Below, in pieces: positions 1 to 64,000 of a stretch of DNA of 64,000 bases. Made by a program: the position numbers and the translations under genes. A model generated the notes under the pieces. That model saw nothing but the letters and a program-made list of their open reading frames with translations. It made no database searches and was not told where the DNA came from. The first letter of the stretch is position 1, and the number at the start of each line of letters is the position of its first letter. The stretch is taken from NCBI GenBank assembly GCA_008501635.1, contig QQUJ01000007.1, positions 1 through 64,000 on the forward strand. Reading direction: 5' to 3'. The DNA comes from Pseudomonadota bacterium. Its GTDB lineage: Bacteria > Pseudomonadota > Gammaproteobacteria > QQUJ01.

Positions 1-338
1 TCCAGCAGATGACGAAAATTGAGAATCGTCGTCTCGTCGGGAACCGGCTCACGCCCAAGGTCAATGCCGGCGAAAAGACACATGGAGCGAGATTCATACA
101 ACGCTTCCTCGGCGCCTGGATCCGACAGGTTGAACCAGTGTTGGAGGAAGTAGATGCGCAACATCCGTTCCAGTTCAATGGGTGGGCGCCCGTTTCCCGC
201 TTTGGGGTAGTGGGGTTCGATGAGCTCACAAAGCTGATCCCATGGAACCACAGCATCCATCTCCGAGAGAAATTTCTCTCGCCGGGTTGGTTTTCGAAAT
301 TGCTCAAATTCCCCCGCGGCAAACGTTTGCTGCTTCAT
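1..338 (-). CDS. IS5-family transposase, N-terminal part, cut by window edge
   Basis: Transposase of an IS5-type (DDE) insertion sequence, read on the minus strand from an ATG at 338 and running off the window at base 1. The 112 visible residues begin MKQQTFAAGEFEQFRKPTRR and include PWDQLCELIEPHYPKAGNGRPP and LERMLRIYFLQHWFNLSDPG, followed by DLGREPVPDETTILNFRHLLE. This is the well-known N-terminal region (DUF772-type) of IS5-group transposases. The catalytic DDE core lies outside the window. A plausible element end is at 403, next to a TTAG that fits the YTAR target preference of this group. Whether the full element is intact cannot be judged here. Confidence 0.9.
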   Translation of the reverse strand, partial: MKQQTFAAGEFEQFRKPTRREKFLSEMDAVVPWDQLCELIEPHYPKAGNGRPPIELERMLRIYFLQHWFNLSDPGAEEALYESRSMCLFAGIDLGREPVPDETTILNFRHLL

Positions 339-385
339 CGTTTTCTACCGGTTCCAAATAATGCGTGTATTGTCGCAAACTTTGG

Positions 386-403
386 GACTTAATCAGAGAT
401 GCC
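386..403 (-). repeat. Probable terminal inverted repeat of the IS5-type element
   Basis: Read outward-in on the minus strand from 403, the sequence GGCATCTCTGATTAAGTC is a likely IS end. It lies 48 bp upstream of the transposase start, and the flanking TTAG at 404-407 matches a YTAR 4-bp target. The other terminus is outside the window, so the inverted repeat itself is not confirmed. Confidence 0.5.
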
Positions 404-418
404 TTAGTCTGTCACCTT
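404..418 (+). repeat. Left copy of a 15-bp direct repeat flanking the HerA/NurA/methyltransferase cassette
   Basis: TTAGTCTGTCACCTT here matches TTAATCTGTCACCTT at 4813-4827 in the same orientation at 14 of 15 positions. The three-gene cassette lies exactly between them. The IS5-type element abuts this copy at its TTAG. Confidence 0.55.
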
Positions 419-448
419 CTCCGCCACTTCATTTGTGAGTAATAAAGT

Positions 449-2500
449 TCAAATCAAACGTATCCATGTCTTGCCAGTCCCCTCGTTTTTGAAAGTCTCC
501 CAATACTGCCCTTGGGGGCCAAAAGCCTCATCCATGGCATGTTTAACCTCTCTATAGGCCAAGTCACTGGCATCTTGTGTGATTCCTTCGGGGATACACT
601 CTTCAACAATTTTATTCATGGCACCCCACGGCATCCCGTCTGATTTGAGTTTTTCTCTGATTGACTGATCGTTTTGCAGCCGCTCAACAGCTCGCATGTG
701 AAAAACCTTCAGTGGGTCAATCTCACCTGTTTCTGGATCGGGTACTACGTCATGGGTTTTCTTGATTCCAGAGGCAAAAGTATTCCCAGCAGGCATGTTG
801 TAGTCATGGTCAATCATCGAGAATTTGTTCTCGAACGAGAGTACTCGTACACCAACCGGGTAGGGCTTCTTGGTGGCTGAACTCCAGAACACACCTTGAC
901 CAGGGATTGGCTCGTTCAGCAGACCGCTCAAGATGTCTGAACTGAAGTGCGCGTTGGCGCTCTTAATATTTTGAAGATCACTGGCAGACAGCAGGTGGAA
1001 CACGAACCAGTTGTCGCCCTGACTCAAAATCTCGTTAGGAATGCTTCCGGGTTGTTGGGTAATGAGCACCGCTCCAAGATCGTATTTTCGCCCCTCCTTC
1101 ACCCATTCAATATAGGGGCCGGAACCCGATGCGCGTTCATTCAAAACGCTTTGAGCCTCTTCCACAACAGCTATCGTTGGAATAGTTTTCGGGTTGGCAT
1201 CCGTGAACTGTTCTTGGTTGTGGTCGAATATTTTCCGAAGGAGGATGCCACTGAGAATCAGCCCCTGATTCCCGCGCATTTGCGACACGTCAATCACGCA
1301 GAGCTTTCCAGCGCTCAGTGAATCCAAAAGCTTGTCTAACAGGGTGCTGCTTGGGTCATGCAGCATACGCACAATGTTGGTCATGTGACTTCGGGCAGCG
1401 ATTGCCTCTACAGACCCTTCTTGAACATGTATAATCGCGGCGATCTCATTCTCGTCAGCACGATTCCCATCGCGGTAGATCAGGTCGACCAGTCTGGACC
1501 AGCCATCCATAGGGAGACCGCGTAACTTTACAACGTTCTGCTGATCTTGCTTCTCTGGGCTTATCGCAATTGAGATCACATCGCCTGGGCGCAAGCGTCG
1601 AATATCCAAGCGGATTCCGCCCGCAACAAACGACTGATAGAACGCACTTGAGTTGTGGCGGTTCGTGAAGACAACCAGTTCGTCTTCCAGGTGAGGAACA
1701 TCGCACAGACCAGGGCGTCCTTTATCGTCTGGCCAGAAGTATTCACCATCGGGATCGAACAGCAGTGTGCCAACAGGCACTTGAACACCCTTGCGTTTCT
1801 CAACAGTAGGCGTCTCTCTATAAAGCTCCGAAAACAGCAGTTTGTTGAGGTTTGATTTTCCGAAGCCTGCTCGGGCAAAGATAAAAGAACGACGAGAGAC
1901 GAGATGATGGATCGGGAATTTAACCATCACCTCGGGTTCTTTTATCTGCATCCCAGGCTCCACCGAAGCATAGGGGCTATCACCGCAGTAGACATACTCG
2001 CCCAATGCAAAGTGGCCGATAGGCTCTGCCTGCTGGTTGTGTCCGACGATCTCTCTGAGGACTTCATCATCCAGAAAGGCTACCGGGCTACCCACGTGGG
2101 GAAGTCGGCGGTGTGAGGGCAGGAAGTGCAGCGCCGTTTCGTTTTGGCGAAGGACCCCGAGTACGCGAATGTCGACCTTGTACTTTAAGTATTTTTCTCT
2201 CAGATCCTCTGGGACAGGGCGCTCCTCCTGCATGGCTCGGACGTTGAATTCCTCTCCAACACCACTGGAAAGCTTGCCTGCTGATGAGAGCGAGGTGATT
2301 CTGCCAAGGACCGCCTCATCGTCGGATTCAAGCTGCACAAGAAGGAATTGCCCATGCATTGGGATGCTCTGAAAATCAGACCGGTATGGCAGAACCAAGT
2401 CGGCATGGAACTCTAAGCCGCCTTCCGAGAACCCTCTGAATACACCGATGATTTGATGTCGGGGAAAGAGTTTGAATGCCGCCACTATTTTTTTCTCCAT
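449..2500 (-). CDS. HerA-like ATPase of a putative defence cassette
   Basis: Predicted hexameric HerA/FtsK-superfamily pump ATPase, 683 aa, probably acting on DNA with the adjacent NurA-like nuclease. An N-terminal beta-rich region (about residues 1-190) precedes the motor. Walker A is ARAGFGKSN near residues 209-217, a FDPDGEYFW segment typical of HerA lies near 248-256, Walker B is TIAVVEEAQ near 442-450 with two Glu, and a GRKYDLGAVLITQQP segment near 470-484 carries the likely arginine finger and sensor. The ATG at 2500 overlaps the nuclease stop by one base, so the genes are probably translationally coupled. The region is AT-richer than the rest of the window. HerA family assignment is firm; a defence role is inferred from the neighbours. 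Confidence 0.88.
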   Translation of the reverse strand: MEKKIVAAFKLFPRHQIIGVFRGFSEGGLEFHADLVLPYRSDFQSIPMHGQFLLVQLESDDEAVLGRITSLSSAGKLSSGVGEEFNVRAMQEERPVPEDLREKYLKYKVDIRVLGVLRQNETALHFLPSHRRLPHVGSPVAFLDDEVLREIVGHNQQAEPIGHFALGEYVYCGDSPYASVEPGMQIKEPEVMVKFPIHHLVSRRSFIFARAGFGKSNLNKLLFSELYRETPTVEKRKGVQVPVGTLLFDPDGEYFWPDDKGRPGLCDVPHLEDELVVFTNRHNSSAFYQSFVAGGIRLDIRRLRPGDVISIAISPEKQDQQNVVKLRGLPMDGWSRLVDLIYRDGNRADENEIAAIIHVQEGSVEAIAARSHMTNIVRMLHDPSSTLLDKLLDSLSAGKLCVIDVSQMRGNQGLILSGILLRKIFDHNQEQFTDANPKTIPTIAVVEEAQSVLNERASGSGPYIEWVKEGRKYDLGAVLITQQPGSIPNEILSQGDNWFVFHLLSASDLQNIKSANAHFSSDILSGLLNEPIPGQGVFWSSATKKPYPVGVRVLSFENKFSMIDHDYNMPAGNTFASGIKKTHDVVPDPETGEIDPLKVFHMRAVERLQNDQSIREKLKSDGMPWGAMNKIVEECIPEGITQDASDLAYREVKHAMDEAFGPQGQYWETFKNEGTGKTWIRLI

Positions 2501-3639
2501 TAATACCGGCGTTGCGCAGGATCAGCATCCTGGAACCGAGCAATATCCAATACTTTGCTGTTCTCTCCGAGCAGCTTACGGATGCCATCAAAAATCTCGT
2601 CTTGTAGTACGTCGAAGTCAAAATCAACCAGAGCCGCATTCTCGTGCGCCCTTTGCAGGCAGAGCGGATAAAAAGGCACGGGAAAACCGTTTTCCGCATC
2701 TGCCAGTAGGTATCCCATCGTCGCGTGGGCTTCTTTCACCTGGGGAACGAAGATGTCTACTGGCCATACCGAGTCGTGTGAACTCTTCCCGAACTTCACG
2801 AAGAACATCTTCCCACCGACGAATTTGTTAACCTCTTGGCCGTCGAAGTTCATGTCGTCGCCGCGTGCGTACTCTTGCCATGCGTAGGCTTTGCCCTCGA
2901 TGTCCCTCGGAATCTCGACATAGCAGGGGTATGGCGAGTTCATGACGCTCTCGAGTTGCATGGCGAGCCTGTAACGGGAGAGCACCTTGCTGTGTTTCGC
3001 GAGTCCCACAAGATAGATGCGACGGCGAGTTTTTTTCCTGTGCTCCTCAATGGCCTCTTCAATACCACTGAGTAAGCGTCGGAAATACTCGCCAGAAAAT
3101 ATTTTGCTCCGCAGTAAGCCATCGAAGACGACCAATGTGTCAGAGCCGAACTCTTTTGTACGGATGATCTTGAAGAGAATTGCCCACTCGATGATCTCAC
3201 GATACACCTGAACCCAACTCGGGTTAGCAATGTCCTTGCCTTCGTTCAGCTTGATCATTGGACTAAGCTTGTGAAGGCTATCCACGCCCAGAAAATCCAT
3301 CAGCTCACCGAGAGCTGAAATGGCTTTACCGCCGTCAAGGTGCCGGGTATTCAACTCCCGAATTTTTGAAGAGGTCGAAACGGCTTCGAGGCAGTATTCG
3401 TTGTTACTGGAGTCAACGACCCGAATGAGCTGAATCAGGAACGGGTCGTATTCAATCTTGTTGTTACCCCCGTCAGTACCAACGAGGGAAATCGAGGTGG
3501 CCGTCCTCGGCTGGATACGACGAACTTGGTCTCGAAGCGGGCGGACTTCATATCGAATGTCGTCCAGAAGGCCGCGGTCCTCCATTATTCGTCTTGAAAT
3601 CTCTTCACTGAGTTTCTTGTGGCTCTCTGGGTCAATCAT
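2500..3639 (-). CDS. NurA-like 5'-3' nuclease
   Basis: A 379-residue protein with the layout of NurA-domain nucleases, which pair with HerA ATPases in DNA-end processing and in several defence loci. The first metal-binding motif is SLVGTDGGNNKIEYDP near residues 51-66 (Asp56). A second acidic motif is TLVVFDGLLRSK near 168-179 (Asp173), and the VGLAKHSKVLSRY segment near 211-223 matches the conserved K-x-S motif of NurA. The ATG at 3639 overlaps the methyltransferase stop by four bases and its stop overlaps the HerA start by one. This is the tight coupling expected for subunits of one machine. Family call is from motifs; divergent from classical archaeal NurA. Confidence 0.8.
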   Translation of the reverse strand: MIDPESHKKLSEEISRRIMEDRGLLDDIRYEVRPLRDQVRRIQPRTATSISLVGTDGGNNKIEYDPFLIQLIRVVDSSNNEYCLEAVSTSSKIRELNTRHLDGGKAISALGELMDFLGVDSLHKLSPMIKLNEGKDIANPSWVQVYREIIEWAILFKIIRTKEFGSDTLVVFDGLLRSKIFSGEYFRRLLSGIEEAIEEHRKKTRRRIYLVGLAKHSKVLSRYRLAMQLESVMNSPYPCYVEIPRDIEGKAYAWQEYARGDDMNFDGQEVNKFVGGKMFFVKFGKSSHDSVWPVDIFVPQVKEAHATMGYLLADAENGFPVPFYPLCLQRAHENAALVDFDFDVLQDEIFDGIRKLLGENSKVLDIARFQDADPAQRRY

Positions 3640-4778
3640 TGCGCACGTAACCTAATGAAATAGTCCTTTTCTTCGATGGCAGTTGTTTTTGTTCTACTGC
3701 CCATCACATCGGCTTGTCTTCTCCCTCTAGATGCATTTCCTGCATTGCGACTATAGTAGATATACCAATCACCAGCTGATTGCTCTATGGAGTTACGAAA
3801 AATCTGGTCGTAGTCTGCTTTGCGTGACGCCAAGCCGCCAAAGCGGATAACCATGCGAACATCATCGGAGGCTTTATTATAAATATTGTCCCAGACGACT
3901 GATAACGATTCAGCAAAGCCCTTTGGGGAGAGGTGATCGACTTGCCCAGTGGCTTCGTAGGCAATAGTTTCAGGGCCACCAATTAACCAATGACGGAGCC
4001 ATTGATCCTGAACATAGGTGCGCATACCGTAGTAAGGTGGCGACGAAATCACCAAATCAATGGGCTGTTGGATATCTCTATACCCAGCGTAATCACGACT
4101 ATCCACACATCGGATATTGTTGACGCTGGAATGTCCTTCGATAGCGTGACCAAGCACTAATCCCACCTTCTTTCTGATCGGGATTCGTACATCGACAAAT
4201 CGCGGATTCATCCCTCGCTGTTTCCAGTACCTGATCGAGTATTCGGGCTTGGAGGCGAAAGTGCGCGGCATTTGATTGGAAAAATAAGAGGGGTTGCCTA
4301 AGTCCTTCGTTAGTGGGCCATGCAGACACCCCATCAGAATGGCACGTAGCATGATCGATGCATCGGTTTCCGGTAGCGCCATCAGCCCCTCACGAAGTTT
4401 GCACAGATCCTGCAAGGTTTCTGGGTGAAACGCCCATTCCCAAAACTCGCCTTGAGGCACTGCACTGCGATGTTCTTCCTCAAGCAAGCGCCCCATTAAA
4501 GAGAGGACTTCAGTAGGGTCTGTGACGGCGAGTTTAGCCTTTGCGATGGCAACCGCTATAGGAGAAGAATCGTGGCCATATGAAGCGATCCCAAGAGTCT
4601 GAGCAGCATAGTTTGTCGTGCCCCTGCCGCAGAATGGATCAAACACAACAGTGTCTTGAGATGCTTGCTTGAGGATAGTCAGCGGGAATTCGAGCGGAAA
4701 CATGGTGTAATACGGACACACCGCATTCAGCTTGTACTGTGGCCCCCTGGAAAGACTCCTTGCCGCACCGCCGCCCAC
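3636..4778 (-). CDS. DNA amino-methyltransferase (N4-cytosine or N6-adenine type)
   Basis: SAM-dependent DNA methyltransferase of 380 aa. The SAM-binding motif I is VVFDPFCGRGTT near residues 44-55, preceded by a motif-X-like segment (CPYYTMFPLEFP). The catalytic motif IV, DLVISSPPYYGM, is near 241-252. About 190 residues lie between motifs I and IV, room for a target-recognition region, which suggests an alpha-like motif order. SPPY is the form common in N4-cytosine enzymes, although N6-adenine cannot be excluded. The GTG start at 4778 is supported by a GAGGAG ribosome-binding site about 7 bases upstream. It is the first gene of the three-gene operon with the NurA- and HerA-like genes and would mark self DNA if the system restricts foreign DNA. 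Confidence 0.88.
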   Translation of the reverse strand: MGGGAARSLSRGPQYKLNAVCPYYTMFPLEFPLTILKQASQDTVVFDPFCGRGTTNYAAQTLGIASYGHDSSPIAVAIAKAKLAVTDPTEVLSLMGRLLEEEHRSAVPQGEFWEWAFHPETLQDLCKLREGLMALPETDASIMLRAILMGCLHGPLTKDLGNPSYFSNQMPRTFASKPEYSIRYWKQRGMNPRFVDVRIPIRKKVGLVLGHAIEGHSSVNNIRCVDSRDYAGYRDIQQPIDLVISSPPYYGMRTYVQDQWLRHWLIGGPETIAYEATGQVDHLSPKGFAESLSVVWDNIYNKASDDVRMVIRFGGLASRKADYDQIFRNSIEQSAGDWYIYYSRNAGNASRGRRQADVMGSRTKTTAIEEKDYFIRLRAQ

Positions 4779-4812
4779 TATTGCTCCTCGTTATTTGCTG
4801 TTTTCAAAAAAA

Positions 4813-4827
4813 TTAATCTGTCACCTT
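4813..4827 (+). repeat. Right copy of the 15-bp direct repeat flanking the cassette
   Basis: TTAATCTGTCACCTT, one mismatch from 404-418. It lies about 35 bp upstream of the methyltransferase start, in a T/A-rich stretch. It may be a dispersed REP-type motif or a junction of the cassette. Confidence 0.55.
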
Positions 4828-4894
4828 TCCCGATCTTTCTTGATAAGGGCACATTTCATAGCAGTATACTAGCCAACCATTGGCGTTTTTACAC

Positions 4895-5182
4895 TCACCC
4901 CAAACACTCTTGCTGCTCAATCTCTTTGTTTTCGCTACCGATGATCGCGAATGTTTTGACTTCGCCTTCTGCATGGTCTTTTAGAAAACTCAGGTTCTCA
5001 TCAACAAAGTCTTTATTGCAAACACGGATATCCAAGGAGTGGGACTGGATGTCACCTTGATTGAGCGATCCGTTTTCTGTCGTGACCGTGAAATCCGGGC
5101 CGCGATAATTATCCGGGAGGTTTCCGGTTTCACGATCAATGGGGTCAGAGTCATTGATTTCATTAACCCTTGAGAACCGGCG
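4895..5182 (-). pseudogene. 5'-truncated remnant of an unidentified gene, in frame after the universal stress protein stop
   Basis: An open frame of 95 codons ending in TGA at 4895-4897 has no usable start near its upstream end. It begins directly after, and in frame with, the TGA of the stress-protein gene at 5183. The peptide has normal acidic, globular composition (for example NEINDSDPIDRETGNL and DFVDENLSFLKDHAEGE) and ends NKEIEQQECLG. It therefore looks like the C-terminal end of a real gene whose 5' part was lost when the accessory segment joined this locus. The family is not recognised. Its base composition resembles the defence cassette downstream, so it may once have been part of the same module. 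Confidence 0.5.
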
Positions 5183-6073
5183 TCAGCGACCGACCCAGAC
5201 CGAGCACCGCGCATCTCTGACAATCCGGCCCGCAACGCTTCCCAGCAGCACCCTTCCGATACGACCCTTACCCGTTCCGCCAACGAGAATCAGATCCGCA
5301 CCGAACTCATCGGCCGCACCGAGGATCGCTTCACTCGCGCTGGGAGCCTCGAGGACCTGTGTCGTAACTTCAACGGCGAGCAAATCGAGAGCTTCCGCTG
5401 TCTCTTTCAGGTGTTGCTTGGCGCCCGCCTTGCGTTGCCTCCACGATTCATTGAGCCGCTGACGAATATCCATCCGGAATGCCGTAACAAGTTCCATCAC
5501 AGTCACCACCTTGATGGTGCACCAGCGTCTGGCGGCCAACTCGGCGAACTGCTCAATGGCAGCGTTCGATTGCTCCGAGCCATCGGTCGCCACGAGTACT
5601 CGAAGTGTCTCGGAGCGACCGTCGCCGGCGGAATCCATTGCTCCCATCGGCCGGGCGATGAGCACCGAGAACGGGGCGTATGTGACCACCTTGAGGGCAA
5701 CGCTCCCTAAGAGGAACCGTTTGAACCCACCGCGTCCGTGCGAACCGACCACCGCGAGATCAGTCTCTGTCCGCACCCCGTGCTCGATGATCTCACCGGC
5801 GGCGTTGCCCATCAGCACGGTTTGCGACACTGGGAGGCCGAGTCTGGACGCTCGCTCGACCGTCTGTTGAAGCGCCCGATCTGCTTCCATCCGTACCGCT
5901 TCCTGAACGTCGACACTCTCCGGTGAAGTGTGGCCGCCTGTGACAGACGCAACATCCGGCACAACGGTTACTACCGACATCTCGCTTCCCTCTGGAAACG
6001 GCAGTCGGGCGAGGAACTCAAGCGACGATGTTGTGAAGTCGGAACCGTCTGCTGCGAACAACACTTTCATCAT
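5183..6073 (-). CDS. Tandem-domain universal stress protein (UspA family)
   Basis: Cytoplasmic stress protein of 296 aa with two UspA domains (about residues 1-140 and 150-296). Each begins with a beta-strand/Asp pattern (MKVLFAADGSD; LRVLVATDGSEQSN) and carries the ATP-binding glycine motif. The motifs are VVGSHGRGGFKRFLLGS in the first domain and LVGGTGKGRIGRVLLGS in the second, so both halves probably bind ATP. The start at 6073 (MMKVLF) is chosen because an AGAGGG ribosome-binding site lies just upstream. A longer reading from 6127 would cover that site. It is monocistronic, with accessory DNA on its downstream side. Confidence 0.9.
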   Translation of the reverse strand: MMKVLFAADGSDFTTSSLEFLARLPFPEGSEMSVVTVVPDVASVTGGHTSPESVDVQEAVRMEADRALQQTVERASRLGLPVSQTVLMGNAAGEIIEHGVRTETDLAVVGSHGRGGFKRFLLGSVALKVVTYAPFSVLIARPMGAMDSAGDGRSETLRVLVATDGSEQSNAAIEQFAELAARRWCTIKVVTVMELVTAFRMDIRQRLNESWRQRKAGAKQHLKETAEALDLLAVEVTTQVLEAPSASEAILGAADEFGADLILVGGTGKGRIGRVLLGSVAGRIVRDARCSVWVGR

Positions 6074-6485
6074 GAATCCCTCTCGGTGAACACGGCTCTG
6101 TCTCCACATCCTAAACTGGACAGGCACGTATCGGAACCCCGCCGGGGCTGGCCGGGCGCCCCGCGGGCGCCGACCCTGTGTCGAGCGGTCGACTCGGGGG
6201 TGATACTGAATTAGATCGATTGCTCCGTGGTCGCGGTCAAGCCGCCTGGCTTCGTAACGCCATTCACTTTGGTCGTACCGTGGTCTTCGTCACCGGGAAC
6301 CGCGCACAATCAGGAAAGCCATAGAGTCATGTCCAGACCAGAACCAGCTATAGTCTCGATCCACGGCCATCTCTGGAAGGCCAGCTTCCAACCAAACCCA
6401 TCAACTCGCCCAATTGGGAACGAATTTCCGCTGACGCGGCAAAACAGCCACCTAATGACAACTTCATACGTGTTTGCTTCTGACC
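6074..6485. other. Intergenic stretch without recognisable gene
   Basis: About 410 bases between the stress protein and the left 245-bp repeat. It holds short GC-rich inverted repeats near 6135-6175. Open frames here have no family resemblance or ribosome-binding site. The promoter of the stress gene should lie near 6075-6130, but no clear boxes were seen. Confidence 0.5.
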
Positions 6486-6730
6486 GATCTCCGTCATGCG
6501 GGGCTTGAATTTATCCGGCGCTGGCTGTCAGCTGCAGCAACGACTGCTGCAATTCAATCCTGAGTCGAACAACCCTGCTGCGCAGCTCTGCATCGAAACG
6601 TGTTTTAGACGCGATCGACCTGGGCGTTCTTCGCGGCTCGGCGCAAAACCGCATCACCCGACCACCACCTTCCCCGCGTCCACTTCGATCGTCACTGCGT
6701 CGCCAACCCCGACACCCTCCAGCCACGGCG
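6486..6730 (+). repeat. Left copy of a 245-bp direct repeat bounding the catabolic segment
   Basis: This stretch aligns without gaps to 19709-19953, with 13 differences by manual count (about 95% identity). The right copy contains the last 25 codons of the gene at 19877-20341 plus its downstream flank, so this left copy is an orphan duplicate of that gene's 3' end. The alignment stops at GCCACGGCG (left) and GCCATGGCG (right). The two copies enclose the 2-hydroxyacid, IclR, TAXI and AprAB-like genes. Confidence 0.9.
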
Positions 6731-6758
6731 ATCCCGACCCCATTGATCCCGGATTTAG

Positions 6759-6923
6759 GCGCCACAAGTGGCGAAACTGATTAACAACTACCTGGAGGAT
6801 TGGCTAAGCAAGTATATTCTGGTGGCCAACATGGACTACATGCCGCTACTCGGCGGGCAGGAATCAAGAACAGGCTGCGTTGATTTCTTGATTTTCCGCT
6901 GTGAGGGCGCCAACGATACTTAA
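6759..6923 (+). pseudogene. Possible bacteriohemerythrin C-terminal remnant
   Basis: A short open frame between stops at 6756 and 6921 reads VAKLINNYLEDWLSKYILVA followed by NMDYMPLL. This resembles the last helix of bacteriohemerythrins, where DWLxxHIxxxDxxYxPxL carries iron ligands. Here the ligand His is Tyr and the Asp is Asn, and no N-terminal part is visible upstream. It is probably a decayed fragment just inside the left 245-bp repeat. The identification is by pattern only. Confidence 0.35.
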
Positions 6924-7025
6924 CTTTGGCACAAGGGAACTTCAGCTTAAGAGGAAGAGACGTAAATTGATCAACCGGACAAAAACCATGACTGATACCG
7001 TCACCAGGCTCATAGGAGAAGCTCT

Positions 7026-8654
7026 GTGCCTCAAACCATAGCCCAACTGACCGTCGAGTCGCTGATTGCCAACGGGATCGAGAACCTCTATTGCGTGCCG
7101 GGCGTGCAAAACGATCATTTTTTCAACGCTCTGTTTGATCGCCAGAACGAATTGCGACCCGTCAATACCCGCCACGAACAGGGTGCGGCCTACATGGCCT
7201 TGGGCGCGGCACTGGCGACGGGTAGGCCGCAAGCCTTTTCCATCGTGCCCGGGCCCGGCTTCTTGAATGGCTGTGCAGCCCTGTGCACGGCCTATGCGCT
7301 GAACGCACCGGTTTTTGGCGTGATCGGGCAAATCCCTTCGGGTGCCATCGGCAAGGGGCTGGGCCTGTTGCATGAAATCGAGGGCCAGCTTGAGACCCTC
7401 AAATCATTGACAAAACATTCCGATCGTGTGGTGAGCGGCGCGGATGCGGTTCAGAAATTCGACACGGCGTGGAGCGAGCTTTTATCGGGCCGGCCGCGCC
7501 CGGTCGGCCTCGAGGTCCCGGTCGATGTGTGGCTGAAGGAGACGAGTTATGACCCGGGTAAATTGACAGTCATTCGCCCGTCCCCCGCGGAGGCAAATCC
7601 CACAAAGATTACCCAAGCCGCCGCGCTAATTTCGTCAGCCAAACGCCCCCTGATCGCCGTTGGATCCGGCTCGCAAGCCCACAGCGCAGAGGTACGCAGA
7701 CTGGCTGAGGCAATCGGAGCCGGCGTCATGGCCTACCGGACCGGGCGCGGCGTCATGGATTCACGCGACGATCTGGCGATCACCATGCCGATTGGACACA
7801 CCCTGTGGCCCGAATGCGATCTCGTTATCGGTCTTGGCTCGCGACTGACCACGCAGAAGCTTGACTGGGGCGTCGATGACGATCTTAAAATCCTGCACAT
7901 CGATGTGGATGAAACCACGCTGACTAAGATCACGCCGCCGACGCTCGGGATCCATGCCGATCTTGCCACCGCCCTGCCAGCGCTGAACGCGGCACTTGGG
8001 GCACAGCCGGACCGCTCCGGCTGGAAAGCAAAAATCGCCAAGGAAAAGGCCCGTTTCGCTGCTGTCATCGCTGAGGAGTTTGCGCCGCAGCTCGGTTGGT
8101 TGAAGGCTATTCGCGACGCACTCCCCGAGGACGGAATCTTTGTCGACGAGCTCACCCAGATCGGCTACGTCTCGCGCTTCGCTTTCCCAAGCTATCGGCC
8201 ACGCACCTACCTGTCGACCGGCTATCAGGGTACGCTTGGCTGGGGCATCGCCGCTGCACTTGGTGCCGCCCACGCGAGGCCGGATGTACCGGTTGTTTCC
8301 ATCGCGGGCGACGGAGGTGCGATGTTCACAATCACGGAACTCGCCACGGCCACACATCACAACATCCCGCTCAACGTAATTGTCATGAAGGACAACGCGT
8401 TCGGCAACGTGAAAGGCATCCAGCGGGATAAATACGACTCGCGCTATATCGCGTCAGATCTGACCAGCCCCGACTTCGTCATGTTGGCCAGGAGCTGTGG
8501 GGTAACGGCTGCCCGTGCAACCACCTCGGATGAGTTGCATGCGGAGCTGACGAGGGCAATCGACAATCCCGGCCCGAACCTTATCGAGGTTCCGGTGAGT
8601 GACTTCCCCTCGCCCTGGCATTACCTCCTCATGCCCAAAGTGAGAGGCATGTGA
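7026..8654 (+). CDS. Thiamine-diphosphate-dependent 2-oxoacid enzyme (acetolactate synthase/benzoylformate decarboxylase family)
   Basis: ThDP enzyme of 542 aa with the usual three-domain layout: N-terminal PYR domain with the catalytic glutamate in NTRHEQGAAYMA (Glu51), central domain about residues 185-320, and C-terminal PP domain with the Mg/ThDP motif SIAGDGG...N near 426-458. The GTG start at 7026 has an AGGAGA site about 6 bases upstream. It lies directly before a broken FMN-linked and an intact FAD-linked 2-hydroxyacid dehydrogenase and an aldehyde dehydrogenase. Non-oxidative decarboxylation of a 2-oxoacid to an aldehyde, as in the mandelate pathway, is therefore the likely reaction. 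The substrate is not known. An acetolactate-synthase-type ligation cannot be excluded from sequence alone. Confidence 0.85.
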   Translation: MPQTIAQLTVESLIANGIENLYCVPGVQNDHFFNALFDRQNELRPVNTRHEQGAAYMALGAALATGRPQAFSIVPGPGFLNGCAALCTAYALNAPVFGVIGQIPSGAIGKGLGLLHEIEGQLETLKSLTKHSDRVVSGADAVQKFDTAWSELLSGRPRPVGLEVPVDVWLKETSYDPGKLTVIRPSPAEANPTKITQAAALISSAKRPLIAVGSGSQAHSAEVRRLAEAIGAGVMAYRTGRGVMDSRDDLAITMPIGHTLWPECDLVIGLGSRLTTQKLDWGVDDDLKILHIDVDETTLTKITPPTLGIHADLATALPALNAALGAQPDRSGWKAKIAKEKARFAAVIAEEFAPQLGWLKAIRDALPEDGIFVDELTQIGYVSRFAFPSYRPRTYLSTGYQGTLGWGIAAALGAAHARPDVPVVSIAGDGGAMFTITELATATHHNIPLNVIVMKDNAFGNVKGIQRDKYDSRYIASDLTSPDFVMLARSCGVTAARATTSDELHAELTRAIDNPGPNLIEVPVSDFPSPWHYLLMPKVRGM

Positions 8655-8663
8655 GCGCAATGA

Positions 8664-9375
8664 GTGATTCCGCAATGTTCATTGCAATCTCTAGAACTTG
8701 CCGTAAGGGCAAGGTCGTGCATTTCAGATTTCGCCGGGAAATGTCTCGGCGGCGGCACCGGACCTGATATGCTCATCACTCGAAACCAGGACGCGACCCA
8801 CCCGATTCGGTTTTCGCCATTGGTGCTTGCTGGGACGTTGGAGTCTGATACCGACCCAAACCTCTTTGGGCGAAGATTCGATGTCCCGTTCGGCTCGGTG
8901 CCGGTCGGCATATCGGGGTTGATATGGCCCGGGTCTGAGAAGTCCATTACTACTGCGGCCGCCCGGAGAAACTTCCCTTACCGCCTGAGTATGGCCGTGT
9001 GCGAAACGCCCAAGGCGATTGCCGCGATCGCCGGGGAAGGCAAGCTGGTTTCAGCTCCACCCGTCGCTTACGGCGGATATCCAGGCCGACATCCTCGAGC
9101 AGGTGAAAAACGCAGGCGTGGAGACGCTCGGCCGCATAGTGGACGCACCGGTGGTCAGCTGCCGCGAACGGCAGGCCAGGTTGGGGCTCGGCTCACCGCC
9201 CTGATACACACCCGGCTCGATGTGGCGCGTGGCGAGTCCGGGGAGGAACCACGTCACCGGGATCCTGGTGCAAGACCTGAAAAACAAGATGATCCAGACG
9301 GTGTTGAGTGATTTTGCCAGGCTTCGGGACCGTTTGTTGCCAACCCAATGCGAAGCTGAAGCAGCCCGACCATGA
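8664..9375 (+). pseudogene. Broken FMN-dependent alpha-hydroxyacid dehydrogenase (LldD/mandelate dehydrogenase family)
   Basis: The first part (about 8710-9045) reads ARSCISDFAGKCLGGGTGPD, then IRFSPLVLAGTLESDTDPNL and PVGISGLIWPGSE, the N-terminal pattern of FMN-dependent 2-hydroxyacid dehydrogenases. The homology then moves to another frame near 9045 (WFQLHPSLTADIQADILEQV, then CRERQARLGLGSPP), where a TGA at 9202-9204 interrupts it. The frame continues with TPGSMWRVASPGRN and ends at a TGA overlapping the next start codon. The C-terminal half with the catalytic His/Arg and phosphate site is missing. The gene therefore has at least one frameshift, one internal stop and a large deletion, and is not functional. 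Confidence 0.8.
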
Positions 9376-10778
9376 ACGCTCCCCTCGAAACGCTGCGATC
9401 CTTGCTTGGCCCCAAAGGGCTTATCCCAGGCTCGGAGGCCGCCGGTTATACAACCGACATCGCCGGAAGAACCGCCCCGTGCCTTGCCGTCTTACGGCCC
9501 GCATCGACCCAGGAAGTCTCTGACGCCGTCAGGATCTGCGCCGAGCACGATCTCGCGATCATCCCGCAGGGCGGAAACACCAATCTCTGCCAAATGACCG
9601 TGCCCGAGTCAGGGCGCGACAGCGTTATCCTCAACCTGTCTCGTATGAACCATATCTTGGAAGTGGATCCGGCCTGCTCCACGATCACCGCGGAATCAGG
9701 CTGTACTATCCAGGCCTTGCAGGAGGCCGCAGCGGAGCAAGACCGTTTGTTTGCTCCTGATTGGGGCGCGCGGGGAACGGCGCAGATCGGCGGCGCCGTC
9801 GCCACCAATGGTGGGGGTCTGAACGTGTTCCGCTACGGTACTACACGCGAACAGGTTTTGGGCATGGAGGTCGTCCTGCCTGATGGCCAGGTCTGGGACG
9901 GCATGCGCAGCTTACGCAAGGATAATTCCGGCTATGACCTGAAGCAGCTTTTCATCGGTGCGGAGGGAACGCTGGGCATCATCACCAAGCTCGTCTTCAA
10001 GCTCCATCCCCTGCAGCCGTTCACCCAATCGATGATGGCGGTATTGGCCGATATAAGCCGTCTTACCGATTATCTGAACCTCGCCCAATCCCTTGCCGGC
10101 GGCAAGCTGGTGGCTGTCGAGCTGTTGAACGGGATCGGTATGGAAAAGGCCTTAGAACGCTATCCGGACCTGCATCGCCCGCTGGATACCAAGGCCGACT
10201 GGTATGTGCTGATCCGGCTTGCCGGCGCGTCTCCGGTCGAGGAAACCCTAACCGCGATATACGAACAGGGTTTCAAAGGCGGAATGCTGGAAGATGCGGT
10301 AATGGCGCAATCCGTTGCCCAGGAGCGCAATATCTGGGAAATCCGCGAACAGATGATTCCGATGCAGTATTTTAAGGGGCATCAGGTCAAATGGGATGTA
10401 TCGGTACCCGTTTCCAGGATTGTGGATTTCCTGCGGGCCGCCGAAGCCATCGCCGCGAAACATCAGAAAGAGGCCATCACCTATGCGGTTGGCCATGTAG
10501 GCGACGGCAATATCCATTACAGCATTTTCCCCAAAGGCGAAGCGGGGCCGGAGATGGATCGATTGAACGCCATTTATACGCAGGAAATCGATGCACTCAT
10601 CTGGTCCTTTGGCGGGTCGATCGTCGCGGAACATGGTGTGGGGTCTGTCTATATGGACCGCATGCGCCGGCAAAAGTCGGCGGTCGAATACCAGATGATG
10701 CAGAAACTGCGCGCCCTCTTCGACCCACAAGGCATTATGAACCCCGGCAAACTGATTCGCCGCAACCCGGACAACTAA
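9372..10778 (+). CDS. FAD-linked D-2-hydroxyacid dehydrogenase/oxidase (GlcD-like)
   Basis: FAD flavoprotein of 468 aa of the PCMH/FAD-oxidase C family, which includes D-lactate, D-2-hydroxyglutarate and glycolate oxidase subunits. The FAD-binding domain spans about residues 35-215 with PQGGNTNLC, GGAVATNGGGLNVFRYGTTR and FIGAEGTLGIIT. The C-terminal domain carries YAVGHVGDGNIHYSIFP (metal/substrate site), IVAEHGVGSVY and DPQGIMNPGKL. The ATG at 9372 overlaps the stop of the preceding pseudogene. The aldehyde dehydrogenase starts 3 bases after its stop, indicating an operon. It probably oxidises a D-2-hydroxyacid to the 2-oxoacid used by the upstream ThDP enzyme. The exact substrate is unknown. 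Confidence 0.88.
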   Translation: MNAPLETLRSLLGPKGLIPGSEAAGYTTDIAGRTAPCLAVLRPASTQEVSDAVRICAEHDLAIIPQGGNTNLCQMTVPESGRDSVILNLSRMNHILEVDPACSTITAESGCTIQALQEAAAEQDRLFAPDWGARGTAQIGGAVATNGGGLNVFRYGTTREQVLGMEVVLPDGQVWDGMRSLRKDNSGYDLKQLFIGAEGTLGIITKLVFKLHPLQPFTQSMMAVLADISRLTDYLNLAQSLAGGKLVAVELLNGIGMEKALERYPDLHRPLDTKADWYVLIRLAGASPVEETLTAIYEQGFKGGMLEDAVMAQSVAQERNIWEIREQMIPMQYFKGHQVKWDVSVPVSRIVDFLRAAEAIAAKHQKEAITYAVGHVGDGNIHYSIFPKGEAGPEMDRLNAIYTQEIDALIWSFGGSIVAEHGVGSVYMDRMRRQKSAVEYQMMQKLRALFDPQGIMNPGKLIRRNPDN

Positions 10779-10781
10779 TCC

Positions 10782-12269
10782 ATGTTGAAACAAGACGAAA
10801 TCAATCGCTTGCGCGCTGCAAACCTGCCGCCCAGGGCCATGATCATCGACGGCGAAATCTGCCAGGCCCTATCGGGGCGGACACGCGAGGTTATCTCGCC
10901 GATCGACGGTACGGTCCTGACCACCATTCCCGATGGCGCTGCCGAAGATGCCGAGCGGGCCATCGCTGCTGCGCGCGTTGCGTTCGAAGATGGACGCTGG
11001 TCGCGGATGGCGCCGCAGGAGCGTAAGAAGATCATGCATCGCTGGGCGGATCTGATAGAGGCCGAGGCATTGTCGCTCACCGTCATGGGCGTGCGCGAAA
11101 ACGGCACTGAGATCGCTACGGCGATCGACGCCGAGGCCGGGTCGGCGGTGACGACGATCCGCTACTATGCCGAGGCAATCGACAAGATCTATGGCGAAAT
11201 CGCTCCTACCCCGGACGGTATCCTGGGTCTTATTCACCATGAGCCTGTGGGGGTGGTGGGGGCCATCGTACCCTGGAACTTCCCGCTCATGATTGGCGCC
11301 TGGAAGCTGGGACCGGCTCTTGCGACGGGTAATACCGTGATCTTGAAGCCCGCGGAAACGGCGTCGCTCACTCTCCTGCGGATTGGGGAACTGGCGCTGG
11401 AAGCCGGTATCCCCGCCGGCGTTTTGAATGTGGTGACAGGGGCTGGTTCGGTGGTCGGCGAAGCCATGGCCCGCTCCATGGAAATCGATGTCATCACCTT
11501 TACCGGCTCTGGCGGAGTCGGCCGCAGGCTCCTGGAAAATGCTGCGAAATCGAACCTGAAGCGTGTCTATCTGGAACTTGGAGGAAAATCCGCGAATATC
11601 GTCTTCGCCGACACGCCCGACCTTGATACCGCAGCTCGGGCTGCCGCCGCAGCGATTTTTAAAAATGCCGGCCAGGTTTGCGTCGCGGGTTCCAGACTTC
11701 TGCTGGAACGCTGTATCTATGACGAGTTTTTAGACCGGCTCGCCCAGGTTACACAGAGCTTGATAGTGGGGGATCCACTCGATCTCAACTCCAACATTGG
11801 CGCCATCAACAGCGCTCGCCAGCTCACCCAGAATCTAAGCTTCGTCGACACAGCGCAAGCCGAAGGCGGAACCCTATTGCTGGGCGGCAAGCGCATCCTG
11901 GCGGATACTGGCGGCTTCTACATGGAACCGACCATCGTGGCTCAAGTCGCGCCGCATCACCGCCTCGTCCAGGAAGAAGTTTTCGGGCCCGTTCTGGCGG
12001 TGATGGTTTTTGACGATGAAGCGGAAGCAGTGAAACTGGCCAACTGCACTAGTTATGGTTTGGCGGGCGCTGTCTGGACTGCGGACCTGGCCCGCACACT
12101 CCGGATGATCCGAGCGGTCAAAACCGGCATGGTGCAGGTCAACCGCTACGCCCAGGTCGATATCACGTCGCCGCTTGGTGGAGTGAAACAATCTGGCAAT
12201 GGCCACGACAGATCGCTTCATGCGCTTGACAAATTCACCAACCTGAAAACCGCTTGGATCCAGTTCTGA
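10782..12269 (+). CDS. NAD(P)+-dependent aldehyde dehydrogenase
   Basis: Aldehyde dehydrogenase superfamily enzyme of 495 aa, normal length. The coenzyme/oxyanion segment is VPWNFP (Asn166), the cofactor loop is FTGSGGVG near 240-247, the general base is in LELGGKS (Glu265) and the nucleophile is in NAGQVCVAG (Cys300). It is most like the gamma-glutamyl-aminobutyraldehyde/betaine-aldehyde/aromatic aldehyde group. As the last gene of the 7026-12269 run it would oxidise the aldehyde released by the ThDP decarboxylase to a carboxylic acid. This gives the same chemistry as a mandelate-to-benzoate pathway. The actual aldehyde is not determined. Confidence 0.92.
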   Translation: MLKQDEINRLRAANLPPRAMIIDGEICQALSGRTREVISPIDGTVLTTIPDGAAEDAERAIAAARVAFEDGRWSRMAPQERKKIMHRWADLIEAEALSLTVMGVRENGTEIATAIDAEAGSAVTTIRYYAEAIDKIYGEIAPTPDGILGLIHHEPVGVVGAIVPWNFPLMIGAWKLGPALATGNTVILKPAETASLTLLRIGELALEAGIPAGVLNVVTGAGSVVGEAMARSMEIDVITFTGSGGVGRRLLENAAKSNLKRVYLELGGKSANIVFADTPDLDTAARAAAAAIFKNAGQVCVAGSRLLLERCIYDEFLDRLAQVTQSLIVGDPLDLNSNIGAINSARQLTQNLSFVDTAQAEGGTLLLGGKRILADTGGFYMEPTIVAQVAPHHRLVQEEVFGPVLAVMVFDDEAEAVKLANCTSYGLAGAVWTADLARTLRMIRAVKTGMVQVNRYAQVDITSPLGGVKQSGNGHDRSLHALDKFTNLKTAWIQF

Positions 12270-12276
12270 TTTTATT

Positions 12277-12490
12277 TCACATGCGATACCGTCCGCCTGC
12301 CCGCTGGTGGAGTGGCTTGAAGATGATGCGCATCGTGCCCCCGCAGTAAACAATTTTCAGCCGGTAACGAACATTGCCGTTTGGTGTGAGCGACAGACGC
12401 CTCCCGAAATGGCGGGCGACTGATATAGCGGCACAGCTTTTCGAACTTCTTTCGCAGGCGTTTCAGTCCCTTCAGCTGATCGAGCCTCAT
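12277..12490 (-). pseudogene. IS91-family transposase C-terminal remnant
   Basis: On the minus strand one frame reads LKRLRKKFEKLCRYISRPPF and a second frame continues RRLSLTPNGNVRYRLKIVYC then GGTMRIIFKPLH, ending at TGA 12277-12279. LCRYISRPP followed by RLSLTPNGNVRYRLK is the hallmark C-terminal region of IS91-type (Y2) transposases. A frameshift separates the two parts and the catalytic region is absent. It sits between the aldehyde dehydrogenase and the IclR gene and probably records a past transposition in the catabolic segment. Confidence 0.7.
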
Positions 12491-12760
12491 GCCGCTGTAC
12501 CGCTTTCGCCATCGGATATCGGTTTGTTCCGTGATGCCGATTCGCGGATCGCGTCGATTCCGACTGTTTCCTGCTCAACCGGTATTTCCATCTGACAGAA
12601 CGGGACGGTCCACTGCCAAATTGTTGCGTATATCGTGACAAATATCTGTACGTGATCTGTAATCTCTGCATACCAAGGTATTTTCTCCTTTTAATGTTGC
12701 GCATAGCATGACATATAGATACGATTAATCGGGTAAAAGCAGAAACTCGAACGCATCGAC
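12491..12760. other. Intergenic region upstream of the IclR gene
   Basis: About 270 bases with no supported gene. Further decayed IS91-like sequence may extend into the left part. The right part is AT-rich (near 12660-12725) and should hold the IclR promoter, but no confident promoter boxes were identified. Confidence 0.4.
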
Positions 12761-13561
12761 ATGACAGAAATAAGCCGAATGCAGAGCGTCGCCAGGGCCA
12801 CGAAGGTCCTCCGCGCGATCACAGAGGCACAGGACGAGGACGGCTGGACGCGGGGGGCGGAAATCGCTGAGGCGACCGGCCTTCACCGCGGCACGGTCCA
12901 CCGCTTTCTGCGGGCTTGGGTGTACGAGGGTTGGGTGGAACACGATGAGAAGAGCCGCCGCTACCGGATCGGGTTGTCGTTGCTCGCCCTCTCGGCAACC
13001 GCCGCGGGCAAAAACCGCTTTCTCTCCGTGGCCCGCTCGGCGGTCGCGGCACTCGCGGAAAAGACCGGAGACACGGCCTACCTGTTTCAGCACGCGGGAT
13101 TGGACGGGGTGTGCATGGAACGCCAGGCGGGCAGCCATCCGATTCAATACCTGGCCACCCACGTGGGCAACCGGGTCCCGCTGGGCAGGATGGCCGGAAC
13201 GATCGCTATTCTCTCCGCTCTCGACGAACGAACCGCCGCTTATATTATCGATGAAAACATCTCAAGAAATGACGTTTTCGCTCAGGCGGGCCGCCGGTAC
13301 TACCTCGACGCTGTCGACACCGCCCGCCGGCAAGGGTACGCGGAGACCGAAGGCACTCTTATTCCCGGCATTCGGGGTTTCGGCGTCCCACTTATGGTCG
13401 GCAACCAAGTGGCTGGCGGACTGAGTCTGGCGGTCATGAAGGACCGCCTGGAGGGCGACCACCGCACCGTCGTCCTGAAAGCGCTTAAGGAACAGGCGGC
13501 GCAAGTCCGCCGCATCATGAATCCCGGAAATGAAAGGGAAACAGTACGCAAAGCCGTATAG
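12761..13561 (+). CDS. IclR-family transcriptional regulator
   Basis: Regulator of 266 aa. The winged helix-turn-helix occupies about residues 5-70 (SVARATKVLRAITE; EIAEATGLHRGTVHRFLRAW) and the IclR effector-binding domain about 80-255 (GNRVPLGRMAGTIAILSA; GIRGFGVPLMVGNQVAGGLS). It lies just before the TAXI-type transporter operon and after the 2-hydroxyacid genes, all on the plus strand. It is therefore the best candidate for substrate-responsive control of one or both operons. No operator was located with confidence. Confidence 0.9.
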   Translation: MTEISRMQSVARATKVLRAITEAQDEDGWTRGAEIAEATGLHRGTVHRFLRAWVYEGWVEHDEKSRRYRIGLSLLALSATAAGKNRFLSVARSAVAALAEKTGDTAYLFQHAGLDGVCMERQAGSHPIQYLATHVGNRVPLGRMAGTIAILSALDERTAAYIIDENISRNDVFAQAGRRYYLDAVDTARRQGYAETEGTLIPGIRGFGVPLMVGNQVAGGLSLAVMKDRLEGDHRTVVLKALKEQAAQVRRIMNPGNERETVRKAV

Positions 13562-13645
13562 GCCTGCCCGGGCAGGCCGGACTATTTTCAAGCGGACATT
13601 AAGAACCGCGAAATACCAACCCACCAAATTGAGGAGTCATGAGAG

Positions 13646-14665
13646 ATGAGCAAGTTCAACAGAACGGCCCTGGTCGTATTAATGGTATTGGGGATCACGG
13701 TTACCGCGACTGAGGCATCGGCCCAACTCGGGCGTGTCACCATTGGGACCAATCCACAGGGCACCCTCTATTACGTCGTTGGCGGCGGCTTTTCCAAGCT
13801 GCTGTCCGATAAATTGGGCATCAAGGCAACCGCACAGCCCTATGCCGGCTCGTCGGTCTACCTGCCGCTGGTGCAATCCGGCGAGGTCACCATGGGGATC
13901 AGTTCCTCGCTTGACAGCGGCATGGCCTTCTCAGGATCCGGCGCCTACGCCAACACGCCCGGCCTCAAGGGCCTGCGCGCCCTGGCCATGACCTGGCCGC
14001 TGCCCTACGCCTATTTTGCCCGGGCGGAATCGGGCATGAAGACCATCGCCGACCTGAAGGGCAAACGGGTAGTGACGGACTTCAAGGCCAACGCCGCGCT
14101 CAAGGCGGCGAATGAGGCCATGCTCAGGGCCGGCGGAATCGATCCGGAGAGAGACATCGATCCGATCGCCGTGTCCGGTCTTCCGGGCGGCTACGAGGGG
14201 GTAAGCGAAGGCTCTATCGACGCGTCGGCAACAGCGCTGGCGATTCCCTTGGCGCGCAAGTTCCATGCGACCATTCCGGGCGGCCTGGTCATGCTCGATG
14301 TCACCGGCTCCAACGCGACGACCGAATTCACCAACGCCCAGTTACCGGGCCTGTACATCACCAACAGCAAGCCGAGCAAGAACAATGTGGGTGTGAACAA
14401 TGAGATCTCGGTTACAGGCTTCGATATCTTCCTTCTGATCGGCAAGGACGCGTCGGACGACGACGCCTATCAGGTGATCAAGCTGCTGCACGAAAACTGG
14501 GACGATTTGAAGACAAAGTACAAGGTTCTGGGGCGCAACACGGCCGACGGCTTGGCCAAGGCCAGCAATACGGTCCCCTACCACCCCGGGGCGATTAAGT
14601 ACTTCAAGGAAATCGGCATTTGGACCGAGGCCAATGACAAGCGGGAAAAAGAGTTGATGAACTGA
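13646..14665 (+). CDS. TAXI-family TRAP transporter solute-binding protein
   Basis: Periplasmic binding protein of 339 aa with an N-terminal signal peptide (about residues 1-26, ending TEASA) and the TAXI family signature GTNPQGTLYYVVGGGFSKLL just after it. ADLKGKRVVTDF is the usual first hinge region. It delivers a carboxylate or similar anion to the fused TRAP permease encoded next. A GAGGAGT ribosome-binding site lies upstream. The gene starts 84 bases after the IclR regulator. Ligand not predictable from sequence; the neighbouring amidohydrolase and flavoprotein suggest an aromatic or carboxylated substrate. Confidence 0.88.
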   Translation: MSKFNRTALVVLMVLGITVTATEASAQLGRVTIGTNPQGTLYYVVGGGFSKLLSDKLGIKATAQPYAGSSVYLPLVQSGEVTMGISSSLDSGMAFSGSGAYANTPGLKGLRALAMTWPLPYAYFARAESGMKTIADLKGKRVVTDFKANAALKAANEAMLRAGGIDPERDIDPIAVSGLPGGYEGVSEGSIDASATALAIPLARKFHATIPGGLVMLDVTGSNATTEFTNAQLPGLYITNSKPSKNNVGVNNEISVTGFDIFLLIGKDASDDDAYQVIKLLHENWDDLKTKYKVLGRNTADGLAKASNTVPYHPGAIKYFKEIGIWTEANDKREKELMN

Positions 14666-14765
14666 CGGGTCTTCTCCCGAATATGGTTGGTGGGGTGGGA
14701 ACGCGGCGCGAAAGCGGAAGCGTTCCCCCTCACCCGATTTTGCTAAAACCAGCGAGAGATTACTC

Positions 14766-16655
14766 ATGTCATACCGCTTGGCCACTGCGTCCTATCAGTT
14801 CCTACTGGCGGCGATCCCCTTCCTGGGTATCCTGTGGTTAGTCGATCTTCCCCTCCTGCTAAGGCTGCCCGTCCTCGACGCCTCCTACTTGTCGGTAATG
14901 GTTGGGATGGCCATAGCCGCCGGCTTTCTGCGCAACCCGTACGGCAAACGGGCGGGCGCCCTCGAACTGACAATCGGCATCCTGGCCCTGGCCTGTTGGT
15001 TCTGGGCGGGATATAACCACGGCGACTGGCTGATCGACATCGCCAATCGGGGGCCCGAAAAATGGCTCCCGGGCCTGATCGGACTGGTGCTCCTGCTGGA
15101 GGCATTGCGGAAAAACTGCGGCACGCCGATCACCGCCCTGGTGTCGGTCATCGGGCTTTACGCCTTTTTGGGCCACCACCTCCCCGGCGCCTTTGAAGCC
15201 CCCTACACCTCGCCAGCCCGCCTCGTTCTATATCTCTACAGTGACACCAACGGTGTCCCCGGGCTGGTCCTCGGAGTGTGTGTGACAGTGGTGCTCGGTT
15301 TCATCGTACTGGGGGCGGTGATGGGTGCGGTGGGATCCAGCAAGTATTTCACCGACCTGGCCATGGGCGCCATGGGGCATCGACGCGGTGGACCGGCCAA
15401 GGTCGCCGTCGTCGCCTCCAGCATCTTCGGCTCGATCAGCGGCTCGACGGTCGCCAACGTCATGAGCACCGGCGTGGTGACGATTCCGCTGATGAAGCGA
15501 TCGGGTTTCCCCCCTCACGTCGCCGCAGCCATTGAAGCGGTGGCGTCGAACGGCGGACAACTCGCGCCCCCAGTGATGGGCGCCACCGCTTTCCTGATCG
15601 CCGAATTTCTCCAGATCCCCTACAGCGACGTGGTGGCCGCCGCCCTCATTCCTGCGATTATCTACTACTTCATCCTGTTCATGCAGGTCGATCTGATCGC
15701 CGCCCGGCACGGCCTCCACGGTCTGCCGCGCGATCAACTCCCCAAGCTTGGGCAAACCTTCCGACACGGATGGCTCTATCTGACCCCTCTTGCCCTTTTG
15801 ATCTACTTCCTGTTCTGGCTCGGCTACACGCCCGGGAAAACCGCCCTGATCTGTGCGGCGACAACCGCGGTGGCGGGCTTTCTGGTCATGCGGCGCCTAC
15901 CGGACCGGGAGATGATCCGCTCTTTCTTCCACCAATCCGGCGGTACCCTGGTGACCCTAATCCTCATCTGCGCGGCGGCCGGAATTGTCATCGGCGCCCT
16001 GAATATTTCGGGCCTCGGATTTCTGCTGACCAACGTCCTGTCCCACGTGGGCGAGAGCGCCGGACTGCTGGTGATGCTGGCTCTGACGGCGGTGATCGCC
16101 ATCTTTCTGGGCATGGGCATGCCCACGGCGGCGGTCTACATCCTGTTGTCGATCATCCTGGCACCAGCCATCGTCGGTATGGGCGTTCCGGAACTGCCGG
16201 CCCATCTGTTTATTTTCTATTTCGGTCTGCTGTCCATGCTGACCCCACCGGTCGCCATCGCCTCCTACGCCGCCGCCAGCCTGGCCGGGGCGGGACTATG
16301 GAAGACCGGCCTCGCAGGTCTCCGTCTGGGGTCGTCGGCCTTCATCCTACCGTTTCTTTTCGCCTTGAATCCGGCACTCGTTGCCCAGGGCTCCTGGCTT
16401 GCCATCGGCCTTGCGACCGTCACCGTCAGTTTTGCCGGCTATCTGCTCGCCCGGTGCATGGCGGGCCGGAAGAACGGCGATAGAACCGACTGGCAGAGAT
16501 CGTGGGCTTTCCTCATCGCGGCGATGATCGTCGGAACCTCCACCCTCTGGTCGGGGCCGGAATCGTTTCTGGTGCTCGTCCCCACGGCAATCGTGTTCCT
16601 GCTGATCAACCTAAAAACCGGCCTCAACCGATTTAAACTCGGAGTAAGACAATGA
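14766..16655 (+). CDS. TRAP transporter permease, fused small and large subunits (DctQM type)
   Basis: Integral membrane protein of 629 aa with many hydrophobic helices. The N-terminal part corresponds to the small TRAP subunit and the remainder to the large DctM-like subunit. Conserved segments are GSISGSTVANVMSTGVVTIP, SNGGQLAPPVMGATAFLIAE and FLGMGMPTAAVYILLS. Such fused permeases accompany TAXI binding proteins and use a sodium or proton gradient. Its stop overlaps the start of the amidohydrolase by four bases. Uptake and first catabolic step are thus probably co-translated. Confidence 0.92.
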   Translation: MSYRLATASYQFLLAAIPFLGILWLVDLPLLLRLPVLDASYLSVMVGMAIAAGFLRNPYGKRAGALELTIGILALACWFWAGYNHGDWLIDIANRGPEKWLPGLIGLVLLLEALRKNCGTPITALVSVIGLYAFLGHHLPGAFEAPYTSPARLVLYLYSDTNGVPGLVLGVCVTVVLGFIVLGAVMGAVGSSKYFTDLAMGAMGHRRGGPAKVAVVASSIFGSISGSTVANVMSTGVVTIPLMKRSGFPPHVAAAIEAVASNGGQLAPPVMGATAFLIAEFLQIPYSDVVAAALIPAIIYYFILFMQVDLIAARHGLHGLPRDQLPKLGQTFRHGWLYLTPLALLIYFLFWLGYTPGKTALICAATTAVAGFLVMRRLPDREMIRSFFHQSGGTLVTLILICAAAGIVIGALNISGLGFLLTNVLSHVGESAGLLVMLALTAVIAIFLGMGMPTAAVYILLSIILAPAIVGMGVPELPAHLFIFYFGLLSMLTPPVAIASYAAASLAGAGLWKTGLAGLRLGSSAFILPFLFALNPALVAQGSWLAIGLATVTVSFAGYLLARCMAGRKNGDRTDWQRSWAFLIAAMIVGTSTLWSGPESFLVLVPTAIVFLLINLKTGLNRFKLGVRQ

Positions 16656-17629
16656 CAGTTATCGACGTCCACACACATATGCTCAACAACGAATGGGTGA
16701 AGCGCCTCGCTAAAGAGGGGGAGCGCTATACGGTCGAGGAACGCGGCGGCCAACAGGTCGTACACCTGGACGGCGCACCCTTCATGACCCTGATGGACAA
16801 TATGTTCGATTACGCCAAGCGCATCGAGAACATGGACAAGGCCGGTGTCGATATTGCCATTGTCTCGCTGACCTGCCCCAGCGTCTATTGGGGCGGTGAG
16901 GAGACCAGCCGCCACACCGCCCGGATGATGAACGACGACATGGCCGCGCAGCAACGCGCCTGGCCCGACCGAATCCGCTATTTCGCCACCCTCCCGTGGC
17001 AATATCCACAGACCGCGCTGGGCGAACTGGCCCACGCCTGTGACCACGGCGCGCTCGGTGTCTTCGTCTCGGCCAATATCGACGGCATCTCGCTGACCGA
17101 TGAAAAATTCGCGCCGCTGTGGGAGGAGATCGACCGGCGCGGGTTGCCGGTGCTGGTTCATCCGACCGCCCCGCCGGGCACCGCGGAGATGGATGTGTTC
17201 GACTACAACCTCATCGCCTCCACGGGCTTCATGTTCGACACCACTCTGGCCGTCTCACGGATGATTTTCGACGGATTCCTCGACCGCTATCCCAGCCTCA
17301 AAATCATCGCCGGGCACGGCGGCGGATTTTTGCCCTACCAGGCGGGGCGCCTGGACATGTGCTACCGGAACATGCCGCCCTGCCGGGAAAAGATCTCTCG
17401 GCCGCCCAGCACCTACCTGTCGCAAATCTACTACGACTCCGTGGTATTCACCCAGGGCGCCCTGGACCTTTGCGTCGACGTGGGCGGCGGCGACAACGTG
17501 CTCTTCGGGTCCGACTACCCGCATAACATCGGAGACATGAGCGGCTGTCTGGGGCGAGTCGATTCTCTCCCCGCCGCCGAGCGTAAAAAAGTACGGGGAG
17601 AAAACGCCAAACGCATTTTCAGTTTGTAG
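16652..17629 (+). CDS. ACMSD-like metal-dependent amidohydrolase/decarboxylase
   Basis: Amidohydrolase-superfamily TIM barrel of 325 aa, closest in pattern to 2-amino-3-carboxymuconate-6-semialdehyde decarboxylase relatives. The metal ligands are visible as IDVHTHM (residues 4-10), VLVHPTAPPG, IIAGHGGGFLPY and LFGSDYPHN. Members of this group perform metal-dependent non-oxidative decarboxylations of aromatic or enol acids, or hydrolyses. The start codon overlaps the permease stop. The flavoprotein gene follows after about 10 bases, so it sits in the middle of the transporter-flavoprotein operon. Decarboxylation is a family-based expectation, not shown. Confidence 0.82.
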   Translation: MTVIDVHTHMLNNEWVKRLAKEGERYTVEERGGQQVVHLDGAPFMTLMDNMFDYAKRIENMDKAGVDIAIVSLTCPSVYWGGEETSRHTARMMNDDMAAQQRAWPDRIRYFATLPWQYPQTALGELAHACDHGALGVFVSANIDGISLTDEKFAPLWEEIDRRGLPVLVHPTAPPGTAEMDVFDYNLIASTGFMFDTTLAVSRMIFDGFLDRYPSLKIIAGHGGGFLPYQAGRLDMCYRNMPPCREKISRPPSTYLSQIYYDSVVFTQGALDLCVDVGGGDNVLFGSDYPHNIGDMSGCLGRVDSLPAAERKKVRGENAKRIFSL

Positions 17630-17639
17630 GAGTGCTGCC

Positions 17640-19313
17640 ATGAAGATCAGAGAGTTTGCAACAGACGTCTTGATCATTGGCGGTGGGCTGGCCGGAACCA
17701 ACGCGGCGCTCGGCGCCGCGGACAGTGGTGCGTCGGTCATCGTCCTCGACAAGTCGAATATCGACCGCTCGGGCGACATCGGCGGCGGGGTCGACCACTT
17801 CCTGGCCTACCTCAACACAGGTCCCGCCTGGGATACTGAGGACGCTTTCCTCAGCTACGTGGAGAAGATCGGCCGCGGTACCAATCACCTGGGACATATC
17901 CAATCCCTCTATTGCGCCGAACTGCCGGCGGCAATCGAGCGCATGGCCAGGATCGGCAACCCGATGACCCAGCCGGACGGTACCTTCTATCGCACCCAGT
18001 CGATGGGCCAACCGGGCCCCATGTGGATCAATTTCAACGGTAAGCGCCTCAAACCCAAGCTGGGAAAGGCGGTGCGCGAGGCGGGCTGCAAGGTTTTCGG
18101 GCGGATCATGACCGTCGACCTGCTGACCCGGGACGGCCAGGTGGTCGGCGCCATAGGCTATCAGGTTCGTACCGGCGATTTTTTCGTCTTCAAGGCGAAA
18201 TCGACAATCGTTGCCACCGGCAACACCAACCGCCTCTATGAGAATCCACGGCTCAACCCGTTCAACACCTGGCTCTGCCCCTACAATACGGGCGACGGTC
18301 AGATGATGGCCTTTAAGGCTGGGGCGGCCCTTACCAATATGGAGTATATGCGTATGACCATCCTCCCCAAGGGTTTCGCTGCCCCGGGCTTCAACGCCCT
18401 GGTGGGTATGGGGGGACGATTCATGAACAGCATGGGCGACTATTACATGGAGAAAAGCCACCCTCAGGGAAACAGGGCACCCCGATACGCTGTGGTTTTC
18501 AATACCCTCAATGAGTTGCGAAACGGCCGCGGGCCCGTCTACGTGGACTGCACCCACCTGCCCAGTGACGAAATGCGGCACCTGCAGGCGACCCTGAGTT
18601 ACGACAAGGACACGTTACCCGAATATTTCGATCAGCGCGGCGAAGACATTGCGACCAAGCCGATTGAGATCATGGTATCCGAAGGCATGCAGGCCGGCCC
18701 CACCGAGGTCACCGGAAGCGGTATCAAGATCGACGGCGAGGGTGCAACTACGGTTCCCGGGCTCTACGCCTGCGGCGATTCCGCTGATCACAACCGCTGT
18801 GTTCACGGCGCGGTCACCGGCGGCTACAAGGCGGGGAAATCGGCGGCGGCCCACGCTCTGCGCACCCGCCTGGGGGATTCACCAGACGCTGTCCTGGTTC
18901 GGGAGACCGCCGACCGGTTTGTTGCACCGCTGCATCGGAAAAGCGGCGTGCCCTACCGCCAGATCGAAGATACCGTGCGCAAGATCATGAGCGAACACGT
19001 CGGCCCGGCCCGAACGGAGGTTGGTCTCAAAACCGGTCTCGAAAAACTGGGGAAGCTCGAGACCCACTTCGACAGCGTCAAAGTGGATGATCTGCACGAC
19101 CTGATGCGGGTCAACGAAACCCGAAACTTGTTGGCGGTCGGCAAGATCATGGCTCATAGCGCCCTGTTTAGGACCGAAAGCCGCAATAAACCCTATCACT
19201 ACCGTCTCGATTATCCGGAAACCGACGATAAGAACTGGTGCGGCCTGGTGGTGGTCAAGCAGGCCGGCGCGAGTGTCGAATGCGATTTCGAACGCATCAC
19301 CTATTCCGCTTAG
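17640..19313 (+). CDS. FAD-dependent reductase of the fumarate reductase/AprA-like family
   Basis: Flavoprotein of 557 aa. The N-terminal dinucleotide fold is ATDVLIIGGGLAGTNAALGA (residues 7-26) with a conserved acidic position at VIVLDKSN. The second FAD segment is GLYACGDSADHNRCVHGAVT near 375-395. FRTESRNKPYHYRLDYPETD near the C terminus is shared by succinate dehydrogenase/fumarate reductase/APS reductase flavoproteins. It is followed 17 bases later by a two-cluster ferredoxin, the arrangement of AprA-AprB. True APS reductase is unlikely because no sat or qmo genes are near and the operon contains a transporter and an amidohydrolase. A reductase or dehydrogenase for an imported organic acid is more plausible. 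Confidence 0.85.
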   Translation: MKIREFATDVLIIGGGLAGTNAALGAADSGASVIVLDKSNIDRSGDIGGGVDHFLAYLNTGPAWDTEDAFLSYVEKIGRGTNHLGHIQSLYCAELPAAIERMARIGNPMTQPDGTFYRTQSMGQPGPMWINFNGKRLKPKLGKAVREAGCKVFGRIMTVDLLTRDGQVVGAIGYQVRTGDFFVFKAKSTIVATGNTNRLYENPRLNPFNTWLCPYNTGDGQMMAFKAGAALTNMEYMRMTILPKGFAAPGFNALVGMGGRFMNSMGDYYMEKSHPQGNRAPRYAVVFNTLNELRNGRGPVYVDCTHLPSDEMRHLQATLSYDKDTLPEYFDQRGEDIATKPIEIMVSEGMQAGPTEVTGSGIKIDGEGATTVPGLYACGDSADHNRCVHGAVTGGYKAGKSAAAHALRTRLGDSPDAVLVRETADRFVAPLHRKSGVPYRQIEDTVRKIMSEHVGPARTEVGLKTGLEKLGKLETHFDSVKVDDLHDLMRVNETRNLLAVGKIMAHSALFRTESRNKPYHYRLDYPETDDKNWCGLVVVKQAGASVECDFERITYSA

Positions 19314-19330
19314 CCGGACGGAGAAGAACC

Positions 19331-19618
19331 ATGCCCGTGACTTTCGATCTCAATAAATGCGACGGATGCGGCACTTGCGACGTGGTCTGTCCCGGTGACG
19401 TCATCTACATGCATAAACCGCAAAATGTAGAGAGTCCTGACGGCTCGGGGGGAATCGTCAAGATCACCCCCCAGCGTCTGCCCTATGGCGTCCATCTGGA
19501 AAAACGCTCCCCCTACCTGCCGAAACCGGAGGAGTGCTGGCACTGCGGATCCTGCCGTCAGGATTGCCCGACCGACGCCATAAGTGTCGTTTTTTCGCCC
19601 GACATGCTATGCATCTGA
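19331..19618 (+). CDS. 2[4Fe-4S] ferredoxin-like subunit (AprB-like)
   Basis: Small iron-sulfur protein of 95 aa. It has two cysteine motifs: CDGCGTCDVVCPGD near residues 10-23, and CWHCGSCRQDCPTDAI near 69-84. These should bind two [4Fe-4S] clusters. The ATG at 19331 follows a GGAGAAG site. An upstream in-frame reading is ignored because it would overlap the flavoprotein gene. The spacing between clusters and the C-terminal tail resemble the electron-transfer subunit of AprAB-like flavoprotein complexes. It should wire the flavoprotein to a cellular redox partner. It is the last gene before the right 245-bp repeat. Confidence 0.9.
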   Translation: MPVTFDLNKCDGCGTCDVVCPGDVIYMHKPQNVESPDGSGGIVKITPQRLPYGVHLEKRSPYLPKPEECWHCGSCRQDCPTDAISVVFSPDMLCI

Positions 19619-19708
19619 TTTCGGGCCGCGAGTTGGAGCAGCCTTGACGGAGATCTTGGACTCTGACGGCGTGATTATCGATCTTGGAGATGGTGGTCTG
19701 CACCTGAC

Positions 19709-19953
19709 GATCTCTGTCATTCGAGGCTTGGATGTATCCGGCGCTGGCTGTCAGCTGCAGCAACGGCTACTGCAATTCAATCCTGAGTCGAACAACCCTG
19801 TTGCGCAGCTCTGCATCGAAACGTGTTTTAGAGGCGATCGACCTGGGCGTTCTTCGCGGCTCTGCGCAAAACCGCATCACCCGACCACCACCTTCCCCGC
19901 GTCCACTTCGATCGTCAAAGCGTCGCCAACCCCGACACCCTCCAGCCATGGCG
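19709..19953 (+). repeat. Right copy of the 245-bp direct repeat
   Basis: Gap-free match to 6486-6730 with about 95% identity. This copy is continuous with the intact gene at 19877-20341 on the minus strand, contributing its last 25 codons and stop plus about 170 bp downstream. It is therefore probably the native context of the sequence. Recombination between the two copies would remove about 13.2 kb. Confidence 0.9.
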
Positions 19954-20341
19954 CCAGGATCTCCAGTGTCGAGGCGTCGTGAAAGTGCTCGGGCTTGGTC
20001 TCGGGATCGGGGTAGTAGATCCAGCCGGGGACCGCGGTACCCCGGTGATATACCCGACAGGTGCAGAACGAAAAGGTTTCGGCGGGGACGTCGCTCGACC
20101 AGCGCATTTGCGCAAAGCGGTAGTCGGGTACACCGACCGTGTAGACCAGCGGCGAGATATCGAGATTAATAGTGCCGGGATGGCAATCGCTCAGATCGAG
20201 CCCCAGCGTTTTGAAGTGCGGTATCTGCAGCTGCAGTGTCCCGCGGGGAAAGCGTGTATCACCCGCGATACCCGAGGCGACGCCGTAGCCGCGTTTCACG
20301 ACACCCACGATTTCGCGACACCGCGACGCTGTCCTGTTCAT
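19877..20341 (-). CDS. Conserved protein of unknown function with a GTLNLDI-like motif
   Basis: Soluble protein of 154 aa without signal peptide or membrane segment. VVKRGYGVASGIAGDTRFPR at the N terminus, PGTINLDISPL in the middle and STLEILAPWLEGVGVGDALT near the C terminus give a pattern seen in small beta-rich proteins. It is loosely reminiscent of the CTP-dependent riboflavin kinase (DUF120) fold, but that is only a resemblance. The ATG at 20341 overlaps the stop of the upstream PH-domain gene by four bases, so the two are coupled. Its 3' end is duplicated at 6486-6730. Function unknown. Confidence 0.7.
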   Translation of the reverse strand: MNRTASRCREIVGVVKRGYGVASGIAGDTRFPRGTLQLQIPHFKTLGLDLSDCHPGTINLDISPLVYTVGVPDYRFAQMRWSSDVPAETFSFCTCRVYHRGTAVPGWIYYPDPETKPEHFHDASTLEILAPWLEGVGVGDALTIEVDAGKVVVG

Positions 20342-20814
20342 TCACCGCCGCTGTCTTGCAGACCACACCCGCCATCCGTGTAGCGCAACCGCGAATTCCG
20401 CTCTCGCAAGGTCTCCAGGAACCGGGGCTTGTCCTGCGGTGAAACCATGATGCGCCGTGCGCCGCCGGCATACTCGATCATCAGCCGATCCAGCGAACAG
20501 GCCGGACTGGAGAGCGGATTGCGGCTCGGCGTCACGGATACGATCCGTTCGATGGCAAGGTTCATGCGAAACGGGCCGCTGCGGATGTTCAGTCCCTGCT
20601 CACTCACCCGATAGCCGGTGCCGTACAGCACCCACAGCATGAACACCGCACTGACGATCATGATGACGGGGAACAGCATCGTGAACAGGAGACCTTCACC
20701 GCTCCCGAAGGCGGCAATCGCACCGAACACGCAACCGCTGCTGCCCAGCCAGATCAACAGCGTGAGCCAGCGATCGCGGCGTGACGGAAAAAGTATCCCC
20801 TCCCCTGTATCCAT
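20338..20814 (-). CDS. Membrane-anchored bacterial PH-domain protein
   Basis: A 158-residue protein starting at the ATG at 20814 (MDTGEGILFPSRRDRW). Two hydrophobic helices (about residues 15-35 and 42-62) are followed by a small bacterial pleckstrin-homology domain (bPH_4 type): GYRVSEQGLNIRSGPFRMNL, then a RIVSVTPSRNPLSSPACSLD segment, and RIMVSPQDKPRFLETLRERN. A longer reading from 21033 is rejected because it would overlap the CBS-domain gene and has atypical Arg/Ser-rich composition. Role unknown; such proteins are typically small inner-membrane proteins. Confidence 0.75.
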   Translation of the reverse strand: MDTGEGILFPSRRDRWLTLLIWLGSSGCVFGAIAAFGSGEGLLFTMLFPVIMIVSAVFMLWVLYGTGYRVSEQGLNIRSGPFRMNLAIERIVSVTPSRNPLSSPACSLDRLMIEYAGGARRIMVSPQDKPRFLETLRERNSRLRYTDGGCGLQDSGGE

Positions 20815-20830
20815 GCGTGGCGCCCGGTTC

Positions 20831-21430
20831 TTATCCCGCCAATACCGCCTCCAGCTCGGCGAAACTCTGCACGGCGCCCGAGGCTTCGACACTGATTCCC
20901 AGACGACGTCCGATGTGCGTCGTCGAGAAGATTCCACGCAGCGCCCACTCGCCGGTGGGTGTCTTCTCGATCGCCAGCGCATGCTGCCGACCCTGTTCGC
21001 GCAGCGTTTCGATGATGTCGCCGACCCGCGCACGCGTCACTTCGGCCATGTGCAGCACATCGACCTGACCGCGCGGGGTCATGATGTCGGCAACCCGCAC
21101 CTGATCGCGGGCGATGCGATGCCGCGAGACGAAGTCGACCGGTTTCTCGCCCACGATGTCGCGCGAGGTGATCAGTCCCACCAGATCGCCCTCGCTGTTG
21201 AACACCACCAGCATGCGCACGCGGGCATGGATCATCAGCTTGAGCGCCTCGTCGATCCCCGCCTCCGCTTCGATGGAGATCACCGGCACCTGACTGAGGT
21301 CGGTCATCACGTCGGTCGCCGGGGCGTTCATGGCGACCGTGTCGGGTCGCACCTCCTGGTAACGCAGGATCGGCGTGTCGGCGGGGAGACGGTGGGAATC
21401 GATTTTTTTGTAGGTTCTGGCGGCTAACAT
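20831..21430 (-). CDS. CBS-domain pair protein
   Basis: Protein of 199 aa with two CBS repeats (about residues 40-100 and 115-175), including ALKLMIHARVRMLVVFNSEG and LVGLITSRDIVGE. CBS pairs usually bind adenosyl nucleotides and regulate partner proteins. No catalytic domain is fused, so it probably acts as a nucleotide-sensing partner. The ATG at 21430 has a strong GGAGG site seven bases upstream. An upstream reading to 21493 would cover that site. The gene lies between nnrS (same strand, 127-bp gap) and the PH-domain gene. Confidence 0.88.
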   Translation of the reverse strand: MLAARTYKKIDSHRLPADTPILRYQEVRPDTVAMNAPATDVMTDLSQVPVISIEAEAGIDEALKLMIHARVRMLVVFNSEGDLVGLITSRDIVGEKPVDFVSRHRIARDQVRVADIMTPRGQVDVLHMAEVTRARVGDIIETLREQGRQHALAIEKTPTGEWALRGIFSTTHIGRRLGISVEASGAVQSFAELEAVLAG

Positions 21431-21557
21431 GTGTACACCTCCTTCTCTGCAGGCTGACCACGAGCGACCCTGCAGCCGTCGCACGATACGCAAAGCCCTG
21501 CATTAAGGTTAGACCAGAAACAACCGAATCGGATTTGGAGCGCCGCGAGAGCCGGCA

Positions 21558-22724
21558 TCAACTGCGCGGCAGGCTGGGCCGCAGCAGATGACCGCCATAG
21601 GCGATGAGATAGATCATCAGGGCTGCAATCCACAGCAGCACCGACGCGTCGATGATCAGGGTGGAAGTCGCCGCGACTCCGCCGGCGAAACGCAGCAACG
21701 CCGCCCCCGCCATCAGCCAGAACGCCAATACCACCACCGGGGCGGGCTCGACGCGGCGACCCGTGTGTTTCAGCACGACGCGGGTCATCAGCCCCATCTT
21801 CATGACGCCGAATGCACCCACCGTAAAGAGGTGCAGCGCGGCGTTCCCGCTGAGCACGGGGGTGAGATCCCCCAGCGCACGCGCCACAAAGGCGGCAATC
21901 AGCCCGAGATAACCCACATGCATCACGAACACCACCGGCACCCGGCGCACCGACCAGCTCCGCCAGCGCGCCATGCGCATCCCGTGAACCAGCGCCGCAG
22001 CCAGGGCCACCGCGCCGGTGATCACAGGTGCCAGATCGGCAACGAGAACCGCGCCGTAGGCCACGGTGACCAGCACCGCCGCAGTCTCCAGCGGCACGGA
22101 AAAGGGGATGCGTCCCGCCCATCCGCGCTCACGCAGCGTATTCTCGGTAAAGATCGGTGTGAGAAAACCGGCGACGAAGGTGAAGAGCGCCATCATCGTG
22201 TAGACCGCCAGCTGCAGCGCCCGCCCGGCGGCTGCGAAATCGCCGGCGGAGATGGCCTGCCAATAGCGAAGGTCGGCGACGAAGAAACCGATCAACAGGG
22301 GCAGCAGCAGAAGATAGAGCCGTTGCGGCACACGCCATAGACCGGGCGCAACAATCAGCGTCAGCAGCAGATAGAACAGCGCATCCATACCGCCCGCCAC
22401 ACCGGGCGGCAGGCTCCCCTGGTGCCAGAATGCAACGCGCCCCGCCAGCCACACGCCGGCCAACAGCACCAGGCGCCCACCACCGATCTCCGCGGTACCC
22501 GCCCACCCCGGCAGCGCGGTCAGGACAAACCCGGCGATGATCGCGGCAGCGAACCCAAACACCATCTCGTGGCCATGCCAGAGGGCATGGGGCGACACGA
22601 CATCGGGGCTCACCCACTCCAGGGGCCAGACCAACAGCACCAGGGGGCCGTAGACCGCCGCGCCGAGATAGAACGGGCGAAAGCCGGAGAGCCAGAGGGG
22701 GGCGTTAAGCACACGAACAAGCAT
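21558..22724 (-). CDS. nnrS: NnrS family membrane protein (nitric oxide stress)
   Basis: Integral membrane protein of 388 aa with about 12 hydrophobic helices. The start MLVRVLNAPLWLSGFRPFYL and the HALWHGHEMVFGFAAAIIAG segment (about residues 46-66) are characteristic of NnrS. NnrS proteins are heme- and copper-containing membrane proteins linked to protection of metabolism against nitric oxide, often controlled by NO-responsive regulators. No FNR/NNR-type operator was recognised upstream. Presence of nnrS suggests that the host meets denitrification intermediates. Confidence 0.92.
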   Translation of the reverse strand: MLVRVLNAPLWLSGFRPFYLGAAVYGPLVLLVWPLEWVSPDVVSPHALWHGHEMVFGFAAAIIAGFVLTALPGWAGTAEIGGGRLVLLAGVWLAGRVAFWHQGSLPPGVAGGMDALFYLLLTLIVAPGLWRVPQRLYLLLLPLLIGFFVADLRYWQAISAGDFAAAGRALQLAVYTMMALFTFVAGFLTPIFTENTLRERGWAGRIPFSVPLETAAVLVTVAYGAVLVADLAPVITGAVALAAALVHGMRMARWRSWSVRRVPVVFVMHVGYLGLIAAFVARALGDLTPVLSGNAALHLFTVGAFGVMKMGLMTRVVLKHTGRRVEPAPVVVLAFWLMAGAALLRFAGGVAATSTLIIDASVLLWIAALMIYLIAYGGHLLRPSLPRS

Positions 22725-22764
22725 TATCAGCCGCCTTCCAACGCATCAGTCGGGACAAGCGGTC

Positions 22765-22787
22765 CCCCTCTCCAGGCGGGAGAGGGG
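22765..22787. repeat. GC-rich stem-loop downstream of the CoA-transferase gene
   Basis: CCCCTCTCC at 22765-22773 pairs perfectly with GGAGAGGGG at 22779-22787 around a five-base loop. A shorter CCCCT/AGGGG stem lies at about 22829-22843. It follows the end of the minus-strand catabolic operon. It could slow or end transcription, but it lacks a T-run and resembles the dispersed palindromes near 31132-31220. Confidence 0.55.
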
Positions 22788-22863
22788 ATCTGCTGCGATC
22801 ACTGCCTGCCGATCCGCTCGAGGACCTGCCCCTGCGGGAGGGGAACTATTGCGCATGTTTCCG

Positions 22864-24054
22864 TCACGCAATCGCCCCGCCAGCGATGAACCCATCGACC
22901 TCTTCCTCCTGATAACCCGCCTCGGCCAACACCCCGCGCGTATGCTCGCCGTACCTGGGCGGCAACGGCAGCTCGCTCTGCAATCCCGGTCGATCCACGG
23001 CCGGGGGCTGCATGCGGATCGTGCGGCCATCGGGCATCCGGGCCCGGGTCAGGCGATCGCGCAGGGCTTCGAGTGCGGCCACCTGCGGAATGGTATGGAT
23101 GGGGGCATGGGCGATCTTGGCGGCGGCGAAATCGACGGTCAGCTCGGCGGTGGTGTAGCGCGCCGTGACACTCGCCATATCACGGTGTATGGCGGCGCGC
23201 ACCTGGTGACGGCCGTCGTTGGTCTCGCGGCCCGGCTGGCCCACCGCTGCGAACTTGGGGATGGCGGTCAGGCGCTGCCACTGCACGTCGTTGCCCACGG
23301 CGACGAAGATGAAACCGTCCGCGGTAGGGTAGGCGTTAGTCGGAATGAACTTGCGGTGTTCGTTGCCGCAGCGGGTGATCTCCGAATAGTCGCAGTCGAA
23401 GTCCAGCAGCGGCAGCGTGGTGATGAGCCACGAGGCGGCCGCCTGCAGCATGGAGACATGGATCGCCTGCCCCTCGCCGCTCTCGGCGCGCTCGGCCAGC
23501 GCCAGACAGACGCCGGCGAACACCTCGTCGCCCGCCTTGAGATCGATCAGCGGCACACCGGTCAGCGTCGGCGGCCCGTCGGAGCTGCCGGTCAGTTCCA
23601 TGTAGCCGGCCATCGCCTGCACCGCGGGATCGTAGCCCGGCACGTGGGGATAGTCGGGGCCCATGGCCGAGATGCCCGCCCAGATGATGTCGGGTTTCAC
23701 CCCTTTCAGCGTTTCGTAGTCGATGCCCAGTTCGCGATAACGGCCCGGCAGCGTGTTGCAGCAGAAGATATCGACATCGAGTTCGCGCACGAGCCGGTGC
23801 AGAATGCGCTGCCCTTCGGGGCTCTTGAGGTTGAGCGCGATCGACTCCTTGCCGACGTTGGGGGCAAAGAAGTAGCTGCGCCGGTCGTCGTCCAGCACCT
23901 TGGCGCCGATATAGCGGTTGGGGTCGCCCGGCAGCCCGGAGCCCGTGGGTGTGGCCTCGATGCGGATCACCCGCCAGCCGAGCTGCGCGAAACGCAGCGT
24001 CGCCGACGGCAGGCTCAGAGCCTGTTCCAGAGCAAGAACGGTGCGGCGTTTCAT
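22864..24054 (-). CDS. CaiB/BaiF class III CoA-transferase
   Basis: Formyl-CoA transferase-family enzyme of 396 aa that moves CoA between acids through aspartyl-CoA chemistry. Recognisable segments are [60 protein letters not shown] (with the catalytic Asp of the family) and [17 protein letters not shown]. The ATG at 24054 overlaps the stop of the molybdenum hydroxylase large subunit by four bases. A much longer reading through that gene is a shadow frame. As the last gene of the operon it could activate the hydroxylase product or recycle CoA. Substrate unknown. Confidence 0.9.
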
Positions 24055-26372
24055 CGGGTACTCAACACCGGCTCTTGCGCCATGCCACGCAAGGCCCGGT
24101 AGACCTTCTCCGGTGTGAACGGCGCTTCGTGCATGCGCACCCCGGTGGCGTTGTAGATGGCGTTGGCGGTGGCGGCCGCAATGCAGATGGCCGGCGCCTC
24201 GCCCACGCCCTTGGCGCCCTGCGGACCTTCGCCGTCCATGGTCTCGATAAAGGTCACGTCGATCTCGGGGACCTCGGGCGCGGTGACCAGTTTGTAATCG
24301 CGAAAGTTGGGATTGAGGCAGCGCCCTTCCCTGACCAGCAGATCCTCGGTGAGGGCATAGCCCTGCCCCATCACGATACCGCCCTCGATCTGCCCCTCGA
24401 TGCCGAGACGGTTCAGTACCCGTCCCACATCGTGGGCGGCGGTCACCTTGAGCAGGCGCACGATGCCGGTCTCGGTGTCGACCTCGACCTCCACCACCTG
24501 GGTGGCCCAGGCGTAGGCGGCGGAGACATCGCCCTTGAAACCCTTGTCCTGATGCACGCTGGGCGGCTCGTAGTAGAAGCTGGTCATCACCAGCTCGGCC
24601 TTGTCGCGGAAGTGCAGCGAGCGTAGCAGCTTGTCGAGACGCATCACCACCTCGTCGTCGGCGGTGCGCACGATGTTGCCGGCACGCAGGTCGAGCCCGT
24701 CGGCGGGGATATCGGTCACCGAACTGGCGGCGGAGAGAATCTTCTCCTTCGCCAGGCGCGCGGCGCCGATGGCGGCGTTGCCGGCGATGAAGGTGGTGCG
24801 GCTGGCATGCACACCCACATCCCACGGCGTGACGTCGGTGTCGTTGTTGACCACCGTCACCGACGACATCGGCACGCCGAGTTCCTCGCACACCAGCTGC
24901 GCGATGACGGTTTCCGAACCCTGCCCGATCTCCGAGGCGCCGGTCATGATGGTGACGCGGCCGAAGTCGTCCATCTTGAGGATGGTGCCGCAACCGTCGG
25001 AGGGGTAGATCTTCGCCCCGCCGCCGACGTGCAGCATCGAGGCGATGCCGACACCGCGCTTGATGGGATTGCCGTTGTCGCGGGCCGCGGCGTTGGCGGC
25101 ACGCCTGGCCGCGTAGTCGCTGCGCTCGGCCGCCGTGGTCAGGCACTGCTTGAGTCCGCAGCTCTTGAAGTGCAGTCCCTGGCCGGTGGTCTCGCCGGGG
25201 TCCTGCGCGTTTTTCAGACGGAACGCCAGCGGATCCATGCCGATGGCGTCGGCCAGCTGATCCATGTGCTGTTCGATGGCGAAGGTGGCCTGCAGATTGC
25301 CGTAGCCGCGGAACGAACCCGCGGTCGGATTGTTGGTGTAGACCGCGCGCGTGTGATAACGGCAGTGCGGCACCCGGTAGAGCGACGAGGCGGTCTGCAT
25401 CATCACAAACGGGATGGTCGCCCCCCACGAGGTGTAGGCGCCGTTGTCGAGCAGCGCCTCGAAACGGCGGAACATCAGGGTGCCGTCCTTTTTGGCGCCG
25501 CTGCGCAGGCGCACGTAGGCGGGCTGGCGCGTCGGCGAGGCGATGAACTCCTCCTCGCGGGTAAAGACCAGCTTCACCGGCCGCCGCGCCTTCTTGGCCA
25601 GAAACACCGCAATGGGTTCGAACGGATAGATGTCGAGCTTGGAGCCGAAGCCGCCGCCGATGGGCGGCTGGATGATGCGGATGCGGTTGGGATCCATCTC
25701 CAGCACCTCGGCGAATTCGCGCTTGTGCAGGAACGGCACCTGGGTGTTGGAGTAGAGGGTGAGATTGCCGGAGGCCGCATCGAAATCGGCGATCACCCCG
25801 CTCACCCCCATGCAGCAGTGGGTGACGTAGTGGAGCTTGAAGGTGTCCTCCACCACCACGTCGCACTCCGCTTCGGCAGCGTCGATGTCGCCGTGCTCGT
25901 AGCTGAACTCCATGCACACGTTGTCGGGCTTGGCGTCCTGGATCACCGGGGCGCCCTCGCGCACCGCCTCGCGCGGATCGAAGATCGTCGGCAGGTCTTC
26001 GTACTCGACCTTGATCAGGCGCAGCGCCTCGGCGGCGATCTCCTCGCTCTCGGCGGCCACGGCGGCGATCTCGTCGCGTTCGGCGCGCACCTTGTCGCCC
26101 TTGAGCGGCGGATTGTCCTTGTTGATCCCGATCGAGCAGCGCGGCAGATCCTTGGCGGTGATCACCGCACGCACGCCGGGCAGCGCCGCGGCGGCGCTGG
26201 TATCGATGGAGAGGATGCGCGCGTGCATGCGGTCGGTGCGCAGGATCTTGCCCACCAGCTGCCCGGGCAGGTTCAGATCCTGAATGTAACGGGTGCGGCC
26301 GGACACCTTGTCCGGCGCATCGAGCTTCGGGATGCTGCGGCCGATCAACGACTCTTTCTTTACCGCGATCAT
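24051..26372 (-). CDS. Molybdenum hydroxylase large subunit (xanthine dehydrogenase family, CoxL/HcrA-like)
   Basis: Molybdopterin-binding subunit of 773 aa. It begins [20 protein letters not shown], where IGRSxPRxDAxxKVxG is the family start. It contains [20 protein letters not shown] near the substrate channel, [40 protein letters not shown] and the C-terminal [18 protein letters not shown] with the catalytic glutamate. The ATG at 26372 follows a GGAG site. The 2Fe-2S subunit ends 5 bases upstream. Together with the FAD subunit it forms a hydroxylase or dehydroxylating reductase of the L3M3S3 type. The companion FAD subunit lacks the insertion known in 4-hydroxybenzoyl-CoA reductase, so that function is doubtful. 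Confidence 0.92.
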
Positions 26373-26377
26373 GGTAT

Positions 26378-26851
26378 TCACTCCGTTGTTCCTGCCAGGT
26401 CCGCTACCGCGTCGACGATCTTTTTGTAACCGGTGCAGCGGCACAGATTGCCCTCCAGCCCGCGCTGGATCTCGTTGCGGTTGGGATGGGGATTGCCGTC
26501 CAACAGCGCCTTGGTCTGCACCACCATGCCCGGGGTGCAGAAACCGCACTGCACGCCGCCGTGCCTGACCATGGTGTGGCGCAGTTCGTCGTTGGCCGGG
26601 TCTTCGGCGATGCCTTCGATGGTGGTGATGGAGCGACCCTCGCAATCGACGGCGAACATCAGACAGGCGTTGACCGACACACCATCCATGAGAATGGTGC
26701 AGGCGCCGCATTCGCCCTCGCCGCAGCCGTACTTGGTGCCGGTCAGTCCCAGCTCCTCGCGCAGCAGGTCGAGCGTACTCATAGTGACCGGGACCGATAC
26801 CCGGACCGGGCTGCCGTTGAGACGGAAGCGGATTTCACGCAGCAGTGACAT
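26378..26851 (-). CDS. Molybdenum hydroxylase 2[2Fe-2S] subunit (CoxS-like)
   Basis: Small subunit of 157 aa. The plant-type [2Fe-2S] motif [18 protein letters not shown] is at about residues 40-57 with its fourth Cys in [13 protein letters not shown]. The second cluster motif is [19 protein letters not shown] near 98-116 plus [17 protein letters not shown] near 132-148. Electrons pass from the molybdenum centre through these clusters to the FAD subunit. Its start overlaps the FAD-subunit stop by 17 bases, showing tight operon packing. Confidence 0.95.
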
Positions 26852-27707
26852 GGCGCAGTACCTTCTTGGTCAGATTGGCGATGAGTTCGTGGCGGTACCA
26901 GGCACTGGCCCGCGCGTCATCGATGGGGTGGACCTCCTCCTTGGCCGCCGTCGCCGCGGCGGCGATGGTCACCTCGTCCAGGGGTTTGCCCTCCAGCGCA
27001 GCGGCGGTGGCGGTCGCCCGGTAAGGCGTCGGCCCCACGGAGCCGAAGGCGACGCGCACATCGCTAAAGGCGCGGTCGGTGAGCACACCGCCGATGGCTA
27101 CCGAGACGGTGGAGATATCCAGCGCCGGGCGGGTACCGAACTTCTCGAACCAGGCGACGAAACCGGCGGGTGGCAGCGGCACATGGATCGCGGTAAGCAA
27201 CTCATGGGGCTGGCGGTGCGTCCTGCCGGGACCGGCGAAGAAATCCTGCAGCGGCAGCCGGCGGGTGACCACCGTGCCGCCATCCCACGCCGCCAGCTCC
27301 ACCTCGGCATTCAGCACCAGCAGCGGCACCAGGGTGTCGCCGGCGGGCGAGGCGTTGCAGATGTTGCCGCCCACGGTCGCTGCGTTGCGGATCTGCGGGC
27401 TGGCAAAGACATCAGCGGCGCGCACCAGCAGCGGCAGGTGCTCCTGGATCAGCGGGTTCTCTTCCAGTTCGGTGATGGTGGTCAGCGCGCCGAGGCGCAG
27501 TTGATCGCCTTCAACGCGCACGCCCGTCATCTCGGCGATGCGGCGCACGTTGAGCAGCAGCGGCTGATAGCGCACGCGGCCCGATTCGCCCTGCACCATC
27601 AGATCGGTGCCGCCGGCGAGGATGGTGGCCTCGCCGCGGGCAAGCAGTTCGACCGCTTCGCGCACCGTCGTCGGCGCGGCGTACTCCTGAATCTCGGGTT
27701 GGTTCAT
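26835..27707 (-). CDS. Molybdenum hydroxylase FAD subunit (CoxM-like)
   Basis: FAD-binding subunit of 290 aa. Typical motifs are ATILAGGTDLMVQ (about residues 36-48), SPQIRNAATVGGNICNASPA and GDTLVPLLVLNAEV. No cysteine-rich insertion of the kind carrying an extra [4Fe-4S] cluster in 4-hydroxybenzoyl-CoA reductase is present. The ATG at 27707 (MNQPEIQEY) is preferred over a start 27 bases upstream because a GGAGG site lies between them. First of the three hydroxylase genes. A 250-bp gap with an inverted repeat separates it from the mutase gene upstream, so a separate promoter is possible. Confidence 0.92.
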   Translation of the reverse strand: MNQPEIQEYAAPTTVREAVELLARGEATILAGGTDLMVQGESGRVRYQPLLLNVRRIAEMTGVRVEGDQLRLGALTTITELEENPLIQEHLPLLVRAADVFASPQIRNAATVGGNICNASPAGDTLVPLLVLNAEVELAAWDGGTVVTRRLPLQDFFAGPGRTHRQPHELLTAIHVPLPPAGFVAWFEKFGTRPALDISTVSVAIGGVLTDRAFSDVRVAFGSVGPTPYRATATAAALEGKPLDEVTIAAAATAAKEEVHPIDDARASAWYRHELIANLTKKVLRHVTAA

Positions 27708-27774
27708 CTCGTCACTACCTCCAGTGTCCTGCAACAGCTCGAATGCTCATTCGGCGAAGTGGCTCGCCCGATGG

Positions 27775-27929
27775 TTCTCTCTTTTCCTCTCGCCAAGACG
27801 CGAAGAGCGCCAAGTCATCAAACTTGGATTGAATGGCTAGGAAACGTTAACGCCCCGCTTGCGGATGTGGTCTTCTGTCATGGTTCCAGTTTTCTTGGCG
27901 TCCTTTGCGTCTTGGCGAGAGAAAAATGA
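27775..27929. repeat. Imperfect inverted repeat with about 36-bp arms
   Basis: The left arm (about 27778-27814) contains CTCTCGCCAAGACGCGAAG, and the right arm (about 27894-27929) contains CTTTGCGTCTTGGCGAGAG, its near-complement. Roughly 30 of 36 positions pair across an 80-bp spacer. This looks like a dispersed repeat pair lodged between the mutase and hydroxylase genes. It could fold in RNA and affect read-through between the two operon halves. Confidence 0.7.
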
Positions 27930-27959
27930 TCTTTGCAAACATGAAATCCGGTACCCGGC

Positions 27960-29564
27960 CTAGAACCGAATCGGTTCACGGTAGCGGCCGTAGACCGCCA
28001 CCATCGCCTGGGTGATTTCGCCGACCGTGGCATACGCCTTGACCGCCGCCACGATGGCGGGCATGACGTTGCGGCCCGCCTCGGCATCACCGCGCACCTG
28101 GGCCAGGGCCTGCTGTGCCTGTGCCTCGTCACGCTCCTGGCGCACGCGATTGAGGCTGTCGACCTGCAGTTGCGCGTCGGCCTCGTTATAGGGATGGAAC
28201 TCGACGCTGCGCTCCTCCTCTTCCATCTGGTAGCAGTTGACGCCGACCTTGGGGAAGCGTCCCGACTCGATGTCCTGGTGCATGCGGTAGGCCTGGGCCG
28301 AGACCTTGGCCTGGATCTCGCCGCTCGCCACCAGCTTGACGATGCCGCCGGCCTTGTCCACCTCGGCCATGATGGTCTCCATCTCGTCGCGCATCTGGTT
28401 GGTCAGCGTCTCCATGTAGTAGCTGCCGGCCAGCGGGTCGACGGTGTCGCACAGCCCCATCTCCTTGATCAGCAGTTGCATGGTGCGCAGCGACAGGCGC
28501 GCCGAGTATTCGGTGGGGATGGTGTAGGCCTCGTCGTAGGAGCAGAGCGCCATGGTCTGGGTGCCGGAGAGCGACGAGATCAGCGCGTAGTAGGCGCCGC
28601 GCACGATGTTGACTTCGGGCTGCTCGAAGGTGAGCCCGCCGCCCCCGCCGCCGGCGATCATGCGCAGCCACATCGACGACGGTTGCTGCGCGCCGTAGTG
28701 TTCCTTGACGATCTTCGCCCACAGCCCGCGCCCGGCGCGGAACTTCGCCACCTGCTCGAAGAGGTTGCCGAAGATGTTGAAGTTGTAGGAGAGACGCCCG
28801 GCGAATTCGTCGATGGCCAGACCGCGTTTCAGCGTCTCGTCGGCATAGGCCTTGGCGATGCAGAAGGCGTAGGCCATCTCCTGGGTCGGCGTCGCCCCCG
28901 ATTCGCGGATGTGATAACCACACACGCTCACCGGGCTGTACTTGGGGGCGTGCTCGGCGCAGTACTCGATGGTGTCGCAGACCAGCTTCACCGACGGCTC
29001 CACCGGGAAGATCCAGGTGCCGCGGCCGATGAACTCCTTGAGGATGTCGTTCTGCGCCGTGCCGCGCAGCGTCTTGACGTCGTAGCCGCGCTTCTCGGCC
29101 ATGGCGAGGTACATGGCGATGAGGATGGCCGCCGCGCCGTTGATGGTGAGCGAGACGGTGATCTTCTCCAGGTCGATGCCGTCGAAGGCGATCTCGAAAT
29201 CGCGCAGCGAATCGACCGCCATGCCGACCCGCCCCACCTCGCCGACCGCCAGCGGATCGTCGCTGTCGAGGCCGATCTGGGTGGGCAGGTCGAAGGCGAC
29301 GTTGAGCCCGGTCTGGCCGTTGGCGATCAGGTACTTGAAACGCTGGTTAGTATCCTGCGGATTGCCGAAGCCGGCGTACTGGCGCATGGTCCACGGCCGC
29401 TTGCGGTACATCTCGCGGTGGATGCCGCGGGTAAAGGGATACTCGCCCGGCGCGCCCACCATCTCGACGCCGCCGGAAGCGGCCACATCGTCGGGACCGT
29501 AGGCGCTCTTGATCTCGATGCCGGACTCGTTGATCACCCGGCCGTCGTCGGTATAGATGGTCAT
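27960..29564 (-). CDS. B12-dependent acyl-CoA mutase, large (catalytic) subunit
   Basis: Methylmalonyl-CoA mutase-family TIM-barrel subunit of 534 aa. RPWTMRQYAGFG supplies Tyr63, FIGRGTWIFPVEPS supplies Arg181 and VCGYHIRESGA supplies His218. These match Tyr89, Arg207 and His244 of the Propionibacterium enzyme with identical spacing and suggest a substrate with a carboxylate branch. Unusually, the conserved R-S-H-x-Q-T loop (His328/Gln330 in that enzyme) is replaced by RMIAGGGGGGLT at about 301-312, losing both residues. The B12-binding domain is on a separate gene overlapping by four bases. Encoded together with ligases, a dehydrogenase and, further on, MeaB. A distinct acyl-CoA isomerisation is likely; the substrate is unknown. 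Confidence 0.88.
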   Translation of the reverse strand: MTIYTDDGRVINESGIEIKSAYGPDDVAASGGVEMVGAPGEYPFTRGIHREMYRKRPWTMRQYAGFGNPQDTNQRFKYLIANGQTGLNVAFDLPTQIGLDSDDPLAVGEVGRVGMAVDSLRDFEIAFDGIDLEKITVSLTINGAAAILIAMYLAMAEKRGYDVKTLRGTAQNDILKEFIGRGTWIFPVEPSVKLVCDTIEYCAEHAPKYSPVSVCGYHIRESGATPTQEMAYAFCIAKAYADETLKRGLAIDEFAGRLSYNFNIFGNLFEQVAKFRAGRGLWAKIVKEHYGAQQPSSMWLRMIAGGGGGGLTFEQPEVNIVRGAYYALISSLSGTQTMALCSYDEAYTIPTEYSARLSLRTMQLLIKEMGLCDTVDPLAGSYYMETLTNQMRDEMETIMAEVDKAGGIVKLVASGEIQAKVSAQAYRMHQDIESGRFPKVGVNCYQMEEEERSVEFHPYNEADAQLQVDSLNRVRQERDEAQAQQALAQVRGDAEAGRNVMPAIVAAVKAYATVGEITQAMVAVYGRYREPIRF

Positions 29565-29956
29565 TGCACCTTCTCATTGATGTAGTCGACGATCTCGCGC
29601 AGCTTGCTGCCCTGGGCGAAGATCGCATCGACGCCGATCGCCTGCAGCGCCGCATGATCCTGGGGCGGGACGTTGCCCCCCACCAGCCACACCTTGTCGC
29701 CCAGGCCGTGCTCGTCGAGCAGCACCTTCAGGCGCTGGCAGAAGGGGAGGTGCGAACCGGCCATGCTGGAGAGGCCGATCACATCCACATCCTCCTCCAT
29801 GGCCACCCGCGCCACCGCCTCGGGGGTCTGGCGCAGGCCGGTGTAGATCACCTCGAAACCGGCGTCCATCAGGGCCCGTACGACTACTTTGGCGCCCTGG
29901 TCGTGGCCGTCGAGGCCGGGTTTGGCGATCAGCACCCGGATACGCCGCTGGTTCAT
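29561..29956 (-). CDS. B12-dependent acyl-CoA mutase, small (cobalamin-binding) subunit
   Basis: Cobalamin-binding protein of 131 aa, the size of stand-alone mutase beta domains. The DxHxxG motif with the lower-axial His is in IAKPGLDGHDQGAKVVVRAL (about residues 10-29). The other two family signatures are GLSSMAGSHLPF near 61-72 and VWLVGGNVPPQD near 88-99. It pairs with the large subunit encoded immediately downstream. Its start overlaps the acyl-CoA dehydrogenase stop by four bases. Reactivation would be served by MeaB encoded at 42960-43910. Confidence 0.93.
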   Translation of the reverse strand: MNQRRIRVLIAKPGLDGHDQGAKVVVRALMDAGFEVIYTGLRQTPEAVARVAMEEDVDVIGLSSMAGSHLPFCQRLKVLLDEHGLGDKVWLVGGNVPPQDHAALQAIGVDAIFAQGSKLREIVDYINEKVQ

Positions 29957-31086
29957 GTCGATAACTCCTTGGCGATGATCAGCTTGAGGATCTCGCTGGT
30001 GCCGCCGCCGATCAGGGTGAAGCGCACATCGCGCAGGTAGCGCTGGAAGGGGTACTCCATGGCGTAGCCGTAGGAGGCGGCCACCCGCGCGGCCTGATCG
30101 GCGACGCGCGCCGCGGTCTCCGAGGCAAACAGCTTGGCCATGGCCGACTGCTTGTGGTGCGGGCGCTCGTTGTCTTTCAGCCAGGCGGCGTAGTGGACCA
30201 GATGCTCGGCGGCCTCGAGCTCGGTGGCCATCTCGGCGAGCTTGAGCTGAATCGCCTGAAAGCGGTTGATGGGCTTGCCGAACTGCTGGCGCTCGGCGGC
30301 GTAGTTGATGGCGGCTGCGAGCGCGGCGCGCGCCACCCCCACCGCCATGGCGCCGGTGATGATGCGGATCTCGGCCAGGAGCTTGCGCAGGTGCGCCTCG
30401 CCGTCACCCTCCTCCCGACTCAACCGGTGGCTGTCGGGCACGAAGCAGTCGTCGAAGGCGACCTCGGAGGTGGGCAGCGCCCACACCCCCATCTTCTCGA
30501 TGGCGCGGCCAACGGCGAGCCCCGCGAAATCACGCTCGACCAGGAAGATGGTGAGCCTCTTCTCGGCACCGGCCTTGGCGAAGACGGTGAAGAAATCGGC
30601 CACCGGCGCCGAGGTGATCCAGGTCTTCTGGCCGTTCAACCGATAGCCGCCATCGACCTTGATCGCGCTGGTGGTGATACCGCCGAGATCAGAGCCGGCG
30701 TTGGGCTCGGTCATGCAGATGCCGCCGATCTTTTCGCCGGCCAGCGCCGGCCGGAACAACTGTTCATGAATGGTGGAGTTCCCCAGCATCTCCAGGAACT
30801 TGGTGCCCATCAGCGACTGCATGGCCACCGCGCCGGCCAGCGACAGCGAACCGCGCGACACCTCGGTCAGCGCCAGCACGTAGCTCACCAGATCCATCCC
30901 CGAGCCGCCCGAGGCCTCGGGATAACGCATACCGAAAAACCCCAGCGCCCCCAACTCGTTGAAGAGTTCGCGCGGAAAGGCGTGCGCTTCGTCCAGCGCC
31001 TCGGCCTGCGGGGCGATGCGCTCGTCGCAGAAGCGCGCGAAAGTATCGCGCACCGCCTGCTGCTCTTCGCTGAGATCGAAATCCAT
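29953..31086 (-). CDS. Acyl-CoA dehydrogenase with an unusual catalytic region
   Basis: Flavoprotein of 377 aa, normal acyl-CoA dehydrogenase length. It starts MDFDLSEEQQAVRDTFARFC and has the FAD-binding CMTEPNAGSDLGGI and KTWITSAPVADFFTVFAKAG segments. The usual catalytic YEGT near the C terminus is replaced by FTLIGGGTSEILKLIIAKEL, and helix G (LLAEIRIITGAMAVG) does not have Glu directly before the conserved Arg as in isovaleryl-CoA dehydrogenase. The base may therefore be elsewhere, as in some dehydrogenases of unusual or cyclic acyl-CoAs. It is tightly linked to the mutase genes, suggesting consecutive steps on the same acyl-CoA. Confidence 0.9.
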   Translation of the reverse strand: MDFDLSEEQQAVRDTFARFCDERIAPQAEALDEAHAFPRELFNELGALGFFGMRYPEASGGSGMDLVSYVLALTEVSRGSLSLAGAVAMQSLMGTKFLEMLGNSTIHEQLFRPALAGEKIGGICMTEPNAGSDLGGITTSAIKVDGGYRLNGQKTWITSAPVADFFTVFAKAGAEKRLTIFLVERDFAGLAVGRAIEKMGVWALPTSEVAFDDCFVPDSHRLSREEGDGEAHLRKLLAEIRIITGAMAVGVARAALAAAINYAAERQQFGKPINRFQAIQLKLAEMATELEAAEHLVHYAAWLKDNERPHHKQSAMAKLFASETAARVADQAARVAASYGYAMEYPFQRYLRDVRFTLIGGGTSEILKLIIAKELST

Positions 31087-31131
31087 GGGCTCAAGCCGCC
31101 TCGGTCACATTCACGTCAACCAAACCCGGTT

Positions 31132-31220
31132 CCCTCTCCCTCGGGGAGAGGGTTAGGGTGAGGGGCGTCACGGGATCGAAGTCCCTCCCCTCATCCCCTC
31201 CTTCTCCCCTGGGGAGAAGG
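31132..31220. repeat. Two GC-rich palindromes between the HyuB and acyl-CoA dehydrogenase genes
   Basis: CCCTCTCCC at 31132-31140 pairs with GGGAGAGGG at 31144-31152. CCTTCTCCCC at 31200-31209 pairs with GGGGAGAAGG at 31211-31220. They occupy a 167-bp gap inside an otherwise tightly packed operon. They look like a dispersed intergenic repeat of the type common in Gammaproteobacteria and may act as an RNA stabiliser or partial terminator. Confidence 0.65.
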
Positions 31221-31253
31221 AACTCGCCAAAAATCCTTTCTGAAGTTGCGGGT

Positions 31254-32969
31254 CTACCTAGCACTTGTTGGGCTCCCTGTCAGGCTGGCGGACGGCTCAT
31301 AACCGTAGGCGTCGCGCGCCTGTTCGGGGGTGATCACGCCGTTGCGCACCTCGGCGGCCAGTTTCTTGCGATCGCGTTTACCGGGTTCGCCATAGCCGCC
31401 CCCGCCGCCGGCGATCTGGTGATAGAAGGTGCCCTTGGGCACGCCCTTGATCAGGTCCTTGTTCTTCGGCACCACCTTCGTCCCATCCGGATAGGTGAGC
31501 TGGATGGTGTTGAGGATGCTGCCTTCGCCGCCAAAGAGGCCGAAGGCCGGCTCGAAATCGCCGTCGCCGAAGGTGACCAGCTGGGTGTCGTCGGAACCGA
31601 TGACGAATTCGGTTACCACGCCCAGTCCGCCGCGCCACTGGCCGGGGCCGCCGGAATCGGGGATGTACTCGTGGCGCACCAGCCGATGCGGCGTCATCTG
31701 CTCGAACATCTCGTAGTCCTGATCGAGCACACCCCCCGAGGCATCGATCATGCCGATGTGGTCGTAGCCGTCGGTGCCCTTCATGGCGCCCGAGCCGCCC
31801 TTCAACCCCATGAAGCCGATATCGACATAGGGCTCGTTGCGCTGGGGGTCGACGCCGGTGGTCAGCGAGCAGAGCAGGTTGTTCCACCCCGCCGTCACCC
31901 GCTCCGGGATCACCGGCGCCAGCGCGCGGATGATGGCGTCGGCGTTGGGCGGGCAGAGATGATTGCCGAAGGTGGTCGCCTTGGGGTAACTGGCGTTGAG
32001 CACCGTCCCCTCGGGGATGATGATCTCGATGGGCGCGACCATCCCCTCGTTGTGCGGGATGTCGGGATTGACCATCTGCAGGAAGGTGAGGATGGTGGCC
32101 GAGGCGCTGGAGGTGAAGGTGCCGTTGACGAAGCCGTCGGTCTGCGCGTCGGTGTCACTGTAGTCGAAGGTGATCTTGCGATCCTCGACGGTGATCTTGA
32201 CACGGATGGTGAACTCGCTGCCGTCATGGTGGCCGTCGAAATAGATCATCCCTTCGCCTTGATAGACGCCGTTGGGGATCTGCGCGATCTCGGCCTCGAT
32301 CATCTTGCGCGAGGCCTCGAACAGCGCCGCCTTGTGCGCATCGAAACTCGCGCGCCCGTACTTGCGTACCAGATCCTGCAGGCGCCGCTCGCCCACGGTG
32401 CACGCCCCCATCTGCGCACGCATGTCGTGCTGGACGATGTCGAGGCGGATGTTGGCAAAGATCAGATCCCAGACATCCTTGCGCAGCTTGCCCTTCTCGT
32501 AGACTTTGACCGGCGGGATACGCAGCGCCTCCTGCCACACCTCGGTGGCGTTGGGGTTGTAGCCGCCGCGCACCGCGCCGCCGATGTCCGCCTGGTGGCC
32601 CTTGACCGCGGTGAAACCCACCAGCTCGCCGTCGACGAAGACCGGTTTGTAGACGGCGACGTCGTTGTTCTGGTTGCCGAGGCTGAAGACGTCGTTGTGG
32701 AAGATCACATCGCCTTCGCTGAAATCGCCCTCGAAGTACTCGATGATGTATTTGCAGACCGGCGCCAGCGAGAAGGCGAGGATGGGCAGATTCTCGGTCT
32801 GTTCGAGCATATTGCCTTCGGCGTCGTAGAGCCCGGTGACGAAGTCCTTCGCCTCGCAGAGGATCGGCGAGCGCGTGGTCATCTGCACCGAGAGACTCAT
32901 CTCGTCGGTGATCGATTTGAAGGTGCGCGCGTAGACCGACAGCAGAATCGGATCGACCTGGGTGCTCAT
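31254..32969 (-). CDS. Hydantoinase/oxoprolinase/acetone carboxylase family subunit B (HyuB-like)
   Basis: HyuB-family subunit of 571 aa with hallmark segments TRSPILCEAKDFVTGLYDAE, DVIFHNDVFSLGNQNNDVAV, FTAVKGHQADIGG and GGNGGYG-like IAGGGGGYGEPGKRD near the C terminus. The ATG at 32969 follows a strong GGAGG and overlaps the HyuA stop by four bases. HyuA/HyuB pairs carry out ATP-dependent lactam hydrolysis or, in acetone and acetophenone carboxylases, ATP-dependent ketone carboxylation. The small gamma subunit of acetone carboxylase is not seen here. In this acyl-CoA context carboxylation of a keto intermediate is conceivable, but it is inference. Confidence 0.9.
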   Translation of the reverse strand: MSTQVDPILLSVYARTFKSITDEMSLSVQMTTRSPILCEAKDFVTGLYDAEGNMLEQTENLPILAFSLAPVCKYIIEYFEGDFSEGDVIFHNDVFSLGNQNNDVAVYKPVFVDGELVGFTAVKGHQADIGGAVRGGYNPNATEVWQEALRIPPVKVYEKGKLRKDVWDLIFANIRLDIVQHDMRAQMGACTVGERRLQDLVRKYGRASFDAHKAALFEASRKMIEAEIAQIPNGVYQGEGMIYFDGHHDGSEFTIRVKITVEDRKITFDYSDTDAQTDGFVNGTFTSSASATILTFLQMVNPDIPHNEGMVAPIEIIIPEGTVLNASYPKATTFGNHLCPPNADAIIRALAPVIPERVTAGWNNLLCSLTTGVDPQRNEPYVDIGFMGLKGGSGAMKGTDGYDHIGMIDASGGVLDQDYEMFEQMTPHRLVRHEYIPDSGGPGQWRGGLGVVTEFVIGSDDTQLVTFGDGDFEPAFGLFGGEGSILNTIQLTYPDGTKVVPKNKDLIKGVPKGTFYHQIAGGGGGYGEPGKRDRKKLAAEVRNGVITPEQARDAYGYEPSASLTGSPTSAR

Positions 32970-35086
32970 GCCTTGCCTCCTGTCTTCAATGCTTCGGCGA
33001 CCAAATCTTCGCGTCCCTTGCGGTAAAGGGCGAAGGAGCCGTACTTGTCCACCACGCAGTCGAAGGCCGCCGAGACGAAAATCGCGGTGGTCTCCTCCTC
33101 GATCATGGCGGGTCCTGCAAGCCGGTTGCCGCGGGCCATGCGATGCCCATCGTAGACCGGCACCTCCTGGAACTCGCGGGTTTCGAAGACGTACATGGCG
33201 CGGCTGCCCTTGCGCGCGTGTTCGGCATCGGCGCCGGCATGGGGCAGTTCGCGGTAGACCGGCTTGTCGGTGCTGCCGATGGCCTGCACCCGCACGTTGA
33301 TGATCTCCACCGGCACCCCCTGCTCCTCCAGCGAGTAGCCGTAGAGACGGTTGTGCTCGGCGTGGAAAGCCCTGGTGATCGCGGCGACATTGCGCCCCTC
33401 CAGCGCCGCGCGCGGCACCTCGAAGGAGACCTCGTGGTACTGCTTGAGGTAGCGGCAGTCGAACTTGACGACGTGGGTGCGCTGCCCCTTGGGAATGCGC
33501 TCCTCGTCGAGCAGCCGTCCGCCCTCGGTCTCCATGTCGCCGATCAGCTGCGCGAGCCGTTCCCAATCCACGCTCGCCAGCGGTGCGACGAAGGTGCGCA
33601 CGAAATCGTGCTTGAGATCGCTCATCAGCATCCCCGAGGCGCAGAGGATGGAGGATTCGCGCGGCACGATCTGGAACGGGATGTCGAGTTCCTCGCAGAT
33701 CAGGCAGGAGTGGATGGGGCCGGCGCCGCCCGCCACCACCAGCGGGAATTCGCGCGGATCGAAGCCGCGCTTGATGGTGATCTCGCGCACCCCCTGCGCC
33801 ATGTTGGTACAGGCTACACGGTACATGCCCGCGGCGGCCTCTTCGACACTGAGATCGAGCTTGTCAGCGATGTGCTCCTTGATGGCACGGCGCGCGGCCT
33901 CCAGGTCGAGCTTCATCTTGCCACCGGCAAAGTAGTCGGGATTGAGATAGCCCAGCACCAGGTTGGCGTCGGTGGTGCACGGCAGCGTGCCCCCCTTGCT
34001 GTAGCTGGCCGGACCCGGATCGGCGCCGGCGCTCTGCGGCCCCATGCGCAGCAGGCCGCCCTCGTCGATCCAGCCGATGGAGCCGCCGCCCGCACCGATG
34101 GTGTGGATGCCGAGCATCGGCAGCGCGATCTTGAGGCGGTCGATGGTGCCGTCGTTGACCATCACCGGCGTCTTGTCCACCAGCGCCGCTTCGAAGCTGG
34201 TGCCGCCCATGTCGGTGACGATGCAACGCTCGTGGCCATGGGCCCGCGCGTACGCCAGTCCCGCGCCGGGTCCGCCCGCGGGTCCCGAGAGCAGCGTCAG
34301 CGCCGCCTTCTCGCGCGCCACCTGGGGCGACATGACGCCGCCGTTGGACTGCATGATCAGCAGTATCCCCTGGAATCCGGCCTCCTTGAGACGCCCGGTG
34401 AGCTGGTTGAGATAGCGGTTGAGGATCGGGCCGACGTAGCTGTTGAGGGCCGTGGTGCTGACCCGCTCGTAGAACCGAATCGAGGGCAGCAGATCGGCGG
34501 AGACGGTGAGGTAGGCGTCAGGCAGCGCGCTGCGCACCAGTTCGGCCGCGGCCTGCTCCTGCGCGGGATTGGCAAAGGAGTTCATGAAGCAGATCGAGAC
34601 CGCCTCGACCCCCTCCTGGCGGAACAGCTCGATAGCCTTGCGCACGCCCTCCATGTCCAGCGCCTCGACCTCGCCGCCATCGCGATCCAGCCGGCCGCCG
34701 ACGCCGGCGCGCAGATAGCGCGGCACCAGCGGAACGACGTTGGTATAGCGGTTGTTGTACTGCTCCTCGCGGATGCCGCGGCGCATCTCCAGCGCATCGC
34801 GCACCCCGCGGGTGGTGATCAGGCCCGACTTGGCGCCGGTGCGCGTCAGCGTGGCGTTGGTGGTCACCGTGGTGCCGTGGACGATGGTCTCGATGCCGCC
34901 GATGAAAGCCTCCAGCGACTGTGGCGGAGTCTCCGATCCGGCAATCTCGCGCAGCCCCTCCAGCACCGCGACCGACGGATCGTGCGGCGTCGAGAGCACT
35001 TTGTGGATACGCGGTTCGCGCCCTTCGCCGGCCACCAGAAAATCGGTGAAGGTGCCACCGACATCGATTCCTATCTTCAACGCCAT
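32966..35086 (-). CDS. Hydantoinase/oxoprolinase/acetone carboxylase family subunit A (HyuA-like)
   Basis: HyuA-family ATP-binding subunit of 706 aa. The N-terminal phosphate-binding motif is MALKIGIDVGGTFTDFLVAG, the central VTDMGGTSFEAALVDKTPVM and GAGGGSIGWIDEGGLLRMGP segments form the actin-like ATPase, and the C-terminal half is typical for the family. The ATG at 35086 has GAGGAG upstream. A longer reading into the ligase gene is rejected. It precedes HyuB with a four-base overlap, so the two subunits are coupled. Substrate (amide, lactam or ketone) is not predictable. Confidence 0.9.
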   Translation of the reverse strand: MALKIGIDVGGTFTDFLVAGEGREPRIHKVLSTPHDPSVAVLEGLREIAGSETPPQSLEAFIGGIETIVHGTTVTTNATLTRTGAKSGLITTRGVRDALEMRRGIREEQYNNRYTNVVPLVPRYLRAGVGGRLDRDGGEVEALDMEGVRKAIELFRQEGVEAVSICFMNSFANPAQEQAAAELVRSALPDAYLTVSADLLPSIRFYERVSTTALNSYVGPILNRYLNQLTGRLKEAGFQGILLIMQSNGGVMSPQVAREKAALTLLSGPAGGPGAGLAYARAHGHERCIVTDMGGTSFEAALVDKTPVMVNDGTIDRLKIALPMLGIHTIGAGGGSIGWIDEGGLLRMGPQSAGADPGPASYSKGGTLPCTTDANLVLGYLNPDYFAGGKMKLDLEAARRAIKEHIADKLDLSVEEAAAGMYRVACTNMAQGVREITIKRGFDPREFPLVVAGGAGPIHSCLICEELDIPFQIVPRESSILCASGMLMSDLKHDFVRTFVAPLASVDWERLAQLIGDMETEGGRLLDEERIPKGQRTHVVKFDCRYLKQYHEVSFEVPRAALEGRNVAAITRAFHAEHNRLYGYSLEEQGVPVEIINVRVQAIGSTDKPVYRELPHAGADAEHARKGSRAMYVFETREFQEVPVYDGHRMARGNRLAGPAMIEEETTAIFVSAAFDCVVDKYGSFALYRKGREDLVAEALKTGGKA

Positions 35087-35099
35087 AGCGGTGAACTCC

Positions 35100-36638
35100 T
35101 CAACCTGCCGCTGCGCCCGCAGCGCTGGCGGCAACCATTTCACGAAGTATCTGTTTCTGGATCTTGCCCAGCGGATTGCGCGGCAGCGCGTCGACACAGA
35201 TCAGATCGCGCGGATGTTTGAAACGGGCGAGCTTGCCTTCGAAGAAGCTCGCCAGCGCCTCGCGATCCAGCGTGTGGCCGTTCTTCAGCACCACGACCGC
35301 CACCGGGATCTCGCCCCACTTGGCATCGGGCCGACCGACCACGGCGGCCTCGACGATCGCTTCGTGCCCGGCCAGCAGATTTTCCAACTCGGCGGGGTAG
35401 ATGTTCTCGCCGCCGCTGATGATCATCTCTTTCTTGCGGTCATCGACGTAGAGATAACCCTCGGCGTCGAGATGGCCCACGTCGCCGGTGTAATACCAGC
35501 CGTTGCGCAGGCACGCCGCCGTGGCTTCGGGCTGGTTCCAGTAGCCCGTCATCACATTGGGACCGCGAATCAGAATCTCGCCCGAAGCACCGCGCGCCAC
35601 CTCACGGTCCTGCTCGTCGACGATACGCATCTCGCAGTGCAGAGCGGCTTTTCCCGCCGAACCGGGTTTGCGCTGGGCATCGCTGCGCGTCAGGTAGGTG
35701 GCGATGGGCGAGGTTTCGGTGGCGCCATAGACCTGGATCAGCGGCACGCCGCGCGCATGCACCGCGGCGATGAGCGAGGCGGGAACCAGCGTCGATCCGG
35801 TGCTGATCACGCGCAGGCTGGAGAGATCGGTCGTCTGCCATTGCGGTGTGGCCAGGATGGCCACCAGCTGCGCCGGCACCAGGACGGTGAGCGTGATCGC
35901 CTGCTCGGCGATGGCCGCCAGGGTCGCCAGCGGATCGAAAGTGGCTTGCAGTGTGACCGTAGCGCCAGCATGCAGCGCCGGCAGGGTTTGGATATTAAGC
36001 CCGCCGACGTGAAACAGCGGCAAGCTGGTCAGCACCCGATCCTCGCTGGTGAGGTCGTGCATATGGGCGCTGTTGATGGCGGCATGGAGCAGCGCGTTCT
36101 GGCTGAGCAACGCGCCCTTGGGCAAGCCGGTAGTACCTGAGGTGTAGCAGAGCAGCAGCGGTGCATCGTAGCCCGCTTGACTGTCGCGGCCGCGTAGCGC
36201 GACGGCGTCCTCGAGCAGATCGGCATAGCCCAGCCAGCCCTGCGCGGGTTGACCGTAGGTTACCAGTGAGCGGCAGGCGATGCGTCCGCGATTCTCCTCC
36301 ACCCGCGCGACGAACTCCTCGCGCGCGAACAGCACCACCGGTTCGCAGTCGTTGACGATGGCGCGATGCTCGGGTGCCGCCAGCCGCCAGTTGAGGGGTA
36401 GAAAAATCGCGCCGACGCGTGCACAGGCCAGCAGCAGGATCAGCATCTCCGGGCTGTTGTAGCCTACGTAGGCGACGCGATCGCCCGCCCGCACCCGCAG
36501 CCGTTTCTGCAACACGCCGGCCAGGCGCGCCACGGCGACGGCCAGACCGGCGTAGCTGTAGCCACCCTCGCCGTAGCGCAGCGCCATCTTGTCCGGCGTG
36601 AAATCGGCGTGGCGGTCGATCCAGTCGGCAACGTTCAT
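35100..36638 (-). CDS. AMP-forming acyl-CoA synthetase (second ligase)
   Basis: ANL-superfamily acid:CoA ligase of 512 aa. Core motifs are LLCYTSGTTGLPKGALLSQN (A3/P-loop), VYGATETSPIA (A5), GWYYTGDVGHLDAEGYLYVD (A7) and a C-terminal NPLGKIQKQIL with the catalytic lysine (A10). The ATG at 36638 overlaps the stop of the preceding ligase by four bases and has a GGAGG site. Two adjacent ligases in one operon suggest activation of two different acids, for example the starting compound and a later carboxylated or cleaved intermediate. Confidence 0.92.
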   Translation of the reverse strand: MNVADWIDRHADFTPDKMALRYGEGGYSYAGLAVAVARLAGVLQKRLRVRAGDRVAYVGYNSPEMLILLLACARVGAIFLPLNWRLAAPEHRAIVNDCEPVVLFAREEFVARVEENRGRIACRSLVTYGQPAQGWLGYADLLEDAVALRGRDSQAGYDAPLLLCYTSGTTGLPKGALLSQNALLHAAINSAHMHDLTSEDRVLTSLPLFHVGGLNIQTLPALHAGATVTLQATFDPLATLAAIAEQAITLTVLVPAQLVAILATPQWQTTDLSSLRVISTGSTLVPASLIAAVHARGVPLIQVYGATETSPIATYLTRSDAQRKPGSAGKAALHCEMRIVDEQDREVARGASGEILIRGPNVMTGYWNQPEATAACLRNGWYYTGDVGHLDAEGYLYVDDRKKEMIISGGENIYPAELENLLAGHEAIVEAAVVGRPDAKWGEIPVAVVVLKNGHTLDREALASFFEGKLARFKHPRDLICVDALPRNPLGKIQKQILREMVAASAAGAAAG

Positions 36639-38185
36639 ACGCCCGCCTCCGCGCCCGCGATGGCCGTCAGCGCCTTTTTGTCGATCTTGCCCACCGTGGT
36701 GCGCGGCAATGCGTCCACAATTTCGATCAACGCGGGAACCTTGTACTTCACCAGGTTCGCCGTGCAATAGGTGCGCAGCGCCTCGCCGTCCAGCGTGCTG
36801 CCCGGCCGCAGGCCGACATAGGCGCGCAATTGCTCGCCGCGATAGCTGTCGGGCACTCCGACCACCGCCGCCTCCAGCACCTCGTCGTGGGCGCAGAGCA
36901 GCTCTTCGATCTCGCGCGGATAGACGTTGAAGCCACCGACGATCACCATCTCCTTCTTGCGCCCGGCGATGAACAGATAACCCTGCTCATCCAGATAGCC
37001 CAGATCGCCGGTGTGGAGCCAGCCGTCGCGCAGGGTCTCCGCCGTTTCCCTGGGCCGGTTGCGGTAGCCGTGCATGATCTGCGGTCCACGGGCACGGATC
37101 TCGCCAGGCTCCCCCGTGGGCAATACGCGGGTGCCGGTTTCGGTATCGACGATCTGGATCTCGGTGTAGGGCACGGCGATCCCCACGGAGAGCGGCCTGC
37201 GCTCGCCGCGCTCGGGATTGAAGCACAGCACCGGGCCGGACTCGGACTGACCGAAGCCTTCGAGCGTCTTGCAGCCCGTGGCCTGCTCCCAGGCCAGCAG
37301 CGTATCCACCGGCAGGCGCTCGGCGCCCGAATAACAGAGGCGCAGCGCCGAGAAATCGGTGCGCGCAAAATCCTCGTGCTGCATCAGTCCGGTGTAGATG
37401 GTCGGACTGCCGGGAAAGAGCGTGATGCGCCGTTCGGCCAGGGCGCCGAGCACCCAGTCGGGGCGGTAGCGCGGCAGAATCACCAGGGTGCCACGGCAAT
37501 AGCAGGTGAGGTGCAACGCCATGGCCACGGCGTAGACATGGAACATGGGCATGACGCAGAGCAGCCGTTCGCTCTCGGGGCGCGTCGGCAGCAGCGCCTC
37601 GCGCTGGCTGATGTTGAGCGCCATCTGTCCGTGGGTGATGTTCACTCCCTTGGGAATGCCGGTGGTACCGCCGGTGTATTGCAGCGTCGCCAGCTCTTCG
37701 GGATCAGGCGACGGCTGCGGGAGCTCCCGCGCCTCGTCGGCCCAGGCGATCAGGCGCCGTCCGGCAGCGCCGCCGACATGGACCGCGCAGGCAATGCCAG
37801 GTTTGGTCACCAACGGTTGTACCCGTTCGGCGGCCGCCTCATCGTATACCATCACCCGCGGCTCGGCGTCGGCGAGGATTTCACCCAGCTCGCGCGTCGA
37901 GTACATGGGATTGAGGGGCACCACCTGGGCACCCGCGGCATGCGCTGCGAACATCGCCACTGCGATATCGAGCGAGTTACCGAGCACCAGGGCAACCCGC
38001 TCGCCGCGCGCACCGTGCTCGATCAATTCATTGGCAAAACCGGCGACACAGCTCAGATACTGTCCGTAGGTGAGCGCTTCGTTGCCCATCTCCAGCGCGG
38101 GATGGTGCGGTGCGCGTGCGGCTGCATCGGCCAGCATGTGGACTACCGTCGGGAAGATCGGCGGCAGATCCGGGTAGGCGCTCAT
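36635..38185 (-). CDS. AMP-forming acyl-CoA synthetase (first ligase)
   Basis: ANL-superfamily ligase of 516 aa similar to long-chain fatty-acid or 4-coumarate-type CoA ligases. Core motifs are LQYTGGTTGIPKGVNITHGQ (A3), EGFGQSESGPV (A5), GWLHTGDLGYLDEQGYLFIA (A7), GFNVYPREIEELL (A8) and LPRTTVGKIDKKAL with the A10 lysine. The ATG at 38185 overlaps the thiolase stop by one base. It is the second gene of the long catabolic operon and probably activates the entry acid to its CoA thioester. Substrate not determined. Confidence 0.93.
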   Translation of the reverse strand: MSAYPDLPPIFPTVVHMLADAAARAPHHPALEMGNEALTYGQYLSCVAGFANELIEHGARGERVALVLGNSLDIAVAMFAAHAAGAQVVPLNPMYSTRELGEILADAEPRVMVYDEAAAERVQPLVTKPGIACAVHVGGAAGRRLIAWADEARELPQPSPDPEELATLQYTGGTTGIPKGVNITHGQMALNISQREALLPTRPESERLLCVMPMFHVYAVAMALHLTCYCRGTLVILPRYRPDWVLGALAERRITLFPGSPTIYTGLMQHEDFARTDFSALRLCYSGAERLPVDTLLAWEQATGCKTLEGFGQSESGPVLCFNPERGERRPLSVGIAVPYTEIQIVDTETGTRVLPTGEPGEIRARGPQIMHGYRNRPRETAETLRDGWLHTGDLGYLDEQGYLFIAGRKKEMVIVGGFNVYPREIEELLCAHDEVLEAAVVGVPDSYRGEQLRAYVGLRPGSTLDGEALRTYCTANLVKYKVPALIEIVDALPRTTVGKIDKKALTAIAGAEAGV

Positions 38186-39393
38186 CAGCGGGTATCCACC
38201 TGCAGCACCACCGCCATGGCGGTATCGCCCGCGGCGCAGCCCTCGAACAGCCCGTAACCGCCGCCGCGCAGCACCAGTTCCTCGATCAGTTCGATCACCG
38301 CCCGCATCCCGGTCGGCGCCTGGGGGTGGCCCCAGATCAGCGAACTGCCGTAGTTGTTCATGGTCATGGCATCGGCGCCCGTGGCGCGGGCAAAGGCGAT
38401 GTCGTTCACCGCAAAGGGATTGTGCGACTTGATGGCGTCCATGCGGGCGATGGGCAGATCGGCCATCGCCAGGGCGTTCTTTGCGGCAGGGATGGTGGCC
38501 TCGGGCATGTAGGCCAATTCGGCGCGCGCCTGACCGAAACCGAGCAGGCGGATGACGATGGCGGGATCGCGGCTCAGCGCCCGCGCCTGCTCCGGAGCCG
38601 CAAGAACGATGGCCGCGCTGCCGTCGGCCGGGTGAGTCTGTCCGCCGAAGGTGACGGTCCCGCCGTTCACCACGGGACGCAGCTTCGCCAGCCCCTCGGC
38701 GGTTGAGAGCGTGACGCCCTCGTCCCCTGTCAACTGCCCGACCGTTTTGCGGAAACTGCTGTTGGGCACGGCAAAGGGCAGCGTCATGAAGCGTTTCAGG
38801 AAGGCCCCATCATCGGCCAGGGCCATGCGGTACTGCTCGGTGCGCCGCAGCACCACGTCGTGCTGCTCGGCGGCGGTGATTCCGTGTTTTGCGGCGACGT
38901 TCTCCGCGGTCTGGATCATGGCGTGGTTGCCGAGCGGATCGCAGGAGAAATTGTCCATCACCCAGTTCTCGTGATCGCCGGTGCCGCCGGGACCCAGGGG
39001 ATTGGGGTAGTAGAGGTGCGGACCGTTGGAGGTGCGATCGCAGGTCACCGCCAGCGCCGCGGTCGCCAGACCGGTCTCGATCTCCTGGGTCGCGGCCAGC
39101 AGGCAGCGCGCTCCCGTGGCGCAGGCCTGGGCGATGGTCGGCCCGCCGACCTGGAGTGCCCCCGCCATCCCCATCAGCCAGGGCAGACCGTAAAAACTGT
39201 GCTTTTGCGGCACGCTGGTGCCCAGCACTCCGTAGTCGAAGATCGAACCGGGGATATCGCGCCGTTGCAATTCGTCGCGCACGACTTCGGCGGCAAACCG
39301 CACGCTGTGCAGCGTCGCGAAGCTTCCCTGCCATCGTGCAAAGGGCGTACTCCAGTACGCGCCGTAGGGAATCTCAGCCTTGAATGCGCTCAC
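38185..39393 (-). CDS. Thiolase-family protein
   Basis: Thiolase-like protein of 402 aa read from a GTG at 39393 with an AGGAGA site upstream. A longer reading to 39534 would cover the promoter side and has atypical composition. The active cysteine is in TIAQACATGARCLLAATQEI (Cys91). The second-half signatures are HNPFAVNDIAFARATGADAM with a family His and WGHPQAPTGMRAVIELIEEL. The C-terminal cysteine loop is altered (FEGCAAGDTAMAVV rather than C-G-G-G). It is the first gene behind the TetR-type palindromes and may perform the final thiolytic cleavage. Confidence 0.87.
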   Translation of the reverse strand: MSAFKAEIPYGAYWSTPFARWQGSFATLHSVRFAAEVVRDELQRRDIPGSIFDYGVLGTSVPQKHSFYGLPWLMGMAGALQVGGPTIAQACATGARCLLAATQEIETGLATAALAVTCDRTSNGPHLYYPNPLGPGGTGDHENWVMDNFSCDPLGNHAMIQTAENVAAKHGITAAEQHDVVLRRTEQYRMALADDGAFLKRFMTLPFAVPNSSFRKTVGQLTGDEGVTLSTAEGLAKLRPVVNGGTVTFGGQTHPADGSAAIVLAAPEQARALSRDPAIVIRLLGFGQARAELAYMPEATIPAAKNALAMADLPIARMDAIKSHNPFAVNDIAFARATGADAMTMNNYGSSLIWGHPQAPTGMRAVIELIEELVLRGGGYGLFEGCAAGDTAMAVVLQVDTR

Positions 39394-39610
39394 CCTGTCT
39401 CCTCCCGTGCCGGATTGGTCTGGTTGTCGGGGTCGGGTCGGGCGAGGGCACTCGCACTGGGCGCGCCGGGCCGATGGTCCGCCACGATCAGAGCGTGTAA
39501 TCTCCTCTCCTCCTCGATCCCCGACGCCGCACACTCGTTCTTAGAACCATTTTAGACTGCGGCACCGCTCTTGAAACGCTAACAAAATCCAGGATCGCTG
39601 TAAATGTCGT

Positions 39611-39628
39611 TTTTACAGACCTGTAAAA
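39611..39628. promoter_or_regulatory. Palindromic operator candidate 1
   Basis: TTTTACAGACCTGTAAAA is a perfect palindrome with 8-bp arms and a 2-bp centre in the divergent region between the thiolase and TetR genes. It shares TTTAC/GTAAA half-sites with three further sites at 39675, 47277 and 47364. Size and symmetry fit a TetR dimer site. Confidence 0.75.
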
Positions 39629-39635
39629 TAATCTA

Positions 39636-39664
39636 TTGCTTAATAAAGGGTGAATCAGTACATT
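39636..39664 (+). promoter_or_regulatory. Sigma-70-like promoter for the TetR gene
   Basis: TTGCTT at 39636-39641 and TACATT at 39659-39664 are separated by 17 bases. The pair lies between operator candidates 1 and 2 and about 60 bases upstream of the TetR ATG, fitting autorepression. A promoter for the divergent thiolase operon must also lie in this AT-rich 330-bp region, but I could not fix its boxes. Confidence 0.5.
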
Positions 39665-39673
39665 AGAAATCGT

Positions 39674-39693
39674 ATTTTACAACCAGTAAATCC
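39674..39693. promoter_or_regulatory. Palindromic operator candidate 2
   Basis: ATTTTACAACCAGTAAATCC lies 30 bases upstream of the TetR start. It equals the site at 47363-47382 at 16 of 20 positions, with all four differences in the central tetranucleotide. That is the pattern expected when only the half-sites are contacted by a dimeric repressor. Confidence 0.75.
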
Positions 39694-39723
39694 TTCTCAC
39701 AGCTAAGGGACGGGAAGCGGAGC

Positions 39724-40317
39724 ATGTCACGACGGGTACAGATTCTGCGCCGGGCCGCCGAGATATTCGAGCGCAAGGGCGTTGCCCAGACCTCCATCGA
39801 AGACATCGCCAACGAAGTCGGCATCAAACGTGAGGGGATCTACTATTACTTCAAAAGCCGCGAGGACATCCTGCTCGAACTGATCCTGCCACAGAGCAAT
39901 ATCCTGTTGCGCAACCTGCGCAATATCATGGCCGCGCAAGGCGACCATCTGGGCAAGCTTCATGCGGCCATGGAGATGCACCTCAGCAGCTACAGTCCCG
40001 GGTATCTGGAGACCACCGTCATGCTGCGCGAGAACCACATCTTCAAGGACCAGAAGAAACTCGACGCGCTGCGCAAGGTGTGGCGCGAGTATACCGACCT
40101 CTGGGTCCAGCTGGTCGCGGAAGGCCAGGCGGCGGGTGAGTTCCAGGCCGATCTCGATCCTAAAATGGCCTCCTATGGCATTCTCGGCATGTGCAACTGG
40201 ATGTCACGCTGGTACACGCCCGGCAAGGGGATGTCGATCGCGCAGATCACCGAAGATTTTTTCAGGCTGTGCGCCTTCGGCATCGCGGCTCCCGCTGCGC
40301 GGCCCGGGCCCACCTAG
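39724..40317 (+). CDS. TetR-family transcriptional regulator
   Basis: Regulator of 197 aa with an N-terminal TetR helix-turn-helix (residues about 5-50: RRAAEIFERKGVAQTSIEDI, then GIKREGIYYYFKSREDILLE) and a C-terminal ligand-binding domain of the type seen in fatty-acid and acyl-CoA-responsive members. It is transcribed divergently from the thiolase operon and heads a run with the XdhC and MoCF/MobA genes. Matching palindromes at its own promoter and before the ligase at 47559 suggest that it represses the whole island until an acyl-CoA intermediate binds. The ligand is inferred from context only. Confidence 0.92.
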   Translation: MSRRVQILRRAAEIFERKGVAQTSIEDIANEVGIKREGIYYYFKSREDILLELILPQSNILLRNLRNIMAAQGDHLGKLHAAMEMHLSSYSPGYLETTVMLRENHIFKDQKKLDALRKVWREYTDLWVQLVAEGQAAGEFQADLDPKMASYGILGMCNWMSRWYTPGKGMSIAQITEDFFRLCAFGIAAPAARPGPT

Positions 40318-40329
40318 GCACGCGCTGCG

Positions 40330-40653
40330 ATGCACCCCGGCGATCAGGAGTTGATGGAACAGGCCGCGCAGTGGCTCGACGCCGGCCTCGGCGTCGCCCT
40401 GGCGACCGTGGTCCAAACCTGGGGCTCGTCGCCGCGACCGGTGGGCAGCCATCTGCTGGTCAACGACAGAGGCGAATTTTCCGGTTCCGTTTCCGGCGGC
40501 TGTGTCGAGACCACGGTGGTTCAGGAAGCGCAGACGGTGATTCGCGATGGCACGCCACAGATGCTGGATTTTGGCGTCACCAACGAACGCGCCTGGGAAG
40601 TCGGACTCTCCTGCGGCGGGACCATTCAGGTCTACGTGGAGCCTCTGCGGTGA
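40330..40653 (+). CDS. XdhC/CoxI-type molybdenum hydroxylase maturation protein, N-terminal module
   Basis: Small protein of 107 aa equal to the N-terminal XdhC_CoxI domain. Visible signatures are GLGVALATVVQTWGSSPRPV, SVSGGCVETTVVQEA and DFGVTNERAWEVGLSCGG with the conserved cysteines. XdhC proteins bind the molybdenum cofactor, help its sulfuration and insert it into xanthine-dehydrogenase-family enzymes. Here the usual single protein is split, with the Rossmann part encoded by the next gene, which overlaps by four bases. The client is probably the hydroxylase at 24051-27707. Confidence 0.9.
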   Translation: MHPGDQELMEQAAQWLDAGLGVALATVVQTWGSSPRPVGSHLLVNDRGEFSGSVSGGCVETTVVQEAQTVIRDGTPQMLDFGVTNERAWEVGLSCGGTIQVYVEPLR

Positions 40654-41342
40654 AACGTCTCCTGCTCGACCAGCTGCGTGCATTCCAACAGGCGCATCGT
40701 TCGCTGGCCCTGGTCACCCGTCTCGCCGACGGCGCGCAAGCGCTGGTCTGCTGCAACGAAAGCCGGGGCGATCTGGAACTCAACCTCGAGCAGCTCAAGC
40801 AAGTGCGCCAGCTGTTGCTCAACAACCGCAGCGCATCGCTGGCCGGGGAAGGGCTGTTCGTGCGCAGCTACTCACCTCCGTTGCGGCTGATCATCGTCGG
40901 CGCGGTGCACATCAGCCAGCTCCTCGCACCCATGGCGGCGTTGGCGGGATTCGATGTCGTGGTGGTCGATCCCCGTCAGGCCTTCGCCGATGCGCAGCGG
41001 TTCCCGGGCACCGAACTGCGCGCACAATGGCCGGAGCAGGCCTTCACCGAGCTGCATCCCGACGAGCGCACCGCGGTGGTGACCTTCACTCACGATCCCA
41101 AGATCGACGATCCCGCGCTGTGCGCGGCGCTGCAGAGCCCCGCCTTCTACGTCGGCGCACTCGGCAGTCGCCGCACCCACGCAGCACGCCTGGAGCGGCT
41201 GAGGGAACAGGTGCCGGGCGCCGATTTGACGCGCATCCACGCGCCCATTGGCTTGAATCTGGGCGGCCGCGAACCGGGGGAGATCGCAGTCGCTGCCCTG
41301 GCGCAGATCGTCGAGCAGCGCAACCGCGAGGTGATGCCATGA
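40650..41342 (+). CDS. XdhC-type maturation protein, Rossmann module
   Basis: Protein of 230 aa read from a GTG at 40650 that overlaps the previous stop. The C-terminal XdhC Rossmann domain is recognised by LRLIIVGAVHISQLLAPMAA, VVTFTHDPKIDDPALCAALQ, FYVGALGSRRTHAARLERLR and the terminal HAPIGLNLGGREPGEIAVAA. The first about 80 residues are less conserved and may contact the small XdhC partner. It works with the preceding protein in cofactor insertion. The next gene overlaps by four bases. Confidence 0.9.
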   Translation: MKRLLLDQLRAFQQAHRSLALVTRLADGAQALVCCNESRGDLELNLEQLKQVRQLLLNNRSASLAGEGLFVRSYSPPLRLIIVGAVHISQLLAPMAALAGFDVVVVDPRQAFADAQRFPGTELRAQWPEQAFTELHPDERTAVVTFTHDPKIDDPALCAALQSPAFYVGALGSRRTHAARLERLREQVPGADLTRIHAPIGLNLGGREPGEIAVAALAQIVEQRNREVMP

Positions 41343-42952
41343 TCTTCGGCGAGTTTCCGCTGCATGACGCTGAAGGCGTGCTGCTCGCTCATAGCCTGCG
41401 GTTGCCCGAGCGCACGCTGCGCAAGGGACGGCGCCTGGGAGCGCCCGAAATCGAAGCCTTGCGAGCGGCCAACCGCGAGTCTGTGTACGGCTGTCGTCTG
41501 GATGTCGAGGACGTGGACGAGAATCAGGCGGCCGCCCAGGTAGCGGCCGTATTGCAGGGCGACGGGACCCACGCCGCACGACCCGGCGCCGGCCACTGCA
41601 ACCTGGTGGCCGATGTCGCCGGTCTGGTGCGACTCGATCCCCACCGTATCGAAGCACTCAATCTGCTCGACGAGGACCTGCTGGTCGCCACTGCGGCGCC
41701 CTGGCAGCGGGTCGCGCCCGGGGACCTGGTGACACGCGTAAAAATCGCCTCTTTCGCCATTCCCGGCCAGCGCCTGGAACATTGCCTTGACGCCATCGAC
41801 GCCAGCGCAACCCGCATCGCGGTTGCACCGTTCCGGCAACTGCGGGTCGCGCTGATCCTGACCCGGCTTGGCGCAGGCGACGAAAAACGAACCAGCGAGC
41901 TCCGTGACGGCATGCAGCGGCGGTTGGTACAACTGGGTAACGGTATCGACCTGGAGATCACCTGCGGGCACCAGCCCCAGGCGGTGGCCGCGGCGATCGC
42001 CCGGGCACGCGGCGCGGGGTGCGAACTGATCATCATCGGCGCCGCCTCGGCCACCGTGGATCGCGCTGACATGATCCCCGCAGGCATCCGCCTTAGCGGT
42101 GGCCGCATCGAGCGCTTCGGCTTCCCCCTGGAACCGGGCAGCATGCTGGTGCTGGCCCGGCAGGACGACACCCCCATCCTGGTACTGCCCGGCTGCGCCC
42201 GTTCACCCAAACCCAACGGGCTCGACGGGCTGCTGGCGCGCATCGTCGCGGGCCACCCCCCCAGCGACACCGAGATGGCCCGATGGGGCTGCGGAGGACT
42301 GTTGCCCGGGCAGCGCGCCAAGCCGGAGGGTGACGCAAAATCCAACGAACGGGCGAAGTCAGAGCAGCCCCGAATCGCGGCTATCGTGCTGGCCGCGGGC
42401 CGCTCGCAGCGCATGGGGGATGACAACAAGCTGCTGCGGCCGGTAGCGGGAACTCCGATGGTCCGCCATGCCGTCAATGCCGCGTTGGGCGTTCCCCTGG
42501 CCGGTGTGGTGGTGGTGACGGGACACCAGCACGAACAGATCGCCGCCACTCTCAGCGCTCACGACATCACGCTGGCGCACAACCCCGACTACGCCAGTGG
42601 TCTCTCCTCCTCGCTGCGCGCCGGCCTGGCCGCGCTCCCCGCCGGCATCGACGGCGTCGTCGTCCTGCTCGGCGATATGCCGCTGGTCACCGCCGCGCAT
42701 CTGGCGCGCATCCTCGATGCCTTCGCACCCGATGCGGGGCGCAGCATTATCGTGCCCACGTTCGAGGGGACGCGCGGCAATCCGGTGCTCTGGTCGCGGC
42801 GGTTCTTCCCCGAAATGATGGCACTGGAGGGCGATGTGGGTGCGCGCCGGCTGATGCGCCAGTATCCCGATCTGGTCTTTGATCTGGCGATGGACGATGC
42901 GGCAGTGCTGACCGATATCGACACACCCGGGACCCTCGCCGACTTGAAGTAA
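41339..42952 (+). CDS. Molybdopterin-binding/MobA-like nucleotidyltransferase fusion
   Basis: A 537-residue fusion. The N-terminal about 340 residues contain a MoCF (MoaB/MoeA-like) molybdopterin-binding domain (CELIIIGAASATVDRADMIP; PGSMLVLARQDDTPILVLPG). The C-terminal about 190 residues form a MobA/MocA-type nucleotidyltransferase starting IAAIVLAAGRSQRMGDDNKL and including GVVVLLGDMPLVTAAHLARI. MocA-type enzymes make the cytosine dinucleotide form of the cofactor used by this hydroxylase family. It ends the TetR-XdhC run and converges with meaB, 7 bases apart. It probably supplies the hydroxylase encoded in the same island. Confidence 0.9.
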   Translation: MIFGEFPLHDAEGVLLAHSLRLPERTLRKGRRLGAPEIEALRAANRESVYGCRLDVEDVDENQAAAQVAAVLQGDGTHAARPGAGHCNLVADVAGLVRLDPHRIEALNLLDEDLLVATAAPWQRVAPGDLVTRVKIASFAIPGQRLEHCLDAIDASATRIAVAPFRQLRVALILTRLGAGDEKRTSELRDGMQRRLVQLGNGIDLEITCGHQPQAVAAAIARARGAGCELIIIGAASATVDRADMIPAGIRLSGGRIERFGFPLEPGSMLVLARQDDTPILVLPGCARSPKPNGLDGLLARIVAGHPPSDTEMARWGCGGLLPGQRAKPEGDAKSNERAKSEQPRIAAIVLAAGRSQRMGDDNKLLRPVAGTPMVRHAVNAALGVPLAGVVVVTGHQHEQIAATLSAHDITLAHNPDYASGLSSSLRAGLAALPAGIDGVVVLLGDMPLVTAAHLARILDAFAPDAGRSIIVPTFEGTRGNPVLWSRRFFPEMMALEGDVGARRLMRQYPDLVFDLAMDDAAVLTDIDTPGTLADLK

Positions 42953-42959
42953 CCCCTGT

Positions 42960-43910
42960 TCAGTCTTGCGTTCGGCGTTGATCGATCAATTGATCGAGCG
43001 CTTCCGGTACGGTTGTCTCACCGGCGCGAATCGCATCGCAGAGACGATCGAGATGATCACTCTCCCCAATATTCCATTCGGCCAGCAAACGCTGCGCCAA
43101 CGCCTCGGCCAACAGGCGCCGCAGATGCCGGCGGCGTTTCAGCAGCCGGTGTTCAGGCGTTGCGGTTGCCGCGACCTTCAACATCGCATCCACGCACGGC
43201 GCGAGCCCGGACCCGTTCAACACATCGGTGAGCAGCACCGGCAGTTCGCGACCGCTGCCGTGCAGCGTCAGCGCAAGCCGCTCGGCGTAGCTGGACGCAC
43301 CGGGCAGATCGGCCTTGTTGACCAGCACCAGATCGACCACCTCCAGCACCCCGGCCTTCTGTGCCTGAACCTCGTCGCCCAGACCGGGGGCGCAGATCAG
43401 AACGTTGACATCCGCCACCTCGACGATGGCGGTTTCCGATTGTCCGACGCCGACGGTCTCAATGATGATCACATCGCGTCCGGCGGCATCCATCACATCC
43501 ACGGCCTGGCTCACCACCGGCGCGAGCCCGCCGAGGCTGCCGCGTGAAGCGACGGAGCGCACGAACACACCGGGATCGGCACCGATATGGTCGGTCATGC
43601 GCAGACGGTCGCCCAGCAGCGCGCCGCCACTGCGTTGACTGGAGGGATCGACGGCGATCACGCCGACGCTGAGTTCACGCCGCCGCAACTCGGCGACCAG
43701 TGCGCCGGTCAAGGTCGATTTACCCACTCCCGGCGCCCCCGTCAGTCCAATCACCCGGGCGTTGCCGAGATGCGGTTGGATCGCCGCCAGCAACTCGCCG
43801 GCCCAGGTGACGTTTCTTTCCAGCGCGGAAATCGCGCGCGCGAGAACATCGACGCGTCCTGCACAAAGCTGCGTCACCAGCGTTTTCATGTCGGGGTTTT
43901 GTGAGCTCAC
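42960..43910 (-). CDS. meaB: MeaB-type GTPase chaperone of B12-dependent mutase
   Basis: G3E-family GTPase of 316 aa (MeaB/ArgK). The P-loop is VIGLTGAPGVGKSTLTGALV (about residues 53-72), followed by VGVIAVDPSSQRSGGALLGD, the switch segment IIIETVGVGQSETAIVEVAD and the base-specificity motif LVLVNKADLPGA. MeaB proteins protect and reload adenosylcobalamin in methylmalonyl-CoA-type mutases. The mutase in this window is encoded at 27960-29956, about 13 kb away, so both belong to the same island. It is transcribed in the same direction as the TRAP genes upstream, 60 bases apart. Confidence 0.93.
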   Translation of the reverse strand: MSSQNPDMKTLVTQLCAGRVDVLARAISALERNVTWAGELLAAIQPHLGNARVIGLTGAPGVGKSTLTGALVAELRRRELSVGVIAVDPSSQRSGGALLGDRLRMTDHIGADPGVFVRSVASRGSLGGLAPVVSQAVDVMDAAGRDVIIIETVGVGQSETAIVEVADVNVLICAPGLGDEVQAQKAGVLEVVDLVLVNKADLPGASSYAERLALTLHGSGRELPVLLTDVLNGSGLAPCVDAMLKVAATATPEHRLLKRRRHLRRLLAEALAQRLLAEWNIGESDHLDRLCDAIRAGETTVPEALDQLIDQRRTQD

Positions 43911-43970
43911 AGCCGGCCGAACCCCGGGTGATGCACGTGCAGGCTGGCGCGGCTGTGGTTCACAGGGGCG

Positions 43971-45287
43971 TCAACCCATGAGCGATGGGAGATAGAGCGA
44001 CAGCGGCGGGATGAAGACCAGCAACATGAGGCGCACGATATCCATGCACCAAAACGGCGTCACCCCGCGGAAAATGGTGGAGAGTTTCACCTCCGGCAGT
44101 ACGCTGCGCAGCACGAAGACATTCAATCCGACCGGTGGCGTGATCAGACTGATCTCGGTGACAACCACGATCACGATGCCAAACCAGATGAGCACCATCT
44201 CCGGATCCATAAAATCACCAAAATCGAGTCCCACCATCACCGGATAAAAAACGGGTACTGTAAGCAGGATCATGGAGAGACTCTCCAGCACACAACCGAG
44301 GATCACATAAACGCCCATGATCAGCACCACCACGATCAGCGGCGAGACATCGAGCGAGGTGACCCACTCGACCAACCCTGTAGGCAGACTGGTGATGTTG
44401 ATGTAGTTCGAAAACATCAAGGCGCCGATCAGCACGAAAAAGATCATGCTGGTGGTGCGCACGCTCTCGACGAGGACGTCGAAAATCCCTCTCAGGGTCA
44501 GTCGCCGGCGGGCCAGCGCAAACAGGAAACTCCCCGAGGCGCCGATACCGGCGGCTTCGGTCGGCGTAAACACACCGCCGTAGATACCGCCAATCACCAA
44601 CACGAAAAGCACCACTACGCCCCACACTCCGCGCAAGGCTATCAGTCGCTCGTGCCAGCCGGTGCGAATGCCGGGCGGACCCGATTTTGGATTGAGCCGC
44701 ACCGTGATCATGACGGCGACGAGATAGAGCATCACGCCGAGGATGCCGGGCACCACACCGGCAATGAACAGCTTACCGATGTCCGATTCGGTGAGTATGC
44801 CGTAGATCACCAGGATGACGCTGGGTGGAATGAGAATCCCCAGCGTGCCGCCCGCAGCGATGCTGCCGGTCGCCAGCGCATCCGAATAACCGAAGCGGCG
44901 CATCGGTGGATAGGCCACCTTCGACATGGTTGCAGCGGTGGCGAGACTCGATCCGCAGACCGCGCTAAAACCGCCGCAGGCCACCACGGTCGCCATGGCG
45001 AGTCCGCCGCGCCGGTGCCCGAGAAACGCATTGGAGGCTTGATAGAGTTCGTCGGAGAGCCCGGCCCGGGAGACAAAATTACCCATCAGGATGAACAGCG
45101 GCACCACCGAGAGGCTATAGGAGAGGCCCGTCTCGTAGGTCGCTGTCGTCGCCATCTTCAGCGCGGGCTCCCAACCGACCACAAGCCCGTAACCAATGTA
45201 TCCCACGATACCCATGGCGAAGGCGATGGGCACGCGCAGGGCGATCAGCCCGAGCATGCCGGCAAAGGCAATAAACGCTTCCGACAT
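43971..45287 (-). CDS. TRAP transporter large permease subunit (DctM)
   Basis: Membrane protein of 438 aa with about 12 helices, a normal DctM. The ATG at 45287 shares one base with the DctQ stop. Family signatures are PLFILMGNFVSRAGLSDELY, CGGFSAVCGSSLATAATMSK, AAGGTLGILIPPSVILVIYG and SLITPPVGLNVFVLRSV. Together with the small permease and binding protein it forms a sodium-coupled uptake system for a carboxylate, likely the island's substrate. Confidence 0.93.
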   Translation of the reverse strand: MSEAFIAFAGMLGLIALRVPIAFAMGIVGYIGYGLVVGWEPALKMATTATYETGLSYSLSVVPLFILMGNFVSRAGLSDELYQASNAFLGHRRGGLAMATVVACGGFSAVCGSSLATAATMSKVAYPPMRRFGYSDALATGSIAAGGTLGILIPPSVILVIYGILTESDIGKLFIAGVVPGILGVMLYLVAVMITVRLNPKSGPPGIRTGWHERLIALRGVWGVVVLFVLVIGGIYGGVFTPTEAAGIGASGSFLFALARRRLTLRGIFDVLVESVRTTSMIFFVLIGALMFSNYINITSLPTGLVEWVTSLDVSPLIVVVLIMGVYVILGCVLESLSMILLTVPVFYPVMVGLDFGDFMDPEMVLIWFGIVIVVVTEISLITPPVGLNVFVLRSVLPEVKLSTIFRGVTPFWCMDIVRLMLLVFIPPLSLYLPSLMG

Positions 45288-45829
45288 CAGAGCCTGTCTT
45301 TGTGAAGTTGATCGTGTCCGGTCAGCGTCCACCAGGCCATGCCGAGCAACACCACTCCGGTGAAGGCCAGCATCCCGCTCATGAAATAGACCAGCGGGGA
45401 GATGGGAATGCTCAGGATAGCGGTGGTATCCCCGTAATTCAGCATTTCGTCGGCCTTCTCCCACATGCTGACGCAGAGGACGAAGAGGATCAGACCACTG
45501 AGGAGGGAGATCAAGGCATCGCGAAAGTGCTGGATCGATGAGGGGATCATGGCGTCGAACAGATCGACCGTTATCTGCTCGCCGCTCAGGGTGACCAGCG
45601 GCAATGCGGCAAAGATCAGCGTGGCCAGCAGCAGTTCGGTGATTTCGAAGCCGCCCGGCACGGGGGCATTGAAAAAGTAGCGTCCGATCACGTCGACGAA
45701 GGTCAGCACCATCATGCAGAACAGCAAAACGGCTGCGACGCCGCCCAACAGCCAGTGGAGCACCATCCCCACCTTGCCGCCAGACGGCGCCGCGACTTCA
45801 GACGCCGGTTGATTACTGCCTGAACTCAC
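45287..45829 (-). CDS. TRAP transporter small permease subunit (DctQ)
   Basis: Membrane protein of 180 aa with four predicted helices, starting at a GTG at 45829. The DctQ signature FVDVIGRYFFNAPVPGGFEI (about residues 44-63) and the LSGEQITVDLF segment are clear. It is flanked by its binding-protein and DctM genes with gaps of 10 and minus 1 bases. Confidence 0.92.
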   Translation of the reverse strand: MSSGSNQPASEVAAPSGGKVGMVLHWLLGGVAAVLLFCMMVLTFVDVIGRYFFNAPVPGGFEITELLLATLIFAALPLVTLSGEQITVDLFDAMIPSSIQHFRDALISLLSGLILFVLCVSMWEKADEMLNYGDTTAILSIPISPLVYFMSGMLAFTGVVLLGMAWWTLTGHDQLHKDRL

Positions 45830-45839
45830 CTGAACTCAA

Positions 45840-46871
45840 CTATTTGCCTTCGATCTTGGCGATCTCTGCACGCAGCGCGCTCATGATGGCGGCGCCATCC
45901 GCGCCCTTGGCGTTGGCTTCGCTCACCCACCCCTGCTCGACACCGGCCGTCGCTTTCTTGATCTGCCCCACCAGCGCATCGGAAGCGGTTGAAAGCGTGA
46001 CGCCGTCTTCCTTCATCCTGGCGATACCGATCTGATCGACGTTGTCCCACGCCTTGCCCGAAAGCCGCGCAAAGTTCTCACCGGAGACCTTCATGATCGC
46101 GTCCTGGTCCGCTTTGGGCAGTTCACCAAAAGTCTTGCTGTTCATGACCAGGAAGAAACTGGTGTTGTAGAGCCCCTTGGGCACCAGCGTGCCGTAATGC
46201 ACCAGTTTGGTCAGCTTGAACGAGGCGACCGATTCGCTCGGGAAGAAGACACCGTCGGCCACACCGTTGGACATCAGTTCGTACGCTTGCGAGGCAGGTT
46301 TGAGCAGCGCGGTGGCGCCGATGGCCTGTGCGATGTCATTGACTACACCACCACCGACACGGATCTTCAGGCCGTTAAGATCTTCAAGAGCATTGACGGC
46401 TCGCTTGGAGTTGAAGATATGACCTGGGCCATGGGTGAAGACCGACAGCAGCGTCACGCCGTCGTGTTCGTTGGCCTTCTCCATGTACTGCTTGTAAACG
46501 CGCCAATAGGCGACCGAGGTCGATTCGGCACTGTCACCCAGGAACGGCATCTCCACCGCCTTGGTCAGCAGGAAGCGACCCGGCTGATAGCCATGTACGC
46601 CGAAGGTCACATCAGCGACGCCGTCTTTGGCCAGATCGAAGTGAGCGGGCGGCTTACCCAGCGGTTTGGGCAGCACGTTGACTTTGACGCGCCCCTGTGT
46701 GGCCTCGGCGACCTGCTCTGTCCAGGGAATGATCATATCCCGGACGATAGGGTGGCCCGGCGGCAGCCAGGACGATAGGCGCAGTGTCGTTTCCGCCATG
46801 GAGGACGGCGCAATCAATGTACAACTTAGTACTAGTGCTGCAGCGGTGGCAATACGAAGCTTGTGTAACAT
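45840..46871 (-). CDS. TRAP transporter solute-binding protein (DctP)
   Basis: Periplasmic binding protein of 343 aa with a signal peptide (cleavage probably after SSMA near residue 25). The mature start is TTLRLSSWLPPGHPIVRDMI. The ligand-anchoring region VNALEDLNGLKIRVGGGVVN contains the conserved Arg that binds substrate carboxylates. The ATG at 46871 follows GGAGGAGAG. A start six codons upstream would cover that site. It is divergent from the ligase operon at 47559, across a 690-bp region with operator-like palindromes. Confidence 0.93.
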   Translation of the reverse strand: MLHKLRIATAAALVLSCTLIAPSSMAETTLRLSSWLPPGHPIVRDMIIPWTEQVAEATQGRVKVNVLPKPLGKPPAHFDLAKDGVADVTFGVHGYQPGRFLLTKAVEMPFLGDSAESTSVAYWRVYKQYMEKANEHDGVTLLSVFTHGPGHIFNSKRAVNALEDLNGLKIRVGGGVVNDIAQAIGATALLKPASQAYELMSNGVADGVFFPSESVASFKLTKLVHYGTLVPKGLYNTSFFLVMNSKTFGELPKADQDAIMKVSGENFARLSGKAWDNVDQIGIARMKEDGVTLSTASDALVGQIKKATAGVEQGWVSEANAKGADGAAIMSALRAEIAKIEGK

Positions 46872-47276
46872 TTTCTCTCTCCTCCCCAAAGGGTGCCTTC
46901 AGGTGCCATTGGTCCATGGTCTCCCGGATCGGGATACCCACTTCTTAACCGGCTACCCGCCCGTTGCGGACCGATAGCCTGTATACGGATTATTTAAAGC
47001 ATCTTGTCCTAAGGAGTCCCTGCAAACGGCAACCGCTTACGCACATCCTGTGTCTGCGGCAATCGCTCTTGTCGGCGTATGCAGGTTAGTATGACTGTCT
47101 ATCATCAATCGGTCGGCACCAGCACCGCGCGCAGCCTTAAGTGTAGACAGTATGAATGCGGCTGCGATGTTGCGCTGGATCAATTGTATGTCCCGGCAAC
47201 CCGACGGGCTTCTAATGGCCCACTTTCCTGCGTTGGACACGCTAGCAAACTCAATTCACGAAGTAAACCAATGAAA

Positions 47277-47293
47277 TTTACAGTTACGTAAAA
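47277..47293. promoter_or_regulatory. Palindromic operator candidate 3
   Basis: TTTACAGTTACGTAAAA has TTTAC and GTAAA half-sites with a six-base centre. The spacing is the same as in candidate 1 (39611-39628). Confidence 0.65.
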
Positions 47294-47362
47294 CTGCAAC
47301 TAGGGCCTTGGATAAGGCAGTGCTATGATTTCCTCGGTGAGCGATAAGCCGATAACAAGATG

Positions 47363-47382
47363 ATTTTACACTTCGTAAATCC
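47363..47382. promoter_or_regulatory. Palindromic operator candidate 4
   Basis: ATTTTACACTTCGTAAATCC matches candidate 2 (39674-39693) at 16 of 20 positions, with both outer octamers identical. It is 176 bases upstream of the ligase ATG. Confidence 0.75.
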
Positions 47383-47558
47383 TGCTTAGTTGCATTGCAC
47401 CATCGAGGGCCGCACGGTCCATAATGGCGGAGGGCCGGATTTCGAACCTGGATTGACGAAGAAACGCTGCGGATCGGTACCGCTCTCCGGTACCGCAACA
47501 ACCAACGATAATCCAGCGTTGTGCCCCATTATTGAGGTTGAATAGGAGGAGCCGAACC

Positions 47559-49394
47559 ATGAGTACCCCACCGCGTTCAAAACTGCATTTTGCGCCTCCG
47601 GCAGTGGAATCCGAACCCCTGGCGGGCGGCGGCATGATACTGCGCTCGACGCAGCCGCTGGAGGCCTATGCGGATAATGTGCCGCTGCTGTTGCGCCACT
47701 GGGCCGAGGCGGCTCCCGAGCGCATCTTTCTCGCCGAACGGGGTGCGGACGGGGCATGGATCACGCTCAGCTATGCTGAGGTACGCCTTCAGGTCGATGC
47801 CATAGCGCAGGCCCTGCTCGACCGCAAGCTGCGGCCCGAAGCACCGCTCATGATTCTCTCGGACAACGGTATCGGCAACGCGCTGATGCAACTGGGTGCG
47901 ATGACCGCCGGCATCCCCGCCGCACCGATCTCGCCGGCCTATTCGCTGATGTCGCAGGATCACTCCAAGCTCAAGCACATTTTTTCGCTGCTGCGCCCGC
48001 AGCTGATTTACATCGCCGACGGGCAGAAATTTGCCAACGCACTGGGCGCACTCGATGTGTCCGATGTCGAGGTGGTGGTCAGCGCCAACCCGATCGCGGG
48101 GAGGGAGTGCACGTCACTGACGTCGTTGCTGAGTACGCCGGTCACTCCGGCCGTGGATGAGGCACTCATCCGGGTCGGCCCCGATAGCATCGCCAAGATC
48201 CTTTTCACCTCCGGCTCGACGGGACTGCCCAAGGGGGTCATCAACACGCAGCGCATGCTCTGCTCCAACCAGCAGGCGATCGTGCAGCTCTGGCCGTTTC
48301 TCAAGGAGCGGCCGCCGGTGGTGGTGGACTGGCTGCCCTGGAACCACACCTTTGGCGGCAATCACAACTTCAACCTGGTGTTGTTCAACGGCGGTTCACT
48401 CTATGTGGACAACGGCAAGCCGGTGCCGGGTCTGATCGAGAACACGGTGGCCAATCTGCGCGAGATCTCGCCCACGCTCTATTTCAACGTGCCGCGCGGG
48501 TTCGATGTGCTGCTGCCGTTCCTGGAGCAGGACAGCACCCTGCGCGACAACTTCTTCCGCGAGCTGGACCTGATCTTCTACGCCGGCGCCGCGCTGCCGC
48601 AGAATCTGTGGGAACGGCTGGAAGCGTTGTCGATCCAGGCGCGTGGCGAAAGAGTGCACATGGTCTCGGCCTGGGGCTCCACGGAGACCGCGCCCATGGT
48701 CACCACTGTCCATTTCCCCATCGACCGCGCCGGTGTGATCGGACTGCCCGCCCCGGGCACCGCGCTCAAGTTCGTCCCCAACAGCGGCAAACTGGAGCTG
48801 CGTGTGCGCGGGCCCAATATAACGCCCGGCTACTGGCGCAACCCGGAGCAGACCCGCGAGGCTTTCGACGCGGACGGCTACTACTGCATAGGCGACGCCG
48901 GCAAGCTCGTCGACCCGCAGGATCCCGCGCAGGGTGTGGTATTCGACGGTCGCGTCGCCGAGGACTTCAAGCTCAGCTCGGGCACGTGGGTACATGTGGG
49001 CAGCGTACGCGTGGAGGCGATCGCCGCCACTGCGCCGGTGGTTCAGGATGCCGTGGTCACCGGCCATAACCGTGACGAAATCGGTCTGCTGGTATTTCCC
49101 AACCCTGCCGGGTGCAAAAGCCTGTGCCCCGATGCATCCACCGCTATGGCACCCGGTGATCTGATCCAGCGCCCCGAAGTCCGTGAAAAATTGCGCGCGG
49201 GCCTGGCGAGTTACAACCGCGGCAAAAGCAACAGCCAGCGCATCGCCCGCGCGCTGCTGATGGCGGAACCACCGGATATCGATGCCAACGAGATCACCGA
49301 CAAAGGCTACATCAACCAGCGGGCGGTGCTGGAACGGCGCGCAGAACTGGTGGAGCGCCTCTACGCGGGCGGCGGCGATGTGCTCGTGCTCTAG
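47559..49394 (+). CDS. Feruloyl-CoA-synthetase-like AMP-forming ligase
   Basis: ANL-superfamily ligase of 611 aa, longer than the other two in the window. ILFTSGSTGLPKGVINTQRM is the P-loop. VVDWLPWNHTFGGNHNFNLV, then GGSLYVDNGKP, and VHMVSAWGSTETAP are typical of feruloyl-CoA synthetases and close relatives. The ATG at 47559 has AGGAGG upstream. The first about 50 residues have an extended N terminus seen in this subgroup. It is co-transcribed with an acyl-CoA dehydrogenase 12 bases downstream. It may activate a phenylpropanoid or another acid imported by the divergent TRAP system; ferulate itself is not established. Confidence 0.88.
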   Translation: MSTPPRSKLHFAPPAVESEPLAGGGMILRSTQPLEAYADNVPLLLRHWAEAAPERIFLAERGADGAWITLSYAEVRLQVDAIAQALLDRKLRPEAPLMILSDNGIGNALMQLGAMTAGIPAAPISPAYSLMSQDHSKLKHIFSLLRPQLIYIADGQKFANALGALDVSDVEVVVSANPIAGRECTSLTSLLSTPVTPAVDEALIRVGPDSIAKILFTSGSTGLPKGVINTQRMLCSNQQAIVQLWPFLKERPPVVVDWLPWNHTFGGNHNFNLVLFNGGSLYVDNGKPVPGLIENTVANLREISPTLYFNVPRGFDVLLPFLEQDSTLRDNFFRELDLIFYAGAALPQNLWERLEALSIQARGERVHMVSAWGSTETAPMVTTVHFPIDRAGVIGLPAPGTALKFVPNSGKLELRVRGPNITPGYWRNPEQTREAFDADGYYCIGDAGKLVDPQDPAQGVVFDGRVAEDFKLSSGTWVHVGSVRVEAIAATAPVVQDAVVTGHNRDEIGLLVFPNPAGCKSLCPDASTAMAPGDLIQRPEVREKLRAGLASYNRGKSNSQRIARALLMAEPPDIDANEITDKGYINQRAVLERRAELVERLYAGGGDVLVL

Positions 49395-49406
49395 CAAGGA
49401 CACCCG

Positions 49407-51083
49407 ATGAACGATTTCCGCAGCCCCGTCGACGATATTCTCTTCACCCTGGAGCACGGCGCCGATGCCGCGCGCCTGCCCGACTGGGATCCCGATCTGG
49501 CCGCCGAGATCGTCGGGCACGCCGCCCGCTTCATTGACGAGCGCATCGCCCCCCTCGATCCGCTGGGCGACGGCGAGGGGGCACGACTGGAATCGGGGCG
49601 CGCCCGACTGCCCGCACCCTTCGTTGCTGCCTATCGTGACTACGCCGCCGCCGGCTGGCCCGGTCTGACGGCACCCGAGGCCTATGGCGGACAGAGTCAG
49701 CCCGAAGTGCTCGGTGGTGTGGTCTCCGAACTGCTCTCCGGCGCCTGCGTCGGACTGCAGACCCTGCTGTCGCTGGGGCAGGGGTCCGCGCGCACGCTGT
49801 TGCGCCACGGCTCCGATCACCAGAAGGCGCGCTACCTGCCGCGACTGGTCTCCGGCGAGTGGCTGGCCACCATGTGCCTGACGGAACCGGCGGCGGGTTC
49901 CGACCTGGGACGTATCAGCACCGTGGCAACCCCGGAGGGTGATGGCTGGCGTCTGAGCGGCACCAAGATTTTCATCACCGGCGGCGACCAGAATCTCACC
50001 GACAACATTCTGCACCTGGTGTTGGCGCGCACCGCCGGCGCACCGGCTGGGGTGAAAGGGCTGGCACTCTTTCTCTGCCCGGCCGTGCTCGAGGATGGTT
50101 CGCGCAACGCGGTGGCCGTGATGCGCCTTGAGGAGAAGATGGGACTACACGCCTCGCCCACCTGCCAACTGGCCTTCGACGGCGCACAAGCGGAAATCCT
50201 CGGCGCTCCCGGTGAGGGACTGGCGCGCATGTTCACCATGATGAACGCCACGCGGCTGGATGTCGGGCTGCAGGGGGTCGGGCTCGCGGAGGCTGCCAGT
50301 CAGCGCGCCTGGCGCTATGCCGCCGAGCGCGTGCAGGGGCGCAGCGGCCGTAGCGGCGAAAGCGCCGATCCCATCTTCCGTCACGGCGACGTGCAGCGCA
50401 TGCTGCTCCACCAGCAGGCGCTGACCGCCGGGTGCCGCGCCCTCTCCTATCGCACCGCCGTCGATCTGACGCTCGGCGATCAGCCCGCCCTCATCGAATT
50501 CCTGACGCCGGTCTGCAAAGCATTCTGCACCGACTCGGCGCTGCTGGCGGCCAATCTCGCGCTGCAGGTCCACGGGGGATACGGCTACACCCGCGAGTAT
50601 CGGGTCGAGCAGGTACTGCGTGATACGCGCATCACTCTCATCTACGAAGGCACCAATGGCATCCAATCGATGACTCTGGCGGGAAGGTTGTTGCACGCCG
50701 CCAACGGCGCGTGTGTTGCGGCCTTCGAGGAGGAGATCGGCAGACAGATCGCGGCCATCCAGGCGGCCGATCATGACGCCATGGCGCAGGCGGTGACCAT
50801 CGCGCTGGAGCAGTGGCGGCGCGCCACCAACGTTCTGCTGTCCGCCGCCGACCCCGCCCCGGTGGCCGAGGCTTACCTGCGCCTGACCGGCCTGGTCGCT
50901 TTTGGCGCGGTGTGGGGATTGATGGAGAGGGGTTTCGCCGCAACGGCGAATCCCCCGCGGTGGCAGGCACTGGCCGATTTTGTGCGCCTGCGCCTGTTGC
51001 CCGAGACCGCCTGGCTCGCCGAGGTCATCAGCAACGGCGACCAGTACGCGCCGGCCGCCGAAGAGGTGTTCAGCGGCGCTTAA
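49407..51083 (+). CDS. Acyl-CoA dehydrogenase with C-terminal extension (DmdC-like)
   Basis: Acyl-CoA dehydrogenase of 558 aa, belonging by length and pattern to the group with an extra C-terminal domain (as in 3-methylmercaptopropionyl-CoA dehydrogenase). The FAD segment is CLTEPAAGSDLGRISTVATP and TKIFITGGDQNLTDNI. The catalytic glutamate is conserved in RITLIYEGTNGIQSMTLAGR, unlike the enzyme at 29953-31086. Second gene of the feruloyl-CoA-synthetase-like operon. Its stop overlaps the convergent enoyl-CoA hydratase stop by four bases. Confidence 0.92.
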   Translation: MNDFRSPVDDILFTLEHGADAARLPDWDPDLAAEIVGHAARFIDERIAPLDPLGDGEGARLESGRARLPAPFVAAYRDYAAAGWPGLTAPEAYGGQSQPEVLGGVVSELLSGACVGLQTLLSLGQGSARTLLRHGSDHQKARYLPRLVSGEWLATMCLTEPAAGSDLGRISTVATPEGDGWRLSGTKIFITGGDQNLTDNILHLVLARTAGAPAGVKGLALFLCPAVLEDGSRNAVAVMRLEEKMGLHASPTCQLAFDGAQAEILGAPGEGLARMFTMMNATRLDVGLQGVGLAEAASQRAWRYAAERVQGRSGRSGESADPIFRHGDVQRMLLHQQALTAGCRALSYRTAVDLTLGDQPALIEFLTPVCKAFCTDSALLAANLALQVHGGYGYTREYRVEQVLRDTRITLIYEGTNGIQSMTLAGRLLHAANGACVAAFEEEIGRQIAAIQAADHDAMAQAVTIALEQWRRATNVLLSAADPAPVAEAYLRLTGLVAFGAVWGLMERGFAATANPPRWQALADFVRLRLLPETAWLAEVISNGDQYAPAAEEVFSGA

Positions 51084-51850
51084 TCGTCGAACTTCGCTTC
51101 GCGCTTTTCGAGAAAGGCGCGCATCCCTTCGCGGGCGTCCTCGCTGGTCTGCGTCAGCGCGGCGGCCAGCGACTCGGTGAACAGGCCTTCGGTCATCGGC
51201 ATGTTATCGATTCGCGCCAGGGCATTGAGCATCATGTAGTTGGAAGCCGGGGCATTGCCGGCGATGGTGCGCGCCAGCGCAAAGGCACGCTGCTCGGCTT
51301 CTCCCTCTCCCACCAGATAGTGCGACACCCCCAGCGCCTGCCCCTCCTCGGCGCTGTAGCGGCGCCCGGTGAGCATCATCTCGCGGGTGCGGTCGGCACC
51401 GATCACACGCGCCAGGCGCACACTGGCACCCCCGCCGACGAAGATGCCACGGCGCCCTTCGGGCAGTTCGTAGAAGGTGCTCGGTTCGGCGATACGCACA
51501 TGGGTGGTCATGCACAGCTCCAACCCGCCGCCGATGACCGCGCCGTGCAGTACCGCGATGATGGGCAGCCCGCCGAACTCCATCAGATTGCCGGTCTCGT
51601 GCCAGAACTGGGAGTGGCGCATCACATCCAGCGCGCTGCGCTCGCGATGCTCGGAGAGATCGAGCCCGGCGCTGAAGTGCTTGCCGTTACCGCGCAGCAC
51701 AACCGCTTTGACCGCCGCCGGCGGTTTGGAGAAGAAACGGTGAAAACTCTCGATGAGCTCATCGTTGACCGCATTGCGTTTCTGCGGCCGATCGATGGTG
51801 AGCACCGCGATATCACCCTGCTGCTCGTAGAGCAGATGCTTCAGTTCCAT
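51080..51850 (-). CDS. Enoyl-CoA hydratase/isomerase family protein
   Basis: Crotonase-fold enzyme of 256 aa. DIAVLTIDRPQKRNAVNDEL, GKHFSAGLDLSEH (first oxyanion segment) and AVLHGAVIGGGLELCMTTHV (second oxyanion segment) are clear. At the classical catalytic positions I see PEGRRGIFVGGGASVRLARV, with Glu at the ELPEGRRGI position, while the first Glu of hydratases is replaced by Met/Thr at ELCMTTHVR. The reaction could thus be hydration, isomerisation or hydrolysis. The ATG at 51850 follows TGAGGA. It follows the SDR gene by 10 bases on the same strand. Confidence 0.9.
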   Translation of the reverse strand: MELKHLLYEQQGDIAVLTIDRPQKRNAVNDELIESFHRFFSKPPAAVKAVVLRGNGKHFSAGLDLSEHRERSALDVMRHSQFWHETGNLMEFGGLPIIAVLHGAVIGGGLELCMTTHVRIAEPSTFYELPEGRRGIFVGGGASVRLARVIGADRTREMMLTGRRYSAEEGQALGVSHYLVGEGEAEQRAFALARTIAGNAPASNYMMLNALARIDNMPMTEGLFTESLAAALTQTSEDAREGMRAFLEKREAKFDD

Positions 51851-51860
51851 GTTTGATTCC

Positions 51861-52625
51861 TCAACGTGGCGGCAGGCGCAGCGCGCCATCGAAACGGATC
51901 ACTTCACCGTTCAGGTATTCGTTCTCCACCAGATCCACCACCAGGCGCGCGAACTCATCGGGACGCGCCAGACGTTTGGGGAACGGCACCGAGGCGCCCA
52001 GCGCCGTCTGAATCTCTTCCGGCAGACCCGCCATCATGGGCGTGTCCACCAGGCCGGGGGCGACGGTGAGCACCCGCACCCCGAACTGCGCCAGCTCGCG
52101 CGCGGCGGGCAGCGTCAGGCTCACGATGCCGCCCTTGGAGGCGCTGTAGGCCGACTGTCCCACCTGACCATCGTAGGCGGCAATGGATGCGGTGTTGATG
52201 ATCACACCGCGCTCGCCGCTGTCACCCAGCGGCTCGGTGGTGCTCATGGCTGCCGCCGCCAGACGCAGGACATTGAAAGTGCCGATGAGGTTGATCTCGA
52301 TGACGCGGCGAAACTCCTCCAAGGGCATCGGCCCTTCCTTGCCGACGATGCGTTTGGCGGTGCCGACACCGGCACAATTGACCGCGATCCGCGCCACGCC
52401 GTGATGGGTCGCGGCCTCGGCCAGCGCGCGTTCAATGGAGGCGGCATCAGCCACATCGCACCCAAACGCCTGGCCGCCGATCTCAGCCGCCAACTTCGCA
52501 GCGCGCGCCTGCTCGCGGTCGAGGACCGCAACACGCGCACCCTTCGCCGCCAGGGCACGGGCCGTCGCCTCTCCCATCCCCGAAGCGCCGCCGGTAACGA
52601 TTGCAGCACTGCCATTGATCTTCAT
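51861..52625 (-). CDS. Short-chain dehydrogenase (3-hydroxyacyl-CoA dehydrogenase type II-like)
   Basis: SDR enzyme of 254 aa. The cofactor-binding motif is SAAIVTGGASGMGEATARAL (residues 6-25), followed by VAVLDRE with Asp (NAD preference), NCAGVG, and the catalytic SAYSASKGG. The pattern with SIAAYDGQVGQSAYSASKGG and APGLVDTPMMAGLP is that of the HSD10-like 3-hydroxyacyl-CoA dehydrogenases of beta-oxidation. The ATG at 52625 has a GGGAGA site. With the hydratase it would complete beta-oxidation after the dehydrogenase at 49407-51083. Confidence 0.92.
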   Translation of the reverse strand: MKINGSAAIVTGGASGMGEATARALAAKGARVAVLDREQARAAKLAAEIGGQAFGCDVADAASIERALAEAATHHGVARIAVNCAGVGTAKRIVGKEGPMPLEEFRRVIEINLIGTFNVLRLAAAAMSTTEPLGDSGERGVIINTASIAAYDGQVGQSAYSASKGGIVSLTLPAARELAQFGVRVLTVAPGLVDTPMMAGLPEEIQTALGASVPFPKRLARPDEFARLVVDLVENEYLNGEVIRFDGALRLPPR

Positions 52626-52833
52626 CCGCGTCTCCCTGGAAGGCACACCATTCCAGCGCGTGCCGGGTTCGATTGTTGGTCTTCCACTTTTCGTGCTTCT
52701 CCGCGTAAGTATCACGCGCGCTACGGTGCGTCAATCACCGCCACTGACACCGGCGGGTAGATCCCAGCCACCAACGCCGGCTGATATTCTCCATTGAAAA
52801 TAAGCTGTTATAGGATCTCGCTGGAAACCGGAC

Positions 52834-53925
52834 TTATTGCGCGAGGCGCATATCGATAGGCATGCGCCGTGACCCCCAGACGCCGGGTTTGGCTTCGAAG
52901 ACACCCGCGCACTGTGCCCCGCAGGCCTGGCAGCATCCCCTGGCTGTCAGTCCCCAATAGCCCAGTTCGTACCAGTCGCGCTCGATGAGCAACTGGCCGC
53001 ACTGATGGCAATAGGTGCTGCCGCCACCGCGATCATGGACATTACCGGTATAGGCATAGCGCACGCCGTTGTTGCGCGCGATCTCGCGGGCGCGGGTGAG
53101 GGTGCGTGCGGGCGTCGCGGGGAGATCCTGCATCTTCCAGTCGGGGTGAAAGGCGGAGAAGTGCATCGGCACGTCAGGCCCCAGGTTCTCCACCACCCAC
53201 TGGGTCATGCGCTGCAGCTCCTCTTCGCTGTCGTTGAGCCCGGGAATCAGCAGCGTGGTGAGTTCGATCCAGACCGAAGTCTCGAGATGGAGGTACTGCA
53301 ACGTCTCCAGTACCGGTTGCAGGTGGCCGCCGCACACCTTGCGGTAGAAATCCTCGGTGAAGGCTTTCAGATCGACGTTGGCGGCATCCATGTCGCGGAA
53401 GAACTCCTCGCGTGCCTGCTCGGTGATATAGCCCGCGGTAACCGCCACCGACTTCACGCCCGCTTCGCGACAGGCCCTGGCCACGTCCACCGCGTATTCG
53501 AGAAAAATCACCGGATCGTTATAGGTAAAGGCAACGCTGCGGCAGTCGAGCTTTTTCGCCACCGCCGCGATCTTTTCGGGTGAAGCGCTGGCAGCCAGGA
53601 TATCCGTTTCGCGCGATTTGCTCATGTCCCAGTTCTGGCAGAACTTGCAGGCGAGATTGCAACCCGCCGTGCCAAAGGAGAGGACCGGCGTACCGGGCAG
53701 AAAATGGTTGAGCGGTTTTTTCTCGATGGGATCGATGCAAAACCCGCTGGAGCGCCCATAGGTGGTCAGCACCATTTGATCACCTTCGCGCTTGCGCACG
53801 AAGCACAGCCCCTGCTTACCCTCGTGAAGATGGCAGAAACGCGGACAGAGATCGCACTGGATGCGCCCGTCATCCAATGCATGCCAATAGCGTCCCGGGA
53901 CGGGAGCAATCTCCGGTGCGTTCAT
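52834..53925 (-). CDS. amrS: AmmeMemoRadiSam system radical SAM protein
   Basis: Radical SAM protein of 363 aa. The cluster motif is FGTAGCNLACKFCQNWDMSK (CX3CX2C) around residues 90-105. An N-terminal CDLCPRFCHLHEGKQGLC cysteine cluster and two C-terminal CxxC pairs (STYCHQCGQLLIER; CCQACGAQC) should bind further metal. The ATG at 53925 (MNAPEIAP) is preferred over an upstream GTG because of its distance to AGGAGG. It is divergent from the Memo and AMMECR1 genes, completing the conserved three-gene set whose exact biochemical role is not known to me. Confidence 0.93.
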   Translation of the reverse strand: MNAPEIAPVPGRYWHALDDGRIQCDLCPRFCHLHEGKQGLCFVRKREGDQMVLTTYGRSSGFCIDPIEKKPLNHFLPGTPVLSFGTAGCNLACKFCQNWDMSKSRETDILAASASPEKIAAVAKKLDCRSVAFTYNDPVIFLEYAVDVARACREAGVKSVAVTAGYITEQAREEFFRDMDAANVDLKAFTEDFYRKVCGGHLQPVLETLQYLHLETSVWIELTTLLIPGLNDSEEELQRMTQWVVENLGPDVPMHFSAFHPDWKMQDLPATPARTLTRAREIARNNGVRYAYTGNVHDRGGGSTYCHQCGQLLIERDWYELGYWGLTARGCCQACGAQCAGVFEAKPGVWGSRRMPIDMRLAQ

Positions 53926-54083
53926 TTTCACTACCCTCCTGTCACTTATGCTAGCTCATCTTCGGCAAGCACGTGACAGGTGCCTATACTCAGAGTGAGT
54001 CGAGATATCAGATGTTGCGCACGCTTTGCACACCGCTCCAGACTAGAGAGCGGGCGCGAGCACCCAACTGAGGAGCGAACGCC

Positions 54084-54866
54084 ATGAGCGGTATTCGAAT
54101 GCCGGCGGTGGCAGGTATGTTCTACCCCAATGACCCCGCCGAATTACATGCAATGGTCGCAGGGTATTTGCAGGATGCGAAACCCGGGCCTGCCCCCAAA
54201 GCGCTGATAGCGCCCCATGCCGGCTATATCTACTCGGGACCCATCGCCGCCACCGCCTACAAGCGGCTGGCCGCCGCACGCGACACCATTCGCCGTGTGG
54301 TATTGATGGGACCCTCTCATCGGGTGCCCTTCCGTGGTATTGCGGCCAGTTCGGCTGATACCTATCGCACACCGCTGGGGGACATACCGGTGGATCACGC
54401 CGCGCTCGCGGCAATCGGCATGCTGCCCCAGGTGATCGAACTCGACGAAGCCCATGCACTGGAGCACAGCCTGGAAGTACACCTGCCCTTTCTGCAGGAG
54501 GTGCTAGGTGAGTTCACCCTGGTGCCGCTGGTCGTCAGCGATGCCTCGGCCGATGAAGTCGCCGAGGTACTGGAGCTTTTGTGGGGTGGACCGGAGACAC
54601 TGATCGTCATCAGTTCCGACCTCAGCCACTATCACAACTACGACATCGCGCAGCAGATGGACACCGCCACCTCGCTGGCCATCGAGAGGCTGGAGCCGCA
54701 AAAGATAAGCTACGAAGGCGCCTGTGGCCGTATCCCGGTAAGCGGGCTGCTGAGTTTGGCGCAACGCCACGGCCTGCAGGCCGAAACCATCGATCTGCGC
54801 AACTCCGGCGATACCGCCGGACCGCGTAACCAGGTGGTGGGGTACGGTGCGTATGTCTTCCAATAG
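54084..54866 (+). CDS. amrB: AmmeMemoRadiSam system protein B (Memo family)
   Basis: Memo-like protein of 260 aa. Conserved segments are RMPAVAGMFYPNDPAELHAM, ALIAPHAGYIYSGPIAATAY, LMGPSHRVPFRGIAASSADT, DEAHALEHSLEVHLPFLQEV and VISSDLSHYHNYDIA. The His, Asp and Cys-like positions correspond to the metal site of Memo and of LigB-type dioxygenase folds. GAGGAG lies upstream of the ATG. The AMMECR1 gene begins inside its last codons. Divergent promoter shared with amrS in a 158-bp gap. Confidence 0.93.
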   Translation: MSGIRMPAVAGMFYPNDPAELHAMVAGYLQDAKPGPAPKALIAPHAGYIYSGPIAATAYKRLAAARDTIRRVVLMGPSHRVPFRGIAASSADTYRTPLGDIPVDHAALAAIGMLPQVIELDEAHALEHSLEVHLPFLQEVLGEFTLVPLVVSDASADEVAEVLELLWGGPETLIVISSDLSHYHNYDIAQQMDTATSLAIERLEPQKISYEGACGRIPVSGLLSLAQRHGLQAETIDLRNSGDTAGPRNQVVGYGAYVFQ

Positions 54867-55419
54867 CTACACCGGGGAAGAACGCGATCTGCTGCTGAAA
54901 ACCGCCGGTGACTCCATCGACCACGGCCTGCTCCATGGCTGTGCGCTGAAGGTCGACGCCAGTGACTATCCCGAGGCGTTGCGTGACCAGCGCGCCACCT
55001 TCGTCACATTGACCATCAACAAACAACTGCGCGGCTGCATCGGCGTACTCGAAGCACGCATGCCGCTTATTGTCGACGTGGCCAACAACGCCTATTCGGC
55101 TGCCTTTTCCGACCCGCGCTTTCCACCGTTGGGCAAACTCGAGCGCGGGCGACTCGAAATCAAGATATCGATCCTGACACCTCCCGAAGCTCTCGCGTTT
55201 GACTCGGAAGAGGATTTGATCGAGAAGCTGCGTCCCGGAGTCGACGGTCTGATACTGGAGGAAGGATCGCATCGCGGCACCTTCCTGCCCGCGGTGTGGG
55301 AATCGCTGCCCGACCGGCGGGAGTTTCTCAGCCATCTCAAACAGAAAGCGGGGCTTGCCCCAAACTATTGGTCGGATCGAATGCAGGTGCAGCGGTATCG
55401 CGCGGTGGAAATCAGTTGA
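54853..55419 (+). CDS. amrA: AmmeMemoRadiSam system protein A (AMMECR1 family)
   Basis: AMMECR1-domain protein of 188 aa. The family hallmark LRGCIGVLEARMPLIVDVAN (about residues 52-72) and SAAFSDPRFPPLGKLERGRL are present, as are LILEEGSHRGTFLPAVWESL and KAGLAPNYWSDRMQVQRYRA at the C terminus. The ATG at 54853 lies inside the end of amrB (14-base overlap). A GTG six bases earlier is an alternative start. Coupled translation with amrB is likely. Confidence 0.93.
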   Translation: MSSNSYTGEERDLLLKTAGDSIDHGLLHGCALKVDASDYPEALRDQRATFVTLTINKQLRGCIGVLEARMPLIVDVANNAYSAAFSDPRFPPLGKLERGRLEIKISILTPPEALAFDSEEDLIEKLRPGVDGLILEEGSHRGTFLPAVWESLPDRREFLSHLKQKAGLAPNYWSDRMQVQRYRAVEIS

Positions 55420-55494
55420 AGTGGTTCCGCGTTGGCTGGAGAGTGGAAGCAGCCGACAATCCCGGTGTCATACCAACGACGCCTGCTGTGCAGT

Positions 55495-56418
55495 CTACTT
55501 CTTGCCGGCGATCAAACACCCGCCAACAGAACCCATCCCGCACAACGATTGATCGGGCCACACGGCCTTGTCGAAACGCGCGCCGTCGAGTTTGGCATCC
55601 ACCATCACTGCCCCGGTCAGATCGGCATAGGAGAGGTCGGCGCCGCGCAGATCGGCGCTGGTAAGGTTGGCGCCGCGCAGATTGGTGCCCACCAGTTGTG
55701 CTTTGGCAAGATCGGCGCCGGTCAAATCCGCTTCGCTGAGCACCGCGTAGGAGAGGTCGGCACCCGCCATCAGACCAAAACGCAGCCGCGATCTGGCGAG
55801 ATTGGCGTTGCGTGCACTGGCGGCACGCAGATCGGCCCCTTCCAACTGCGAGCCGTCGAGTTGGCAGGTATCCCAGACGATGCCTGAGCGCGGCGGTGCA
55901 TTGCACTCGCGCGCCACCTCGGTGGTCTGCGGCTTGGCGAGAAAATAAGCGATCACCACAGCCGCGACCAGCACCGCGGCGACACTGATCTGCCAGCGGT
56001 AGTTGGGGCGCTGCGTACGCAGCTCCTGAATCAGCTCAGCTTTGGTGAGGCGGTGCTGGACCACCTCCATGTTCTCGTCACGGCGGCGGTCGCTGCGATC
56101 GCGACGCTCCCAGTCCTTGGGTTCCGGCAGCCCCGGCGCGAGACGGCGGTCGGGATCGAGGCGCTCATCCTCGCGCAGACGGGCGCGCTCCAGCCGCTGG
56201 TAGTCTTCGGGGGTTTCGAGGTTCTTCGCCACGTCCGGGATCACCGCGTCGGTATCGCGCACGCGCGACCAGGTCTCGCCGTCGGGGCTCACCTCGTCGC
56301 TGTCACGCAGGCGCCCCAGCAGCACATAGCGGCGAATCTGTCCGATCGGAAAGGGCCCCTTGGTCTGCCCATCGCGGCGGGTATACCAGATATGGCTTTT
56401 GGTCTTATCGTCCGGCAT
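55495..56418 (-). CDS. GYF-domain membrane protein with C-terminal pentapeptide repeats
   Basis: A 307-residue protein. Residues about 8-65 form a GYF_2-type domain (IWYTRRDGQTKGPFPIGQIR, WSRVRDTD). A charged linker (about 70-140) leads to one membrane helix (ISVAAVLVAAVVIAYFLAKP, about 144-163). The rest is a run of pentapeptide repeats of A(D/N)Lxx type, for example GADLSYAVLSEADLTGADLA, likely a right-handed beta helix outside the cytoplasm. The GYF-like domain suggests binding of proline-rich peptides. No enzymatic domain seen. A single gene between amrA (convergent) and the FliK-like gene (divergent). Confidence 0.87.
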   Translation of the reverse strand: MPDDKTKSHIWYTRRDGQTKGPFPIGQIRRYVLLGRLRDSDEVSPDGETWSRVRDTDAVIPDVAKNLETPEDYQRLERARLREDERLDPDRRLAPGLPEPKDWERRDRSDRRRDENMEVVQHRLTKAELIQELRTQRPNYRWQISVAAVLVAAVVIAYFLAKPQTTEVARECNAPPRSGIVWDTCQLDGSQLEGADLRAASARNANLARSRLRFGLMAGADLSYAVLSEADLTGADLAKAQLVGTNLRGANLTSADLRGADLSYADLTGAVMVDAKLDGARFDKAVWPDQSLCGMGSVGGCLIAGKK

Positions 56419-56542
56419 GGAACTGTGTCTGTTTCAACGCTATTGTAAAACCCGATTAGATCAGAGGTTGCTCAAGTTGACCAAACCGTGATCGCTATAC
56501 TGCTATGACGGTCGCAAGAAAGATATCTGAATAGCACCCGAC

Positions 56543-57784
56543 ATGAACCTGCCCCCCATCGACCTTCCCCCGTTATCAAAGGGCGATCCACTGACTCCGC
56601 AAACGCTGCCCTCGGCGGTTCGCGGCTGGCAGGTGGGGCAGGTCCTGCATGCCACGGTCGTCAACCGCCCGACGACGCAGACCGCCACGCTGCGATTCGG
56701 CGCCAACGAGGTGCCTGTGCGGACCGGTATCCCGCTTGCGACGGGCGCACCGGTCAGGGTCAGAGTCGATACTATCGGTGTGACGATCACGCTGCGCCTG
56801 TTGGGCGGCACACCGGGTGCGGATACGACCCGAAACGATGCTTTGCGCGCCGCCCTCCCGCGGCAGCAATCGTTCGCCCCGCTGTTGGCGAACCTCAGCC
56901 GCCTGATCGCACCGCGGAATGGCGCCTCCACGACATCCGCTGCGCCGGCACTGCCGCCCTCCGTGTTCAAACTGGCACAGCAACTCTTCGACGCCCTGCC
57001 CGAAGCGCGGCGCCTCGCCACCCCGGAGGGCGTCAGACAGGCGATACGCGACAGCGGCACGCTTGCCGAAGCCAGACTGGCGGCAAATGTCGATCGGGGA
57101 ACCAGCCCGGCGATGGGCGACACCAAGCTCAATCTGGTACGGCTGCTCGATAGCCTGCGGGCGCTGCTGCGCGCCCCCGCCACCATGGCGGAACCGGCAT
57201 CCCTCAAACCGCTGCCACTGCCCTTGTCCATCGCACCACCGTTGCGCGATCAGCCGCCCGTGGCGCAAGCGCGCGTCCCGCCCTCGATCGTGCAATTGCT
57301 GGAGGACAACGTCTCGCAGCTGCGTATCGTGCAGGAGCTGACAGCTCAGCTCGAGGGTGCTTTGGCGCGACTGCAGATCAGCCAGATCTCATCGCTGCCC
57401 AGCGAACAGAACCCCACCCAGATCTGGGTGGCGGAGGTGCCCGTGCGTCAAGGACAGCAGACGGATCTGTTCCAGTTTCGCATCGAGCACCGCCGCCCGG
57501 CCGGCGCACAGGCCGAAGAGTACTGGAGCATTACCTTCGCCTTCGAACTCGAGGAGTTGGGCGCGGTGCGCGCACGCGTGGTCTTCTACCAACAGGAGTT
57601 GAGCGCCACCCTGTGGGCTGAGCGCCCAGCAACCGCACGCAAATTCAAGGAGCATCTGGACGAGCTGCGCAATCGAATCGAAAAACACGGGCTTCCGGTG
57701 CGCAGTCTGGAATGTCTGGCGGGCATCCCCGATTCCAACCCGCCACCCTCTTCCGCCGCTGGCCTGATCGACGAACAGGCATGA
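56543..57784 (+). CDS. FliK-like flagellar hook-length control protein
   Basis: Protein of 413 aa. The C-terminal about 110 residues match the Flg_hook (FliK C-terminal) domain: VAEVPVRQGQQTDLFQFRIE, EEYWSITFAFELEELGAVRA, then ATLWAERPATARKFKEHLDE. The N-terminal part is Pro/Ala/Leu-rich and low in conservation, as usual for FliK. The next gene, an FlhB C-terminal-domain homologue, overlaps by four bases. FliK normally talks to the FlhB cytoplasmic domain, so the pair fits. No other flagellar genes are visible nearby. Confidence 0.82.
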   Translation: MNLPPIDLPPLSKGDPLTPQTLPSAVRGWQVGQVLHATVVNRPTTQTATLRFGANEVPVRTGIPLATGAPVRVRVDTIGVTITLRLLGGTPGADTTRNDALRAALPRQQSFAPLLANLSRLIAPRNGASTTSAAPALPPSVFKLAQQLFDALPEARRLATPEGVRQAIRDSGTLAEARLAANVDRGTSPAMGDTKLNLVRLLDSLRALLRAPATMAEPASLKPLPLPLSIAPPLRDQPPVAQARVPPSIVQLLEDNVSQLRIVQELTAQLEGALARLQISQISSLPSEQNPTQIWVAEVPVRQGQQTDLFQFRIEHRRPAGAQAEEYWSITFAFELEELGAVRARVVFYQQELSATLWAERPATARKFKEHLDELRNRIEKHGLPVRSLECLAGIPDSNPPPSSAAGLIDEQA

Positions 57785-58077
57785 GCGACAAATCGACGCC
57801 GAACGATATCGCGGTTGCCCTCGAATACGACGGGGAGAGCGCGCCGCGCGTCACCGCCAAGGGCGAGGGCGAAATCGCGCAGCAGATCATCGACCTGGCA
57901 CGCGAGCACGGAGTACCGCTGCAGGAAAATCCGGAACTGGTGCGCCTGCTGCGCCGCATCCCCCTGGGCGATGAGATTCCCGAAGCGCTCTACTACACCG
58001 TGGCCGAAGTGATTGCCTTCGCCTACATCATCGCCGGACGCTTCCCGGCGGAATTTGCCCCAGAGCAAACCGATTAA
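57781..58077 (+). CDS. FlhB C-terminal-domain-like protein (EscU/YscU/HrcU family, cytoplasmic part only)
   Basis: A 98-residue protein corresponding to the cytoplasmic domain of the FlhB export switch: IAVALEYDGESAPRVTAKGE, DLAREHGVPLQENPELVRLL, then LGDEIPEALYYTVAEVIAFA. The membrane part is missing and the NPTH autocleavage site is not present, which is normal for this stand-alone family (FlhX type). Its ATG overlaps the FliK-like stop, so both are translated together. It probably substitutes for or modulates the FlhB tail during hook assembly. Confidence 0.88.
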   Translation: MSDKSTPNDIAVALEYDGESAPRVTAKGEGEIAQQIIDLAREHGVPLQENPELVRLLRRIPLGDEIPEALYYTVAEVIAFAYIIAGRFPAEFAPEQTD

Positions 58078-58201
58078 TTGTGCAGCCTGTTACTGGCCAC
58101 ATCGTCTACACTTGCAGTCATGACGCCTCTGCGTCGACACGGAGATCGCATCACTCCCGGTACAGGTTCTAACAGGCGGTAGCTGCAATACAAAGAACAA
58201 G

Positions 58202-59386
58202 ATGTCGCCGTTCACCACAATAGTCCGTCGTACCGAAGGAGCGGCAAGCGCGCCGGATCTCCTACCTCTGCCAGCGCGTTTGCGGAAAACCCTACGCCGC
58301 GGGATCGGCGCAGACGCCGTCGCTCTGCTGCTTGTCGCAGCCTGCTGCGCGTCTTCTCAGACGGTATTCGCGTCACATTCCGTCACTCCACCCGCGGAAG
58401 CCTACGCTTCGGGATGGAGCCTGTACCTCGACAACGATCGGCTCTCGCTGACCGAATCGGACGAGGACTACACCGCCGGATTTTCGCTGGTGCTCGCTGG
58501 CCGGCGGGCGCGCGACCACCGGCTTTCGCTAGACGGCATGTTGGGCCGTGTCAATCGCTGGCTGGGGGTTCAGGAACATTTCGCCGGCGAAACCACGCAG
58601 CGCTATCACAGTTTCGGTTTCGGGATGGCGGCCTTCACGCCGAAGGAGATCAGCGATCCCGCGCCGCGCTTCGACCAACGTCCTTACGCCTGCCTTGCCT
58701 TTATGCACAACACCCGGCAAACGGTGATTCTCGCTCGCGACGCCAGCTACCTCACCAGTCTGGTCGCCGGACTGCTCGGCACCAACCTCTGCGAAGGCAT
58801 CCAGGATTTCATTCACGATGCAACCAATGGTGTCGAGGCGCGGGGTTGGTCGCATCAGATATCCGAGGGTGGAGAGCCGACGCTGCTCTGGCGTGGCGGT
58901 CGTCAGAAGCTGATCCACGAAGGCCTGAGCGGTGACTCACACCACCAGATCACCTGGACGGCAGACGCCCAATTGGGGTACGTGACCGACATCGGCGCCG
59001 GAATCTCGTGGCGTTGGGGGAACTTGCGCACCCCTTGGTGGAGTTTCAATCCGCAGCACGCCGAATACGCACCGCTGGGACCTCCGCAGATCCCGCGCCA
59101 ACCCGTAGCCGCTCACCAGGCGGTCGAATCCTACGTCTGGGCGGGAGGAACGGTGCGCTATCGTCTTTACAATGCGCTGTTGCAGGGTCAGTTCCGCGAC
59201 AGCGAGGTGGAGATCTCCAGCGGCCGGCTGAACTCTGCGTTACTGGAACTCTGGATGGGTTTCGCCCACGAGTTTCGCTCCGGCTACGAACTCAGTCTGA
59301 GCATCCGGGTACGCAGCAACGAGTTCGACGGCCCCGGTGAAAAAAGCATCGCCTGGGGCAGTTTGGCTTTCAGGCACCTGTTCTAG
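58202..59386 (+). CDS. LpxR-family outer-membrane lipid A deacylase-like protein
   Basis: Protein of 394 aa with an N-terminal basic and hydrophobic stretch (about residues 35-60) that could be a signal sequence. The LpxR/DUF2219 pattern then follows: WSLYLDNDRLSLTESDEDYT, then AGFSLVLAG, and RFDQRPYACLAFMHN. These carry the Asn-Asp and Thr residues expected for the family active site. Alternating hydrophobic strands to the C-terminal LAFRHLF, ending in Phe, indicate an outer-membrane beta barrel. LpxR removes the 3'-acyloxyacyl group of lipid A. The lipid A acyltransferase gene lies next to it, convergent. Confidence 0.85.
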   Translation: MSPFTTIVRRTEGAASAPDLLPLPARLRKTLRRGIGADAVALLLVAACCASSQTVFASHSVTPPAEAYASGWSLYLDNDRLSLTESDEDYTAGFSLVLAGRRARDHRLSLDGMLGRVNRWLGVQEHFAGETTQRYHSFGFGMAAFTPKEISDPAPRFDQRPYACLAFMHNTRQTVILARDASYLTSLVAGLLGTNLCEGIQDFIHDATNGVEARGWSHQISEGGEPTLLWRGGRQKLIHEGLSGDSHHQITWTADAQLGYVTDIGAGISWRWGNLRTPWWSFNPQHAEYAPLGPPQIPRQPVAAHQAVESYVWAGGTVRYRLYNALLQGQFRDSEVEISSGRLNSALLELWMGFAHEFRSGYELSLSIRVRSNEFDGPGEKSIAWGSLAFRHLF

Positions 59387-59437
59387 GACCGGGCGTTCGA
59401 CCGGGTCGCGGTGCGAAGCGCTCCAACTACGCTCCGT

Positions 59438-60322
59438 TCAATCGTCAACAAACACCTGGTGTTTCGCCAGTTCCTCGGGCGTGAACTTGAAGCGTCGGTA
59501 GGTCCATTGGTATTGCGTCGGGCATTGACGCACGCAGGACTCAATATCGGCGTTGACCAGCGCGGTGACTCCCTCCAGATCCAGACCTTCCGACGCCCCT
59601 CCCGCTGCGCGTAGATACACGTGAAATCCCGCTCCCCGCGGCAGCCGTTCGGCATAGGCGTAGATAATCTCGGCCCCGCTCTTTTGAATCAGGCGCCCCA
59701 CCAGAGTCATGGTATAGGTCTGCTGACCGAAGAAAGGCACATGGATGCCGGTACCGGGCCGGGGATTCTGATCGGGCAGAATGCCGACGGTCTCCCCGTG
59801 CGCCAGCGCCTGATACATCGCCCGCAATCCCCTGGTATCGGTCGGCACCAGGCGGGCGCCGAAACGCTGCCTGCCCGCCAGCATCATCGCCTCCAGTGCT
59901 GCTGATGCAGGGGGTTTGTAGAGCGTGGTCATCGGTTGCAGGGATGAGCAGTACGATGCCGCCAGCTCCCAGCTGCCGAGATGCGGCATGACGATGATCA
60001 CGCCCCGCCCCTGGGCCAGCGCCTGGGTCAAGACCTCGCGTCCGGTCACCTCGCGGATCAGACCCAGCAACCTGGGTCCCGGCCAGTTCCATAGCGCTGC
60101 GGTCTCCAGGAAGGATTTCGCCGTTTCGATCAACGTAGCGCGCACCATGCTCCGTTGTTGCCGCGCTGACAACTCGGGAAAACAACGCGGAATGTTCTCC
60201 CACACATTGCGCCGCGAGCGCGTCGGCAGCCACTGCGCCAACCAACCGACCACCGCGCCAAGGGCATGCAGTGCCCGCAGGGGCAGGTACGACAGCAGTT
60301 TCAACAGTTGGGCAAGTAACAT
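59438..60322 (-). CDS. LpxL/HtrB-type lipid A acyltransferase
   Basis: Inner-membrane acyltransferase of 294 aa. A hydrophobic N terminus (LLKLLSYLPLRALHALGAVV) is followed by the catalytic H-x4-E motif in VIIVMPHLGSWELAASYCSS (about residues 109-128), GILPDQNPRPGTGIHVPFFG and a C-terminal QYQWTYRRFKF typical of the family. It adds a secondary acyl chain to lipid A. No ribosome-binding site stands out before the ATG at 60322. Confidence 0.92.
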   Translation of the reverse strand: MLLAQLLKLLSYLPLRALHALGAVVGWLAQWLPTRSRRNVWENIPRCFPELSARQQRSMVRATLIETAKSFLETAALWNWPGPRLLGLIREVTGREVLTQALAQGRGVIIVMPHLGSWELAASYCSSLQPMTTLYKPPASAALEAMMLAGRQRFGARLVPTDTRGLRAMYQALAHGETVGILPDQNPRPGTGIHVPFFGQQTYTMTLVGRLIQKSGAEIIYAYAERLPRGAGFHVYLRAAGGASEGLDLEGVTALVNADIESCVRQCPTQYQWTYRRFKFTPEELAKHQVFVDD

Positions 60323-60610
60323 GGCTTAGCGAATGTGGCGAGTCGGGGAATCTCTGTTTTTCTTGACAGTTCGGCGGCTGCCTTTGGGCAGTCCCGCCGT
60401 CGCACCCGGTCAAGTATAAAGAAACCGAACGGCTCGTGACGAAAAAGGTCCCTCCCCAATCTCGGCGCGTTAGTCACCTTACTGAACTTCATCCCGAATT
60501 GAGATGATCGGGGTATGGGTGTAGAAAGGAATGACCACTCCATCGAGGTATTCAATCGGGGGCAGGCCGCGCAAAACAGAATTCAAGCGTCGATAAAAAT
60601 AGGCGAGTCA

Positions 60611-60970
60611 ATGAGCAAATCAATCAAAGCAGCCCTGCTCTCCGCGCTGCTCTTTCCCGGCATCGGGCATTTTTACTTGAAGAAACCGATCCCCGGTACG
60701 GTATTGGCGGTTACCGCCTTCGCGGCGCTCTACGTGCTGGTTTCAAATGCACTGGAGAGAGCGATGCAGATATCCGATCAAATTCTATCCGGTACCGTGC
60801 AACCGGATCCCGCAGCCATCAGCCAACTGCTGGCACAGCAACCGGCAGGTACCGAAGACACGCTACTTGGCATTGCTCCGGCGGCTCTCCTCACTGTTTG
60901 GCTCATTGGCATTGTCGGTGCCTTTCGCGCGGGTCGTGTGCATAGCAAGAGCGACTCGACGAACGGTTAG
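60611..60970 (+). CDS. Small membrane protein
   Basis: A 119-residue protein with a hydrophobic N-terminal segment, SIKAALLSALLFPGIGHFYL, a pattern found in small TM2/DUF5683-like membrane proteins. It is followed by PGTVLAVTAFAALYVLVS and a C-terminal helix (APAALLTVWLIGIVGAFRAG). Three membrane helices are likely, with a loop of about 40 residues between the second and third. The ATG at 60611 is chosen because the hydrophobic domain starts there. Function unknown. Confidence 0.7.
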   Translation: MSKSIKAALLSALLFPGIGHFYLKKPIPGTVLAVTAFAALYVLVSNALERAMQISDQILSGTVQPDPAAISQLLAQQPAGTEDTLLGIAPAALLTVWLIGIVGAFRAGRVHSKSDSTNG

Positions 60971-61007
60971 GCGTTGTATTCTTCAACGTGTTGCACGAAA
61001 TGTTCGC

Positions 61008-61381
61008 CGCAGCGAGCGCAATCTGATGTTACTGTCGCGCTTTCCGATTCAGACCATCCATCAGTACCGGAACAACCAGAACCTATCTCAAAATCCCCCG
61101 CCGAAGATCTCGGCTGGGAGCGGCCGGTCCTCCATGCGACCATCGAGCACCCGGAACCGGGTGCTCTGCATGTCATCAACCTGCCCTGAAATCGCGCCTC
61201 GTATCCAACGTTCCGGGCCAGAAGGAGAACAACTACACTTGGGGGGAGCGCAGCCGGTTGGGCGGAGGGTTGCTTCCTGTCGTCCATCAAGAGCGTGGGA
61301 CAGGCACGGGAGACGCGCATCCTGATCGACAGCCTGTTTGACCTGGATAACGCACCCTTTGTTTCCGAGTTCGCGGAGTAA
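61008..61381 (+). pseudogene. Degraded endonuclease/exonuclease/phosphatase (EEP) family gene
   Basis: Pieces of an EEP hydrolase are spread over three frames. About 61010-61075 reads RNLMLLSRFPIQTIHQYRNN. About 61106-61187 reads DLGWERPVLHATIEHPEPGA then LHVINL. About 61190-61381 reads KSRLVSNVPGQKENNYTWG and, after another shift, AGWAEGCFLSSIKSVGQARE, then ILIDSLFDLDN, ending at TAA. The order SRFPI, HVINLHLKS, WAEG-FLSS-K-VGQA-ET is that of the family. The N-terminal part and the terminal GDFN active-site region are missing. It is a decayed gene. Confidence 0.6.
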
Positions 61382-61466
61382 AACGCCACTCGCGTTGAAC
61401 CGGCGCGCAACCGAAGTCGACTTACCGCGCAGATAACCATCGCCAATTCCAACCTCGGAGCAGAAG

Positions 61467-61808
61467 ATGAAGCCAACCCCGAAAGCGTTACATCAGGCGC
61501 TGTCTCTCGCCACAGCCGCCTTCATATCCCTGCCCTTCCAGATTGGAGCCGCACCCGCCGGCCCACAGAATCTGCAGCGCCGCATGGCACGCCGGATCAT
61601 CAAACCCGCAACGGATGTCCGCGCCGGGCAGCGGCAACCCGGATTGCGCATCAAGCCCGGCAAAAGGATCAAACCGGGGGAGCGCGTAACACCGGGTGTC
61701 CGGATAAAGCCCGGCGTTCGGACGCTTCCCGGACATCGCATCCTGCCGCGCGAAGAGCGCAAACCCGAAACTCAACCGCCGAGCCCGGGAATTCGCTTCA
61801 AGCGATAA
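61467..61808 (+). CDS. Small secreted protein with PGxR hexapeptide repeats
   Basis: A basic protein of 113 aa with a signal-peptide-like N terminus (HQALSLATAAFISLPFQIGA; cleavage probably near residue 30). The mature part has six units of pattern P-G-x-R-x-x or P-G-x-R-I-K (residues about 58-93), for example PGLRIKPGKRIKPGER. A Gly/Pro/Arg-rich, extended and positively charged periplasmic or surface peptide is likely. The gene has its own ribosome-binding context (TCGGAGCAGAAG upstream). No family recognised. Confidence 0.65.
   Translation: MKPTPKALHQALSLATAAFISLPFQIGAAPAGPQNLQRRMARRIIKPATDVRAGQRQPGLRIKPGKRIKPGERVTPGVRIKPGVRTLPGHRILPREERKPETQPPSPGIRFKR
61638..61745 (+). repeat. Six tandem 18-bp repeats inside the small secreted-protein gene
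   Basis: Units begin CCCGG or CCGGG at 61638, 61656, 61674, 61692, 61710 and 61728, each encoding P-G-x-R/K-x-x. They vary in sequence but stay in frame. Length change by slippage would add or remove whole hexapeptides. Confidence 0.75.
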
Positions 61809-61817
61809 ACAGCTGCC

Positions 61818-62735
61818 ATGGCGGCGGAAACTGCGGGGATGAAGCGCATCGTCCCCGACTACGACGTGCCCGCGGCGCTGATGGTGCCGCACTACGCCTG
61901 CACCATCGATGGGGTACTCGAGACCATCGCCAACGCAGCGGCGCTGCATATCGGCGTGATCCTGCTGTCGGGCGATCCAGCAGCGTCCCGCACCTTGGTC
62001 GCCAACCACCCGCTGCCCGATCACTTCTCCATCATCGCCGCCCCCTTCGATACGCCATGGATACGCGACCGCTCACCGATTCCGGTGATCGGTGCCGATG
62101 GCGTGCAGTGGGTATTACCGCGCATGAACATGGCAGGGCGTGACCAGGATACGGTGCTGTTCGGCGCCATCAGCGTGAAAGAAAGCGAGCCCTGCGGATT
62201 GCTGGTAGCGCAGGGCAACCTCGTTGCCGGTCCCGGCGGAATTGCGCTCTCATCGTCACAGATTCTCAGTGACAACGGACTGGACGGCGTCGCGCAATTA
62301 GTGCCCTACCAGGCGCAATTGGGAATCGAGCACTGGATCGTCTTTGAACCGTTTCTCGAAGAGCAGACCCGCCATGCCGACGTGCACGCACGCTTTCTGA
62401 ACGACGGTCTCCTGGCGTTGGCATGGAACGCGGGCAGCGCACATGACCGCGCGGTTGCTCGCGACATCGAAATACAGGTACGTGCCGTGCTGCCCGATAT
62501 CACGGTGCTACGCATGCCGCTGCGCACCGCTGGCTCCCACTACGCGAGCCCGGTCAACTGGATACAGATCGAGCGCCGGTTGCTGGTGCCCCGGTTTCCG
62601 CTGACACCGGCGGAGGATTCAGTTCTGATTGGGGAGCTGCTGCGCGCACACGGATTCGACGTGGTCTTTATCGACTCGCCCACAACCGAATTCGGGGGTT
62701 CGTTACACTGCCTGACGGCATCGATCTACGTCTGA
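61818..62735 (+). CDS. Agmatine deiminase/peptidyl-arginine-deiminase-like protein
   Basis: Guanidine-group hydrolase-fold protein of 305 aa. IIAAPFDTPWIRDRSPIPVI resembles the D-x-W-x-RD substrate segment of the agmatine deiminase family, EEQTRHADVHARFLNDGLLA carries the catalytic His-x-Asp, and GGSLHCLTASIYV at the C terminus carries the nucleophilic Cys. All key positions appear kept, so it is probably active on agmatine or another guanidino compound. Length is somewhat short for the family (usually about 340-370). The gene starts 9 bases after the small secreted-protein gene, so both may share a transcript. Confidence 0.8.
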   Translation: MAAETAGMKRIVPDYDVPAALMVPHYACTIDGVLETIANAAALHIGVILLSGDPAASRTLVANHPLPDHFSIIAAPFDTPWIRDRSPIPVIGADGVQWVLPRMNMAGRDQDTVLFGAISVKESEPCGLLVAQGNLVAGPGGIALSSSQILSDNGLDGVAQLVPYQAQLGIEHWIVFEPFLEEQTRHADVHARFLNDGLLALAWNAGSAHDRAVARDIEIQVRAVLPDITVLRMPLRTAGSHYASPVNWIQIERRLLVPRFPLTPAEDSVLIGELLRAHGFDVVFIDSPTTEFGGSLHCLTASIYV

Positions 62736-62776
62736 ATCGGGTGACGCCGCCAACGACCGGGCGGCAACGAGCCCGT

Positions 62777-63592
62777 TCACTCCCTGGCCGCTTTGGGATC
62801 GTCTTCATCCTTGTCGATATCGAAGAAATCGTCGTCGGGGGGGTTCCCGTCGTAAACCAGCGCGCGGCGCTTCTGGAGATAGGACTCGCGCAGGAATATA
62901 TAGGGATCGAGCGCCACTTTGCTCATTACGCGGCTGGCCCCCAGGAGATCGGCACGCGTGTCGATCGTGTCGAGAATGAACAACGTGTTTTCGCCCGCGG
63001 TGCTGTCCGAAACCTCTTCAAACGCTCTCCACTGCGATGCCTCGACCACATCGCCTGTGGTGTCGCGGATGGTGCTCGGGCCCAATACCGGCCACACCAG
63101 ATAGGGTCCAGGACCCACGCCCCAATGCCCCAGGGTTTGTCCGAAATCTTCGTGATGCTTGTTCAATCCGAGCGGGGTCGCGACATCGAAGATGCCATAG
63201 ATACCGAAGGTGCTGTTGATGACCAAGCGCCATAGATCCGACAGCGCCTGACCGAACTTGAACTGCAGTACATCGTTGGCCGTCACCCACACATCTTCAA
63301 GATTGCTGAAGATATTGGTGACGCCTTTGTTGACCGGATCCGGCGTAATGGCCACGTAGCCTTCAGCCACCGGTTTCAGAACAGCGCGATCCAAAGCATC
63401 ATTGAACTTGTACATGGAGCGGTTGAAACTTTCGAAGGGATCTTTCGGATCACGCTCACCGGGCAGACTCGCGCAGCCCGACGCTATCAGCACAGACAGC
63501 GCTATGACCACCCAGGAGCGCCGTGGAGTATCGTTGGCGAACCCATCCGCACGATCATCCCTGTCTTTACCCAATCCACGAATAAAGCGCAT
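62777..63592 (-). CDS. mlaA: MlaA (VacJ) outer-membrane lipoprotein
   Basis: Lipoprotein of 271 aa. The signal region SWVVIALSVLIASGCASLPG contains the lipobox before Cys. The family domain begins DPFESFNRSMYKFNDALDRA and continues with NIFSNLEDVWVTANDVLQFK, FGIYGIFDVATPLGLNKHHE, DFGQTLGHWGVGPGPYLVWP and LGPSTIRDTTGDVVE. MlaA removes mislocalised phospholipids from the outer leaflet of the outer membrane together with porins and the MlaC/FEDB route. The ATG at 63592 is preferred to a GTG one codon earlier. Other mla genes are not in the window. Confidence 0.95.
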   Translation of the reverse strand: MRFIRGLGKDRDDRADGFANDTPRRSWVVIALSVLIASGCASLPGERDPKDPFESFNRSMYKFNDALDRAVLKPVAEGYVAITPDPVNKGVTNIFSNLEDVWVTANDVLQFKFGQALSDLWRLVINSTFGIYGIFDVATPLGLNKHHEDFGQTLGHWGVGPGPYLVWPVLGPSTIRDTTGDVVEASQWRAFEEVSDSTAGENTLFILDTIDTRADLLGASRVMSKVALDPYIFLRESYLQKRRALVYDGNPPDDDFFDIDKDEDDPKAARE

Positions 63593-63970
63593 CACACCAC
63601 TCTTTATTTTTCATTCTTACCCGCCAGCGCCACTCCCGGGGACAGAGGCACGACACTGGACCCACTGTGCATGATCAGGTGAGCACTATTCAACGACGTG
63701 CGCTGCATGTCAAACCTTTAGCACCGTTTCACCGGGTTAGCGCTCGCCGTGAGCCGCTGTCCGCGGCTGGCCACCGGGTTGCGATTCTAGCGCAGAATCT
63801 GTCCTTGTCTCGGCTTTCGATACCAGAAGGTGGAGGCTTCGCCACGGCAGGCAACTGCCGCGAGCAGGGTTGCGATACCCGGCACCGGCACGAAACCGTG
63901 CATCCCGCAGTGGGATGTCGGAGAATATCGCTAGCGCCATCGTATTCCTCGTCACCGGACAGCGTTTCCT
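63593..63970. other. Intergenic region upstream of mlaA
   Basis: About 380 bases with no supported gene. A short stem (AGCCGC at 63752-63757 with GCGGCT at 63763-63768) and several weak palindromes are present. It should contain the divergent promoters of mlaA and of the gene starting at 63971, but clear boxes were not identified. Confidence 0.4.
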
Positions 63971-64000
63971 ATGTACCAGGTCGTCAAAGAGATCGAGTTC
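63971..64000 (+). CDS. Possible start of a QueD/6-pyruvoyltetrahydropterin synthase-like gene, cut by window end
   Basis: The last ten codons read MYQVVKEIEF. That is the typical beginning of QueD-type 6-carboxytetrahydropterin synthases (followed in the family by C-Y-G-H-R). Only 30 bases are visible and no clear ribosome-binding site precedes the ATG, so the call is tentative. Confidence 0.35.
   Translation, partial: MYQVVKEIEF

Follow-up and report, generated by a model that had tools for sequence, protein, structure and literature searches.

A methyltransferase-NurA-HerA cassette as a probable restriction-modification-type system and candidate methylation-based relative of Tdp

The 64,000-nucleotide stretch of Gammaproteobacterial DNA analysed here (the window; contig QQUJ01000007.1, positions 1 to 64,000) carries three overlapping genes that probably constitute a restriction-modification-type system against invaders, with base methylation rather than phosphorothioation as the mark of self. 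From our comparisons, we would class the trio as a relative of Tdp that is based on methylation. The restriction-like reading put forward in an earlier note on this DNA is supported by co-occurrence of the genes across phyla, by neighbourhoods rich in defence genes, and by the lack of a PADLOC model for the NurA nuclease.

All three genes lie on the minus strand in the order methyltransferase, NurA, HerA, with overlaps of 4 and 1 bases, an arrangement already described in the earlier note and borne out by the ORF positions and Pfam matches. The amino-methyltransferase ORF (4778-3636; 380 aa; Pfam N6_N4_Mtase 2e-10) has a GTG start behind an AGGAG ribosome-binding site, read directly on the minus strand at 4784..4788, and is followed by genes for a TdpB-like nuclease of the NurA family (3639-2500; 379 aa; Pfam NurA 1.8e-4) and a TdpA-like translocase of the HerA/FtsK family (2500-449; 683 aa; DUF87 5e-17). 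The operon has a GC content of 50-51% compared with 58-67% in most of the window, in agreement with the AT-richer DNA noted before. The nearest relative (L002; 74.5% DNA similarity) resembles the window only at positions 489-4789; since this likeness stops with the three genes themselves, we regard the cassette as the unit. The previous description of the surroundings as IS-bounded holds on the left side, where an IS element fragment with a DUF772 transposase (1..406, minus strand; approximately 19 copies in the genome) lies at the contig end, but no IS element was found to the right of the operon. On that side, upstream of the operon, a weak AAA_13-type gene remnant without an in-frame start codon (4895..5182, minus strand; PF13166 4.2e-7, with 29.5 bits against a Pfam cut-off of 36 bits and so below it) precedes a universal stress protein gene. 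The AAA_13 family takes in RloC/PrrC-type anticodon nucleases. Many contigs of this genome, including that of the window, terminate in the DUF772 IS.

Judging by its sequence, the first gene encodes a DNA amino-methyltransferase, with N4-cytosine or N6-adenine as the probable target. Both of the motifs reported previously, FDPFCGRGTT and SSPPYYGM, are found in the protein; motif I precedes motif IV with a helical insert between them at residues ~86-215, D47, C50, G51, G53, T54 and S246-P-P-Y249 are invariant in 29/29 relatives, and the AlphaFold model has a pLDDT of 84. The second protein scored just above the cut-off of the Pfam NurA model (21.5 versus 21 bits), and its assignment was settled by profiles of its relatives together with alignment of its AlphaFold model (pLDDT 67). 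TdpB was the sole PDB match in the profile search, and the model aligned with TdpB at a Z of 18.7 over 296 residues (1.2e-9 by Foldseek), as compared with 11.0 for archaeal NurA and 8.2 for Deinococcus NurA; D56, E81, E85, D173, Y324 and H332 are invariant in 41/41 relatives. For HerA, the best profile match was likewise TdpA (9.1e-25, versus 2.5e-15 for archaeal HerA), and with Walker A residues G212-G214-K215-S216, E447/E448 and R471 invariant in 36/36 relatives, the protein is predicted to be a TdpA-like hexameric DNA translocase. Catalytic positions are thereby conserved in all three proteins. The nearest solved relatives of both HerA and NurA are therefore TdpA and TdpB (PDB 8wet, 8wfd) and not the HerA-NurA pair of DNA repair.

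An et al. 2025 reportedly found that the TdpAB ring translocates along and degrades DNA lacking the phosphorothioates made by TdpC. Their paper (doi 10.1038/s41589-024-01832-w) is cited by PMC13251355 and PMC12345140. The likeness to Tdp extends to the HerA-type ring, the NurA-type nuclease, and the presence of a modification gene that completes the trio; the cassette contains a TdpA-like HerA and a TdpB-like NurA but not TdpC, its third gene being an N6_N4_Mtase methyltransferase rather than a phosphorothioation enzyme. In addition, the HerA of the window is longer at the C terminus by ~100 residues, and sequence similarity to TdpA and TdpB is distant. Taking the logic reported for TdpABC and replacing TdpC with the methyltransferase, we infer a scheme in which methylation would be the self signal: the methyltransferase would mark host DNA at a fixed target, HerA would form a hexameric ring with NurA docked to it and feed duplex DNA into the nuclease, and this HerA-NurA complex would translocate and degrade unmarked DNA and be held off by marked DNA. 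No sequence-recognition subunit is evident in the cassette.

For the distribution of these genes, we scanned one genome per species and counted loci by NurA relative, which yielded 55 loci with relatives of 55-91% identity in Pseudomonadota, Chloroflexota, Cyanobacteriota, Bacteroidota, Acidobacteriota, Verrucomicrobiota, and other phyla. An intact methyltransferase of the family accompanies 35 of the 42 loci with complete NurA and HerA (32 in the same locus and 3 elsewhere in the genome), most commonly in the order NurA-HerA-methyltransferase. In an even sample of the class, NurA was found in 3 of 370 Gammaproteobacteria genomes, and the same 3 were the genomes with the methyltransferase (0/367 others). 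Modification and nuclease genes are thus linked and co-occurring, as restriction-modification requires, and the search for three-gene synteny suggested in the earlier note returned a strong association that crosses phyla (35/42 loci; 3/3 genomes). Across loci, we found no conserved neighbour beyond the trio.

These counts also bear on the idea that NurA and HerA repair DNA double-strand breaks by end resection, with the methyltransferase being incidental. The same two protein families, with the same expected ring-plus-nuclease architecture, resect DNA ends in archaea and Deinococcus (PMC9960219). We nonetheless consider repair very unlikely for the cassette: TdpA and TdpB are far closer than any repair HerA or NurA (Z of 18.7 for TdpB versus 8-11), the repair pairs have no methyltransferase as opposed to the strict co-occurrence seen here, and instead of the linkage to mre11-rad50 and the broad vertical occurrence expected of a repair pair, we observed no recurrent mre11-rad50 neighbour and a sporadic, patchy occurrence (3/370 Gammaproteobacteria and 2/297 Acidobacteriota genomes).

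The trio is a transferable cassette that moves between distant bacteria. No copy was found on PLSDB plasmids or INPHARED phages; in one IMG/VR phage contig (L103), the whole trio is flanked by a GpA-type terminase gene on one side and a Mu-like capsid gene on the other, which indicates that a phage is able to carry the complete cassette as cargo. In Acidobacteriota, a divergent NurA-HerA pair (L126:4753-9199) immediately follows a DruA (Druantia) gene, and no related methyltransferase was found on that stretch.

The most serious rival to restriction is a role in DNA transfer, since a published Thermus operon with the same components is required for donating DNA. The ICEth1 operon of Thermus thermophilus comprises a type IIG enzyme, NurA (377 aa), TdtA (HerA), and a PF01555 methylase; deletion of NurA cuts transfer by 4-5 orders of magnitude, TdtA is required in donors, and loss of the methylase has a minor effect (PMC5365140, PMC7767461). 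As published, its order of NurA, HerA (TdtA), and methylase is also the commonest among our loci, although ICEth1 differs in having an upstream type IIG restriction enzyme, an excising element, and a function in DNA donation. By analogy, HerA in the cassette could export DNA that NurA processes, with the methyltransferase as an accessory. We judge this improbable, because the operon in the window has the three genes alone, no integrase, attachment site, or type IIG gene recurs among the neighbours, nothing beyond the trio is conserved, and an accessory gene need not show the strict co-occurrence that the methyltransferase displays in an unbiased sample.

The neighbours are instead defence genes. 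At a threshold of 1e-20, 73 genes near 13 cassettes matched 73 PADLOC families, in comparison to 9, mostly generic, for 73 control genes drawn from these contigs at distances of ~30 kb or more, a ratio that serves as a guide only because PADLOC models are redundant. The enrichment in defence islands that the earlier note had proposed checking is therefore present relative to matched controls. The matches include BREX PglX and BrxC, type III and type I enzymes, Mza, GajB-like helicases, and TmtA; in some loci, BREX pglX, brxC, and brxHI-like genes adjoin the cassette, with brxHI-like genes beside NurA-HerA in L023, L037, and L040.

The earlier remark that the module matches no named system that could be placed with certainty stands to the extent that no PADLOC model matched NurA, but it overlooked the precedents of Tdp and Thermus ICEth1. 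In the open-licence literature searched, we met no name for the trio, although one may exist. Among other systems, HerA-SIR2, HerA-DUF4297, and the DndH-type HerA/FtsK capture systems also combine a HerA-family motor with an effector in defence, but with other effectors, no methyltransferase, and weaker HerA similarity. Methyltransferase, HerA, and NurA genes lie in a row on the Deferribacter desulfuricans megaplasmid pDF308 (L110:5950-12423), where they are very divergent (methyltransferase 28%) and HerA is split by an IS200/IS605 (TnpB/TnpA) insertion.

Looking at the loci that lack the methyltransferase, we found a broken NurA or HerA in 5 of the 12 that could be assessed and have no intact methyltransferase, versus 0 of 35 with one (Fisher 5e-4), some of these breaks being possible assembly errors. 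By comparison, seven intact NurA-HerA pairs (L009, L035, L040, L041, L043, L044, L045), come from genomes in which no related methyltransferase was found, that of L044 being assembled to chromosome level, and these weaken a strict restriction reading. The six placed on the tree occupy scattered tips, and their terminal branches are longer (p 0.0015), which may reflect a changed function; a different kind of methyltransferase may also serve such pairs, and L040 has one two genes away from NurA-HerA. Their scattered positions led us to reject an ancient separate clade of methyltransferase-less loci. Sacsin-NOV (TmtA-like) or DUF3223 genes were likewise dismissed as methyltransferase substitutes, as L008, L018, and L022 have a methyltransferase elsewhere in the genome.

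Methyltransferases are exchanged more freely than their partners. Evolutionary distances correlate at 0.97 between NurA and HerA versus 0.66 between NurA and the methyltransferase, the latter rising to 0.92 upon removal of five loci with an upstream or inverted methyltransferase, all of which carry methyltransferases of a different lineage. Loci L026 and L030 share 88% identity with L012 in NurA but 45% in the methyltransferase. The clade of L008, L018, L022, and L030 has no methyltransferase following HerA; a methyltransferase of the other lineage, elsewhere the partner of a ~1420-residue SF1 helicase, occurs in each of these genomes. Methyltransferases have thus been replaced by relatives belonging to other defence modules, with NurA-HerA unchanged. 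The window's own methyltransferase, located upstream of NurA, falls outside the main 3′-linked lineage in the methyltransferase tree, on which the partner label switches 11 times, with at least 7 of the switches forced by supported branches. That NurA-HerA has repeatedly acquired methyltransferases of one kind but of different origin suggests that the pair probably depends on the mark and not on precise protein contact.

HerA ends in a C-terminal extension (residues ~565-683; 449..808, minus strand), a fast-evolving block of about 120-140 residues that lies outside the TdpA alignment and had no confident match in Pfam or PDB. Its mean identity is 39% versus 80% for the core, and in L014 and L034, cores that are 99% identical carry extensions of 41% identity; by these alignments, the extension is exchanged as a block between near-identical cores. 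We rejected it as a partner of methyltransferase specificity, given that L030 and L034 have extensions 80% identical with methyltransferases at 43%, and L012 and L016 show the reverse. Its variation does not follow that of the methyltransferase, so it probably does not read the mark, and a role as an invader sensor or an adaptation against inhibitors is possible.

This independence, the seven intact pairs without a related methyltransferase, and the divergent Acidobacteriota copy beside the DruA gene could also be explained if NurA-HerA defends without a methylation licence, sensing a phage feature such as DNA ends, with the methyltransferase serving another purpose or a partner system. That explanation is unlikely in light of the recurrent re-acquisition of the same methyltransferase family and of the damage to NurA-HerA, which is confined to loci where the methyltransferase is missing or broken.

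The same methyltransferase family has further partners. It is found, usually convergent, with the ~1420-residue SF1 helicase (AAA_11/AAA_12; DpdJ- and Mokosh-like by PADLOC) in viral contigs L088-L096 and L099 and plasmids L106 and L108, an apparent second restriction pair. As a third partner type, a GmrSD_N (DUF262) gene plus one more gene follow the methyltransferase in L098:4794-8350 and L100:4102-7628, the gene beyond GmrSD_N in L098 encoding a HEPN-type protein. Across all partner types, the helical insert between motifs I and IV retains 23 nearly invariant positions, consistent with one shared methyltransferase target. A bolder formulation, which we offer tentatively and hold to be doubtful as a whole, is a widespread, unnamed class of restriction based on a sequence-independent ring translocase-nuclease licensed by methylation that is read during translocation; the mark would come from a fixed-target methyltransferase interchangeable among NurA-HerA, the SF1 helicase, and GmrSD plus HEPN, and HerA would swap its C-terminal domain to match invaders.

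If methylation does license the cassette, Tdp-type restriction by a ring translocase and NurA nuclease is not bound to phosphorothioation, and its machinery also works with ordinary base methylation, thinly spread over many phyla. Several unrelated effectors would then share a self mark provided by one methyltransferase family, and the three genes would offer a simple model in which to ask how chemical marks are read by a translocating nuclease.

In several viral contigs, the methyltransferase and SF1 helicase adjoin phage tail or lysis genes. An interpretation of the phage methyltransferases as orphan anti-restriction genes was dropped, as most of the 17 viral contigs with the methyltransferase pair it with another effector. 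In viral contig L097 (7332-9077), only a C-terminal fragment of HerA lies ahead of an intact methyltransferase, an arrangement suggestive of a system that lost restriction but retained modification.

Follow-up and report, generated by a model that had tools for sequence, protein, structure and literature searches.

The window analyzed here, a 64,000-nucleotide stretch of DNA, carries a gene for a TetR-family regulator of 197 amino acids (39724..40317, forward strand) that lies divergent from a long leftward set of catabolic genes. The first gene of this set encodes a thiolase (38185..39534, reverse strand; assigned with Pfam), whose start codon is probably the GTG at 39393, judging from the GGAGGAG that precedes it in the reverse-complement sequence. 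The rest of the set (22864..38185, reverse strand), a block that is conserved beside orthologous tetR genes, encodes two acyl-CoA ligases, hydantoinase/caprolactamase-like A and B subunits, an acyl-CoA dehydrogenase, the two subunits of a B12-dependent acyl-CoA mutase, a CoA transferase III, and the FAD and molybdopterin subunits of a molybdenum hydroxylase. The caprolactamase-like subunits are related to CapAB and were not filed as caprolactamase, as their scores of 673.5 and 369.4 bits fell below the NCBIfam cut-offs of 1000. The genes at 22864-39534 thus bring together a caprolactamase-like ATP-dependent enzyme, a B12 acyl-CoA mutase, and a molybdenum hydroxylase in an uncharacterised pathway, which nine loci, mostly alphaproteobacterial by name, share next to their tetR orthologues. 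Downstream of tetR lie genes for the N-terminal part of XdhC, its Rossmann part, and a MobA-like NTP transferase (40330..42952, forward strand; Pfam), which serve molybdenum cofactor supply. Further to the right, genes for a TRAP transporter (DctP, DctQ, and DctM) and a MeaB-like mutase GTPase (42960..46889, reverse strand; Pfam) diverge from an acyl-CoA synthetase gene, hereafter the ligase (47559..49394, forward strand), which belongs to the NCBIfam PRK12582 subfamily (843.6 bits against a cut-off of 777), lies behind the second predicted target promoter, and is followed by an acyl-CoA dehydrogenase gene (49407..51083, forward strand; Pfam).

The assignment of the regulator to the TetR family was based on an N-terminal TetR_N helix-turn-helix (PF00440, E 6.1e-14; 52 bits against a cut-off of 24) and a C-terminal ligand and dimer domain of the TetR type (PF17932, TetR_C_24; E 5.7e-23). 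Its scores with two more specific NCBIfam models, the Bacillus-type FadR (NF053878; 58.8 bits) and SACE_7040 (NF050111; 63.4 bits), were below the respective cut-offs of 200 and 250.

Four palindromes with TTTAC/GTAAA half-sites were present in the window, and, as the initial annotation had described, they occurred as pairs in two divergent intergenic regions 7.7 kb apart: region A (39394-39723), between the leftward thiolase gene and the rightward tetR, and region B (46872-47558), between the leftward TRAP transporter gene and the rightward ligase. Each region contained one TTTAC-N6-GTAAA and one TTTAC-N5-GTAAA palindrome, with the N6 site on the left, a difference in spacing that the annotation had not recorded. 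The predicted operators of region A are operator 1 (N6; 39612..39627, TTTACAGACCTGTAAA), whose palindrome extends to 39611-39628 (TTTTACAGACCTGTAAAA), and operator 2 (N5; 39676..39690, TTTACAACCAGTAAA; longer form ATTTTACA-ACCA-GTAAATCC from 39674), which lies 34-48 bp upstream of tetR. Those of region B are operator 3 (N6; 47277..47292, TTTACAGTTACGTAAA; site sequence TTTACAGTTACGTAAAA from 47277) and operator 4 (N5; 47365..47379, TTTACACTTCGTAAA; longer form ATTTTACA-CTTC-GTAAATCC from 47363), which are located approximately 180-280 bp upstream of the ligase start and 400-500 bp upstream of dctP. As had been noted, operators 2 and 4 have the same octamer on either side, and only the four bases at the center distinguish them. 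From the coordinates, the centers of the paired sites are 63.5 bp apart in region A and 87.5 bp apart in region B. The ORF maps showed no other divergent junction between about 20 and 53 kb, in agreement with the earlier statement that these are the only two large divergent regions of the island; divergent junctions elsewhere in the window were observed at 6127/7026 and 53931/54084. Scans of both regions detected neither a sigma-70-like promoter nor a terminator.

We addressed the conservation of the palindrome by scanning the DNA around tetR, starting 400 bp before the gene and ending 150 bp after it, in 25 relatives of the regulator drawn from genome contigs, with the pattern TTTTAC-N5/6-GTAAAA and at most one mismatch. 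A site was observed beside tetR in 15 of the 25 (L037-L048, L051, L053, and L059), compared with 0.255 expected from shuffles, and L037 has an N5 site in a place comparable to that of operator 2. The occurrence of sites followed the recognition helix: 15 of the 17 relatives with a helix of the type xRE[GA]xYYY had a site, and none of the eight with another helix did. The two exceptions are a near-identical pair with a helix close to this type (L049 and L050), in which no site adjoins tetR and three TTAC-N6-GTAA palindromes lie within approximately 230 bp, some 6.5-6.7 kb before tetR and upstream of an acyl-CoA ligase gene. The surroundings were conserved as well, with homologues of the catabolic genes of the window adjoining tetR on the opposite strand, as in the window, in all nine loci from L037 to L045, and with xdhC and mobA homologues downstream of tetR in L037. 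These results supported a link, by phylogenetic footprinting, between the palindrome and the orthologues of the TetR protein; a palindromic operator in the promoter of the regulator's own gene, a trait of the TetR family, was recognized here by footprinting only.

The N6 sites showed a further conserved feature. An extra half-site, GTAAA, precedes the right half of operator 1 by 23 bp, start to start (39600..39604), and that of operator 3 by 25 bp (47263..47267). When 22 N6 sites were tested, 12 had such a GTAAA 21-25 bp, or about two helical turns, ahead of the right half, compared with 0.44 expected, a count in which the 12 cases are not independent because the sequences are related; one of them (L138) carries the extra half-site as a mirror image on the other side. 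Among loci of the tetR/thiolase type, it was found in region A, L037-L043, L045, and L161 and was absent from L044, so that eight of the nine loci L037-L045 possess it; in L043, L045, and L161, where the downstream site of a palindrome pair was the one scored, the extra GTAAA belongs to a complete second palindrome. This arrangement suggests that two dimers may sit side by side at the N6 site. A more elaborate version, in which one TetR protein reads both the N6 and N5 spacings together with a third half-site about two turns away, so that adjacent dimers occupy a conserved complex operator through which the two promoters may be linked, perhaps by a DNA loop of 7.7 kb, is a tentative idea that we regard as rather doubtful.

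Taken together, we consider it very probable that the four palindromes are the operators of the one local TetR repressor encoded at 39724, which probably responds to an acyl-CoA and controls both promoters. In the mechanism that we infer, the TetR dimer would bind TTTTACR-N4-YGTAAAA, would accept a spacing one base shorter, and would act as a repressor rather than an activator. At 39.6 kb, it would repress its own presumed operon (tetR-xdhC-mobA) and the divergent catabolic operon, the limits of both being those suggested by gene order; at 47.3 kb, repression would fall on the ligase gene, on the acyl-CoA dehydrogenase gene after it, and perhaps on the divergent TRAP-meaB genes. The repressor would probably be released by a CoA thioester of the presumed pathway, a proposal drawn from the genes themselves and from KstR2, the named solved structure nearest in sequence to the regulator, and genes for uptake, activation, the mutase, the lactamase-like enzyme, and the molybdenum enzyme would thereby be induced together.

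Our confidence in control of the second promoter, taken by itself, is lower than that in the reading as a whole. We compared 24 loci with homologues of the ligase from 14 genomes, taking approximately 1.5 kb on each side, and no site was found in 20 of them, including the closest orthologues (56-64% identical) with the exception of L117 (57%), in which the site lies downstream of the gene. A full site upstream of a ligase homologue was seen in L122 (G066) only, and the sites beside the homologues in L117, L126, and L131 are imperfect or downstream. The ligase/acyl-CoA dehydrogenase pair also occurs in L137, and in L134 the two genes are divergent with a site between them. Because most ligase orthologues are without a site, recruitment of the ligase to the regulon seems to have occurred in this genome and in few besides. 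The earlier proposal that the TetR protein controls both promoters was supported by footprinting and by the multi-promoter site sets of relatives described below, and was less secure on the ligase side.

The same scarcity of sites at ligase orthologues is what favors the foremost alternative, namely, that the TetR protein controls the thiolase/tetR region only and that the sites before the ligase belong to another regulator or are relics. We judge this unlikely. When the 64 kb were scored with a matrix derived from 19 N6 sites of relatives, with none from the window, operator 1 ranked first and operator 3 second, at 32.6 and 29.4 bits, with the third match at 12.5 bits; operators 2 and 4 have their outer octamers in common, the extra half-site occurs in both regions, and G066 has a site at the ligase/dehydrogenase pair. 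Moreover, the genome showed no close paralogue of the TetR protein, the best one reaching only E 6.7e-5 over residues 7-77.

A second alternative, that the palindrome is the site of a global regulator from another family that acts on the cluster incidentally, was addressed by the distribution of the motif within and between genomes. In the own genome (3,929,709 bases, 3.93 Mb), the exact N6 palindrome was found at two places, both in the window, and the exact N5 palindrome at five, two of them in the window. The initial annotation had raised the question of whether the motif is equally frequent at unrelated promoters, which, genome-wide, was not the case for N6. When three mismatches to the longer consensus were allowed, N6 occurred at 31 places, compared with 35 for a reversed control, which indicates that only the two N6 sites of the window stand out; N5 occurred at 49 places, compared with 27. 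Regarding the three additional exact N5 places, C10:458532 is near the end of an ORF, and C30:17727 lies between ORFs near what appears, from reading the sequence, to be a sigma-54-type response regulator. The third, C5:40577 (L141:5578), is intergenic; the genes that follow it after approximately 490 bp encode a PEP-utiliser domain protein, a PPDK_N protein, and UbiD and resemble phenylphosphate synthase/carboxylase genes of anaerobic phenol degradation. This place might be a third target of the TetR protein, although nothing else points there.

In 12 whole genomes of relatives, the exact N6 palindrome occurred 38 times, compared with 42 for the reversed-pattern control, and these background numbers are what a global regulator could appeal to; the number of N6 sites alone therefore shows nothing, and the signal is in their position. 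Of the 40 exact N6 sites in these 12 relatives and the own genome combined, at least 22 adjoin tetR or homologues of the genes of the window, a lower bound, since the surroundings of only part of the remaining sites were read. Several genomes have sites at more than one such promoter. G064 (Paramagnetospirillum caucaseum), with sites on two contigs, has one at tetR/thiolase and another before a MaoC gene that adjoins meaB and CoA-transferase homologues; in addition, an N5 site lies upstream of a ligase homologue. In G066, one site follows tetR and one separates the ligase homologue from that of the acyl-CoA dehydrogenase. In G067, two sites follow tetR, another precedes a hydantoinase-A homologue, and a further one adjoins an SDR and ligase pair; two promoters of G063 each carry an N6 site with an N5-type site. 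Searching with the motif alone also led, in G071, to neighboring genes for a thiolase (69% identity) and a TetR orthologue (53% identity), the latter absent from the scan of 25 relatives; two N6 sites 22 bp apart are found at this tetR/thiolase pair, and another site directly follows a ligase homologue. We rejected a global regulator as very improbable, because exact N6 sites are restricted to two in the own genome and because, across genomes, the sites go with the tetR gene and its helix type.

Chance origin of palindromes in AT-richer intergenic DNA, which the GC fraction of 0.52-0.53 in regions A and B would favor more than GC-rich DNA would, was rejected as scarcely credible, since it is contradicted by the conservation in relatives and since, in 20,000 dinucleotide shuffles of each region, at least one N5 or N6 site arose nine times for region A and 23 times for region B and two sites never arose in either.

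With respect to the origin of the cluster, no TetR orthologue was found at E <= 1e-30 among 368 other genomes of the own class, which left the second promoter without a close relative for comparison. This absence from the sampled class genomes suggests that the cluster was acquired from outside the class, and, considered with the names of the relatives' records, it allows the guess that the donors were Alphaproteobacteria.

For an uncharacterised pathway that combines a B12-dependent acyl-CoA mutase, an ATP-dependent lactamase-like enzyme, and a molybdenum hydroxylase, the operator would provide a test of membership. On this basis, the ligase and dehydrogenase encoded 7 kb away are predicted to take part in the same pathway as the leftward genes, as perhaps do the TRAP transporter and MeaB, and the ligand of the TetR protein is predicted to name a pathway intermediate.

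Regulation of this kind is of an ordinary and familiar type, here in an uncharacterised pathway, and no paper on this operator or regulon was found in the open-licence literature searched. The closest precedent is KstR2 of mycobacteria and rhodococci, a local TetR repressor whose palindrome recurs at three promoter regions within a single catabolic cluster (PMC3068626) and whose ligand is HIP-CoA (PMC8700777). The KstR2 operator, AnCAAGnnCTTGnT, and the pathway genes differ from those of the window (PMC3068626); nothing in the window matched AnCAAGnnCTTGnT exactly, and two places (31256 and 31450) matched it with one mismatch, about as expected by chance (0.92). LiuQ, FadP, and PsrA are likewise TetR regulators of acyl-CoA pathways, with regulons derived from comparative genomics, but their targets lie in branched-chain amino acid and fatty acid degradation (PMC5343134). 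EdcR of Caenibius tardaugens is a TetR repressor, probably autoregulated, whose palindrome recurs at several promoters of the catabolic cluster that it controls; however, its proposed operator is TnnCnnTACnAnTnGTAnnGnnA, and its effectors are steroids rather than a CoA thioester (PMC8700777). In half-site sequence, FadR, a TetR-family protein of Thermus thermophilus, resembles the present system: it acts, as proposed for the window, on fatty-acid/acyl-CoA genes, and its half-sites TTRNAC...GTNYAA are similar to TTTTAC...GTAAAA, although three bases separate AC and GT there, compared with five or six here, and both the organism and the targets differ (PMC5597230).
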